Assembly: GCA_012518255.1 (NCBI GenBank)
Contig: JAAYSX010000104.1
Location: 1-37,829, forward strand
Length of the DNA stretch: 37,829 nucleotides
Reading direction: 5' to 3'
DNA from: Candidatus Epulonipiscium sp.
Lineage (GTDB): Bacteria; Bacillota; Clostridia; Lachnospirales; Cellulosilyticaceae
Positions 1-37,829 of the stretch are shown here, piece after piece (position 1 is the first letter of the stretch; every line of letters starts with the position of its first letter). A model generated the notes under the pieces. That model searched no databases. It was not told where the DNA came from and saw nothing but the letters and a program-made list of their open reading frames with translations. Made by a program: the position numbers and the translations under genes.

Positions 1-788
1 AAATCATCATCAACCTCTATAACCTTATTATTTTTTACAGCTGATAATTCTTTGTAGCCTTCTGTTTGTACAAATTCTTCTTTCATACCATAGTTTTCAG
101 ATATTATAATATATTCTGGGTCTTCTTCTATTATCTTTTCAATGCTAAACATCCAGTCGCTAGCATCTTGGGCTATATTAGTTCCACCAGCAGCCTTAAG
201 TATTTCTGCTATATAGGTATCTCCTGTAGCTGTAAAATCTCCATTTTTTCCAAAACCAACCACATAATATACCGTAGGTTGTTCTTGCCCACTGGTTTTT
301 TCCTGAATTTCTTCAATTTCACCCTTTAACTTGGTAACTAATTCTTCTGCCTCAGATTTAGCATCTAACATTTCTCCAACTTCATTAATTACATCAAAAC
401 TACCTTCAAAGTCTTCTGCATCAAGAATTACAGTTGATTCAATTCCAGCCTCTTCTAATGTCTTAGCTATTTCATCCTTAAAGTAGGCTGATATAAAAAG
501 AATATCCGGCTCTAATTCAATAATCATTTCTACATTGGGATCCAACAAGGATCCTACACTAGGGATATCCTCAGTTTCTGAAGGATAATCACAGTAATCA
601 CTTCTTCCCACTAATTGATCTTCTTTGCCAAAGGCATAGATTAATTCTGTAACACTTGGAGATACTGATACAATTCTTGGAGAATCTTCACCCTTATCAT
701 TTTCTCCAGTGTTAGCACATGATGCTAAAAAACCTATACTTGCTATTAATACAAATAATATTCCTATTTTCTTTATTGTTTTATTCAT
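1..788 (-). CDS. btuF: Cobalamin ABC transporter substrate-binding lipoprotein, BtuF-like (3' end outside window)
   Basis: This is the extracytoplasmic binding protein of a type II ABC importer that captures a corrinoid and hands it to the membrane permease. 262 codons are visible and the C-terminus lies off the left edge. The N-terminus is a lipoprotein signal: Lys-rich start, hydrophobic core, then lipobox L-A-S-C at about residues 21-24, so the protein should be membrane-anchored. The mature part has the periplasmic-binding fold used for B12 and siderophores: 'RIVSVSPSVTELIYAFG' opens the first lobe and 'EDPEYIIISE' lies in the second. The start at 788 has an AAAGGGA ribosome-binding site. 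The cobalamin riboswitch directly upstream is the strongest argument for a corrinoid rather than an iron-siderophore ligand. Permease and ATPase genes presumably follow outside the window. Confidence 0.9.
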   Translation of the reverse strand, partial: MNKTIKKIGILFVLIASIGFLASCANTGENDKGEDSPRIVSVSPSVTELIYAFGKEDQLVGRSDYCDYPSETEDIPSVGSLLDPNVEMIIELEPDILFISAYFKDEIAKTLEEAGIESTVILDAEDFEGSFDVINEVGEMLDAKSEAEELVTKLKGEIEEIQEKTSGQEQPTVYYVVGFGKNGDFTATGDTYIAEILKAAGGTNIAQDASDWMFSIEKIIEEDPEYIIISENYGMKEEFVQTEGYKELSAVKNNKVIEVDDD

Positions 789-820
789 TTGCTTCCCTTT
801 CTAAAATTAGTTTGTTTTTA

Positions 821-857
821 AATAACAAAAAATGGTAATGCCCAGGCATTACCATTA
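821..857 (-). terminator. Intrinsic terminator of the cobalamin riboswitch expression platform
   Basis: On the minus strand a long perfect stem (AATGGTAATGC paired with GCATTACCATT, three-base tip, 831-856) is followed by TTTTTGTT. It lies between the aptamer and the btuF start, as expected for an OFF-switch that terminates transcription when cobalamin is bound. Confidence 0.88.
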
Positions 858-1019
858 GAATCTAAATTCTAATACGTCTTCCACCCGAAAACTTATCAAA
901 ATCTAATTTTAGGCAGGTCTCCTGACTTATAATAATTATCTTATCAATCACAGTAGCGGGGGCTGTTATGGATTTTAACCACATTCCCTTTTCACCTTTT
1001 ATTAAGGCACCTAAAATTA
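858..1019 (-). ncRNA. Cobalamin (B12) riboswitch
   Basis: The minus strand carries the conserved B12 box AAGTCAGGAGACCTGCC (plus coordinates 912-928). The P1 helix TAATTTTAGG (1010-1019) pairs perfectly with CCTAAAATTA (904-913). Between them are the expected conserved pieces GGGAATGTGGT and ACAGCCCCCGCTACTGTGA. The segment below 904, including a GGGTGGAAGACG stretch, leads into the terminator. It controls the btuF-like gene, and cobalamin should repress transcription. Confidence 0.95.
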
Positions 1020-1044
1020 ATCTTATATTTTGTTATCTGTAACT

Positions 1045-1073
1045 AGTATAGATTTTTTGTAACTATATGTCAA
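1045..1073 (-). promoter_or_regulatory. Sigma-A promoter of the cobalamin-uptake transcript
   Basis: TTGACA (1068-1073), 17-nt spacer, TATACT (1045-1050) on the minus strand. The predicted start of transcription, near 1038, falls just upstream of riboswitch helix P1. The promoter begins 9 bases past the stop codon side of the upstream DUF438 gene. Confidence 0.85.
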
Positions 1074-1081
1074 GCTAAACT

Positions 1082-2323
1082 TTAGTGTTTAGTCCAATTT
1101 GCTAATAATTGATTACCTTCCAGTTCTTTGATTCTAGTAATGTCTTGCATCATTTCTAGAACCCCCTTAAAGTTGCCTTCATCATCTCTAACCGCTATAA
1201 AGTTAATATAGATAAATTTCTCTCCCGTATCTAGCCAAAACTCTGCCTCGTCTTGGGCACCACTTTTAAACTCCTCTATAACTTCTAATACTTTATCCAA
1301 GCTTTCCTTAGGATGACAATTTTCAACCTTCCTACCTATTACACCCGGACTCCTAGGGAATATCCTATCCTTAGTATCTGTATAAAACCTCACAATTTCA
1401 TTTTCATCTACATAAGATAGATCTACTTTTAGATGCTTGAAGATTAGATTGATTTGATCCAAAGTCAATTGCCCCCTACTTACCTCCAGGGTTGACTGGC
1501 TAGATAAATCATCTATTATTCCATGCTTACTTAGCAGGCTAGACAAATCCTTCATAAAATCTGTCTGATTATCTAAATGCTTATTACCTGCATTTTTATA
1601 GATAGCTGGTGTATCTATTAGGCAATAACCTATTTCATCATCACCTTTTCTCATATCAATAAATTCCTCATCTGATATTAAGTTCATAGCTGTTGGGTAT
1701 AGTACTTCTATTTCCTTAGCCATCATATCCTCTAGACTACTTATTAGCTTCTCTTGCTTCCTTATAAACTTTGCATGCTTATCTTCCTTTAAAAGCAGTT
1801 TATTTTTGTTTATTATGCCTGATATTCTATCTTCTAATGTCCACATTATTTTTGTTGGTTTATTAAATTTTTTCTTTTCTAGGGCCGGGTATAATTGATT
1901 TTGTTTACGTGCAAAATGAATTTTCACCTCTTCTAGCTGTTCATATATTTCTTCCCAAACATTTTTTATGAACTTTCCCTCTAGTGCTTCTTCCATCTTA
2001 TATATTAATTTTTTTATAGCTTCTACTTCTTTTATATAAGTATTTATAGGATGCCCTTCAGGTGGATTTATTTTATCGGAGATACGTATATCTTCAAAAA
2101 TCTCAATTAATTCGTCAAGCCTATCAGTTATTACCTGATCACTTATCCCATGATTTGTAAGGTTTTGCTCTGATAGGGCAAATTCTTGCCCAGTTATCGA
2201 ATCAAATTTATCATTTGCTAAGTCTTTTGCTTCTTGCAATGTAATTTCTCCTTTTAAGAAGTCCAACTTGATTTTGAGCATAGCCTTAATTTTTTCTTCC
2301 CTTGTATTAATTAAATCTTTCAT
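1082..2323 (-). CDS. DUF438 / hemerythrin-like / PAS domain protein
   Basis: A cytoplasmic sensor-like protein of about 413 residues. It has an N-terminal DUF438 region (roughly 1-70), a hemerythrin-like helical bundle (roughly 80-220, with 'PEGHPINTYIKEVEAIKKL', 'HFARKQNQLYPALEKK' and 'KEIEVLYPTAMNL' supplying His/Glu di-iron ligand candidates), and a C-terminal PAS domain (about 290-405, 'DLSYVDENEIVRFYTD' to 'GVLEMMQDITRIKELEG'). This three-part order is characteristic of DUF438 proteins in anaerobic Firmicutes, which are thought to sense redox, O2 or NO; the ligand here is unknown. I chose the start at 2323 rather than 2341 because AAAGGATGGG lies about 9 bases before the second ATG, while the first ATG has no ribosome-binding site. 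There is no output domain such as a kinase or HTH, so it probably signals through protein contacts. Confidence 0.85.
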   Translation of the reverse strand: MKDLINTREEKIKAMLKIKLDFLKGEITLQEAKDLANDKFDSITGQEFALSEQNLTNHGISDQVITDRLDELIEIFEDIRISDKINPPEGHPINTYIKEVEAIKKLIYKMEEALEGKFIKNVWEEIYEQLEEVKIHFARKQNQLYPALEKKKFNKPTKIMWTLEDRISGIINKNKLLLKEDKHAKFIRKQEKLISSLEDMMAKEIEVLYPTAMNLISDEEFIDMRKGDDEIGYCLIDTPAIYKNAGNKHLDNQTDFMKDLSSLLSKHGIIDDLSSQSTLEVSRGQLTLDQINLIFKHLKVDLSYVDENEIVRFYTDTKDRIFPRSPGVIGRKVENCHPKESLDKVLEVIEEFKSGAQDEAEFWLDTGEKFIYINFIAVRDDEGNFKGVLEMMQDITRIKELEGNQLLANWTKH

Positions 2324-2354
2324 AACATCCCATCCTTTCATTTATTTAAATAAA

Positions 2355-2391
2355 ATTATACCCTAATTGATAACTGTTGTCAATTAGGGTA
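2355..2391 (-). promoter_or_regulatory. Consensus promoter embedded in a perfect inverted repeat
   Basis: The minus strand has TTGACA (2378-2383), 17 nt, TATAAT (2355-2360), a perfect sigma-A consensus, reading into the DUF438 gene. Nearly the whole promoter is covered by a perfect 12-bp inverted repeat with a 9-nt centre (TACCCTAATTGA at 2359-2370, TCAATTAGGGTA at 2380-2391). The repeat could be an operator that occludes RNA polymerase, or a terminator hairpin for the DUF1622 gene that ends at 2416. Confidence 0.8.
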
Positions 2392-2415
2392 TTTTACTTT
2401 ATTATAATAAATTTT

Positions 2416-2751
2416 CTATTCTTCCATACTGGGTTTATCTGCGGAAGATATTTCCCAGTGGATTACAAAAGTTAGGATAAATCTAAGTACAACTATAGAT
2501 GCTAGTATTATTAATTCATCTATGGTTCTAATCATTAAAGTTTTTAGAATTTCTGCTCCCATCTTAAATTCAAGGCCTAGGGCAAGTGCCTTTGCAAGTT
2601 CAAGTTTTATATTATCGTCTGAGAAATCAAAACCCTTTAAGGCGTATTTACCAAAAGCTTTTACACCACCTAAAGTGATGACAAATACACCCATGGCTTC
2701 CATGACATGTACAATTATTGGAACTGTTAAGGCTAGTAATCCCTCTATCAT
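2416..2751 (-). CDS. DUF1622 family small membrane protein
   Basis: A 111-residue integral membrane protein with three hydrophobic segments (about 5-30, 55-68 and 78-97). The N-terminal 'VPIIVHVMEAMGVFVITLGG' and the central 'LELAKALALGLEFKMGAEILKT' match what I recognise as DUF1622, a family of unknown function. The start at 2751 has AAAAGGAGGG upstream. It lies directly after the terminator that follows dhaL, leaving almost no room for its own promoter, so it may depend on read-through of the gldA-dhaKL transcript. No function can be assigned. Confidence 0.8.
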   Translation of the reverse strand: MIEGLLALTVPIIVHVMEAMGVFVITLGGVKAFGKYALKGFDFSDDNIKLELAKALALGLEFKMGAEILKTLMIRTIDELIILASIVVLRFILTFVIHWEISSADKPSMEE

Positions 2752-2776
2752 AATAGAAAATCCCTCCTTTTAGCTC

Positions 2777-2821
2777 AAAAAAGAGGATTGTAGTAAAGCT
2801 CTTACCTACAATCCTCCTTTT
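2777..2821 (-). terminator. Intrinsic terminator after dhaL
   Basis: Perfect 11-bp stem on the minus strand (GAGGATTGTAG at 2783-2793 complementary to CTACAATCCTC at 2806-2816) with a 12-nt loop, followed by a run of six T. It ends the gldA-dhaK-dhaL transcript. Confidence 0.88.
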
Positions 2822-2845
2822 TAATTATCTAATAAAATAAAGATT

Positions 2846-3469
2846 TTAACCTTCTGTTAATTCTTTCATAATTACACCAATAGCCATTGCTCCTGCATCA
2901 GGATGGTTTAAGCTACGGTCTCCAAGGTAAGAAGCTCTACCTTTTGCTGCAACAATTGTTTTTGTATACTCTGCACCTTCTTGAGCTGCCTTTGTTGCAT
3001 CTGCAAAAGCTTCTTTAACGTCCTTGCCTTCTTCTCCAGCTTTTTGAAGTGCTTCTGTTGCTGGAATAAGTGCATCTAATAATGTTTTATCTCCTTGCTT
3101 AGCTCCGCCTCGTTTTTGGATACCTGCTACACCTGCATCAAACATTTCTGCAATATCTGATACTTCTAGGTTTTCTTTGCCCTTAACACTCCTACTTGCA
3201 GCCATAAATGCTGATCCCCAAATTGGACCTGAAGCTCCACCGCAATGCTCCATGATAATCATAGCGCATCCTCTTATAAATGAAGAGATACTATCTGTAT
3301 CAATATCATCTATTTCTTTTAATACTTCTCTAAACCCTTTTGCAATTGATGCACCAAAGTCCCCATCTCCTGCTACTGAATCTAAGTCACAGAAATAAAC
3401 TTCATTTTCTATTATAATTTCGCTTAATCTTCTAACTGTTTCTTTTACTTCTAAAACTCCTACTGCCAT
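2846..3469 (-). CDS. dhaL: Dihydroxyacetone kinase subunit DhaL
   Basis: The ADP/ATP-binding subunit of dihydroxyacetone kinase. It works with DhaK to phosphorylate dihydroxyacetone to DHAP in the cytosol. The protein has 207 residues, normal for DhaL. The signature 'DLDSVAGDGDFGASIAKGF' (about 29-47) carries the Asp residues that bind two Mg2+ ions, and 'GGASGPIWGSAFMAAS' and 'GAKQGDKTLLDALIPA' are the other family blocks. I took the ATG at 3469 because AAGGTGG lies just before it; the upstream ATG at 3520 would overlap dhaK and has no good site. It is third in gldA-dhaK-dhaL. In PTS-type systems DhaL is re-phosphorylated by DhaM, which is not encoded nearby. Confidence 0.94.
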   Translation of the reverse strand: MAVGVLEVKETVRRLSEIIIENEVYFCDLDSVAGDGDFGASIAKGFREVLKEIDDIDTDSISSFIRGCAMIIMEHCGGASGPIWGSAFMAASRSVKGKENLEVSDIAEMFDAGVAGIQKRGGAKQGDKTLLDALIPATEALQKAGEEGKDVKEAFADATKAAQEGAEYTKTIVAAKGRASYLGDRSLNHPDAGAMAIGVIMKELTEG

Positions 3470-3485
3470 ATTGCTTCCACCTTCC

Positions 3486-4475
3486 TTATTGTTTAAAACC
3501 TGGCGTATTTGCAGATGCATCTAAGTATTTCTTAAGTTCATCATCTAACTCAAGCACTGTTATAGACGCTCCTGCCATATCTAATGCAGTCATATAATTT
3601 CCTACATAAGTTTTATAAACATCAATATCTCTTTCATTTAGTTGCTTTGTTATACTATTGTTTAGTAGGTATAGTTCCATTAATGGTGTTGCACCTAAGC
3701 CATTAACAATAATTGCACAATCTTTATCTGCCCCTAAGTCTAATTCTGCAAGAACTTTATCTAGCATTTGTTTTGCTAATTCATCTGAATTTGTTATTTT
3801 TTGACGCTCGATACCAGGTTCCCCGTGTATTCCAACACCGAATTCAATTTCATCATCTTCCAGTGTAAATGTAGGTGTTCCTTTTGATGGTACTGTACAG
3901 GAATCTAAAGCAAATCCTATACTTTTTGTGTTATCAATAGTTTTTTGAGCAATACGTTTAACTTCAGCAAGATCTGCGCCAGCTTCTGCTGCTGCACCCG
4001 CAATTTTGTGCACGAATACTGTTCCTGCTACGCCTCTTCTACCTACTGTAAATAAACTATCTTCAACAGCCACATCATCGTTTACATAAACACATTCAAC
4101 GTTTATATCGCTGTCTTCTGCCATTTCAGCAGCTGCATCAAAGTTCATGCAATCTCCCGAATAGTTTTTGATAATTAAAAGTATTCCCTTATCTGTTGCA
4201 ACTTCTTCTAGTGCATTGTATACCTGTGGTGTAGATGGTGATGCAAATACATCCCCGCATACTGCTGCAGTAAGCATTCCTTCACCTACAAAGCCTGCAT
4301 GAGCTGGTTCATGTCCACTTCCTCCACCTGATACAAGTGAAACTTTATTTTGATCTATATCTTTTCTTTTTACTATCTGATAACGTGGAATTAGTTCAAG
4401 TTCAGGATGAGCTTTCACAATTCCTTCACACATTTCAAGAACTATTGTTTCTAAATTGTTAATAATTTTCTTCAT
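3486..4475 (-). CDS. dhaK: Dihydroxyacetone kinase subunit DhaK
   Basis: The substrate-binding subunit of dihydroxyacetone kinase, 329 residues, full length. The substrate carbonyl is bound covalently by a histidine, here His217 in 'GIHGEPGIE'. The catalytic 'GGGSGHEPAHAG' (50-61, with His55) and 'NYSGDCMNFD' (Asp108) are present. It acts on dihydroxyacetone made by the glycerol dehydrogenase encoded just upstream: the ATG overlaps the gldA stop by one base (TAATG), so the two are translationally coupled. Its length and separate DhaL place it with the two- or three-subunit PTS-like family rather than the single-chain ATP-dependent kinases. Confidence 0.95.
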   Translation of the reverse strand: MKKIINNLETIVLEMCEGIVKAHPELELIPRYQIVKRKDIDQNKVSLVSGGGSGHEPAHAGFVGEGMLTAAVCGDVFASPSTPQVYNALEEVATDKGILLIIKNYSGDCMNFDAAAEMAEDSDINVECVYVNDDVAVEDSLFTVGRRGVAGTVFVHKIAGAAAEAGADLAEVKRIAQKTIDNTKSIGFALDSCTVPSKGTPTFTLEDDEIEFGVGIHGEPGIERQKITNSDELAKQMLDKVLAELDLGADKDCAIIVNGLGATPLMELYLLNNSITKQLNERDIDVYKTYVGNYMTALDMAGASITVLELDDELKKYLDASANTPGFKQ

Positions 4476-5557
4476 TATAGAGCTCCTCCAATCTTATCTG
4501 CCGCACGAATAGCTGCACATAAATCTTCTGGTGTTACTTCAAATGGCATATTCTTCATGTTATTATCTGGGTCACATGCTTCTACTGCCACTTGCATTAA
4601 TCTTTCATCGCTTAGATCTTCAACACCTAAGTCTTTTAAGCATGTTGGTAAGTTAAATTCTTTACAGAATCCTATAACTTCCATAAGTTCTTCTTGTGGA
4701 GCATTTTCTAGAACTAATTGTACTATAGTACCAAATGCTACTTTTTCACCATGGAAAACGCTATGTGTTTCTTCAAGTACTGTAAGTCCGTCATGAATTG
4801 CGTGAGCTCCTGCTAATCCACTACTTTCAAATCCAAGCCCACTTAATAGGATTGCTGCTTCTATTACGTTTTCTAAGCTCTTTGTAACAACATTTGCTTC
4901 ACATGCCGCTACAGCTTTTTTACCGTCTTCTAAGAGTGTATCATAGCAAGTTTTCGCCAAAGCAAGTGCCGCTTTTGTACTTTTACCTGCTGACATATTA
5001 TTTGCATCTGATCTTTCACATGCTCTAGCTTCAAACCATGTAGCTAATGCATCTCCCATTCCTGATATTAGGAAACGAGTTGGTGCTTTTGCAATAACAT
5101 CTGAATCTACTAGAACTAAGTCAGGGTTATTTGTAAAGAACATGTAATCTTCAAACTCTCCAGTTTCTGTATAGATTACTGATAATGCACTTGTTGGTGC
5201 GTCTGTTGATGCAATAGTAGGTACAACGATTACAGGATTATTTGTCTTGTAAGCTACTGCCTTTGCTGTATCAAGGGATTTTCCTCCACCTAATCCTACA
5301 ACTATATCTACTTTTTCTTCCTCTACAACTTTAACTAATCTATCAAGTTCTTTATAAGAGCATTCTCCGCCAAATCCAACGTTAACAACATCTAAATCTT
5401 TTAGTGTATCGCCTAGAGCATCTTTTTGTCTTTCATAGTCATCTGGATGGGATACAATTAGTGGTTTTTTCCCGTAGTTAGCTATGTGTTCTCCTAAGTT
5501 GCCCATTTCTCCGCGACCTAAAATAAACTTTGATGGTGATATCATAATTCTTGCCAT
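4475..5557 (-). CDS. gldA: Glycerol dehydrogenase, iron-containing-alcohol-dehydrogenase-like family
   Basis: NAD-dependent oxidation of glycerol to dihydroxyacetone in the cytosol. The protein has 360 residues from the ATG at 5557, chosen because GGGAGG lies seven bases before it. 'GLGGGKSLDTAKA' (88-100) is the NAD-binding glycine motif, 'TIASTDAPTSALSVIYT' (114-130) the family signature, and the metal ligands are Asp169 in 'GMGDALATW' plus two histidines in 'AHAIHDGL' and 'HGEKVAFG'. First gene of gldA-dhaK-dhaL, so it supplies DHA directly to the kinase. A glycerol role fits best; other small vicinal diols such as 1,2-propanediol are possible substrates in this family. Confidence 0.94.
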   Translation of the reverse strand: MARIMISPSKFILGRGEMGNLGEHIANYGKKPLIVSHPDDYERQKDALGDTLKDLDVVNVGFGGECSYKELDRLVKVVEEEKVDIVVGLGGGKSLDTAKAVAYKTNNPVIVVPTIASTDAPTSALSVIYTETGEFEDYMFFTNNPDLVLVDSDVIAKAPTRFLISGMGDALATWFEARACERSDANNMSAGKSTKAALALAKTCYDTLLEDGKKAVAACEANVVTKSLENVIEAAILLSGLGFESSGLAGAHAIHDGLTVLEETHSVFHGEKVAFGTIVQLVLENAPQEELMEVIGFCKEFNLPTCLKDLGVEDLSDERLMQVAVEACDPDNNMKNMPFEVTPEDLCAAIRAADKIGGAL

Positions 5558-5646
5558 AGTATTACCTCCCATATAATTTGATGTTTTTATAGTTATTTTG
5601 TAACAAGTTCATAAAGTTTATTCCCTTGTTATTAGTTTATGTAACT

Positions 5647-5675
5647 ATTATACAATATTATCTTTAAAATATCAC
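5647..5675 (-). promoter_or_regulatory. Probable promoter of gldA-dhaK-dhaL
   Basis: A perfect TATAAT (5647-5652) on the minus strand with GTGATA (5670-5675) at 17-nt spacing. The weak -35 element fits a promoter that needs an activator, and the PocR/AraC gene is immediately upstream. The predicted leader is about 80 nt. Confidence 0.5.
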
Positions 5676-5724
5676 TAGAATAAGTAATACTATACTATAA
5701 CTTTTAAATGGTGTTTTTTTATGA

Positions 5725-6738
5725 TTATATGATTTTTTTATGATTGTGTGAGTTTCTCCTAATATTTTTCCTATATTCTCTAGGAGTTATGCCCTCATAT
5801 GTCTTGAATTGTTTAGTAAAATACGAATCATCATTAAAACCAAGATCTAGTGCAATTTGCTTAATTAACTTATCCGTTGTTCTTAGCATGGTCTTTGCTT
5901 GGTTCATTTTAAGTGTTGTCCTATATGAAGAAAAGTTTTCTCCTGTTTCCTCATAAAAGACTTTACTGAAATAACTGGGGCTTATATAACACATTTTGGC
6001 AGCTTCCCTTAAACTTAAATTTTGGTTAAGGTTTTCATTCATATAATCTATTACTGGATCTAATATAGATTTATCTGACGGATTAATTACATTTTCTGAT
6101 TCGTAATCCCTTCTAATATTATAATTATTATCTATTTTTCCGGTATTAATATGCATTTCTAATTTCTCATTTAGCTTGTCATTTTCTTGCTTTAATGTAT
6201 ATTTTTTTATTGCCTCTGTTACTATATAGTTACTTATATCATTAATCATCATAACTTTTTCTTTAATAATTTCATAAGGCATTTTCGGTAATTCATTATA
6301 GTACCTTTGCAAATCTTCAAAGTCTTGCCCATCTTTTTTTGATTTAGTGCATATCCTCTCTAAGTACTCATATTCTTCGGAAGCTTCTTCATCTATTAAT
6401 ACTTGGCCCATCATAATTGCCCCAATATATTTATCTCCTATTACAATAGGCGCAGCAACATCTATAATATCCGAGTGGCATCTATACATATATATATCAT
6501 TTAGACGCGCTGCTTCAATACCACCCCTAGCATCACATTTTTGACATTTTTTGTGAAGTTTAGGCACACTTCTAATTAATTCGCAATACCTACTCCTCCC
6601 ACTATGTTCAGTAACCGGCTCTCCCTTATAATCTACGGTTACAATAGCAAGGCCTGTTACTCTTGCTAATTGGTCTTGTATTTCTTGCCATCGATCAATA
6701 TTTAGGATTGTTCTTATATTTAGGAACTCATTGTACAT
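5725..6738 (-). CDS. AraC-family regulator with N-terminal PocR sensory domain (paralogue 1)
   Basis: A 337-residue transcription factor. Residues about 10-170 form a PocR domain ('RTILNIDRWQEIQDQLARVT', with conserved cysteines in 'CQKCDARGGIEAARL' and 'YRCHSDIIDVAAPIV'). Members of this family sense small diols and related hydrocarbon compounds. Residues about 235-330 form the double helix-turn-helix of AraC ('LSLREAAKMCYISPSYFSKVF', 'IALDLGFNDDSYFTKQFK'). It lies just upstream of gldA-dhaK-dhaL on the same strand, so it is probably their glycerol- or DHA-responsive activator. The start has GGGAGG upstream. It is a clear paralogue of the protein at 12073-13071: both open with 'ILDxDxWQEVQD'-type sequence. 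Confidence 0.9.
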   Translation of the reverse strand: MYNEFLNIRTILNIDRWQEIQDQLARVTGLAIVTVDYKGEPVTEHSGRSRYCELIRSVPKLHKKCQKCDARGGIEAARLNDIYMYRCHSDIIDVAAPIVIGDKYIGAIMMGQVLIDEEASEEYEYLERICTKSKKDGQDFEDLQRYYNELPKMPYEIIKEKVMMINDISNYIVTEAIKKYTLKQENDKLNEKLEMHINTGKIDNNYNIRRDYESENVINPSDKSILDPVIDYMNENLNQNLSLREAAKMCYISPSYFSKVFYEETGENFSSYRTTLKMNQAKTMLRTTDKLIKQIALDLGFNDDSYFTKQFKTYEGITPREYRKNIRRNSHNHKKII

Positions 6739-6761
6739 ATTAACCTCCCTTATATTTTAGT

Positions 6762-6796
6762 CAAAAACCTTCAAATGTATTTCCACACTTGAAGGT
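6762..6796 (-). terminator. Terminator-like hairpin in the leader of the PocR/AraC gene
   Basis: On the minus strand ACCTTCAA (6789-6796) pairs with TTGAAGGT (6767-6774) across a 14-nt loop and is followed by TTTTTGA. It lies about 25 bases before the regulator's ATG. It may be a backup terminator for the operon ending at 6910, or an attenuator in the regulator's own leader. Confidence 0.5.
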
Positions 6797-6870
6797 CCTC
6801 CTGATGTTTTTATTTATTTAACCTTATGTCTATATAATGTAATTTAATTATGTATATTTTAATCTTTTAA

Positions 6871-6909
6871 AGCCTAAAAGCCCTACATAAAAATGTAGGA
6901 CTTTTAGTT
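6871..6909 (-). terminator. Hairpin ending the kinase-BCCT-MFS-isomerase operon
   Basis: A stem of about 15 bp with one G-U pair (CTAAAAGTCCTACAT against ATGTAGGGCTTTTAG, T-rich tip) directly after the stop codon at 6910. The T-run after the stem is weak on the minus strand, so termination may be partial. Confidence 0.6.
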
Positions 6910-7932
6910 TTATTTGTTTTTATATTCCATTACTTTTTTGTAGAAGAGTTCTGCTTGTTTTCTACATACAATAAGTTGATTTAATTCATCATCTAAATCT
7001 CCTGCTTTTGCACTTAAAACAACCTCGAAATCTGCTGGTAATTGCATAGGGGCCTTTGCAACATATTTTGCAATTAAATCCCAGTCTAGTATTCCTTTAT
7101 CAAGGCTACCATCTACATTAGGAATCCAGTGAGCATCATGCTTGAGAACTGCTAGATCTGCTGCATCTCCATCTTCTTGGAATAATAATTCATCTGATAT
7201 TGATTCATTATCTTGAAGGTGTGTTGCATACATTCTTTCATGATACTTTTTGAGGAAGTGATAATGATCTTCGCGGCACATTAAAGCTCCATGCCCTGAG
7301 TCATAGCCAAATCCTAGGAAATCATCATCATATCTATCGAATAACAGATCAAACTGCTCATCCTGATATTCTTGAGGAGTACAAATCATGTTTTCAAGTG
7401 CAATTCTAACACCTGCCGCCTTTGCATACTCTTCAATCTCATCAAAGGATTTCATAACCTGCCTATAGTAGGCTGTTTTTTCTTCTGGTTTCTCTTCAAA
7501 TAGCACATATGGTAACTGCATATGGAGTACCATTACAGATGCACCTATATGGGTACATAAATCTATTCTATTTTTCAGAAGATCCACACCAGCTAAACGT
7601 AAATATTCATTTTTGGAAGTGTAGTCTTTTCTAATATCTTCTAGGCGATAACGATTGCGGAATATTGGTTTGCCATCAATAGTTGTAAATCTCTTACCAC
7701 CTTCTGTTGCATGGATACTATGAGCATGAATATTATAGTGGCGTAAAACGTCCCTAGCCTGGAACATTTCACTTCTACTATACATGTATTCACCTTCCCA
7801 GTTTTGCATCCACTGGGTGTGAGTAAAACCTGCTTTTGCTAAAAAACTAATTTGCCTTTCTATTTCATTCCAGTTGTGTAAGTCATTACTATAATCTGTT
7901 TCACAGGAACTTAATAATTTCATATCAGACAT
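6910..7932 (-). CDS. Sugar phosphate isomerase/epimerase-like TIM-barrel protein
   Basis: A 340-residue member of the xylose-isomerase-like TIM-barrel superfamily (AP endonuclease 2 fold), whose members isomerise, epimerise or eliminate on sugars and polyols with a divalent metal. The usual metal ligands can be picked out: Glu in 'RIALENM', Asp and His in 'GYDSGHG', His in 'YATHLQDN', and a late Glu in 'FEVVLSA'. AAGGAGG lies five bases before the start at 7932. It is the last gene of a four-gene operon (kinase, BCCT, MFS, this). The substrate cannot be told from sequence; the context suggests a step on a polyol or sugar linked to the imported compound. Confidence 0.8.
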   Translation of the reverse strand: MSDMKLLSSCETDYSNDLHNWNEIERQISFLAKAGFTHTQWMQNWEGEYMYSRSEMFQARDVLRHYNIHAHSIHATEGGKRFTTIDGKPIFRNRYRLEDIRKDYTSKNEYLRLAGVDLLKNRIDLCTHIGASVMVLHMQLPYVLFEEKPEEKTAYYRQVMKSFDEIEEYAKAAGVRIALENMICTPQEYQDEQFDLLFDRYDDDFLGFGYDSGHGALMCREDHYHFLKKYHERMYATHLQDNESISDELLFQEDGDAADLAVLKHDAHWIPNVDGSLDKGILDWDLIAKYVAKAPMQLPADFEVVLSAKAGDLDDELNQLIVCRKQAELFYKKVMEYKNK

Positions 7933-7964
7933 TTCTACCTCCTTATAAAAGTTTTATTACCTTT

Positions 7965-9258
7965 TTATGCCATATTTGCTTCTTCTATAGCTTTGTTATT
8001 TAGTTTAACTAAAACAAATGCTGAAATAAATCCTATTACTGAAAGGATTGCCATTGCAATAAAGCAATTAATATATCCTTGTAATGGTGTTGCTGTCCCT
8101 ACATACTTATCTACCATATTCCCAGATACTACGTATAAGAACATTTCTGGGGCATATGTAACTAGGGAAATGATTCCTGATGCTGTACCTGCAAGGTGTT
8201 TTGGAACTAAAACTTCATCAATTGTAGCAAAGTATAGTGCCTTGATACTATATAGACACAGACCGTATAATACGAAGTTAGCTACGATAATAGGTACTGC
8301 TCCTGGTCCTGCTGGGATTGCAACATAAGCTGTCGCAAATACTGCCATTCCAATAAATGCATACCCAATAAATTTAATCCTACTTCCAATTTTGTCTGAA
8401 ATGATACCTGCAACAATAGCACCTACCATCATCATAAAGTATGTTCTAATAACACTTAGATTTGCTACTACAGTAGCACTAAGTCCGAATGCTTCTGATA
8501 AATAAGCTGTGATATATCCGTGGAAAATAAGAGCTGAGTAGTTACAAATTCCTAGAACTCCAGCAAGCCATACCCTTGGCATTTTTGCAACTGCTACAAC
8601 GTCTTCCATATTAAATGGATTTTTCTTTTTCTCCCCATCTGTAACTATTTGACTTGGATCATCTTTTTCCATAAATATTGCAATTAATACAGCAATAACT
8701 AATAGTAAGATACTATAATATAAGATAGCATTTTTCATTCCACCAATTCCATCTGCTGCTAATCCAAATACAAAAACTGATCCAAAAGCTGCAATGGTTC
8801 CTATAAATCCACGTCCACCTTCTAATGCACCAAACAGTCTACCTTGCTCTTCAGGACCACCAAGACGGTTAATGGATTTAACCATAGCTGCCCAGAATGT
8901 AAATACTGTAGTTATAGCAAAGATTCCATGAATTACTACCAGCCATATAAAACTTGGCATTGTCCAGAACCAAAAACCTGCTAAAGCTGTACCAACACAT
9001 GATACAATAATTAGGCTTTTAGAACTAAACTTATCTGCTAGTACCCCACCTGGGAAGTAACATATAAAGTTAACTATACCGTAAGCAGACATGATAATAC
9101 CTAATTGTGTCATGGAAGCCCCTGTTGCTTGTTGTAAAGGTTCCATATAAGTTTCACGTAAGTATGGAAGCTTTGTAATTAATCCCCCCTGCAGTAGCTA
9201 CCAAAATAAGAGTCATCCACTTTGTAAAATTATCACTTTTTTGTTTGTTGTTCGCCAT
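7965..9258 (-). pseudogene. MFS permease (organophosphate/sugar-phosphate type), frameshifted near the N-terminus
   Basis: A 12-helix major facilitator permease. The long open frame starts at 9146 and lacks the first transmembrane helix. The missing N-terminus is encoded just upstream in another frame: ATG at 9258 behind GGAGGATGAAAAA, giving MANNKQKSDNFTKWMTLIL and then 'VATAGG'. The frames join if one G is removed from a run of six (9184-9189), after which the sequence reads 'LITKLPYLRETYMEP' straight into the long frame. From 9258 to 9146 is 112 bases, one more than a multiple of three, as expected for a +1 insertion. The remainder is intact ('GIVNFICYFPGGVLADKFSSKS', 'GTASGIISLVTYAPEM') and resembles GlpT/UhpC-type carriers. 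It is a recent mutation, a phase-variable tract, or a base-calling error. Confidence 0.85.
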
Positions 9259-9294
9259 TTTTTCATCCTCCATTTTCTTGTTTCTTACAATGGT

Positions 9295-10857
9295 TTAATA
9301 TTCCTTCTCTTTAATATATATATTCTCAATCTTCTTGCTATCAGCTTCTTTAATATGTTGCGAGGCCTCCTTAAAGAAACTAATTACAATCAGAATGACA
9401 ATCACGCCTATAGGAAGTGCTGCAATAATAGCTACCGATTGAAGACTATGCATAGAGCTTTCTGCACTAATTAGTCCTATTGGTAATATAATAAATAGCA
9501 CTGCCCAAAATCCTCTTACCTTCTTATCTGGTTCCTTACCTTCCCCTAAATTCTTATAGGAATATATAGAAATAACCATGGTTAAGGTATCAAAGGTAGT
9601 AACATAAAATATAATCATTGTTGCTACTAATAACAAGATTGCACCCTTTGCCAGTGGCAAGGTATTAAATGCATCTAATATTATATGTGGAACTGTAGTT
9701 CCCTGTCCAAGTTGCCCAACTATATCTATGCTTCCACTTACCTGCTTTGAAACCCCAAATCCACCAAATACAATAAAGCTTGTAAATGTGCCAGCAAGTC
9801 CAGATAGATACCCCCCAACTATTACATTTCTTACTGTCCTTCCCTTACTTATAACACCTATAAAGAAGGGCGTTGCTGTACACCATACTAGCCAGTATGC
9901 CCAATAAAATATGGTCCAGTCCTGGGTAAAGCTTGTGCTTCTTGAGGGATCCATATTAGTTGCCAATGGCAAGAAATTATGCACCATATTCCCTAATGCT
10001 GTAATCCCATTTTCTACAATATAAACTGTATCTCCTGATAAAAACAAAACCCAAAATACTAAGAATAAAAACATATAAACACATGCTTTAGCGGCAAAGG
10101 CAATTCCTTTAAATCCTACTAAAACTGCCCATGTATAAATAATTGCAATAACTATTAAAATTATAATATTTATTGTTACAGATGGTTCTAGTGAAAATAC
10201 ATCACATATACCTTCTGTTAGGAATGGTGTTGCTACTGAAAAAGTTGTAGCAGTTCCTGCTAATAAAGCAAATATAGCAATTAAGTCCACTCCTTTACCT
10301 AACTTTCCATCTACCTTATTACCAAATAAAGGTCTTAAGCTTTCTGAAAACTTTTGCTTGCTTCTTCCTGATACATGTATCATAAATCCAAAAGCTATGG
10401 CTAAGATTAAGTAAAACCCCCATGGGATAGGTCCCCAATGAAAAAGTGCATATGTAGGACCCCACAATTCTAATTCCCCTATGCTGTTAAAGACTCCTCC
10501 TTCAGCATACATAAGCCACTCACTACATGAGTAATATAAAATATCTGCAGCCATTGTTGAGGTAAATATCATGGCCCCCCATTGAAAATTACTATATTCA
10601 GGTTTATCTGTATTACCTAACCTAATATCACCATACTTAGAAAAGGCTACAATAAGGGTAGTAAGAAATACACCCAACCCTAATAACATATAAAACCATC
10701 CTAGTTTTTCACCTAATATATTTCTTATATAATCAGTTATAACTACAGATTCCTTGGGAAATAAGAAGAATAATACACCAAGTGTAGTAACAGCCACAAA
10801 AGGTAAGATCAGAAGAATAACATCTATATTCTTCATCTTTTGATTATCTTTCTTCAT
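9295..10857 (-). CDS. BCCT-family transporter (betaine/choline/carnitine type)
   Basis: A 520-residue, 12-helix secondary transporter for quaternary ammonium compounds. The family's HWG box is 'ALFHWGPIPWGFYLILA' (about 137-153) and the diagnostic 'TIFYWAYWLVWCTATPFF' followed by 'ISKGRTVRNVIVGG' (about 315-350) carries the substrate-binding Trp/Tyr cage region. The partner gene 11 bases upstream encodes a LicA-like choline kinase, so choline or a choline-like amine is the most economical substrate. The long charged cytosolic tails of osmosensing BetP are absent, which fits nutrient uptake better than osmoregulation. GGAG lies six bases before the ATG. Confidence 0.88.
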   Translation of the reverse strand: MKKDNQKMKNIDVILLILPFVAVTTLGVLFFLFPKESVVITDYIRNILGEKLGWFYMLLGLGVFLTTLIVAFSKYGDIRLGNTDKPEYSNFQWGAMIFTSTMAADILYYSCSEWLMYAEGGVFNSIGELELWGPTYALFHWGPIPWGFYLILAIAFGFMIHVSGRSKQKFSESLRPLFGNKVDGKLGKGVDLIAIFALLAGTATTFSVATPFLTEGICDVFSLEPSVTINIIILIVIAIIYTWAVLVGFKGIAFAAKACVYMFLFLVFWVLFLSGDTVYIVENGITALGNMVHNFLPLATNMDPSRSTSFTQDWTIFYWAYWLVWCTATPFFIGVISKGRTVRNVIVGGYLSGLAGTFTSFIVFGGFGVSKQVSGSIDIVGQLGQGTTVPHIILDAFNTLPLAKGAILLLVATMIIFYVTTFDTLTMVISIYSYKNLGEGKEPDKKVRGFWAVLFIILPIGLISAESSMHSLQSVAIIAALPIGVIVILIVISFFKEASQHIKEADSKKIENIYIKEKEY

Positions 10858-10868
10858 ATAATATACTC

Positions 10869-11759
10869 CTATCTATTTGCATATTGGCAAAATTCTTTGG
10901 CTATCTCATACTGTCTCATTTTATATTCCTCAAAATTATTCCCAGATATATTTTTAATCTCTGACCATAAAACCCAAAGAAATGCACTTGCCGCCATATA
11001 GGCATAAACCTTGCGTCTTTCCTCTTGATTACTATGTCCGTTGAAATAGATATTTATTATTCTATCGGTTTCTTCCTTATTAAGCTCTGAATAAATACAA
11101 AACATTGCTATATCTATAAGCGGATCACACATTGCTGCATATTCCCAATCAATTAAATATATATTCCCATTCTCTATAAGAAAGTTATCAGTTATTGGAT
11201 CAATATGACATAAGCAATATCTTTTATCTCCATGTTCTATAATTCCACGCAAATTCATTATTTGCTTTCTAACTACTTGGTAATCTTCTATTCTATTAAT
11301 TTCTTCTTTACATTTTGCTTCATATTCGTCTATCTTTTTATATATATTAAATTCATGATCTATCTTTAAGTCCATCTCATGAAATTGCCTGAGGTGTTTT
11401 ATGCAAGCCTCTACCTCATCCCAATCTTTTATATTACATACATGTGAGTCTTCTAAAAATTTTGTTACCTTAATCCCATTCTTACCATTTATATATATAA
11501 CTTCTTCTGTTATTTCCTTGCCTTTAAGTAGCTCATACACTTTTGCTTCTTGCTGCCTGTTCACCAAATGCTCGGTGCCTTTCCCAGGTATTCTAAGAAG
11601 GTACTTACCACTTTCTCTTTCAAACAAATACATATCGTTGGTCATTCCAGCTTCTGCTCTTTGTATATTGTGTGAACCTTCCAGGATACCTGCTATTTGT
11701 AAGGCTTCATTAATTAAATCCTTTTCTTCACTATTTAATTGTTTCTTTTTCTCCAACAT
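10869..11759 (-). CDS. LicA-like choline/ethanolamine kinase (APH fold)
   Basis: A 296-residue small-molecule kinase of the aminoglycoside phosphotransferase/choline kinase fold. The catalytic loop is 'CHIDPITDNFL' (Brenner motif H-x-D-x4-N) and the metal-binding segment is 'IYLIDWEYAAMCDPLIDIA', a very LicA-like sequence. The N-terminal 'AEAGMTNDMYLFE' is the nucleotide-binding loop. It presumably phosphorylates the amine alcohol brought in by the BCCT carrier, trapping it in the cell. The cytidylyltransferase and transferase partners (LicC, LicD) used in cell-surface phosphocholine decoration are not nearby, so the phosphorylated product may be catabolised or used elsewhere. AAAGGGGA precedes the start. 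Confidence 0.82.
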   Translation of the reverse strand: MLEKKKQLNSEEKDLINEALQIAGILEGSHNIQRAEAGMTNDMYLFERESGKYLLRIPGKGTEHLVNRQQEAKVYELLKGKEITEEVIYINGKNGIKVTKFLEDSHVCNIKDWDEVEACIKHLRQFHEMDLKIDHEFNIYKKIDEYEAKCKEEINRIEDYQVVRKQIMNLRGIIEHGDKRYCLCHIDPITDNFLIENGNIYLIDWEYAAMCDPLIDIAMFCIYSELNKEETDRIINIYFNGHSNQEERRKVYAYMAASAFLWVLWSEIKNISGNNFEEYKMRQYEIAKEFCQYANR

Positions 11760-11805
11760 AACATTCCCCTTTACAAGTTCAATTGCTTTCTCAAGCTAAT
11801 ATACA

Positions 11806-11877
11806 TCAATTATACACAATACAAATTAAATTACAATGGTATTGCTTGTTTATTTTGTATAAATTATAATTGTACAT
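11806..11877 (-). CDS. Possible 23-residue leader peptide
   Basis: A short minus-strand ORF behind a well-placed GGAGGTCATAA site and a good upstream promoter, ending about 45 bases before the kinase start. The peptide begins MYNYNLYKINKQYH and is rich in Tyr and Asn, which is also what random AT-rich DNA would encode. It could be a leader peptide of the kinase-BCCT operon, or chance. No family is recognisable. Confidence 0.3.
   Translation of the reverse strand: MYNYNLYKINKQYHCNLICIVYN
11809..11836 (-). promoter_or_regulatory. Proximal promoter of the kinase-BCCT operon
   Basis: TTGTAA (11831-11836), 16-nt spacer, TATAAT (11809-11814) on the minus strand, giving a leader of about 45 nt before the kinase ATG. 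Confidence 0.6.
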
Positions 11878-11919
11878 TTATGACCTCCATATCTTTAATG
11901 GTAAAAATATTACTTTTGT

Positions 11920-11948
11920 AGTATATTTAATACATTTTTTAGGCACAA
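11920..11948 (-). promoter_or_regulatory. Distal promoter of the kinase-BCCT operon
   Basis: TTGTGC (11943-11948), 17-nt spacer, TATACT (11920-11925) on the minus strand. The ACAATGTT direct repeats and the TGTTAT/ATAACA palindrome overlap and flank its -35 box, a normal position for an AraC-type activator site. Confidence 0.5.
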
Positions 11949-12003
11949 TGTTATATTAATAACAATGTTTTCTTATTTTTTGTTGATATATCATACTTTT
12001 ACA

Positions 12004-12032
12004 TTGATTTCTCTGTCATGACATGGTAAAAT
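12004..12032 (+). promoter_or_regulatory. Promoter and palindrome of the second PocR/AraC gene
   Basis: TTGATT (12004-12009), 17-nt spacer, TAAAAT (12027-12032). The spacer contains the perfect 10-bp palindrome TGTCATGACA, and TGACAT recurs just after the -10. This arrangement would suit autoregulation. The gene follows with AAGGAGG at 12059-12065. Confidence 0.6.
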
Positions 12033-12072
12033 AATGACATCATATAGGACTTATCCTTAAGGAGGAATTGTT

Positions 12073-13071
12073 ATGTCATTTTTTAATTTAGATAAAATAC
12101 TAGACCTAGATAAGTGGCAAGAGGTACAAGACTCCCTGGCAGATGTTACTGGACTAGCCATAATTACTATAGATTATAAAGGTAAGCCAATTACTAAACA
12201 TAGTAATTGCACCACTTTCTGCGAAAAAATCCGCAGTAATCCAGATCTAGCCAAAATGTGCCAGAGATGCGATTCCAGGGCAGGTCTTGAAGCTGTAAGG
12301 TATAATAAACCTTATATTTATCTTTGCCACTATAATGTTGTTGATATTGCCATACCTATTACTAATAATGATAAATACATAGGCGCTATCATGGCTGGCC
12401 AGGTAAGGCTATCTCTTGCCAAAACTATTCCTGACCTTGAACAAATTTTTTATTCTCCTACTAGCCTTAAGGCTCTGCAAGAATCAAAGGAACTAAAACA
12501 TTTATACAAAAACATACCTGCCTTAGATTATGATGCCATACTTAAAACATCAGATATGCTTTTTAAGCTATGCAACTATATAGTTGATGAATCCACAAGC
12601 AAAAATGCCCTCATTAAACAATATCAGGCTAATATACCACTTGAAAAAGTTTCTACAGTTAACACGGCACCTTCACTAGAGGAATTGCCACCTTCTTTAC
12701 ATACCTCAAATGCGCCATTTGATCCACCAAAAAATAATAAACTTTTACCTGCACTTGAATATATCTTTAATAACCCTCACTTAATGGTTTCCCTTGAAAA
12801 AGCTGCCCAGCTATGCCATATAAGTCCTGGTTACTTTAGTAGGTCCTTTTCCAAGGAATTTAATACTAATTACACGGCTTATACTAATAAACTTAAAATT
12901 AAATGGGCAAAAGAGCTACTTACTAATACTGATTTACCTGTAACTCAAATTAGTGATGAATTAGGATTTAACGATCCTGGATACTTTATTAAAATATTTA
13001 AAAAGCACGAATACTTAACCCCCGGTCTATATCGCAAATATATCTCAACACCTGATAGCACTTCTATTTAA
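12073..13071 (+). CDS. AraC-family regulator with PocR sensory domain (paralogue 2)
   Basis: A 332-residue transcription factor with the same layout as the one at 5725-6738: PocR domain at about 8-170 ('DKILDLDKWQEVQDSLADVT', 'CQRCDSRAGLEAVRY', 'YLCHYNVVDIAIPI') and an AraC double helix-turn-helix at about 232-328 ('VSLEKAAQLCHISPGYFSRSF', 'ISDELGFNDPGYFIKIFK'). The linker between the domains is Pro-rich and lower in complexity. It is transcribed divergently from the kinase-BCCT-MFS-isomerase operon and is most likely its activator. PocR domains are known for binding propanediol-like and glycerol-like ligands, so the true inducer may be a metabolite with a small diol or amino-alcohol character. 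Confidence 0.9.
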   Translation: MSFFNLDKILDLDKWQEVQDSLADVTGLAIITIDYKGKPITKHSNCTTFCEKIRSNPDLAKMCQRCDSRAGLEAVRYNKPYIYLCHYNVVDIAIPITNNDKYIGAIMAGQVRLSLAKTIPDLEQIFYSPTSLKALQESKELKHLYKNIPALDYDAILKTSDMLFKLCNYIVDESTSKNALIKQYQANIPLEKVSTVNTAPSLEELPPSLHTSNAPFDPPKNNKLLPALEYIFNNPHLMVSLEKAAQLCHISPGYFSRSFSKEFNTNYTAYTNKLKIKWAKELLTNTDLPVTQISDELGFNDPGYFIKIFKKHEYLTPGLYRKYISTPDSTSI

Positions 13072-13080
13072 AACTAGAAA

Positions 13081-13120
13081 AGTCAAGCTTAGTTAATAAT
13101 AACTAAAGCTTGGCTTTTTA
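13081..13120. terminator. Bidirectional intrinsic terminator
   Basis: The stem AGTCAAGCTTAGTT / AACTAAAGCTTGGCT (one bulge, one G-U pair, AATAAT loop) with TTTTTAA on the plus side and CTTTTCT on the minus side. It separates the convergent PocR regulator and the sugar-derivative operon. Confidence 0.82.
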
Positions 13121-13141
13121 ATCTTCCAAAATACTGCCTAT

Positions 13142-14167
13142 CTAAAAACTTATTGTTTTTCCTTCCTTACCCGATTCATATATTGCACATATCATTTCCT
13201 GAGTCTTAAGTGCCTCTACTCCATTAATTTCAGGCTCTATTCCCTGATCTAAAGCATCATAAAACAGCCTAAGTTGCTTGATATGGCTAACTCCCCAGTA
13301 CTGCTTTACATCCCCATATTCAAATATTTCATTAGGATTTTCATCAGCAATCAAGGTTCTACCATCATCAAATTCAATAATCCCCTTATCTGCTATCATT
13401 TTTATTATGCCTTTTTCGCAGTAAATTTCAAGTTCTACTGGCGCATCATAACCATAATAGTTAATTGCATGAAAAGCTGTAGAAACTCCATTTGTATAGT
13501 GTATAATTCCTTCTGCTGAATCTTCTACCTGGATAACTGCATGACCCCTATTAGCAATATGGGCATCTATATAATCTATCTCTTCATCTATGAACCACCT
13601 CATTAGGTCCATTGTGTGGATGGCCTGGTCAATAATTACGCCTCCGCCTTCCTTTTCCCATGTACCCTTCCAATCACTTTTACCGTAGTACTCATCTGAT
13701 CGATTCCATGTAACTGATAACTTGCCAGTTATAACCTTCCCTAGCTCACCACTTTCCAGGGTATTTTTGATTAGCTGAGATCCTGGATTATACCTGTTTT
13801 GAAAAATAACCCCCAGGGTTTTTTCATTATCTTCTGCTGCTGCTACCATAGCCTTGGCATCATCTAAGTGAATAGACATAGGTTTCTCTGTCATAACATG
13901 TACCTTATTATTAAGGGCATATATAGCTACCTCTGCATGTAAATAATGGGGCAGGCAAATATGCAAAACATCTAAATTTTCCTTATCTATCATTTCCTTG
14001 TAATCCAAATAATAATTACAATTGAATTCCTCGGCGGAGCCCTTGGCCCTATCTTCCTTATTATCACAAACAGCTACTAGCTCACATCTATCATCATGTA
14101 TAACAGGTAGGGCATGCATAGGAAATATATTTCCACATCCAACAATTCCCACACGATACTTTTTCAT
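13142..14167 (-). CDS. Gfo/Idh/MocA family oxidoreductase (distal copy)
   Basis: A 341-residue NAD(P)-dependent oxidoreductase. The Rossmann motif is 'VGIVGCGNIFPMHALP' (6-21), the family signature is 'HVMTEKPMSIHLDDA' with the catalytic-region Lys, and 'WEKEGGGVIIDQAIHTMDLMRW' carries the second conserved block with the active-site Asp/His pair (D-x3-H). It is the last gene of a six-gene carbohydrate operon. Members oxidise or reduce a sugar hydroxyl or keto group. With a second family member and a TIM-barrel protein in the same operon, it may run in the reducing direction on a keto-sugar intermediate. AAGGATGA precedes the start. Confidence 0.85.
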   Translation of the reverse strand: MKKYRVGIVGCGNIFPMHALPVIHDDRCELVAVCDNKEDRAKGSAEEFNCNYYLDYKEMIDKENLDVLHICLPHYLHAEVAIYALNNKVHVMTEKPMSIHLDDAKAMVAAAEDNEKTLGVIFQNRYNPGSQLIKNTLESGELGKVITGKLSVTWNRSDEYYGKSDWKGTWEKEGGGVIIDQAIHTMDLMRWFIDEEIDYIDAHIANRGHAVIQVEDSAEGIIHYTNGVSTAFHAINYYGYDAPVELEIYCEKGIIKMIADKGIIEFDDGRTLIADENPNEIFEYGDVKQYWGVSHIKQLRLFYDALDQGIEPEINGVEALKTQEMICAIYESGKEGKTISF

Positions 14168-14191
14168 ACAATCATCCTTTCTAAACCCAGC

Positions 14192-15157
14192 TTATGCCCA
14201 CCACATTTCTCCTTGAGTATCAAAGATAATGGCATCTTTAAGGGTATCTATTGCTTTTTCCAAACCTTCTTCTCTTGTCATTAAACTATCCTCATGCTCT
14301 ATACTTAAGGCTCCGTCATATCCACACACCCTAAGCTCGCTAACGATATCTCTCCACACACTAACATCATGTCCATATCCCACAGAACGGAAAATCCATG
14401 AACGACCTGCCTCATCACTATAATGCTTTGTATCCAACACTCCATTTATAGCCGTATTGTATTTATCAATCTTAGTATCCTTTGCATGGAAATGATAAAT
14501 TGCACCCTTTAAGGAACGAATTGCTGCAACAGGATCAATACCTTGCCACCACAGGTGAGATGGGTCAAAGTTTGCACCCATTACATCTCCTACTGCATTT
14601 CTTAATTTAAGCATAGTATATGGGTTATATACACTAAATCCTGGGTGCATCTCTATGGCTATTTTATTAACTCCATGAGCTTTAGCAAACTTAGCAGCTT
14701 CCTTCCAGTAAGGAATTAATACATCATTCCACTGATATTCTAGCATTTCTGAATAGATATCTGGCCATGAACATGTAATCCAGTTTGGCTCTTTTGCCCC
14801 TTCATATCCTCCTGGACATCCTGAGAAAGTAACTACTGTATCTAAGCCTAGTTTTTCTGCTAGTAATACTGCATTTTCAAAATCCTTATGATCCTTGGCT
14901 GCTATTTCAGGATTTGGATGAACAGGGTTTCCATGAACACTTAAGGCACTGATTTCTATATTATATTTTTCAAATAGAGCTTTAAATTCTTCAAATTTCT
15001 TTTCATCATTAAGTAATACCTCTGGGTCACAGTGATCCTTACCTGGGTTACCCCCAGCACCTATTTCTGCTGTTTGTACACCTAGTGATGATAAATATTT
15101 CAATGTTTCCTCTAGAGATTGATTCCCGAACAATACCGCAAATACTCCTAATTTCAT
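14192..15157 (-). CDS. Sugar phosphate isomerase/epimerase-like TIM-barrel protein of the carbohydrate operon
   Basis: A 321-residue xylose-isomerase-like TIM barrel. Metal ligands are visible as Glu in 'KIAIEMHPG', Asp and His in 'NFDPSHLWW', His in 'YHFHAKD' and Glu in 'LSIEHED'. This form, with 'HAKD' and 'DPSHLWWQGID', is typical of proteins encoded beside Gfo/Idh/MocA dehydrogenases, where they act as isomerases, epimerases or keto-sugar beta-eliminases (inositol, levoglucosan and 3-keto-glycoside pathways). AGGAGG precedes the start. It lies between the two dehydrogenase genes, which suggests it takes the product of one as substrate. Confidence 0.85.
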   Translation of the reverse strand: MKLGVFAVLFGNQSLEETLKYLSSLGVQTAEIGAGGNPGKDHCDPEVLLNDEKKFEEFKALFEKYNIEISALSVHGNPVHPNPEIAAKDHKDFENAVLLAEKLGLDTVVTFSGCPGGYEGAKEPNWITCSWPDIYSEMLEYQWNDVLIPYWKEAAKFAKAHGVNKIAIEMHPGFSVYNPYTMLKLRNAVGDVMGANFDPSHLWWQGIDPVAAIRSLKGAIYHFHAKDTKIDKYNTAINGVLDTKHYSDEAGRSWIFRSVGYGHDVSVWRDIVSELRVCGYDGALSIEHEDSLMTREEGLEKAIDTLKDAIIFDTQGEMWWA

Positions 15158-15188
15158 ATCTATTCCTCCTATTTTTATATTATATGTT

Positions 15189-16295
15189 TTATTCCTCTAT
15201 TGGTTTTCCATCCTTAAAAAATACTGGTTTCTTGGTTCTAGCTGATGTATATATTGCTTCTAATATTTCAGTAACTACCAGGGCCTCTTCAGGCTTAACA
15301 AGTGGCTCTGTATCATTAATAACAGACTCCATCCATAATCTAGCCTCAAGCTCATGAGCTTCCTCTTCATCTGGATCATAAAAGTCTACACCTGATGCAT
15401 CGAATACAGGCTTTTTAGTATAAAATCTTCCTAGATCTTCTCCGTTAATCCTAAGTCCATCTTTCATATCTGCGCCTGCTATAGTTCCACAAAGAGTTGT
15501 CATTGCCTCCCCAGTCTCTAGTGTGTTAAGTGCCCAGCTAGATTCTAATATAATAGTAGCTCCATCCTCCATTGTAATAAAACCAAATGCTGAATCTTCT
15601 ACAGTATATTCATCCTGGTCCCAAGGCCCCCAAGCATTAGCCTCACTAGTTCTACCTTCCCAGGCCTTGTAAACATTTCCCATAACACTTTTTACCTTGT
15701 AATTATTCATCTCCCATAGGGTTAGGTCAAGCGCATGAGTACCAATATCAATTAATGGTCCTCCCCCTTGCTCTTCCTCATTTAAAAACACACCCCAAGT
15801 TGGTACAGCCCTTCTCCTAATCGCATGTGCCTTAGCAAAGTAAATTTCTCCTAGATCCCCACGCTCACAGGCCCCTTTTAAATAAAGTGAATCTGTCCTA
15901 AATCTATTTTGATAGCCAACTGTTAGCTTCTTGCCCGTCTTCTTGGCAACTTCTAGCATTTTTCTTGCATCTTTAGCCGTCTTAGCCATTGGCTTTTCAC
16001 ACATAACATGCTTATCACTTTCTAATGCATCAATAGTAATAGATGCATGACTTAAGTTAGGTGTACATATATGGACTACCTCTATGCTTTCATCTTTCAA
16101 AAGCTCTTTGTAGTCTGTATATATACTAGCATCCTCTACTCCAAAATCTTTGGCCGCCTTTTCCGCCCTCTCCTTTACAATATCGCAAAAGGCTACCATT
16201 TCAACATAATCTAACTTAGCAAGTCCTGGCATATGCTTTCCATTAGCTATACCACCACAGCCTATAATTCCTACTCTTACAATCCTTTTTTCCAT
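15189..16295 (-). CDS. Gfo/Idh/MocA family oxidoreductase (proximal copy)
   Basis: A 368-residue NAD(P)-dependent oxidoreductase. The nucleotide-binding motif is 'VGIIGCGGIANGKHMPGL' (about 7-24), the catalytic 'MCEKPMAKTA' follows at about 117-126, and 'GGGPLIDIGTHALDLTLWEM' is the conserved substrate-domain block. It shares the operon with, but is quite diverged from, the copy at 13142. Two dissimilar members in one operon suggest an oxidation at one step and a reduction at another, recycling NAD(H). The start has TAGGAG upstream, and the gene begins 15 bases after the permease stop. Confidence 0.87.
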   Translation of the reverse strand: MEKRIVRVGIIGCGGIANGKHMPGLAKLDYVEMVAFCDIVKERAEKAAKDFGVEDASIYTDYKELLKDESIEVVHICTPNLSHASITIDALESDKHVMCEKPMAKTAKDARKMLEVAKKTGKKLTVGYQNRFRTDSLYLKGACERGDLGEIYFAKAHAIRRRAVPTWGVFLNEEEQGGGPLIDIGTHALDLTLWEMNNYKVKSVMGNVYKAWEGRTSEANAWGPWDQDEYTVEDSAFGFITMEDGATIILESSWALNTLETGEAMTTLCGTIAGADMKDGLRINGEDLGRFYTKKPVFDASGVDFYDPDEEEAHELEARLWMESVINDTEPLVKPEEALVVTEILEAIYTSARTKKPVFFKDGKPIEE

Positions 16296-16310
16296 TTTAT
16301 CACTCCTAAA

Positions 16311-17171
16311 TTATTTTATACTTCCTTCTACCATTCCTTCTATAATCTGTTTTTGTGCAAATATAAATAAAATAATAATTGGTATCATGGCAAGAAATGC
16401 AGCTGTCAAAATCAGATCCCATTGCTTTACATAAGAACCTACAAAACTACTAACTGCTACTGGCAATGTCCTAATTTTCCCATTTAATCCTAACATCAAA
16501 GATGGTAATAGGTAATCATTCCAAATCCAAATCCCATTTAAAATAAGGATTGTCATATGAATTGGTTTTAGCAAAGGAAAAACAACTAGAAAGAAAGTTT
16601 TTTCTGGGCTACATCCATCAATCCATGCTGCTTCTTCAAGCTCATATGGAATACCTTTAATAAATCCATGTAAAATAAAAATTGATAATGAACCACCAAA
16701 GCCTAGGTATGCAAAAATAATCCCCTTATAACTACTTAACATATTAATACCAGTAAATTGTGATATTGTTCTAAATGTAGATATTAATGGCAACATTACT
16801 ACTTGAAAAGGGATAACCATGGCTGCTACAAATAGCATAAAAATTACATTAGACCATTTAGTTTTATTCCTAACTAGCACCCATGCTGCCATACTTGCAA
16901 ATAAGGCAATTAAGGCCAAACTTACCCCTGTTATAAATAAAGAGCTAAAAAAGGCTCTCCAATAGTTAAAGTTTGCATTGTTTATAACATTCTTCATGTT
17001 TATAAATAACTGGGACCACTTTTCTGGAGGTGTGATTGGGCTAATGACAATTTCTGCACTTTTCTTAGCAGAGTTAAAAATAACCAAAACAAAAGGTAAT
17101 AGAATAATGATAGATATGATAATACCTATTATTTCTAATATATAATTACTAAATCGTCTTTTTTCACCCAT
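16311..17171 (-). CDS. Carbohydrate ABC transporter permease, MalG-type
   Basis: The second inner-membrane subunit of a CUT1-type sugar importer, 286 residues and six transmembrane helices. The EAA loop that contacts the ATPase is 'YELEEAAWIDGCSPEKTFFL' (about 175-194). The N-terminal helix is followed by the usual short extracytoplasmic segment. The ATG overlaps the stop of the partner permease by one base (TAATG). No ATPase gene is present, so it likely shares an MsmX/UgpC-like ATPase encoded elsewhere, as is common in Firmicutes. Confidence 0.93.
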   Translation of the reverse strand: MGEKRRFSNYILEIIGIIISIIILLPFVLVIFNSAKKSAEIVISPITPPEKWSQLFINMKNVINNANFNYWRAFFSSLFITGVSLALIALFASMAAWVLVRNKTKWSNVIFMLFVAAMVIPFQVVMLPLISTFRTISQFTGINMLSSYKGIIFAYLGFGGSLSIFILHGFIKGIPYELEEAAWIDGCSPEKTFFLVVFPLLKPIHMTILILNGIWIWNDYLLPSLMLGLNGKIRTLPVAVSSFVGSYVKQWDLILTAAFLAMIPIIILFIFAQKQIIEGMVEGSIK

Positions 17172-18205
17172 TACATTTCAACCTCCTTCTTTTTACTAAT
17201 ATAAACTTGTGTTAATGATACTATTGCTAATAAAATAAAGAAAACCACTGCCTTTGTTTGTCCTAGAGCATATCTATTCTTTGCTATAGCAGTTTTGTAA
17301 ATATTAAGTGCCATAAATTCTGTAGACATAATCGGCTTACCGCCTACGATTCTACTAGGAGCACCATTAGTAATAGCAAGGTTTAGATCAAACTGTTTAA
17401 AGGAGTTAACAAGGGTTAAGAATATACAAACTGTAAATGTATTAGCTATCATGGGTAACTTAATTTTCATAAGTGTTGTCCACTTATTTGCCCCATCTAC
17501 TTCTGAAGCTTCTAGTATATCTCTTGGAACGCTTTGTAGGCCAGTAACATAAATCATCATAATATATCCAGCATATTGCCAAGCACTTACAATTAGTATG
17601 GCTAATAGAGCCAGGTTAGGATCTGTTAACATAGACATATAGCCTGGACCAATTTCTGTTAGTACCTTATTAAATATAAATTGCCAAACATATCCTAATA
17701 CTATCCCTCCAATTAAGTTTGGTAGGAAAAAAGCTGCCCTGTAAAAATTTCTGCCTTTTACCTTAGATGTTGCAAGTAAAGCAAGTAAAAATGCTATAAT
17801 ATTCACAAAAATCATATTCAAGATAGTAAAAATTAATGTTATAAAAAATGAATACACATAGTCTTGCGACCTAAACATTTCTATATAATTATCAAACCCT
17901 ATAAATTCCGTGTAACTAACTCCTGTCCAGTCGGTAAAAGAGTAAAATACACCTAGTGCAAATGGAATTAAGACTGTAACCAAAAAGGTAAGTACAAGTG
18001 GTAGTAAAAAAAGAAAGTTAACAATTTGGTTATGCCTTTCACTTGGTAGCATATATAAACCTAGCAAAATAAGGGCTAAACCTACAATCAAAAACCAACC
18101 TCTCATACTATGGTCACTACCCATAAAATTTAGGTAAAGTGTAACTACAGTAATAATAATTCCCAAGATAATTTCTGCAATAGAGAATACTTTTTTCTTG
18201 CTCAA
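17171..18205 (-). CDS. Carbohydrate ABC transporter permease, MalF/UgpA-type
   Basis: The first inner-membrane subunit of the importer, 344 residues. Two extra hydrophobic helices (about 10-55) precede the usual six-helix core, which begins near 'FLFLLPLVLTFLVTVLIPFALG'. The EAA loop is 'ILEASEVDGANKWTTLMKIK' (about 232-251). The start is a TTG at 18205, seven bases after GGGAGGG; an ATG in between is out of frame. It pairs with the permease at 16311 and receives sugar from the lipoprotein at 18283. Confidence 0.9.
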   Translation of the reverse strand: MSKKKVFSIAEIILGIIITVVTLYLNFMGSDHSMRGWFLIVGLALILLGLYMLPSERHNQIVNFLFLLPLVLTFLVTVLIPFALGVFYSFTDWTGVSYTEFIGFDNYIEMFRSQDYVYSFFITLIFTILNMIFVNIIAFLLALLATSKVKGRNFYRAAFFLPNLIGGIVLGYVWQFIFNKVLTEIGPGYMSMLTDPNLALLAILIVSAWQYAGYIMMIYVTGLQSVPRDILEASEVDGANKWTTLMKIKLPMIANTFTVCIFLTLVNSFKQFDLNLAITNGAPSRIVGGKPIMSTEFMALNIYKTAIAKNRYALGQTKAVVFFILLAIVSLTQVYISKKKEVEM

Positions 18206-18247
18206 GTCTCATCCCTCCCCTTCTTCTTATTCTAAATCTATGGTTAA

Positions 18248-18276
18248 ATATAGGTGGCTAAAATAGCCACCTATAT
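18248..18276 (-). other. Intercistronic hairpin between the binding protein and permease genes
   Basis: A perfect 12-bp stem (ATATAGGTGGCT / AGCCACCTATAT) with a 5-nt loop, right after the binding-protein stop. No strong T-run follows. Such hairpins stabilise or partly terminate the upstream message, so the binding protein is made in excess of the permeases. Confidence 0.75.
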
Positions 18277-18282
18277 AAAATC

Positions 18283-19623
18283 CTAATTTGCTACATATTC
18301 TGCTAAGGCATTGCCCATCATTTCAATAAATTCATCTTTAGTTAGTTCGTCTTTTGCATATAATTCAAATACAACACCTAAGGAGTTCTGAGCTATACCT
18401 TCTGGCATCTTAACCCAGTCCCATGCATAAGTATCACCTGAATCTACATATGTTTTTATATTAGCTGCTAGCGGCGTAGATGGTTCAACATCAGATACTG
18501 TAAATGGTGAAATCATTCCCGCTTCTTTTATTAATGCTTCTTGTCCTTCATCTGAGAATACTAAGTCATTTAAGAAGTCTTTAGCTGCTTGTATATTTTG
18601 ACTTTCATTGTATACAGCCCACCATGATGGGGAATCTACTAATACACCTTTTGTATCTTCTTCTAAAAATGCTAAAGGAGCAATACCTGTTGCAAATTCT
18701 ACACCATAGTCTGGCAATGATGGATCAATCCAGTTACCTTGGGTTACAAATGCTGTTTTCCCCTGTGCCCATAAAGCTAGTTGATCATCATAAGTACCTG
18801 ATACTAATACAGATGGGTCTGAGTATTCGAATAACATCTTTGTAAAGTCTGCAAACATACCTAATCTCTCTTCATCTACTTCCCCACCTCTTAGTAGGTC
18901 TATATAAGTATCATCATTCCTATCTAAGCCTAAAGATAAGTAATAGCCAAAGATATGATTACCTGTTGACCAGAACATTTCCCCTGCTTCCGCTGCAACT
19001 GAAGCTACTGCATCAATACCTAATTCATCTTTCATAGAATCGATTTTTTCGAATGCTTCCTTGTATGCAGCCGCATTAGTTAAGTCTGCTGGATCTACTC
19101 CAGCTGCTTCTAAGATATCTGCATTGTAAGTTATTCCATACCCTTCAAGTGCGTAAGGGAAACCAACTACCTGTCCATCCCCTCCTACAAAAGCAAATTC
19201 TGTTTCTGCTACCCAAGGTTCATCACTTAGGTCTTCCATATGTTCTTTCCATACTTCATATTCACCTTCGCCACCAAAAACAAAGATATCTGGCATATTT
19301 CCTGCTGCTAAGTAACCTTTAATAGCCCCACCAATATCTACTCCACCACCTAGTGATTCTATAATCACTTCCTGCCCTGTTCTTTCTTTGTATGATTCTG
19401 CAAATGCTTTAAGCTGCCTATCTATTTCTATCTTACCGTTAACAATACGAATAGCATCTCCTGTATTTTGCACCTCACCTGTTTCTTGTTCAGTTTCCTC
19501 TCCTGATCCTTGCTCTGTTTGTTGCTCTCCTTCTGGACTAGCATCAGGACTTGCTTTACAACCTGTTAATGATGTGATACCTACTGCACCAATAAGTAAT
19601 GCTACTAATAATTTCTTCTTCAT
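18283..19623 (-). CDS. Extracellular solute-binding lipoprotein, family 1 (carbohydrate)
   Basis: The sugar-capturing component of the ABC importer, 446 residues. It has a lipoprotein signal peptide with lipobox L-T-G-C (about 19-22), then a Glu/Gln/Thr-rich linker (about 28-52), then the two-lobe MalE-like fold: 'GGAIKGYLAAGNMPDIFVFGG', 'GKTAFVTQGNWIDPSLPDYG' and a C-terminal lobe with 'AKDFLNDLVFSDEGQEALI'. AGAGGTG lies before the ATG. It is first in the operon and sits just after the LacI operator, so it is the most directly regulated gene. The ligand cannot be deduced from sequence. Confidence 0.92.
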   Translation of the reverse strand: MKKKLLVALLIGAVGITSLTGCKASPDASPEGEQQTEQGSGEETEQETGEVQNTGDAIRIVNGKIEIDRQLKAFAESYKERTGQEVIIESLGGGVDIGGAIKGYLAAGNMPDIFVFGGEGEYEVWKEHMEDLSDEPWVAETEFAFVGGDGQVVGFPYALEGYGITYNADILEAAGVDPADLTNAAAYKEAFEKIDSMKDELGIDAVASVAAEAGEMFWSTGNHIFGYYLSLGLDRNDDTYIDLLRGGEVDEERLGMFADFTKMLFEYSDPSVLVSGTYDDQLALWAQGKTAFVTQGNWIDPSLPDYGVEFATGIAPLAFLEEDTKGVLVDSPSWWAVYNESQNIQAAKDFLNDLVFSDEGQEALIKEAGMISPFTVSDVEPSTPLAANIKTYVDSGDTYAWDWVKMPEGIAQNSLGVVFELYAKDELTKDEFIEMMGNALAEYVAN

Positions 19624-19660
19624 ATTGCACCTCTTTTTTCATAATATTGTTTATTTTATT

Positions 19661-19678
19661 ACCTTTTACGCGTAAGGT
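19661..19678. promoter_or_regulatory. LacI-type operator for the sugar importer operon
   Basis: ACCTTTTACGCGTAAGGT, a near-perfect palindrome around a central CG (core TTACGCGTAA), which is the classical LacI/GalR half-site arrangement. It lies just after the predicted transcription start of the binding-protein gene, where a bound repressor would block transcription. The LacI-family gene is adjacent. Confidence 0.78.
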
Positions 19679-19689
19679 CTATCTGTAAT

Positions 19690-19718
19690 CTTATAGTAGC
19701 ATGTATTTTGTGCAAAAT
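19690..19718 (-). promoter_or_regulatory. Promoter of the sugar importer operon with a second palindrome
   Basis: TATAAG (19690-19695) on the minus strand with a weak -35 (TTTTGC, 16-nt spacing). A second palindrome, ATTTTG-TG-CAAAAT (19705-19718), covers the -35. It may be a second regulator site or chance in AT-rich DNA. Confidence 0.55.
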
Positions 19719-19832
19719 CAAGCATTTTTCACTTTTATTTTTATATTATAGAAGTTTTTACCCTTATTGTTGGTATATTATACTTTTTAACTCGTCATTT
19801 GTACTTTTCTTTTGTTTATATTAACTTTATAT

Positions 19833-19862
19833 AAAAAAAAATTTGCCTTATATAAGGCAAAT
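19833..19862 (-). terminator. Intrinsic terminator of the LacI gene
   Basis: A perfect 9-bp stem (ATTTGCCTT / AAGGCAAAT, 4-nt loop, 19841-19862) followed by eight T on the minus strand. It overlaps the last base of the lacI-type stop codon. Confidence 0.92.
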
Positions 19863-20884
19863 CATTCTGCTTGTAAAAGAGAGACTGTATCCCTTTCTAT
19901 AATTTCAATTGGTAATGTAGTAACCTCACTATCTATTTTCCTATTCTCTATTAGTTTAAACAATTGTTTGACTGCTATTTCACCTTTTTTACTAATATCT
20001 TGTGCTACTGTAGTTAGGGCTGGCCTAGATAACTGGGAGTAAATATTATTATCAAAACCCACAATTGATAAATCTTTTGGAACCTTAATTCCCCTATCCC
20101 TTAAATCATTCATTATGGTAACAGCATAATAGTCTGATGCACAAAAAAGAGCTGTATAATTTTTGGAGTATTTATACATTTTTTCTAAGTCCTTTTCCAA
20201 AATTCCCTTAGCTGGTATTAGTCTAAAAAAATCCTCTTCTTGGAAGTTAACCTCATATTCTTCTAGGGCCTTCCGGTAACCCAAAAACCTTTCCTTATCT
20301 ACACCTACGCAGTTATCTGCTACAAAAGCAATTTTCCTATGCCCTGACTCTAATAAATATTTAGTCATTTCGTATCCACCCCGCCTATCTTCTAAACGTA
20401 CATGAATATCCCCCTTATTGGTTTTACCATAGTAACTATCTACAAATACAACTGGCTTATTGATAGATTTACTTATAGTATCACTACTTTCGTCTGGTGG
20501 TCCTAGCATAACTAGGCCATCTACATTCCATGTAGCTACATAGGTTAATACCTCTTCTATACTATCAGATATATATATCATTAAGAAATATCCTTTTTCA
20601 CGCACACTTTTTTCTATGCTTCCTATTAATTCCCCAATATAAGCATCCTGTATTGGGTTTTCGTATTTATCTTTCCCTACCTTAAGCGCTATCCCTATAA
20701 TTTTTGATTTGTTCTGTGCTAGGTTTCTTGCTGTCATATTAGGGACATAGTTATACTCATCAAGGACTTTTTGAATCTTTGTACTTGTTGCTTTAGACAC
20801 TTGATTCGTTCTACCATGGATGACATTATTTACTGTTGTTGTGCTAACGCCTACTATATCAGCGATTTCTTTTATTGTAATCAT
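19862..20884 (-). CDS. LacI/GalR-family transcriptional repressor
   Basis: A 340-residue sugar-responsive repressor. The N-terminal helix-turn-helix 'TIKEIADIVGVSTTTVNNVI' (3-22) and hinge helix 'MTARNLAQNKS' (about 54-64) are typical. The remaining 270 residues are the periplasmic-binding-like effector domain ('VDGLVMLGPPDESSD', 'ALFCASDYYAVTIMNDLRDRG', 'DLSIVGFDNNIYSQLSRPAL'). It is encoded immediately upstream of the sugar ABC operon on the same strand but separated by a strong terminator, and the operator at 19661-19678 is its likely target. The inducer is probably the imported sugar or a pathway intermediate. GGTGGGG precedes the start. Confidence 0.92.
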   Translation of the reverse strand: MITIKEIADIVGVSTTTVNNVIHGRTNQVSKATSTKIQKVLDEYNYVPNMTARNLAQNKSKIIGIALKVGKDKYENPIQDAYIGELIGSIEKSVREKGYFLMIYISDSIEEVLTYVATWNVDGLVMLGPPDESSDTISKSINKPVVFVDSYYGKTNKGDIHVRLEDRRGGYEMTKYLLESGHRKIAFVADNCVGVDKERFLGYRKALEEYEVNFQEEDFFRLIPAKGILEKDLEKMYKYSKNYTALFCASDYYAVTIMNDLRDRGIKVPKDLSIVGFDNNIYSQLSRPALTTVAQDISKKGEIAVKQLFKLIENRKIDSEVTTLPIEIIERDTVSLLQAE

Positions 20885-20949
20885 CTTACCCCACCTTATC
20901 TTATTTTACTTATATTATACACGAAAACCTGAATTATAGTAGAAAAATA

Positions 20950-20980
20950 AAAAAGGTCCTGTGTTTTCAGGACCTTCTTT
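20950..20980 (-). terminator. Intrinsic terminator of the hypB-flavoprotein-hypA-membrane protein operon
   Basis: A perfect 9-bp stem (AAGGTCCTG / CAGGACCTT, 6-nt loop, 20953-20976) followed by TTTTATTTTT on the minus strand, directly after the membrane protein gene. Confidence 0.9.
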
Positions 20981-20983
20981 GTC

Positions 20984-21910
20984 TTAAAGATTGTTTGCTT
21001 CAATTGTTTTCTTATATGAATTTGTATGTGTGTAAAGTTCTTCTTTGTATGGATTTCTCTTGTATTTTTTGGCCGTATAAATCATATATGCTAATAAACC
21101 TACGTTAAACACAAAAGAAATTACACTAATTGTCATCCACATACTTGGTTTGTATGTTGGCTCCACCTGGAAATATGGACTTGCTTGGAAGTCGATAGAT
21201 AAGGAGAACATTACATAAAGAGCTAATGTTTGAGCCCTATGCTGTAGCCACGCTCCTCTTTTAAATACATACTCTCCAATAAGTGCTGCTGTTAGTATAC
21301 TAAATCCTGCATATAATGCTCTTGTTGAAATACAGTTATATACATATGCATAGTTCCATAGTGTATATCCAACTATATATGGCCATGTCATATCGGCCCA
21401 GATCATATCCTTAGAATCATCATTAGATGCCCTAATACCAATAAATCCTGTTAAGGTTATAATACATATAATCCCTGCGATAGCATTTAATATATTCCAG
21501 GTTCCCCCTAGAACCATAACCCCTCCTGCATCGCGTCCCATTACATCAACTGTAAAGTAAATTTCAAACTCCCTATACACTGCCTCTGCAATATTCAGTG
21601 ATAATATTGCTAGTGGGTAGTATGCTGCAAATTTAGTTTTACCAGCATTAGTAAATCTAATTACCATAAATCCTAGTACACCAGCCAGTGCAGATACAAC
21701 CTTAACCCAGGCAAACCAGGTTTTCCCTGTTGGTGAGCCTAGAACATCCACAAATACTAGCGCTGCTAGAAGAACGGGTAAAACGCAGTATGCAAATATG
21801 GATATTTTCTTTGATCTTCTTGTAACCTCATTTAATACTACCCAAAGTGCTATAAATAATATAAGAGCAACTATATTCCCAAATGTAAAACCTTCATAAA
21901 ACAATCCCAT
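20984..21910 (-). CDS. Polytopic membrane protein, probably DUF5692 family
   Basis: A 308-residue integral membrane protein with about nine hydrophobic segments between residues 10 and 290 (for example 'IVALILFIALWVVL', 'WNILNAIAGIICIITLTGF', 'MTISVISFVFNVGLLAYM') and a short charged C-terminal tail. I believe it belongs to DUF5692, a family without known function, but I am not certain of that assignment. Conserved-looking polar residues lie inside or near helices ('NIAEAVYREFEIYF', 'YTLWNYAYVYNCISTRALYAG'). It is the last gene of an operon with hypB, an Fe-S flavoprotein and hypA. Context would allow a role in electron transfer, quinone contact or metal movement, but nothing in the sequence decides this. 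AAGGGGGAG precedes the start. Confidence 0.7.
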   Translation of the reverse strand: MGLFYEGFTFGNIVALILFIALWVVLNEVTRRSKKISIFAYCVLPVLLAALVFVDVLGSPTGKTWFAWVKVVSALAGVLGFMVIRFTNAGKTKFAAYYPLAILSLNIAEAVYREFEIYFTVDVMGRDAGGVMVLGGTWNILNAIAGIICIITLTGFIGIRASNDDSKDMIWADMTWPYIVGYTLWNYAYVYNCISTRALYAGFSILTAALIGEYVFKRGAWLQHRAQTLALYVMFSLSIDFQASPYFQVEPTYKPSMWMTISVISFVFNVGLLAYMIYTAKKYKRNPYKEELYTHTNSYKKTIEANNL

Positions 21911-21932
21911 TGTAACTCCCCCTTAGATTTAA

Positions 21933-22274
21933 TTACTGTGCAATTATTTCCTTGATATTAAATTCTTGTCCCGAAATTAACTCATAAGATTCTCCCTGGC
22001 AATTTGGACAGATTTTCCTGTGATCTATAATATTATAGATTTCTTGACACTCTTGGCACTGGGCCATTGCATCTAGGACTATAATTTCTAGCTCAGTATC
22101 TTCATACTCTGTCCCATCTACTGCTGCTGGATAGCATTCTTCTATAAATCTCGGTATGGCCTGAGATAGCTGGCCAATTTCAAGAACAATTTTCTCTACT
22201 TTACTTATTCCATTACCCTTGGCAAACTGGTCTACTACTCTAATAACTTCGTATACAATTCCTAATTCATGCAT
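21933..22274 (-). CDS. hypA: HypA-type nickel metallochaperone
   Basis: A 113-residue cytosolic chaperone that delivers Ni2+ during maturation of [NiFe] hydrogenase or another nickel enzyme, working with the HypB GTPase. The N-terminal Met-His-Glu (MHELGI) is the nickel site. The zinc site is formed by Cys73, Cys76, Cys89 and Cys92 in 'CQECQEIYNIIDHRKICPNC'. The family is clear. The gene begins five bases after the flavoprotein stop, and its GAGG ribosome-binding site overlaps that gene's last codons, so translation is coupled. No hydrogenase subunit and no hypC-F gene is nearby. Confidence 0.93.
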   Translation of the reverse strand: MHELGIVYEVIRVVDQFAKGNGISKVEKIVLEIGQLSQAIPRFIEECYPAAVDGTEYEDTELEIIVLDAMAQCQECQEIYNIIDHRKICPNCQGESYELISGQEFNIKEIIAQ

Positions 22275-22278
22275 ATTA

Positions 22279-25020
22279 TTACCTCGTTTTAGTGAATGGA
22301 TTTATTTTGTTAGCAGTGATTTTTGCTTTTCTTACTACTGTATTTTTCATAACTGTTTTTGGTAATTTATCAATATCATAGCCTACTGCATCATGAACCC
22401 TTTCCAACTTAATAGCGTCAAATTTACAACGTAATGTACATGCACCACATCCAACGCACATGAATTCATCTCTCTTAACAGCTCCACAGCCTAGGCATCT
22501 TTCTGTTTCTTTCTTAACTTGTTCTTTAGTTAAGGTACCCCTTAAGTCTTTGAAAGTTTCTTTTGCCTTTTTACCATCTACATGAGCAGTTTTTTGCCTT
22601 GGAATGTTGTCAAATCCTTCAATGTCAGCTAAGTTTTCCTTATCAAATACCACATAGGAGTGCATATCTCTTCCGTATACTAGGGATTGTCCTTCATGAA
22701 CAAAACGATGAATTGATACCGCACCTTCCTTACCTGCAGCAATTGCATCAATTGCAAATGTTGGGCCACTTGCAACGTCTCCCCCTGCAAATATATCATC
22801 CTTGCTTGTTTGTAGTGTAATAGGATCTACTTTGATAGTACCCATTTGTGTTAATTCAACATTTTCATTAGTAAATAATTCACCATAATCAAATGTTTGA
22901 CCTACTGATAATAAAACATAGTCGCATTCTACGATTTTTGTATCTGCTTCATCAAATTTAGGATTAAATCTTCCGTTTGCATCTAGAGTGCTAATGCAAC
23001 GTTTAAATTCAACTCCTGTTACCTTTCCACCTTCTGTAATAATACGCTTTGGACCCCAGGAATTATTAATATTAATATCTTCACTTAGGGCTTCTTCTAC
23101 CTCTTCTTCATGGGCTGGCATATTTTCCCTTGATTCTAAGCAGTATAGGTCTGTTTGCGTAACATCTTTTAATCTTGTGGATGTTCTTGCAACGTCAATA
23201 GCTACGTTACCCCCGCCAATTACTATTGTCTTACCTTTTACATCTGTTTCATTGCCTAGGTTAACTGTTCTTAAAAAGTCTACCCCGCTAAGTACTTCCC
23301 CTGCTTCTTCCCCTTCAATTCCCAGTTTTCTTCCTGCTTGGGCACCTATAGCAACATAAAATGCATCAAAGCCTTTTTTTCTTAACTCTTCAATTGTAAT
23401 ATCCTTACCAATTTCTACGCCTGTTTCAAACTTAACTCCCATTTCCCTAAGGATATCTATTTCTGCCTCAATAACATCTTTTTCTAATCTATAAGAAGGA
23501 ATTCCTAATGTTAACATTCCACCTAGTTTTTCTTCTTTTTCAAATACTGTTACATCATAGTTATCAATTGCTAAGTCATAAGCACAAGTTAAACCTGATG
23601 GACCTGCACCGATAATAGCAATCTTCTTATCACTATAGTCATGTCTTTTCTTTGGAATGTATCTAAGATCATGATTTAAATCCTGCTCTGCAATAAACTT
23701 TTTAATATCGTCTACTGCTACAGCCTCGTCTATATCTGCACGTGTACAGTCTTCCTCACAAAGTTTTGGACAGATACGTCCGCAAACAGCTGGAAGTGGA
23801 TTATGCTTTTTAATTAATTCCAAGGCTTCTGTAAATCTTTCCTGTGAAGCTAATTTGATATAACCTTGAACTGGTATATGCGCTGGGCATCTTGTTATAC
23901 AAGGTGATGTACCTGAATCCAGTGTATTTTTCCTATTAATTCTGTAGTCACTATTCCATTTGCTCTCGTCCCACTCAGTATTATTTGGAATAACTTTTGT
24001 AACAGTTTCGTCAATAGGTGTTTTAGAGCATAATTTTTGCCCAAGTCTTAAAGCGTTAGTCGGGCATACGTCCACACATTCACCACAAGCCACGCAGTTT
24101 TCTTCGTTAACTACTGCACGGTAATTTGACCTCATAATATCTGTGTTAATAAACTCGTTAGCTAGCCTTATAGCATAACAGCTACATCCGCAGCAGTTGC
24201 AAATAGCATGAGTTTTTCCTGGACCATCTAGGTTTGGTATGGAGTGCATTAATCCGTTATCTTCTGCATCTTTCATAATTTCTAATGCTTCATCTACTGT
24301 AATTTCTCTACCACGTCCTGTTTTTATATAGTACTCTGCTGCATCATCTAGCTGAATACACATTTCCTCTTTTAAGTGGCCACATCCTTCCCCCATAGCC
24401 TCTCTTGAAGTCCTACAGGAGCAATCTGATACTGATATTACTCTAGCTGCTTTTACATACCTTGAAACTTCCTCAAAGTCTACCTTCTTTGAATTACCAT
24501 CTATAGCTCTTTCTATTGGGATAACCCTCATAGGTCCCCCTGCTATAGGCATAATTCCTGCTGCCATAGGTCCCTTTCTACTTCCAAAGTAATAAAAGGC
24601 ATCCGCCACTATTGGATATTTTTTAACAATTTCCTTATTATTATTTATTGTTTCTAAATGTCCTGGTACAAAAATATCTTGCCAGTAGTAATCAACACCG
24701 TCTACTGTATTAATAAATGATACACCTGCCCAAGCAATATAATCTAAGGCCTCTTTAACCCTATCATATGGCTGCCCTGTAACCTTAGCTATATCTTCTG
24801 CTGTTTGCTTTTCACGGAACTTAAGCTTAAGAGCAATATTTGCCTGGTATTCATTAAGTAAAGGTTCTAGAACCCTATATTCTGGTCCAAAAGGAATCGC
24901 TCCCCTAGATGATCCCTCTTTAGTTCTACCTATATGGTTTGCTAAATCTAGAATTTCCTGCCTATATTCCCTATCCCCTACATCATCCCATGACATTGCA
25001 AAATCAATTTTTTTCGACAT
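22279..25020 (-). CDS. Large Fe-S/FAD oxidoreductase: N-terminal Fe-S module fused to GltD/NfnB-like flavoprotein
   Basis: A 913-residue cytosolic oxidoreductase. Residues 1-190 are a less familiar N-terminal module with a helical, winged-helix-like stretch (70-100). Cysteine-rich segments follow: C200-C202-C213-C221, then 'CNCCGCSC' (274-281), then a ferredoxin-type 'CVACGECVDVCP' (309-320). Residues 374-425 are the GltD-like Fe-S domain ('CITRCPAHIPVQGY', 'CGRICPKLCEEDC'). The FAD domain starts at 'AIIGAGPSG' (468-476) and the NAD(P)H domain at 'VIGGGNVAIDVAR' (600-612). Near the C-terminus two more cluster motifs appear (C842/C845 and 'CVGCGACTLRC', 855-865). The enzyme probably passes electrons between NAD(P)H and a ferredoxin-like or other partner. 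It lies between hypB and hypA. Substrate unknown. Confidence 0.82.
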   Translation of the reverse strand: MSKKIDFAMSWDDVGDREYRQEILDLANHIGRTKEGSSRGAIPFGPEYRVLEPLLNEYQANIALKLKFREKQTAEDIAKVTGQPYDRVKEALDYIAWAGVSFINTVDGVDYYWQDIFVPGHLETINNNKEIVKKYPIVADAFYYFGSRKGPMAAGIMPIAGGPMRVIPIERAIDGNSKKVDFEEVSRYVKAARVISVSDCSCRTSREAMGEGCGHLKEEMCIQLDDAAEYYIKTGRGREITVDEALEIMKDAEDNGLMHSIPNLDGPGKTHAICNCCGCSCYAIRLANEFINTDIMRSNYRAVVNEENCVACGECVDVCPTNALRLGQKLCSKTPIDETVTKVIPNNTEWDESKWNSDYRINRKNTLDSGTSPCITRCPAHIPVQGYIKLASQERFTEALELIKKHNPLPAVCGRICPKLCEEDCTRADIDEAVAVDDIKKFIAEQDLNHDLRYIPKKRHDYSDKKIAIIGAGPSGLTCAYDLAIDNYDVTVFEKEEKLGGMLTLGIPSYRLEKDVIEAEIDILREMGVKFETGVEIGKDITIEELRKKGFDAFYVAIGAQAGRKLGIEGEEAGEVLSGVDFLRTVNLGNETDVKGKTIVIGGGNVAIDVARTSTRLKDVTQTDLYCLESRENMPAHEEEVEEALSEDININNSWGPKRIITEGGKVTGVEFKRCISTLDANGRFNPKFDEADTKIVECDYVLLSVGQTFDYGELFTNENVELTQMGTIKVDPITLQTSKDDIFAGGDVASGPTFAIDAIAAGKEGAVSIHRFVHEGQSLVYGRDMHSYVVFDKENLADIEGFDNIPRQKTAHVDGKKAKETFKDLRGTLTKEQVKKETERCLGCGAVKRDEFMCVGCGACTLRCKFDAIKLERVHDAVGYDIDKLPKTVMKNTVVRKAKITANKINPFTKTR

Positions 25021-25023
25021 TCT

Positions 25024-25689
25024 TTATGCCTCCTTGTTTATTTCTTTCCTAATCCAGTTAATCCAGGCATCCATACCTTCGCCCGTTTTTGCTGAAATTG
25101 GGAAAATTAAAATATCTTCATTTAATTTTTTTACTCTTTCTTCTAAACGATCTAAATCAAAATCAAAGTGTTCAATAGCATCCATTTTACTAACAATGAG
25201 TACATCAACTTTTCCAAATATTTTTGGATATTTTAGAGGTTTATCATCGCCTTCAGGTACACTTAGGATAGCTACATTCTTCATAGCCCCTGTATCATAA
25301 CCTGCTGGGCAAATTAGATTACCTATATTTTCAAGGAAGAGAAGGTCTAAGTCATCTATACCTAATTCATCAATCCCTTGCTTTGTCATAGTTGCATCTA
25401 AGTGGCACATTCCTCCTGTATGTAATTGAATAGCCTTTGCACCAGCTTCCTGAACAGTTCTAGCATCTACGTCAGAATCAATATCAGCTTCTAAAACACC
25501 AATTTTAACATCTTTCTTTAATGCCTTAATTGTACTTACTAAAGTTGTTGTTTTTCCACTACCTGGTGAAGACATAATGTTAATTAAGTAAACTCCTTTT
25601 TCCTTTAGCTCCTTACGAGTTTCCTCAGCTACTTTTGCATTATCTTCATAAATCCCTTTTTGAATTGTAAATACCTTTAATTCATCCAT
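25024..25689 (-). CDS. hypB: HypB-type GTPase for nickel insertion
   Basis: A 221-residue SIMIBI-class GTPase that powers nickel transfer with HypA. The P-loop is 'MSSPGSGKTTT' (39-49). Metal-site residues Cys95-His96 ('GGMCHLDA') and Cys127 ('NIGNLICPAG') are conserved. The base-recognition motif reads SKMD (167-170) rather than the usual NKxD. The His-rich N-terminal nickel-storage tail of some HypBs is absent. It is first in the operon, has AAGGAGG before the ATG and a good promoter upstream. Without hydrogenase genes nearby, its client may be encoded elsewhere. Confidence 0.94.
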   Translation of the reverse strand: MDELKVFTIQKGIYEDNAKVAEETRKELKEKGVYLINIMSSPGSGKTTTLVSTIKALKKDVKIGVLEADIDSDVDARTVQEAGAKAIQLHTGGMCHLDATMTKQGIDELGIDDLDLLFLENIGNLICPAGYDTGAMKNVAILSVPEGDDKPLKYPKIFGKVDVLIVSKMDAIEHFDFDLDRLEERVKKLNEDILIFPISAKTGEGMDAWINWIRKEINKEA

Positions 25690-25718
25690 GTTTTGCCTCC
25701 TTAACTTCTTTTGTCTAT

Positions 25719-25747
25719 ATTATAACAAGGAAATTAATCCTTAACAA
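25719..25747 (-). promoter_or_regulatory. Promoter of the hypB operon
   Basis: TTGTTA (25742-25747), 17-nt spacer, TATAAT (25719-25724) on the minus strand, about 30 bases from the hypB start. Two GACAAG hexamers lie just upstream (25753-25768). Confidence 0.72.
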
Positions 25748-25779
25748 TATATGACAAGAGGCGACAAGAAAATATAGAC

Positions 25780-25883
25780 TACTTTATCATAGTGTTTACA
25801 CCACTAAAAAGCCAAAAATCATAGTATATAAGGACTTAATCAAGGATTTATAAGCTTCCAGGTGTTAACACTTTGACAAAGTA
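25780..25883. repeat. Long imperfect inverted repeat between the divergent operons
   Basis: 23-base arms at 25780-25802 and 25861-25883 match at 20 of 23 positions in opposite orientation, 58 bases apart. Each arm contains a palindromic core: GTGTTTACAC (nearly perfect) and GTGTTAACAC (perfect). It reads best as two operator sites for a dimeric regulator placed for DNA looping, shared by the hypB operon and the divergent transposase-like gene. A remnant of a tiny mobile element is the alternative. Confidence 0.7.
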
Positions 25884-25985
25884 AAATTCTTTTTTTATTG
25901 CCATTTTTCTTGCAATAAAAGACATTTCATTATAAACTATAGGTAATATAGGATAGATAAATAAGATTTTTAATAGGTGATGCTG

Positions 25986-26975
25986 ATGAAAAAAGACATG
26001 AGATTCAAAATTATTTCAGAAGGTTTAACCAATGGTGTAAGTACCACATGTAGAAAATATAACATATCAAGAACTTTATATTATCGCTGGTTAAATAGAT
26101 ATAAATCTAATGGAATAGACGGTTTATCTGATATTCAAAAGGATTTCGTGCCTGCTAATAAAACTGATTCCCAAGTAGAGGATGCCCTCCTAGATCTAAT
26201 AAAGGAATACCCTGATTATGGGCCCAGAGCATTAAAATATTTGTTTGATGAACTAGGCCATGATATTAGTGAATCTGCCATTTATAATATAATGAAAAGG
26301 AATAATTTAAACCGAAAGGAACTAAGAATAAAGTTTGCTAAAGGTGATACTAATAAAGTGGTATATACTATCCCACCCCTCACACAGCTAGCTAGTGGTG
26401 AATGCTGGGTGTTTTGGATTATAGACTATGGACCATATAAGGATATTGGAAATTTATACGAATACACCTTGTACGACTTAACAAGTAAAATTGCTTGCAC
26501 AAGGCTTTATAACAAAATATCAATTAATAACTTTGAAGACCTGTTAACAGCTGTTGCAATACCTGTTGCACAGTCTCTTCACCTTAATATAAAATATCTT
26601 TCTTTCTTAGATGAATGTAAACTTATTAGTAAGTTAGGTAAGACCTTTAAAAGCAGTATTGAAAAGATTGTCCTAAAGAGTGGCGTAGACTTTAAAGTAC
26701 ATACATTAACTGCTGAAAATAATGATTTAGAAACAATTCATACCTTTAAAAAGGATTACACAGAAGGCTGTTTATCCTTTTTAATGCCATTTATTCAGGA
26801 AGAAATATTATTTAATGATTTAAAAACAGAATGCCAAAGGTATGTTAAGAATTATAATCTAGATATTAAATCAGATTATCATAATGGGTTATATTCTCCT
26901 GTTGATTATCATAACCAATTAACAGATACAAAACTCATCTTACCTATGTGGGCATATATTGGACGTAAATACTAA
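25986..26975 (+). CDS. Transposase-like protein (IS481/IS3-type architecture), probably domesticated
   Basis: A 329-residue protein. The N-terminal helix-turn-helix is 'GLTNGVSTTCRKYNISRTLY' (13-32), and the second HTH region (about 62-115) has the typical 'EYPDYGPRALKYLF'. The DDE integrase-like core follows. Candidate catalytic residues are Asp147 ('WIIDYG'), Asp209 ('SFLDEC') and Glu249 ('NDLETIHTFKK'), spaced 62 and 40 apart, close to normal. The surrounding motifs are heavily diverged: no 'DNG' follows the second Asp. The end resembles the usual 'SPVDYHNQL' tail. There are no terminal repeats flanking it, and an unrelated gene starts 16 bases after its stop, so it is not an active IS. 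It may act as a DNA-binding regulator. I chose the ATG at 25986 because AGGTG lies six bases before it. Confidence 0.7.
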   Translation: MKKDMRFKIISEGLTNGVSTTCRKYNISRTLYYRWLNRYKSNGIDGLSDIQKDFVPANKTDSQVEDALLDLIKEYPDYGPRALKYLFDELGHDISESAIYNIMKRNNLNRKELRIKFAKGDTNKVVYTIPPLTQLASGECWVFWIIDYGPYKDIGNLYEYTLYDLTSKIACTRLYNKISINNFEDLLTAVAIPVAQSLHLNIKYLSFLDECKLISKLGKTFKSSIEKIVLKSGVDFKVHTLTAENNDLETIHTFKKDYTEGCLSFLMPFIQEEILFNDLKTECQRYVKNYNLDIKSDYHNGLYSPVDYHNQLTDTKLILPMWAYIGRKY

Positions 26976-26991
26976 GGAGGATATATGTAAT

Positions 26992-28200
26992 ATGAAAGTT
27001 GCGGTAATCGGGGGTGGATTTAGTGGCATGCTTGCTGCTTATCTGCTTGAAAAAAAGGGTATAGATGTTACTGTATATGAAAAGCAGGAATATATTGGCG
27101 GGCACTGCAAAACCATTGTTAGTAAAAATGTATATACTGAACTTGGAACTGTCTTTTCCCTTTCCAGGCAAATTAAGGAGCTCTTAATTGATCTGCAAGT
27201 TGACTATACTGAAAGATTTGTATACAGAAATTTTGTTAATGAAGAATATCAGCTTGTCGAGCATATGCTAAGGGAGGATGTCGTCCTTTTAATTGATGAA
27301 TTATCCACACTGCAAAATATACTCCAGCAATTTGAACCTTATATATCTGAAACAAATTATGGTTATATACCAGAAGATATGCTTATGCCTTTTAGCCAGT
27401 TTCTCAAAAAATATAATTTAAGGTTTGTTTCCCAGGTAATTGTCCCTCACCTATCTTCTTTTGGTTTCGGGTCCATAGATGATCTTCAAGCCTACTATGT
27501 TTTTAAAACTTTTAATCTAGATACTATAAACTCTTTTTTAAAGGGTGAGAGGCTACTTTTTATTGATAAGGGAATGTCCGAACTTATCAATAAGCTAAGT
27601 CAGCGCATAACAGATATACGTTATTCTTTGGAGGTAACAAATGTGGAAGTGGCTGGAGACAAGGTAAAAATTGAAACACCATATGCTTCAGACTATTTTG
27701 ATAAGGTACTAATAACCACTAAACTGCCTAGGGGGGTTATTAAGGATAAATTATATAATGATCTAATGGCAAAAATCGATACTAACCCTTTTGTAACCTG
27801 TGTTTATGAGGTAACAAATAAGGATTTAGCATCGACTTATTACAAGGCTCACCTTGGTAAAGCAGAGAAGATTCAGTTTTTCTTCGCATCTAGGCAACAT
27901 AATAGAACAATTATAACAGCTTATGTATATGGCCATATTGAAAAAGATATGATTGCCCAGGTCACAAATGATATAGAAATGCTAGGCATTAACATTAAAC
28001 AACTAGTAACTGTTAAGCAGTGGTATATATTTCCCCACCTAAAACCCCACAATCTAACTTCAAATTTCTATGTGGATATAGCTAAGAGGCAAAGGGAAAG
28101 TAATATATGTTTAATTGGTTCACTAGTTTCTAAACCATCCCTTGATAACCTATATCTATCTGTTAAAAACTCTATAGATGAGATTTTCCCTACAGATTAA
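26992..28200 (+). CDS. FAD-dependent (amine oxidase/protoporphyrinogen oxidase-like) oxidoreductase
   Basis: A 402-residue flavoprotein. The N-terminal FAD-binding Rossmann fold is 'KVAVIGGGFSGMLAAYLL' (2-19) followed by Glu in 'VTVYEKQEYIGGHC' (28-41), the classical dinucleotide motif with GGH instead of GGR. The C-terminal 'NICLIGSLVSKPSLDNLYLS' occupies the place of the usual second FAD motif. The middle is not recognisable. Start at 26992 is supported by AAGGAGG at 26973-26979. The gene is 16 bases after the transposase-like gene and probably co-transcribed with it. Its last 11 bases overlap the convergent exonuclease gene. Substrate unknown. Confidence 0.78.
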   Translation: MKVAVIGGGFSGMLAAYLLEKKGIDVTVYEKQEYIGGHCKTIVSKNVYTELGTVFSLSRQIKELLIDLQVDYTERFVYRNFVNEEYQLVEHMLREDVVLLIDELSTLQNILQQFEPYISETNYGYIPEDMLMPFSQFLKKYNLRFVSQVIVPHLSSFGFGSIDDLQAYYVFKTFNLDTINSFLKGERLLFIDKGMSELINKLSQRITDIRYSLEVTNVEVAGDKVKIETPYASDYFDKVLITTKLPRGVIKDKLYNDLMAKIDTNPFVTCVYEVTNKDLASTYYKAHLGKAEKIQFFFASRQHNRTIITAYVYGHIEKDMIAQVTNDIEMLGINIKQLVTVKQWYIFPHLKPHNLTSNFYVDIAKRQRESNICLIGSLVSKPSLDNLYLSVKNSIDEIFPTD

Positions 28201-29017
28201 CTTCTAATAATAGGGGAGTATGATCCTGCCTTGGCCCTGAATCGACCATTTCAGACCTTATAATATTATCCGCAATTCTGTCACTTACTAACCAGTAGTC
28301 AATTCTCCAACCTGAGTTATTGATTTTACTTGTTCTAGCACGCTGGGCCCACCAGCTATACACACCTGTTACATCTCCATGAATATGGCGGAATGTATCT
28401 GTGAATCCCTTATCTAAAAGATTTGTAAAGCCCTGGCGTTCCTCATCTGTAAATCCAGCTGACTGGCGGTTATTATTAGGATGGGCAAGGTCTATCTCCT
28501 TATGGGCTACATTATAATCTCCTGCTGCAATAACGTATTTATCTTCATCAAGACTGGACAGATAATCTGCATACTTCCTATCCCATACCTGCCTATCCTC
28601 TAGCCGGCTTAGTCCATCTCCTGCATTAGGTGTGTATACTTGTGTTAAATAAAAATCATCAAATTCAAGTGTTATAATCCTTCCCTCAAGATCCATTGTA
28701 CCTGGCGCACCAATTTCAGGGAAAGTCACAAGCGGTTTTAAATTCTTCTTATATAAAAACATTGTACCTGCGTATCCCTTACGAGCAGGTTCTTCTGAGC
28801 TTCTCCATACAATATCATAATCTGGAAATCTATCATCTAAAATTTCTAGATGTTTCTTAGTTGGTCCCTTAGCTGATAGCTTTGTTTCTTGTAAACCAAT
28901 AATATCTGGGTCAATCTCTATAATTGTATCTAGCACCTTCCTAGATAATACAGCCCTAGCTGAATCAGCTGTTAGAGCTGCATTTAACGAATCAATATTC
29001 CATGAAATAAATTTCAT
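28190..29017 (-). CDS. exoA: Exodeoxyribonuclease III / AP endonuclease
   Basis: A 275-residue Mg2+-dependent enzyme of base excision repair: it cuts DNA 5' to abasic sites and removes 3' blocking groups. All family motifs are present: 'MKFISWNIDSLNA' (metal-binding Asn), 'IGLQETKL' (metal-binding Glu), 'VYTPNAGDGLSR' (Tyr), 'AGDYNVAHKEIDLAHP' (Asp and Asn), and 'DYWLVSDRI' with 'RQDHTPLLLEV' (catalytic Asp-His). It resembles Bacillus ExoA. AAGGAGGAAG precedes the start. It is a housekeeping gene whose 3' end overlaps the flavoprotein gene by 11 bases. Confidence 0.95.
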   Translation of the reverse strand: MKFISWNIDSLNAALTADSARAVLSRKVLDTIIEIDPDIIGLQETKLSAKGPTKKHLEILDDRFPDYDIVWRSSEEPARKGYAGTMFLYKKNLKPLVTFPEIGAPGTMDLEGRIITLEFDDFYLTQVYTPNAGDGLSRLEDRQVWDRKYADYLSSLDEDKYVIAAGDYNVAHKEIDLAHPNNNRQSAGFTDEERQGFTNLLDKGFTDTFRHIHGDVTGVYSWWAQRARTSKINNSGWRIDYWLVSDRIADNIIRSEMVDSGPRQDHTPLLLEVNL

Positions 29018-29049
29018 ATCTTCCTCCTTGCTATCTATTTGCCATCCAA

Positions 29050-29586
29050 TTAACGTGAATTTTTTATCCTCACTCTTTTCTTCATGGAGCTTACTAAAAA
29101 TCCTCCTTGAAAACGTCTAGGCTCATATGAAACAATAAATGCCTTAGGTTCATAAACTTCTATAAGCTTTAGTAACTCTTCTTCTCTATTTCGTTTAGTT
29201 AGGATATCCAGGCGGTATCTCTTGCTATCCCTACCTTCTCCTTCATAAACAGTTACCCCAAAGCCCTCATCTCTTAAGGTGTTTATTAATTCCGTATTCT
29301 TCTGAACCAAATTAACAACAAAACTATTGTAACCTATAGCTAGTTTGTTTTCGATAGCCCCTCCAATTAAAATCCCTATACCATAACCTATTGCATATAC
29401 GACTAAAGCTACTGGCCCTTTATCCCCACTAAATACTATGGATAAACCAAATACATAGATTAGGGACTCAGCAAACCCTAGCACAGATGCTATAGGAGTC
29501 ATATTCTTAACTAGAAATATGGTCCTCATAGTTGATAAGGGTACATAAACTAATTGTAATGCTAAAATTAATATAATGTCTCTCAC
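29050..29586 (-). CDS. UPF0316/DUF2179 membrane protein (YebE-like)
   Basis: A 178-residue protein with three N-terminal transmembrane helices (about 1-25, 33-52 and 58-78) and a C-terminal cytosolic DUF2179 domain (about 90-165, 'ELINTLRDEGFGVTVYEGEG' to 'RYRLDILTKRNREEELLKL'), a fold related to regulatory ligand-binding modules. The signature 'PLSTMRTIFLVKNM' near the N-terminus is characteristic. The start is GTG at 29586, eight bases after GGAGGG. Function is unknown. Confidence 0.85.
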   Translation of the reverse strand: MRDIILILALQLVYVPLSTMRTIFLVKNMTPIASVLGFAESLIYVFGLSIVFSGDKGPVALVVYAIGYGIGILIGGAIENKLAIGYNSFVVNLVQKNTELINTLRDEGFGVTVYEGEGRDSKRYRLDILTKRNREEELLKLIEVYEPKAFIVSYEPRRFQGGFLVSSMKKRVRIKNSR

Positions 29587-29670
29587 TTAATTATCCCTCC
29601 ACTTTGTTTTAATGCTACACAGTCTTAGTATAACATTGATTGCAAATGAAAAAAAGTATAGTATAATTCT

Positions 29671-30843
29671 CTATCTTGCTATTCTAGTAATAAAATGTGG
29701 TAAGAAACTTATTAAACTTAATACTACTGTGATAACTATTACTACCAATAAGGCCTCCATAGCTAAATTATCTATAATAAGGCCTCCTAGAAATGCTGAG
29801 ATTATATGTGCTATACTACCTGAACTTACAGTTATAACAGATAAGCCTATTGTATACGATTTGAAAGGCAATATCCTCTTAACATAGGCAACTATTATAG
29901 ATAAATACATTGCATAAGTCATGGAAGTAAGCACCCTGCCAAGTGCGAACTGCCTAATTGTACTAGCACTGCTACTATAATATCCTCCAACTGCAAAGGT
30001 AATTATAGCAAGCAAATATAGATATTTAGGATGTATATCTTCCTCTAAGTAAGATATTAAAATAAAAACGACAAGCTCCATTACACCACACAGAAAAACT
30101 ATAATTCCAAGACTTTCACTTCCACCACCTAGTTCTTCAATTAGTATACCAGAATATATGCTAATTATTTTAACTCCAATATTTAAAAAAATAACACTTA
30201 TTAATAAAGATCTGTATAATCTATTGTTCAGTAAGTCTTTTAAGTTTGTTCCCATGCTAGGTCTTTTCTCAACATCTTCTTTTAACTCTATTGGTGGCAA
30301 CATAGTAGATGCAATTGCAGCAATTATTAGGAGTGCCCCGTGAGAAATGAACATAGCACCATATCCAAACCATGCTACCATATATCCTATTAGTAAGGCC
30401 CCTAAACCTTCACCTAAAGAGCCTATGCCACGACTTAATCCGTAACTTATTTTTTCATCCTCTTTTTGACAAATCAATGTAAATGCATCAATTGGTGCAA
30501 CGAATTGCCTAACAAACACTGATTGTATAACAACAGCAATCATTCCTATTATACTATAACTAATTGTTAGAGGAACTAGTATACTTGTAAAGGCTGCCAT
30601 TAATAAGCCTACAACCAAAAATCTTTTTGAACCAATTTTCCTATCTATAATATGTGCCACTGCTGGACCAACTATTAACATAACTATAGCAGTTATCATC
30701 TGACTTAACCCACAGTAAAAAGCCGAATATCCGTAAGATCTCATGTAGATTATTATAAAACTAAAATAAATAGAAAAAGAGGCTAAGTAACAAAACTGTA
30801 CTACACTTAATATAGCATTGTTTTTAGATCTAATATTTTTCAT
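29671..30843 (-). CDS. MFS transporter (LacY/MFS_1-like)
   Basis: A 390-residue, 12-helix permease. The loop after helix 2 carries a variant of the MFS motif ('GPAVAHIIDRKIGSKRFLVV', about 58-77). It begins 12 bases after the ROK regulator's stop and is almost certainly co-transcribed with it, so a sugar or sugar derivative is the likely substrate. The middle loop ('PPIELKEDVEKRPSMGTNLK') separates two six-helix halves. GGGGGT precedes the ATG. No substrate residues can be assigned. Confidence 0.85.
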   Translation of the reverse strand: MKNIRSKNNAILSVVQFCYLASFSIYFSFIIIYMRSYGYSAFYCGLSQMITAIVMLIVGPAVAHIIDRKIGSKRFLVVGLLMAAFTSILVPLTISYSIIGMIAVVIQSVFVRQFVAPIDAFTLICQKEDEKISYGLSRGIGSLGEGLGALLIGYMVAWFGYGAMFISHGALLIIAAIASTMLPPIELKEDVEKRPSMGTNLKDLLNNRLYRSLLISVIFLNIGVKIISIYSGILIEELGGGSESLGIIVFLCGVMELVVFILISYLEEDIHPKYLYLLAIITFAVGGYYSSSASTIRQFALGRVLTSMTYAMYLSIIVAYVKRILPFKSYTIGLSVITVSSGSIAHIISAFLGGLIIDNLAMEALLVVIVITVVLSLISFLPHFITRIAR

Positions 30844-30855
30844 AAATACCCCCGT

Positions 30856-31854
30856 TTAATAAAATCCTGGATAAATAAGTTCTTGTGCTAAAAAATGTAA
30901 TCCTTCTAGATAGTGTCTTTCATATTTAGCCGAAATGATTATTTTAGGAACCTCTTTCCTAGGCAAATAATCATAGCAAGCTTCCTCTATTTCCTTTGGG
31001 CTGGGAAATAACTTGTTTTCATAAAGTACCATCCTTGAAGGATTAATTATAACAGCAACTACTGTCACTAGCCTTGCTAAGTAATCCAGTACATTATCTT
31101 TTGTTAGGCCTTTTAAAGCCATATCTTGCAAATTATTTTCATTGTACATAGGTAAAAAACCCACTTCACCTGCAAATTCTCTATCCCCTCTTACAACTTT
31201 GCCATTCACAATTATGCCACATCCAGGCCCATTATGTCCTAGATAAATAGTAGCAAACTGACTATCTTCTTGCCTTTCTTCCTTATAGCAGCCAAGCGTT
31301 ACGGCCTTCATGTCATTTTCTACAATAACATGCCTTTTATATTTTCCCTCTATATAATTTTTAAGTTCAAATCCCTGCAAGTCATTATAGCAATCAATAT
31401 AGGTAATAATCCCATCTTTAACACTGCCAGGCACACCAATAGCAATAGCCTTAATTTGACTATACTTCTTTAAAAGAGATTCTATTAATTCATCCAGGTC
31501 TTCTATAGAAAAATCACAACCCCCATCCTTGATACCTTTTATAACAACCTCCCCGAATACATTTTTAATATTATAAATTATTTTTTCCTTGCTTATAAAC
31601 ATACTTAGAGTATAGGCATAATCTGAATTTAGTTTATAAGCCCTAGCCCTTCTTCCCCCTGTTGAGCTTTGTAAACCTAGATCTATAACCTCCCCCTCTA
31701 TAACCAGCTCTTCTATGATTTTATTTACAGTTGGAAAACTCAACTCAGTAAGCTCTACTAGTTGGGTTTTGCTTAAAATTATATTGTCCAACATATGTTT
31801 TCTAATCAAATTCGTATTAATCTGTTTTATTATCCTTGAGTCTTCTATAAGCAA
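30856..31854 (-). CDS. ROK-family transcriptional regulator
   Basis: A 332-residue NagC/XylR-type regulator. The N-terminal winged helix ('ILSKTQLVELTELSFPTVNKI', about 25-45) is followed by an ATPase-like sugar-binding domain with 'AIAIGVPGSVKDGIITYID', 'VENDMKAVTLG' and 'GPGCGIIVNGKVVRGDREFAGE'. The zinc-binding cysteine cluster usual after 'GEVGF' (CxCGxxGC) is absent, so it is unlikely to be a sugar kinase and may have altered ligand binding. At 332 residues it is shorter than most XylR/NagC proteins (about 380-410). The start is TTG at 31854, nine bases after AAAGGGGG. The palindrome overlapping this site suggests autoregulation. Confidence 0.85.
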   Translation of the reverse strand: MLIEDSRIIKQINTNLIRKHMLDNIILSKTQLVELTELSFPTVNKIIEELVIEGEVIDLGLQSSTGGRRARAYKLNSDYAYTLSMFISKEKIIYNIKNVFGEVVIKGIKDGGCDFSIEDLDELIESLLKKYSQIKAIAIGVPGSVKDGIITYIDCYNDLQGFELKNYIEGKYKRHVIVENDMKAVTLGCYKEERQEDSQFATIYLGHNGPGCGIIVNGKVVRGDREFAGEVGFLPMYNENNLQDMALKGLTKDNVLDYLARLVTVVAVIINPSRMVLYENKLFPSPKEIEEACYDYLPRKEVPKIIISAKYERHYLEGLHFLAQELIYPGFY

Positions 31855-31881
31855 CTTATTAAACCCCCTTTATTAAGTTGC
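31851..31881. promoter_or_regulatory. ROK-type operator overlapping ribosome-binding site and start codon
   Basis: 13-base arms GCAACTTATTAAA and TTTATTAAGTTGC match at 12 of 13 positions around a 5-base C/G centre. The layout (two AT-rich arms, 5-bp spacer) resembles known XylR-type ROK operators. The GGGGG of the ribosome-binding site is the centre, and the TTG start is in one arm. Confidence 0.72.
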
Positions 31882-31885
31882 TTTC

Positions 31886-31914
31886 ATCGTATATCATAAG
31901 TATGAGTAAGTCAA
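31886..31914 (-). promoter_or_regulatory. Promoter of the ROK-MFS operon
   Basis: TTGACT (31909-31914), 17-nt spacer, TACGAT (31886-31891) on the minus strand. The start of transcription would fall at the edge of the palindromic operator. Confidence 0.6.
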
Positions 31915-32017
31915 TATGTAGATTAAACTTTTCCAATTATAAAATATAGTAAAGTAAATTCAAAATATAAATATCTATTATATGTAGAAATGTAAAATTA
32001 AATACAACTAGGACACA

Positions 32018-32056
32018 AGAAGGGTTTTGAATACATAATGCATTCAAAACCCTTTT
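32018..32056 (-). terminator. Terminator hairpin after the 42-residue small ORF
   Basis: A perfect 13-bp stem (AAGGGTTTTGAAT / ATTCAAAACCCTT, 9-nt loop, 32020-32054). On the minus strand it is followed by a modest CTTCTTGTG; on the plus side TTTTGTT. It closes the small-ORF transcript. Confidence 0.78.
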
Positions 32057-32064
32057 GTTAAAGC

Positions 32065-32193
32065 TTATTTTGTCTTTCTTCTATTTTGTTTATCTGATCT
32101 AGTACTATTATCAGTTTCCTTATCAGCATGCTCTTTTGATTCATTCTTAATAATAACCTTTTGTAAATAAACTAAACAATTAGCTCCGTTCAT
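32065..32193 (-). CDS. Small 42-residue protein, unknown function
   Basis: A complete small gene with its own near-consensus promoter (32263-32291), an AAGGGGTGG ribosome-binding site seven bases before the ATG, and a strong hairpin 10 bases after its stop. The peptide has a short hydrophobic N-terminus (MNGANCLVYLQKVIIKN) with one cysteine, and a highly charged, Lys/Arg/Asp/Ser-rich tail ending RSDKQNRRKTK. It could be a small regulatory, DNA-binding or membrane-associated peptide; I do not recognise a family. Confidence 0.65.
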   Translation of the reverse strand: MNGANCLVYLQKVIIKNESKEHADKETDNSTRSDKQNRRKTK

Positions 32194-32262
32194 AACATCC
32201 ACCCCTTACTAATTGCTCCTTGTACTTTATTGCCTTTTGTTACAATATTTTGTACTATCTTA

Positions 32263-32291
32263 ATTATACACAATTATTATAAAAAGTTCAA
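32263..32291 (-). promoter_or_regulatory. Promoter of the small ORF
   Basis: TTGAAC (32286-32291), 17-nt spacer, perfect TATAAT (32263-32268) on the minus strand. This gives a leader of about 65 nt before the 42-codon ORF. Confidence 0.8.
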
Positions 32292-32304
32292 GTCCTACAC
32301 ACAA

Positions 32305-32871
32305 TTAGTAATTAAGACCTAGCTTAATAACCCTTTTAGCTGCCCCTCTATATATGTTAGCAGCTTTTTGATTATTATTGTATGATTTAGGACTTGTTCT
32401 TCCCGTTACTAGGGCACCTATATTGTTCCTATTTACATAATAAAATCCTGTTATTATAGTAGAATGTCTCCATACCTGACCATTGTGAAATTGCAAAATA
32501 TCTCCTATCTCATAAGGTTTTTCTTCATTTTTATTAAAAACATCATAAGGAATCCCCCTGCCCGAGGGACCCTTAATATCATTGTTAATTAAAAAGTCAT
32601 ATAAGTTAATAACTCCAGACCAGGAGTAACTTCTATTGCTTAAGTCCCAGTAGTACCAGCCTGTTGCTGGATTACCAGTATCATATACAGTAGCCCCACC
32701 TGCTAGCAAAGCATGGGAAACAAAATTAGTACAATCATAGTTGCCGGGAATTTGAGAAAAATCATAGTAGGGTACTATACCATTACCACTTTCTGGCTTT
32801 CTTTTATTAAAGTTATTTCTTGCATAGCTTACTATTGATGTTCTATCTAGCTCTGTAGATCTTGGCTCCAT
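32305..32871 (-). CDS. Amidase-domain (NlpC/P60-related) protein without signal peptide
   Basis: A 188-residue protein of the putative amidase family (Amidase_6 type). The catalytic cysteine is Cys47 in 'YDCTNFVSHALLAGG' and the histidine is His136 in 'VWRHSTIITGF'; the region between contains the typical 'GWYYWDLSNRSYSWSG'. The ATG at 32871 is chosen because GGAGG lies directly before it. It lacks the signal peptide and extra N-terminal domains usually found on wall-acting relatives, so it may act in the cytoplasm or mother cell/spore, or be released by lysis. Its natural substrate is unknown. Confidence 0.8.
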   Translation of the reverse strand: MEPRSTELDRTSIVSYARNNFNKRKPESGNGIVPYYDFSQIPGNYDCTNFVSHALLAGGATVYDTGNPATGWYYWDLSNRSYSWSGVINLYDFLINNDIKGPSGRGIPYDVFNKNEEKPYEIGDILQFHNGQVWRHSTIITGFYYVNRNNIGALVTGRTSPKSYNNNQKAANIYRGAAKRVIKLGLNY

Positions 32872-32954
32872 AGTTACCTCCATAATATATGATTATCCTG
32901 TTTAAATCCAAAAGTTTACCAGATATTATATATTATGCAATAGTTATGATACAG

Positions 32955-34718
32955 TTACTCCGCCTTAATATCCTCTATGCCCATAGGTTTATAGTAATAA
33001 TAACCCTGGACTTGGTAGCAACCCTCCTCTTTAAGGAATTCTAATTGTTCTTTTGTCTCCACTCCCTCAGCTAGTACATGGATTCCCAAGCCTTTAGATA
33101 AAGAAATGATAGACCTTACAATAGCTTTATCTTTGCCATCACTATTAGTAATCCCATGGATAAACTCCATATCAATCTTTATAAGATCTATAGGGAATTT
33201 ACGTATCCTATTTAGGGATGAATACTCCTTCCCATAATCATCAATTGCTATAGAAAATCCTATGTCCTTTAATATATCCAATATTTCTCTAATTTTACTC
33301 TCATCAACATAAACTAGGCTTTCTGTAATTTCTATTTCGATATTTTTAGCCTCTACTTTTGTTTCCTCTAATATACTTATAAGATTTTTTATATTATTTT
33401 TATTTATTAATTGTTCTAATGAGAAATTAATAGCTAGTTTTATATTGTTTTTATATATATTTGTTAATTCCTTGTAATCTTTACAAGCATTTTTAAAAAC
33501 CCACAAGCCTATTGAATTCATAAGTCCTGCCTTTGTTGCTAATGGAATAAATTCGCCCGGGGATACAAGGCCATATTTACTATTGTCCCACCTTAACAAA
33601 GCTTCCACTCCAATTATTTCACCTGTTGTTAGGTTTACTTGTGGTTGGTAGTGCAAATAAAACTCATCCTCTTCTATCGCACTATGTAAATAATTAATTA
33701 ATTCAGTTTTTCTATAGGTATCTGTCTTCATTTTTGGATTAAAAAATACATATTGATTCTTCCCATTCTTTTTAGCTTCATACATAGATATATCGGCATT
33801 TTTAATTATATCTGTTTTACATTCACCGTCTATTGGGTACATGGCAATACCGACACTACCAGATATATAAAAATCTAGGCCATCTATTTTTAATGGCTTT
33901 TTAAACTCATTTAATATTGTTAGCACATCTTTTTCTATATCTGATATATTTTCAAGGTTTCTGCGTAAAATAATAAATTCATCCCCGCCAAATCTTGCAA
34001 CCGTGTAATTATCATCCAAGCTTGATATTAAACGGTTAGATATAGTAATAAGTACATCATCTCCCGCCGAATGACCTAAGGTATCATTAATTCTCTTAAA
34101 AGAATCTAAGTCTGCAAATATAACGCCTAGCTTAGTGTTGTGTAATTTAGCATCATTTATAGCCCTATCAAGCTCTTTTATAAAGGCATATCTATTAGGT
34201 AGACCTGTCAAACTGTCTATATGCGCCTGTTTATATAAGTTTTCCTGTGATTTTTCTAGCTCACTTTTTTGATTATTAATATGCTCTGCATAATCAGATA
34301 CTTGTTTTTTATATTGACTAATCAGGCTTATAATTATTAAAGTGGATATGTTGCTTATAACCCCTGGCATGGCATCCGTTGATCCTGATTTTCTCATATA
34401 TAAAATTGTTGTTAAAATATTAATGATATTTAGTAATACTGCATTAAAGTAGCCTTCTTTACCTAAACTAAAAACTATGTAAATGGACAGTAACATTTGC
34501 AACTGGGTAATAATTCCCCTTATTGAATAAGTATCTAATATAAGGTAAGCATATGCTTTCCCTTCTCTTATAGTGTTAGAATATCCCCTAAGTATATGTA
34601 TTAATCCCAAATATAATATTATAAATATAATTAACGTAATCTTGCTTTTTTTCCTAGTAGGTTCTTTATTAATTTTTTTGATTGAAATTGTAAACACCTC
34701 CTCAAAATAATTATACAT
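32955..34718 (-). CDS. Membrane GGDEF-EAL protein (c-di-GMP turnover)
   Basis: A 587-residue signalling enzyme. Residues about 25-155 form four or five membrane helices. A short coiled segment (about 150-165) leads to a GGDEF domain (about 165-325) with the intact catalytic 'RFGGDEF', then an EAL domain (about 335-585) with 'GVEALLRW', 'AINFSLEQL', 'EIEITES', 'AIDDYGKEYSSL', 'KIDMEF' and 'AEGVET'. Both active sites look intact, so it could both make and break c-di-GMP. The start is uncertain: the ATG at 34718 has no good ribosome-binding site and sits almost on a TATAAT box, while GAGGAGG lies inside the frame eight bases before an ATT codon at 34688. Confidence 0.9.
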   Translation of the reverse strand: MYNYFEEVFTISIKKINKEPTRKKSKITLIIFIILYLGLIHILRGYSNTIREGKAYAYLILDTYSIRGIITQLQMLLSIYIVFSLGKEGYFNAVLLNIINILTTILYMRKSGSTDAMPGVISNISTLIIISLISQYKKQVSDYAEHINNQKSELEKSQENLYKQAHIDSLTGLPNRYAFIKELDRAINDAKLHNTKLGVIFADLDSFKRINDTLGHSAGDDVLITISNRLISSLDDNYTVARFGGDEFIILRRNLENISDIEKDVLTILNEFKKPLKIDGLDFYISGSVGIAMYPIDGECKTDIIKNADISMYEAKKNGKNQYVFFNPKMKTDTYRKTELINYLHSAIEEDEFYLHYQPQVNLTTGEIIGVEALLRWDNSKYGLVSPGEFIPLATKAGLMNSIGLWVFKNACKDYKELTNIYKNNIKLAINFSLEQLINKNNIKNLISILEETKVEAKNIEIEITESLVYVDESKIREILDILKDIGFSIAIDDYGKEYSSLNRIRKFPIDLIKIDMEFIHGITNSDGKDKAIVRSIISLSKGLGIHVLAEGVETKEQLEFLKEEGCYQVQGYYYYKPMGIEDIKAE

Positions 34719-34820
34719 CCATTATAACATTTCCTTACTAGAATTTTAATATAATTATTTTTGGATATTATAGTAGTTTCTAATAGAAAACAAGATATTT
34801 ATAAAACAAATAAGTTATAG

Positions 34821-34839
34821 TATAATTACTACGAGTAAT
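34821..34839 (+). promoter_or_regulatory. -10 box and inverted repeat upstream of the orphan gene
   Basis: TATAAT at 34821-34826 overlaps the inverted repeat ATTACT-ACG-AGTAAT (34825-34839). The -35 is weak (TTATAA, 16-nt spacing). The repeat at the transcription start could be an operator. Confidence 0.4.
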
Positions 34840-34886
34840 ATAAGATATATAGAACTATAATGATTAGTAACAATGGAGGAATTAAT

Positions 34887-35603
34887 ATGAGTGTAATTGA
34901 CTTAATACCATCACTTTATCATATGTGTATTAAAGACAGAGAAGGAAAAGAGCAAATATTTATGGAAGGTGATATTACCCCCGGCTCTACTAAACAACGA
35001 TTAGATTTATTTGAGGATGAAGGTGCTTTTTATAATTGGGTAAAAAAAGAACGGGAGATCCTAGCCCTCGGTGAGTTTTGGGGAAGCCATGAAATCTACG
35101 GAAGGCTGTATCCCAAAAAAATATTTATAACGGAACTTTCAGACCTAATGGAAAAAAATGAAGATATAGATAGCATTACAGTTATAGACAAAAACGGATT
35201 TAGGCGGCTATATTTTAGAAATGACTTTGAGTATGGTTATGATACCTTTCCTGCAAGTAATCAGGTGTTACATCCAAGGGAACCTATCTACATAATTAAT
35301 AGGCAAAGGAAGTTAGATGGGCAAATAATTTTACAAAAAGAGTCTTACTTTGTTACCTATCCTGTAATAGCTACGCCACTTTTTTCAGCAGGAATCATAG
35401 AGTGGGCAGATGATCTTATAAGTAGAAAACTTAATCAAGGCTACTACATAGAACAAACTACCCTTTATGATGTATACATGAGAGCAGAATTAGAATCAAA
35501 AGATCCAGGCTTCTTTATTCTTTCATGTGAAGAGGCACCACATTATATACTACGAAAATCTGATTTGAAAAGAATAATTGATGGACCACTAGATTACAAA
35601 TAA
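34887..35603 (+). CDS. Hypothetical protein, 238 residues
   Basis: I do not recognise this protein. It has 238 residues, no signal peptide, and no membrane segment. It is acidic and rich in aromatic residues, with segments such as 'EGDITPGSTKQRLDLFEDEG', 'GEFWGSHEIYGRLYPKK' and 'PREPIYIINRQRKLDGQII'. The start at 34887 has GGAGG upstream; an earlier ATG at 34860 does not. It is transcribed away from the GGDEF-EAL gene and towards the HDOD gene, with its own promoter-like sequence. Confidence 0.75.
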   Translation: MSVIDLIPSLYHMCIKDREGKEQIFMEGDITPGSTKQRLDLFEDEGAFYNWVKKEREILALGEFWGSHEIYGRLYPKKIFITELSDLMEKNEDIDSITVIDKNGFRRLYFRNDFEYGYDTFPASNQVLHPREPIYIINRQRKLDGQIILQKESYFVTYPVIATPLFSAGIIEWADDLISRKLNQGYYIEQTTLYDVYMRAELESKDPGFFILSCEEAPHYILRKSDLKRIIDGPLDYK

Positions 35604-35790
35604 TAGTTTTGGTCTAATGGTAAATTCAAGCTCCATTGCTTCACTTGTTGGTATCGTATACTCTTATATGTGCATGTATTCATCTATAGTATATAACATG
35701 CCCATTTCCCCCTCAACATTGCTAACTATTAACTAGTTTATATTTTTTAAAAGTGCTATAATAAAATAAATACATTACTAGGGGGTATAT

Positions 35791-36645
35791 ATGACTAACC
35801 ATACAATTATCCAAGAAATAGAGGCTTCAGGCCGGCTACCTCAAATACCTGAACACTTTGGCACCATTTTTAAAATGTTGTTTGATCCATATAAACATGA
35901 TCTATCTGAGTACGAAGAACAGTTTTCTAACTTCCCTCAACTTGAAGAAAACCTTCTAAAGGTTTTAAATGAAGTTTTAAATCCCAAAAATAAAATAAGG
36001 ACAGCCAAAGATGCTCTTAATTATTTGGGAGTTAAAAACACCAAAATCATAAGTATTTCCTACATAACAAAATTATTATTAGCCCAAAAAAAGCCAGGTA
36101 CCCATCTTTTTGATAGTGATAAGTACTGGAAACATTGTGTTGGAACAGCAATTTCCGCTTATTTAATTGCAGAAGAAACCAAACTAGCCGCTGATGATAG
36201 GATGTTTATTCACGGACTAATACATGATATAGGTGTAACCGTCTTGGAAATATGCCTACCGGATCTTTTAGAAAAAATCCAAGAACTTGTCCTTAAAGGA
36301 GTACATCAGATTGCAGCAGAAAAATTAGTTTTAGGTGGCTTGACCCATGGAATGATTGGGATGTGGCTCTGTGAAAAATGGGAACTACCAGGCGAAATAC
36401 AGACGGTAGTTGGGTACCACCATAGGCCACTACTAACTCAGGAATATATTATAGAAACAAAGATTATGCATTTAGCTGATTCTATTAGTACTAGCTATTA
36501 TGAAAGTCTAATAGGCTGTGACTCTACCTTTGTATACGCAGAAATGATCATGGAAGATTTAGATGTGGATAAAAAGTTTGTGGATGAATTATTAGATAAA
36601 CTTCCTAAGGAAGTTCAAAGGCTTAACCGTATTTTAGTCATTTAA
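35791..36645 (+). CDS. HDOD-domain protein
   Basis: A 284-residue cytosolic protein with an HDOD domain across most of its length: 'LPQIPEHFGTIFKML', 'AKDALNYLGVKNTKIISIS', 'YWKHCVGTAISAYLIAE' and 'MFIHGLIHDIGVTVLEICLP', then 'AEKLVLGGLTHGMIGMWLCEKWELP'. The HD-like pair in 'HGLIHDIG' is retained, but HDOD proteins usually lack phosphohydrolase activity and act in signalling, often near c-di-GMP enzymes. The N-terminal repeat is shorter than usual. AGGGGG lies before the ATG. Confidence 0.85.
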   Translation: MTNHTIIQEIEASGRLPQIPEHFGTIFKMLFDPYKHDLSEYEEQFSNFPQLEENLLKVLNEVLNPKNKIRTAKDALNYLGVKNTKIISISYITKLLLAQKKPGTHLFDSDKYWKHCVGTAISAYLIAEETKLAADDRMFIHGLIHDIGVTVLEICLPDLLEKIQELVLKGVHQIAAEKLVLGGLTHGMIGMWLCEKWELPGEIQTVVGYHHRPLLTQEYIIETKIMHLADSISTSYYESLIGCDSTFVYAEMIMEDLDVDKKFVDELLDKLPKEVQRLNRILVI

Positions 36646-36655
36646 CTTTGAAGTT

Positions 36656-36700
36656 TGAAACTAATAGTAGTATTATCATACCTTAAATCTATTAGTTTCA
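36656..36700. terminator. Hairpin between convergent HDOD and lipoprotein genes
   Basis: A perfect 11-bp stem (GAAACTAATAG / CTATTAGTTTC) with a 21-nt loop. One arm overlaps the stop codon of the minus-strand lipoprotein gene. The T-runs are weak, so this is a probable rather than certain terminator. Confidence 0.55.
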
Positions 36701-37591
36701 CTCCAAATTATGCTCAAATAAACTGTATAGTTCATACTTTCCAGCGTTATAATTAAGCTCACTAAACTGTTTATTAAATACAGGCTTCATAAAATTTAAC
36801 AAGTCTACAACTACATATTTATCATTAATTTTAACTATATTACAGATATGAACTTGATTACTAAGCAATACTTGTAGACCTGTAGATTCTATTCCTACTT
36901 CATTGAGTAAGAGGTTGTATGCAGATGTAAATCCACCACAAGATGCTTTTTCTTCTACAAGGGCCCCATAGGCTTTCATGGATAAAAATTCCTTTTTATC
37001 CGTCTCTTTGGCATTCCTCTTACTATGCTTTTTTATAAACTCTGTATCTATTTCTGTTATTGCTTGCAATTGATTTTTCAAGTATTTCTCTGCACTAATA
37101 ATATTTTCTCCAATTATAACCTTTTGCGTAATTTCTTTTACCTTTTCATCTAATTGACTAATAGCTTCTTCTATTTCTTCTTTTGAATCCCAAATATATT
37201 CTATCTTTATTTTATTAGTCTTCTCAGACTTTTTACACATATCTATTAAATCATTATCATAAGGGTTTATAGCCCCTCCTAGTTTTATTTCCTCAATCTC
37301 ATATATATAGAACAAATCTGGCCTATCTATATTAATTGCTTCAGTAAGCCTGATTAATTCATAATCAGAAATGCCTTCTTCTAGGATTATATCTTCTGTG
37401 CTTATTTGCTCCGCTCTTTCAATTATTTTTTCATAAGCTTTAAGTTCTCTCTCTGTTAATTGATCCTCATAATAAGTCATTTCTATTTTTTTATTTGTTA
37501 CAGTTTCCTTTGTTGTAAGCTGATTACCTGAATTGCCACAAGCTGTTAAGCAAATGCTAATAAATAATATAATATATATCTTTTTCCCCAT
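36698..37591 (-). CDS. Lipoprotein with transglutaminase-like domain
   Basis: A 297-residue exported protein from the ATG at 37591, chosen because AGGGGTGG lies just before it and the sequence then begins with a lipoprotein signal (MGKKIYIILFISICLTAC, modified Cys18). The C-terminal third is a transglutaminase-like fold with a complete Cys218-His248-Asp263 triad ('KASCGGFTSAYNLLL', 'QVHICNIVKI', 'YVVVDLLN'). The middle has helical, Lys/Glu-rich sequence. Members are common in Clostridia as surface lipoproteins that act on unknown proteins or wall peptides. No operon partner is visible. Confidence 0.85.
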   Translation of the reverse strand: MGKKIYIILFISICLTACGNSGNQLTTKETVTNKKIEMTYYEDQLTERELKAYEKIIERAEQISTEDIILEEGISDYELIRLTEAINIDRPDLFYIYEIEEIKLGGAINPYDNDLIDMCKKSEKTNKIKIEYIWDSKEEIEEAISQLDEKVKEITQKVIIGENIISAEKYLKNQLQAITEIDTEFIKKHSKRNAKETDKKEFLSMKAYGALVEEKASCGGFTSAYNLLLNEVGIESTGLQVLLSNQVHICNIVKINDKYVVVDLLNFMKPVFNKQFSELNYNAGKYELYSLFEHNLE

Positions 37592-37829
37592 ATAACCACC
37601 CCTACTAAATATGAACCAATCAAACACTCCCTGTTTTTTAACTATTTAGTCTATTGTACCACATAAAACATGAAAAAGGTTAAAATTATATCTCACTATT
37701 ATACTTTCTTACTTTTTACTATTCTTAGGATTTATTTTTTTATTGTAAAGCCCATAAAAACTATATATAATCTGGAAATGCTCAATCTGTAGTGCTCTCT
37801 TCCACAAGTAGTACTACCGTCTCAACATG

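Follow-up and report, generated by a model that had tools for sequence, protein, structure and literature searches.

The locus described here raises the question of why genes for handling choline and genes for consuming glycerol are placed side by side, and which substrate would call for both. The window, that is, the whole stretch of DNA analysed, comprises 37,829 nucleotides from Candidatus Epulonipiscium sp. We propose that its kinase, BCCT, MFS and TIM-barrel (TIM) genes, together with the regulator PocR2 and the glycerol genes, form a salvage unit for glycerophosphocholine (GPC), and we put the probability of this reading at about one half. GPC, a common fragment of food and host lipids, is also a common choline source that dissolves in water. 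The features are as follows:

2846-3520, minus strand: dhaL, dihydroxyacetone kinase (TIGR02365, 193.8 bits; cut-off 138.3)
3486-4475, minus strand: dhaK, dihydroxyacetone kinase (TIGR02363, 473.9 bits; cut-off 406.25)
4475-5572, minus strand: gldA, glycerol dehydrogenase (NF006941, 529.9 bits; cut-off 336)
5725-6738, minus strand: PocR1, the second PocR/AraC regulator, 337 aa (PF10114, 157.6 bits, plus AraC HTH)
6739-6909, minus strand: gap between TIM and PocR1, 171 nt, with two strong hairpins on folding and a terminator-like match at 6882-6899
6910-7932, minus strand: AP_endonuc_2 TIM barrel (PF01261, 63.7 bits)
7965-9146, minus strand: MFS transporter (MFS_1, 96.9 bits), with its 5' part in another frame and the start near 9257
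9295-10857, minus strand: BCCT transporter (PF02028, 391.8 bits; cut-off 27)
10869-11759, minus strand: LicA-like choline kinase, stand-alone (Choline_kinase, 80.9 bits)
11809-11842, minus strand: kinase-operon promoter with its proximal operator copy, ATACCATTGTAAT exact at 11830-11842, -10 TATAAT at 11809-11814
12073-13071, plus strand: PocR2, 332 aa, PocR sensor domain plus AraC HTH (PF10114, 155.8 bits; HTH_18)

The first-pass annotation had given both regulators (337 and 332 residues) the same domain order, and indeed PF10114 (cut-off 23.9 bits) precedes the AraC HTH in each; the open reading frames and strands likewise confirm that PocR1 precedes gldA-dhaKL and that PocR2 is divergent from the kinase-BCCT-MFS-TIM operon. 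The two proteins are 40% identical, and PocR1 is 56% identical to the C74 PocR paralogue. Four PocR-domain proteins are encoded in the whole genome, and no glycerol link was found for the C74 and C109 paralogues among 10 neighbouring proteins scanned. Loci for propanediol, ethanolamine and glycerol have PocR-type regulators that also combine a PocR sensor and an AraC HTH beside small-alcohol catabolic genes; however, the window regulators are not PocR orthologues (178.6 and 180.2 bits, short of the NF047788 equivalog cut-off of 500), and the window genes scanned include no microcompartment or pdu/cob genes.

In Faecalicatena contorta (L019) and Ohessyouella blattaphilus (L020), PocR2, kinase, BCCT, MFS, TIM, gldA and a fused dhaKL form a single run, and L116 has MFS-TIM-gldA-dhaKL with PocR2 and no choline genes. 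The regulators that adjoin these genes in L019, L020 and L116 share 74, 61 and 72% identity, respectively, with the window's PocR2. The two regulators had been seen as bracketing the glycerol and choline modules; this layout is real in the window but not ancestral, because gldA directly follows TIM, without PocR1, in these three relatives. By these comparisons, PocR2 is the only one of the two regulators that belongs to the ancestral unit; PocR1 separates TIM from a gldA-dhaK-dhaL set that comes from another lineage. Different glycerol genes have been recruited: the relatives have a fused dhaKL with one gldA lineage (79-88% identical among themselves), whereas the window has split dhaK and dhaL and a gldA 55-57% identical to theirs. 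The 171-nt gap probably holds the end of the kinase-TIM transcript and a separate start of PocR1, and gldA-dhaKL is probably controlled by PocR1 in this genome. No close copy of the PocR operator was found before gldA or PocR1 in the window.

Other relatives use other glycerol genes. L021/L022 have kinase-MFS-TIM-BCCT, then GlpA-type, FAD protein and GlpK genes (GlpA-type and GlpK by NCBIfam), and further genes in the same run that we take to be GlpP (before GlpA) and DUF1667-type (before GlpK). L119 has MFS-TIM-kinase-BCCT with GlpP-GlpK divergent. An enzyme that consumes free glycerol is present in all four arrangements; L118 is a TIM locus without glycerol genes, which, like the lack of choline genes in L116, counts against the salvage reading. 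With L021/L022 counted once and L121 and L122 (TIM 35-44% identical; L121 is in alignment A1) omitted, glycerol genes occur at 6 of 7 distinct TIM loci with a TIM identity of 73% or more, but at none of the 14 BCCT loci that lack TIM (L023-L036; Fisher p about 1e-4); among the latter, L026, L033 and L035 are short and could hide neighbours. Kinase-BCCT accompanies MFS-TIM in 6 of the 7 distinct close loci, and the MFS adjoins TIM in 10 of 12 loci. MFS-TIM, rather than kinase-BCCT, is the constant pair.

The first-pass annotation had suggested joint use of a substrate that combines an amino-alcohol with a glycerol part, such as GPC breakdown products, and had made this depend on conservation of the gene set. 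The kinase-BCCT operon does co-occur with PocR2 and glycerol genes in other genomes, and because of this co-conservation the joint-use idea is supported; intact GPC is the likelier substrate than its breakdown products. The gene set appears rare but conserved, and a literature search, mainly of openly accessible papers, found no paper on it.

The window kinase is, by sequence, a LicA-type choline kinase, with choline as its presumed substrate. Its best PDB match is the choline kinase LicA (4r77, E 3e-32). Against the LicA pocket (Thr29, Asp176, Val178, Tyr197, Trp251, Trp254 and Tyr268, with an inferred 4r77 chain offset of 20), HMMER alignment to 4r77 places T40, D187, I189, Y207, W262, W265 and Y279, so that 7 of 8 choline-pocket residues are kept, one conservative change (Val178 to Ile) included. 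Glu213 at the LicA pocket rim is absent, with Tyr223 instead, invariant across 7 aligned kinases. N192, D204 and E206 also align at catalytic/pocket positions, and the catalytic Asp/Asn/Asp/Glu set is present. The nearest solved structures to BCCT are DddT, CaiT, BetT-type and BetP, whose substrates are DMSP, carnitine, choline and betaine; BCCT is a probable choline importer.

As in the Lic-1 system (LicA-LicB-LicC-LicD), a LicA-like choline kinase is paired with a probable choline transporter. It is conceivable that kinase-BCCT represents a lic locus whose transporter has been exchanged, serving surface phosphocholine decoration, and that the glycerol genes are unrelated. In loci without TIM, a LicC-type NTP domain does accompany kinase-BCCT, in 11 of 13 of L023-L036 (L025, with no kinase match, left out) and in 4 of 4 of L125-L128. 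However, this domain is found neither in the window locus nor in any of the 6 distinct loci carrying both TIM and kinase; no LicD (PF04991) was found in the own genome (94.96% complete), and its sole LicC-like gene sits in an apparent phosphonate cluster. The window locus also differs from Lic-1 in having BCCT in place of LicB, no LicC, and MFS-TIM and glycerol genes added. We regard surface decoration as very unlikely.

In the GPC salvage that we favour, the first step would be GPC import by the MFS transporter, a candidate for this role. Its frame is broken in this assembly: the listed ORF misses the N-terminus, whose first residues, like the start codon, are in another frame, and the shift falls within a G run near 9184-9189. 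Intact relatives in L019 and L116 share 83-85% identity with the protein. A GlpT/PgtP-type antiporter was considered and rejected, as both paired arginines, which we take to be Arg45/Arg269 in GlpT, are replaced in every aligned MFS-TIM-type transporter; TIGR00881 gives 46.9-53.1 bits against a cut-off of 407.75. Both the broken frame and the missing arginine pair count against the salvage reading. Phosphocholine might leave the cell through the MFS in exchange for GPC.

The second step, hydrolysis of GPC to glycerol and phosphocholine, would fall to TIM, which belongs with the metal TIM barrels of the endonuclease IV/CbiR superfamily and is a candidate metal-dependent GPC phosphodiesterase. 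The ligand set was checked at what we take to be the E. coli Nfo residues His69, His109, Glu145, Asp179, His182, His216, Asp229, His231 and Glu261. In the 11-sequence family alignment TIM matches 8 of 9, and when aligned alone 5 of 9; the controls reach 1 (UlaE), 2-3 (Hyi), 0-1 (YcjR) and 5-6 (TIM2). The isomerase-annotated YgbM scores 7, 0 and 5 of 9 across three alignment modes, and because it is almost equal in one mode, the match of TIM is suggestive, not diagnostic, and serves as supporting evidence only. Phosphodiester hydrolysis has precedents in this superfamily, namely endonuclease IV and CbiR, according to one report (PMC7733943). TIM shares with them the superfamily and perhaps most metal-ligand positions but differs in size, sequence family and neighbours, with no cobamide or DNA-repair context. 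Orthology to either was rejected from the cut-off (CbiR model NF041277, 27.1 bits against 105) and gene context. Structure prediction with five sequences (window and L019-L022) gave a failed model (pLDDT 43.5), and a scan of viral contigs found no further TIM relatives.

The YgbM score also suits another reading, in which TIM is a sugar or keto-acid isomerase or epimerase whose substrate, a C3-C4 polyol or sugar acid, is imported and whose product passes to GldA/DhaK or GlpK, and in which the choline genes travel along with a salvage function of their own. Weak PF01261/NCBIfam matches of TIM include IolE and ribulose-5-phosphate epimerase, hhalign favours the epimerase UlaE (E 0.0018) over endonuclease IV (weak, E 0.048), L116 is without choline genes, and distant paralogues in L117 and L120 accompany a CUT1-type sugar ABC system. 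However, this reading leaves unexplained both the frequent company of kinase-BCCT at close MFS-TIM loci and the 73-74% identical MFS that neighbours BCCT and a LicC-LicA fusion in L024, L026 and L027, and we consider it unlikely. The L117/L120 ABC genes score 94-109 bits against UgpB (cut-off 411), too weak to argue from.

A GPC operon could also run with a different cleavage, in which TIM, like GlpQ, releases glycerol-3-phosphate and the kinase traps the choline set free. Known bacterial GPC use takes that route in two reports (PMC3178575, PMC11652876), the latter discussing gut bacterial GPC hydrolysis in terms of GlpQ and UgpQ; the kinase is beside TIM in 6 of the 7 distinct close loci, and the GlpA-type dehydrogenase of L021/L022 would use glycerol-3-phosphate. 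On the other hand, gldA-dhaKL (window, L019, L020, L116) and GlpK (L021/L022, L119) use glycerol, and L116 has no kinase for trapping choline; we find this cleavage quite improbable. The GlpQ-UgpQ route of E. coli and Mycoplasma shares with our proposal GPC uptake and cleavage and delivery of the glycerol part to DHAP, but relies on a GDPD-family enzyme making glycerol-3-phosphate and choline, whereas here there is no GDPD, another TIM-barrel family and glycerol-consuming enzymes. PF03009 (GDPD/GlpQ) matches neither TIM nor anything in the own genome, and of 8 other searched genomes having a TIM homologue, 5 have no GDPD, in favour of our proposal, and 3 do have one, which speaks against it. 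CutC-type choline fermentation was also rejected (own-genome best 128.7 bits against a cut-off of 1050); 7 of the 8 other genomes have no CutC over the cut-off, and G715 has one.

In GPC salvage with release of free glycerol, the glycerol would be converted to dihydroxyacetone and DHAP by GldA and DhaKL in the window, L019, L020 and L116, or alternatively enter through GlpK in L021/L022 and L119 (enzymes assigned by family models and similarity). Free choline would come in by BCCT and be phosphorylated by the LicA-like kinase, whose pocket was assigned by alignment, so both routes would converge on phosphocholine. More tentatively, we suggest that TIM represents a new AP-endonuclease-2-type family of intracellular GPC cholinephosphodiesterase, releasing glycerol and phosphocholine, which with its own MFS importer and PocR may make up a dedicated GPC-use operon that does not depend on GlpQ/UgpQ or CutC, found in Lachnospiraceae and also in this genome, which it probably reached by horizontal transfer. 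This enzyme family appears not to have been linked previously to GPC splitting. If true, some gut Lachnospiraceae would use GPC without GDPD and keep choline as phosphocholine instead of freeing it to be turned into trimethylamine; a phosphodiesterase function would also be gained for a "sugar isomerase" family that is poorly annotated.

Finally, free choline and glycerol might both come from phospholipid breakdown outside the cell and be merely co-regulated, with MFS-TIM acting on another glycerophosphodiester, e.g., glycerophosphoinositol or glycerophosphoglycerol. Choline does have a separate uptake gene (BCCT), the gene content of L116 fits, and small-alcohol use is under PocR-type control according to PMC4207490. 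However, one promoter and operator are common to kinase-BCCT and MFS-TIM in the window, L019 and L020, and we give such co-regulation a low probability. A promoter-like pair (11836..11809) lies upstream of the kinase operon, and two more ACCATT-type copies upstream of the proximal one make a triple operator. PocR2 is the probable activator of this divergent operon; it would act through the three direct repeats observed, probably with glycerol or a related small polyol as ligand. With up to 2 mismatches allowed, matches to the operator motif are no more frequent in the window than expected by chance, so cross-genome alignment alone counts, and in this alignment operator and -10 are kept in four genomes (window, L019, L020 and L116).

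The first-pass annotation described two PocR/AraC paralogues with a glycerol module and a choline-like module; this is a real arrangement, and Pfam and NCBIfam confirm the gene names:

2846-3520, minus strand, dhaL
3486-4475, minus strand, dhaK
4475-5572, minus strand, gldA
5725-6738, minus strand, PocR1
6910-7932, minus strand, AP_endonuc_2 TIM barrel (TIM)
7965-9146, minus strand, MFS transporter
9295-10857, minus strand, BCCT transporter
10869-11759, minus strand, LicA-like kinase
12073-13071, divergent from the kinase operon, PocR2

Both regulators have a PocR sensor followed by an AraC HTH and are 40% identical. The genes and their order stand as first read; two details differ. First, the MFS start codon lies in another frame, with the shift within a G run near 9184-9189 of the window assembly, whereas MFS is intact in the relatives L019 (Faecalicatena contorta) and L116; the break is either a real mutation or an assembly error. 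Second, 171 nt with two strong hairpins separate TIM from PocR1, thus PocR1-gldA-dhaKL may be transcribed separately.

Gene neighbourhoods in other genomes uphold the coupling of the glycerol and choline modules, the check attached to the earlier idea of a substrate with an amino-alcohol and a glycerol/DHA part. A BCCT scan of named genomes gave 80 loci, and whole-genome searches found TIM in 1 of 391 genomes of the class (the query itself), 8 of 397 of F. contorta's family (a repeat search covered largely the same set) and 2 of 34 of a mixed set, including 0 of 23 from the window's own family. Among the 12 loci whose TIM is at least 52% identical, 10 have MFS next to it. L019 and L020 (Ohessyouella blattaphilus) carry PocR2, then kinase-BCCT-MFS-TIM-gldA-fused dhaKL, with PocR1 absent from the run; L116 carries PocR2, then MFS-TIM-gldA-dhaKL, with kinase and BCCT absent. 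Two near-identical metagenome-assembled genomes (L021, L022) have kinase-MFS-TIM-BCCT; next come a GlpP-like protein of 190 aa, a GlpA-type dehydrogenase, another FAD protein, a DUF1667-type protein of 118 aa and GlpK. MFS-TIM-kinase-BCCT occurs in L118, where glycerol genes are absent, and in L119, with divergent GlpP-GlpK nearby. Immediately 5' of this run in L119 are malic enzyme and an Ldh_2-family dehydrogenase (L119, 11820-14124). L131 and L132 have TIM (58-59%) without MFS, and their genomes (G452, G451) hold a 73% MFS adjoining a LicC-LicA fusion and BCCT (L027, L026). The distant MFS-TIM paralogues L117 and L120 accompany a CUT1-type ABC system; a two-component-like pair adjoins both, with a DUF2935 protein in L117 and a second PgtP-like MFS in L120.

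Glycerol genes are present in 6/7 distinct loci with TIM at least 73% identical (window, L019, L020, L021/L022, L116 and L119; not L118) versus 0/14 BCCT loci without TIM (L023-L036, some short), a Fisher p of ~1e-4 that overstates independence, as the loci are related. More telling are the differing kinds of glycerol genes: gldA of L019, L020 and L116 is 79-88% identical mutually and 55-57% to that of the window, dhaKL is fused in these three versus split in the window, and GlpK replaces gldA-dhaKL in L021/L022 and L119. It seems that this partner function was recruited at least twice.

This gene content points to glycerophosphocholine, made of choline and glycerol, as the candidate substrate, because a putative importer (MFS) and a putative hydrolase (TIM) sit between the choline and glycerol functions. 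TIM is predicted to release glycerol and phosphocholine, which is more likely than glycerol-3-phosphate and choline, since every glycerol-gene arrangement has GldA-DhaK or GlpK, users of free glycerol. The glycerophosphodiester phosphodiesterase family GDPD (PF03009) was not found in the window's own genome and is absent from 5 of 8 other searched genomes with a TIM homologue; as the other 3 have it, this supports TIM filling the GDPD role but does not prove it. The component genes are of known kinds; their combination is not described in the papers searched, and one family, TIM, has a plausible new function.

TIM is a PF01261 member (63.7 bits) whose links to named families are only weak; its superfamily holds the phosphodiesterases endonuclease IV and CbiR alongside isomerases, according to PMC7733943. 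In an 11-sequence family alignment, 8/9 E. coli endonuclease IV metal ligands are identical in TIM under all three MAFFT modes, a match whose weight the controls limit, and His74 may be the ninth. TIM aligned alone matches 5/9, the window's second TIM barrel 5-6, UlaE 1, Hyi 2-3 and YcjR 0-1; for YgbM, annotated as an isomerase, the figure is 7, 0 or 5 depending on mode. hhalign prefers UlaE to endonuclease IV. Given these controls and this preference, the ligand set is compatible with a hydrolase, not diagnostic. Five sequences gave no usable structure model for TIM.

The closest solved relative of the kinase is pneumococcal LicA (4r77, E 3e-32). The paper on the LicA-choline structure (PMC4364537) names Thr29, Asp176, Val178, Tyr197, Glu213, Trp251, Trp254 and Tyr268; a HMMER alignment pairs these with T40, D187, I189, Y207, Y223, W262, W265 and Y279, and among them only Glu213 (Y223) is neither kept nor conservatively replaced. 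Where TIM is present, the kinase is a stand-alone gene: of the distinct loci having TIM and kinase, 0/6 include a LicC-type NTP domain. By contrast, this domain is present in 11/13 of the L023-L036 loci that have kinase and BCCT but not TIM, and in 4/4 further kinase loci (L125-L128). In L023-L036 and L125-L128, LicA-like kinases are fused to or adjoin it, usually with BCCT in place of LicB. LicD was found in just 4/12 genomes searched; the window's own genome yielded neither LicD nor CutC above cut-off. The single LicC-like gene of that genome (C18) probably serves phosphonate synthesis, because genes resembling phosphonopyruvate decarboxylase and cytidylyltransferase-PEP mutase (names from sequence) precede it. 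A flippase-like gene follows these three (L140, 1-3207), and the cluster possibly serves aminoethylphosphonate surface modification.

In the window, L019, L020 and L116, the region from PocR2 to the first operon gene is alignable; it contains three repeats of the ACCATT type and a -10 box that reads TGTATAAT or TGTAAAAT. Because MFS is the first gene after it in L116, the promoter belongs with PocR2 and MFS-TIM rather than the kinase. No close copy of the repeats was found upstream of PocR1 or gldA in the window. According to a title in the reference lists of PMC1592074 and PMC4207490, simple hydrocarbon derivatives are the predicted ligands of PocR domains; we infer a glycerol-like one here. 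The own genome has two further PocR/AraC proteins, C74 and C109 (L123, L124); the C74 one is 56% identical to PocR1 and adjoins an OPT-family transporter.

An IS481-like transposase ORF lies at 25977-26975 of the window (82.9 bits, below the cut-off of 224). At 13142-19623, a Gfo/Idh/MocA dehydrogenase, a TIM barrel, a second dehydrogenase, two ABC permeases and a binding protein, with an adjoining LacI regulator, resemble the glycoside-modifying ycjN-ycjS set of E. coli.

Follow-up and report, generated by a model that had tools for sequence, protein, structure and literature searches.

Here, we have analysed a stretch of 37,829 nucleotides from Candidatus Epulonipiscium sp. (contig JAAYSX010000104.1; hereafter the window) and showed that an operon for the nickel chaperones HypA and HypB, a large Fe-S flavoprotein and a DUF5692 membrane protein is coupled to a divergent gene pair, which encodes an FAD protein resembling polyunsaturated fatty acid isomerase (PAI) and a helix-turn-helix (HTH) protein derived from IS481. 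The coupling is well supported: its recurrence, its presence throughout one subclade of the flavoprotein tree and a conserved site shared by the two gene sets indicate that they are evolutionarily and probably transcriptionally linked. We would give an even chance to the reading that the locus is an isomerase-coupled, nickel-served system for the reduction of conjugated dienes, most likely those made from polyunsaturated fatty acids.

The four genes of the operon lie on the minus strand with gaps of 3, 4 and 22 bases. They are hypB (25024-25689; 221 residues; TIGR00073, 251 bits against a cut-off of 121), the flavoprotein gene (22279-25020; 913 residues; Pyr_redox_2, Fer4_20 and Fer4 domains in Pfam/NCBIfam), hypA (21933-22274; 113 residues; PF01155, 103 bits against 28.9) and the DUF5692 gene (20984-21910; 308 residues; PF18948, 344 bits against 27). 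A promoter-like site on the same strand (25719-25747; TTGTTA and TATAAT spaced by 17 bases, TG-extended and sigma-70-like) is located 5' of hypB, and a terminator-like hairpin (20949-20980, minus strand; 13 pairs followed by a T run) is located 3' of the DUF5692 gene. Each of these consensus scans is weak evidence alone, and both elements are correctly placed. The coordinates, profile matches and scans together bear out the claim of an earlier note on this DNA that the four contiguous, tightly spaced genes form one operon with one promoter and one terminator. The genes are also kept together elsewhere, as that note had supposed: within six genes of isrA, HypA is encoded at 70 of 90 loci, HypB at 62 and DUF5692 at 43, a linkage far beyond chance.

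Judged by its sequence, the flavoprotein is a homologue of IsrA, the putative isoprene reductase of Acetobacterium wieringae, a protein of 901 residues whose FAD/NAD(P)H core resembles that of GltD/Nfn and which has four [4Fe-4S] sites plus a further six-cysteine site with two CxC motifs (Kronen et al. 2023, PMC10134865). The window protein has a ferredoxin motif at about residues 300-331, a core with Fer4_20 and FAD/NAD(P)H folds (370-775), whose PDB relatives are of the GltD/Nfn type, and a C-terminal ferredoxin (842-865). It scores below the curated cut-offs for GltD and NfnB (283 against 472 bits for TIGR01316, 283 against 483 for TIGR01318 and 457 against 516 for PRK12771). In an alignment of 15 homologues, cysteines 200, 202, 213, 221, 274, 276 and 281 of its N-domain are invariant, and C200-x-C202 and C274-x-C276 are the two CxC motifs that mark the architecture of the IsrA family (clade 9 of PMC10134865); the hypA and hypB neighbours used to recognise the family are likewise present at the window locus. 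The structural model of the N-domain is weak (68.7) and matches mostly winged-helix proteins over its first part, with a single fold match at E<1e-3 (RPC62, TM 0.2); these matches are uninformative on the metal site, and a sequence profile of the domain searched against the PDB recovered ferredoxin motifs only. Among 988 IsrA homologues, the published frequencies of neighbours are 0.73 for HypA, 0.56 for HypB, 0.40 for DUF5692 and 0.21 for TetR, and insertion of nickel into IsrA by HypA/HypB was proposed in the same study (PMC10134865); the isr operon, or diene reductase cluster, is also covered in PMC12509576. Since both the four-gene association and the nickel idea have been published for IsrA (PMC10134865), they are already known, and the suggestion that the locus encodes an undescribed redox system does not stand.

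By motif inspection, HypB has the G-domain nickel site (CH at 95 and C127), a P-loop GSGKT at 43 and SKMD at 167, and is of the short form that lacks the N-terminal CXXCGC site. HypA has the MHE N-terminus (His2-Glu3) and two CxxC motifs that make up the zinc site C73/C76/C89/C92. It scores 77.5 bits against the 88.1 bits of the NCBI hydrogenase equivalog TIGR00100 and is thus a divergent HypA.

Conservation of the locus does not end with hypB. On the plus strand, the gene for the IS481-derived HTH protein (25977-26975; 332 residues) is followed by that for the PAI-family FAD protein (26959-28200; 413 residues; its start may be the ATG at 26992), and the former was always found paired with a PAI-like gene. 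The conserved unit thus reaches 28200, and the segment 20984-25689, on which attention had first been focused, is too narrow: its four genes were correctly described, but the PAI-like isomerase, which tells more than any other partner, was overlooked. The best PDB match of this protein is 2b9w (residues 12-398, E 4e-22), the PAI of P. acnes. A profile of eleven PAI-like proteins matched PAI with 229 bits and the next protein with 60 bits, a full-length similarity above that to other FAD amine-oxidase-fold proteins. Arg88 and Phe168, which gate the active site of PAI, align with Arg90 (nearly invariant in the PAI-like set) and Phe168 (Phe or Tyr) of the window protein. The IS481-derived protein scores 82.9 bits against the cut-off of 224 for the transposase family NF033577, and in an alignment of three sequences, read by eye, the second and third DDE positions are not occupied by invariant acidic residues; it is likely a regulator. 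We considered whether the gene at 25977 is a fresh IS insertion and rejected this on its recurrent pairing with PAI-like genes, its score below the cut-off and its lack of conserved catalytic residues.

The HTH and PAI-like pair stands beside hypB-isrA in Fusibacter, two species of Proteiniclasticum, Anaeromonas, Alkaliphilus, Anaerosalibacter, Clostridium sp. CL-2 and others. Relative to hypB-isrA it is divergent in some and co-directional in others, and in Anaerosalibacter a transporter set lies between the two. For an unbiased view, PAI-like genes were sought in 393 genomes of the class. Eight full-length genes were found, five of which touch hypB-isrA (in the window genome, G000, and in G181, G231, G255 and G385). 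A sixth, in G363, belongs to a cluster of hypAB and a split IsrA with a CbiM/CbiQ transporter; of the remaining two, one stands with a CrtI-like and reductase module (G199) and one at a contig end. The probability that six of eight PAI-like genes fall in isrA/hypAB clusters by chance is about 2e-12 if each 3-Mb genome is taken to have two IsrA genes and the reach is set at 5 kb. A quick tree of 93 IsrA proteins places the window protein in a subclade of eight with an SH-aLRT support of 100 and a long stem, and every member of this subclade has the pair. Over the whole tree, the pair label changes at least five times, suggesting that the link to the isomerase was gained or lost several times. 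About 77 of 90 IsrA loci have no PAI-like neighbour, so a tie to this gene does not hold for the whole enzyme class. The split relative in G363 (L161; contig 77, 1586-12708) comprises genes for the HTH partner, the PAI-like protein, two GltD-like pieces, a flavoprotein of the geranylgeranyl-reductase family, a ferredoxin corresponding to the IsrA N-domain, HypA, HypB and CbiM-CbiQ-ATPase, with DUF5692 alongside.

The intergenic region offers further evidence of the coupling. An exact copy of the site TTACTTT-N6-GTGTNNACA is found at 25863-25884 (minus strand) and a second, inverted copy with one mismatch at 25779-25800 (plus strand), so that an inverted pair lies between the divergent gene sets. 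The site is found in the gap that separates the isomerase pair from the reductase operon at 12 of 14 loci (the window, 25690-25976, and the gaps in L064, L065, L070-L073, L076, L078, L079, L162 and L163), against an expectation of 0.02 from random stretches of these loci, and often as two inverted copies tens of bases apart. It was discovered in six of the 14 loci, so the other eight are a fairer test; it is present in six of them. It is also found at loci whose isomerases are merely ~27% identical to that of the window. In the window genome, 25863-25884 is the sole exact copy and, with 25779-25800, forms the sole inverted pair. A search of this genome for a wider regulon yielded 20 matches with two mismatches, compared with 20 for a reversed control pattern. 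Next to a domesticated IS481-like protein, the site looks like a transposon-end recognition sequence that may have been turned into an operator. Elsewhere in the window, a copy with one mismatch where a GGDEF-EAL gene starts (34689-34710, minus strand; gene 32955-34718) is probably due to chance, and a cobalamin riboswitch (895-1029, minus strand; Rfam RF00174, 91.9 bits) adjoins a Hemerythrin/PAS gene (1082-2341).

PAI-type enzymes convert non-conjugated polyunsaturated fatty acids into conjugated dienes. Combined with diene reduction of the IsrA type, such an activity suggests a scheme of isomerisation followed by reduction, as in rumen biohydrogenation. Going by its family and conserved residues, the PAI-like FAD enzyme would convert a non-conjugated polyunsaturated fatty acid, for instance linoleate, into a conjugated diene by shifting one of its double bonds. 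Electrons from NAD(P)H may then pass through FAD and the [4Fe-4S] clusters of the flavoprotein to its Cys-rich N-terminal site, where one double bond of the diene would be reduced, as the published diene chemistry suggests. HypB and HypA would load nickel into this site, their putative client. DUF5692 may act at the membrane as a partner that handles the lipophilic substrate or product rather than as a nickel client, and the IS481-derived HTH protein, the candidate binder of the observed inverted site, would control both gene sets. The cell could gain by detoxifying polyunsaturated fatty acids, by disposing of electrons, or by both. The genomic context lends side support to fatty acids as substrates. 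The window genome has an oleate hydratase gene, and GntR/FCD regulators recur beside isrA. Across genomes, oleate hydratase is found with IsrA in 11 cases where 5.6 are expected (p 0.013), a weak association in which phylogeny is ignored, and its gene adjoins homologues of isrA in both A. woodii and A. fimetarium (PMC10134865). The fullest version of this scheme is a dedicated, co-regulated pathway of anaerobic fatty acid biohydrogenation, in which a PAI-type isomerase feeds a new class of nickel-flavoprotein diene reductases with its own HypA/HypB under the control of a domesticated transposase; this we put forward tentatively, as somewhat more likely to be wrong than right.

What the reductase acts on is the point at which a different reading has most to offer. 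In the IsrA family, conjugated-diene reduction is known from whole-cell activity and induction in A. wieringae only, where strain Y reduced isoprene and 1,3-butadiene but not ethene, propene or fumarate (PMC9765523), and isoprene and butadiene are the only inducers and substrates demonstrated (PMC10134865, PMC9765523). The similarity of the PAI-like protein to the P. acnes enzyme is remote, and the protein could act on another polyene. It is conceivable, though we doubt it, that the window enzyme reduces a non-fatty-acid polyene (an isoprenoid, terpenoid, polyene pigment or other plant or host compound) isomerised by the PAI-like protein. The geranylgeranyl-reductase-family protein in the PAI/hypAB cluster L161 and the CrtI/carotenoid-isomerase-like protein of the alternative module would fit such a substrate. 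Against it, the only solved close relative of the isomerase is PAI, which acts on linoleate; no isomerase would be needed for volatile isoprene; and the oleate hydratase context points to fatty acids.

We have also asked which protein the chaperones serve. In the window assembly (1.91 Mb, 95% complete), a profile search found no large subunit of [NiFe] hydrogenase, no CO dehydrogenase above cut-off (best match 26 against 478 bits) and neither LarA nor urease; partial matches to urease profiles were seen in other genomes only. That hypA/hypB travel with the flavoprotein and without hydrogenase thus holds for the whole assembly and not just for the window. One match to the CO dehydrogenase profile, a protein of 552 residues on contig 4, was rejected, its length and N-terminal sequence being of the hybrid-cluster-protein (prismane) type. 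Hydrogenase, CO dehydrogenase, LarA and urease were accordingly rejected as clients of HypAB in the window genome. At 95% completeness, a nickel enzyme could have been missed there; two genomes that are 99% complete, G306 and G215, carry the four genes and likewise lack all four enzymes. Other carriers differ: PF00374 matches were found in 7 of 15 and CO dehydrogenase above cut-off in 4 of 15, so the absence is not a rule, and the idea that carriers lack [NiFe] hydrogenase and CO dehydrogenase holds for the window genome, G306 and G215 but not for these others. The absence of the four enzymes supports the nickel reading, and with the four genes conserved together, neither of the two observations that the earlier note had named as speaking against it was made. 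Because all four enzymes are absent, these three genomes are clean places to ask if the flavoprotein needs nickel.

Transporters in the gene clusters also support nickel as the metal, although the families concerned, ECF and FecCD, are not nickel-specific. The G363 cluster encodes CbiM/CbiQ/ATPase of the Co/Ni ECF type, and the clusters of Proteiniclasticum ruminis and Anaerosalibacter encode FecCD-type ABC systems; no CbiM was found in the window genome. In L078, L080 and L090, the FecCD-type transporter genes that lie upstream of hypB-isrA begin with one for an FmdE/zinc-finger protein.

The window genome encodes a second full-length IsrA on contig 63 (L165, 9118-11817), whose gene has a divergent TetR gene but not hypAB next to it; this protein would have to depend on the HypA/HypB of the window. 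Its solitary state is one of the points for supposing that HypA/HypB serve another nickel or metal enzyme in trans and that the flavoprotein is a plain Fe-S flavoprotein. The presence of nickel in IsrA is a proposal for every member of the family, and small nickel enzymes such as glyoxalase I are outside the four searched. We regard this explanation as unlikely, because HypA/HypB adjoin IsrA at most loci and across phyla, the four known nickel enzymes are absent from the window genome, G306 and G215, and the seven invariant cysteines belong to a domain for which no other role is known.

A further candidate for nickel is the membrane protein, in line with the earlier note's reading at the membrane. 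DUF5692 is predicted to have an all-helical membrane fold (model pLDDT 85.5), and a fold search of the model against the PDB gave no match at E<=0.001. Full-length IsrA is encoded in 24 of 28 genomes with DUF5692 (p 4e-25), often in the same operon, as would be expected if DUF5692 were a nickel client or transporter with the flavoprotein as its redox partner. We think this very improbable. DUF5692 also occurs away from hypAB, either alone or, on contig 106 of the window genome, alongside a CrtI/carotenoid-isomerase-like flavoprotein and a ferredoxin-reductase-like protein. The same grouping is found in G363 (L042), where a CrtI-like frame of 116 residues alone precedes the reductase gene, and in L138, where isrA-hypA is ~5 kb away. 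That DUF5692 stands without hypAB argues against a nickel client, and its company with two different reductase modules argues for a common role, for example in handling lipophilic substrates. Moreover, more than half of IsrA loci have no DUF5692, Co/Ni ECF or FecCD transporters occur separately, and its model did not match the fold of any known nickel transporter. The module of CrtI-like and ferredoxin-reductase-like proteins, seen with DUF5692, PAI-like genes or isrA in L038 (contig 106, 9125-14472), L164, L042, L118 and L138, is possibly a nickel-free counterpart. On contig 106, the module is preceded by a second and divergent DUF5692-like frame.

Among anaerobes, gut Lachnospiraceae and Oscillospiraceae included, IsrA-type flavoproteins that have nickel chaperones of their own are widespread, and the conserved, co-regulated isomerase provides a concrete prediction of substrate beyond isoprene and butadiene. 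If the fatty acid reading is true, anaerobic biohydrogenation would be tied to a new class of nickel enzymes acting on C=C bonds, and would have a genetic basis in Proteiniclasticum, Fusibacter and related Clostridia. A CLA reductase of Butyrivibrio fibrisolvens was reportedly described by Fukuda in 2007 (cited in PMC4478896). In the literature searched, mostly non-subscription papers, we found no link between IsrA-type enzymes and conjugated linoleate, and no paper on Proteiniclasticum and biohydrogenation, an absence that is not proof. The four-gene core is known; within the same coverage, we did not find the coupling to isomerase and regulator, the conserved site or the fatty acid prediction.

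Compared with the isr operon of A. wieringae, the window shares a flavoprotein of ~900 residues with a Cys-rich N-domain, CxC motifs, a GltD-like core and a C-terminal ferredoxin, operonic hypA and short-form hypB, and a genome without [NiFe] hydrogenase. It differs in having DUF5692 in place of a second HypA and a separate 4Fe-4S protein, in the adjacent PAI-like isomerase and IS481-derived protein with their common conserved site, and in the predicted substrate of its subclade, which would be a fatty acid and not isoprene. Subunits of the NfnB/GltD/DsrL type have the same Fer4_20 and FAD/NAD(P)H fold as residues 370-775, to which the flavoprotein adds a Cys-rich N-domain of 300 residues and the C-terminal ferredoxin. 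The chaperones resemble those of [NiFe] hydrogenase maturation in that HypB is an equivalog and HypA has the fold, the MHE start and two CxxC motifs; in contrast, HypA falls below the equivalog level and the window genome has no hydrogenase large subunit. Finally, the isomerase matches P. acnes PAI (2b9w) over its full length, with the FAD amine-oxidase fold and far above other solved proteins, whereas its identity to PAI is remote and it is paired with a regulator beside a reductase.
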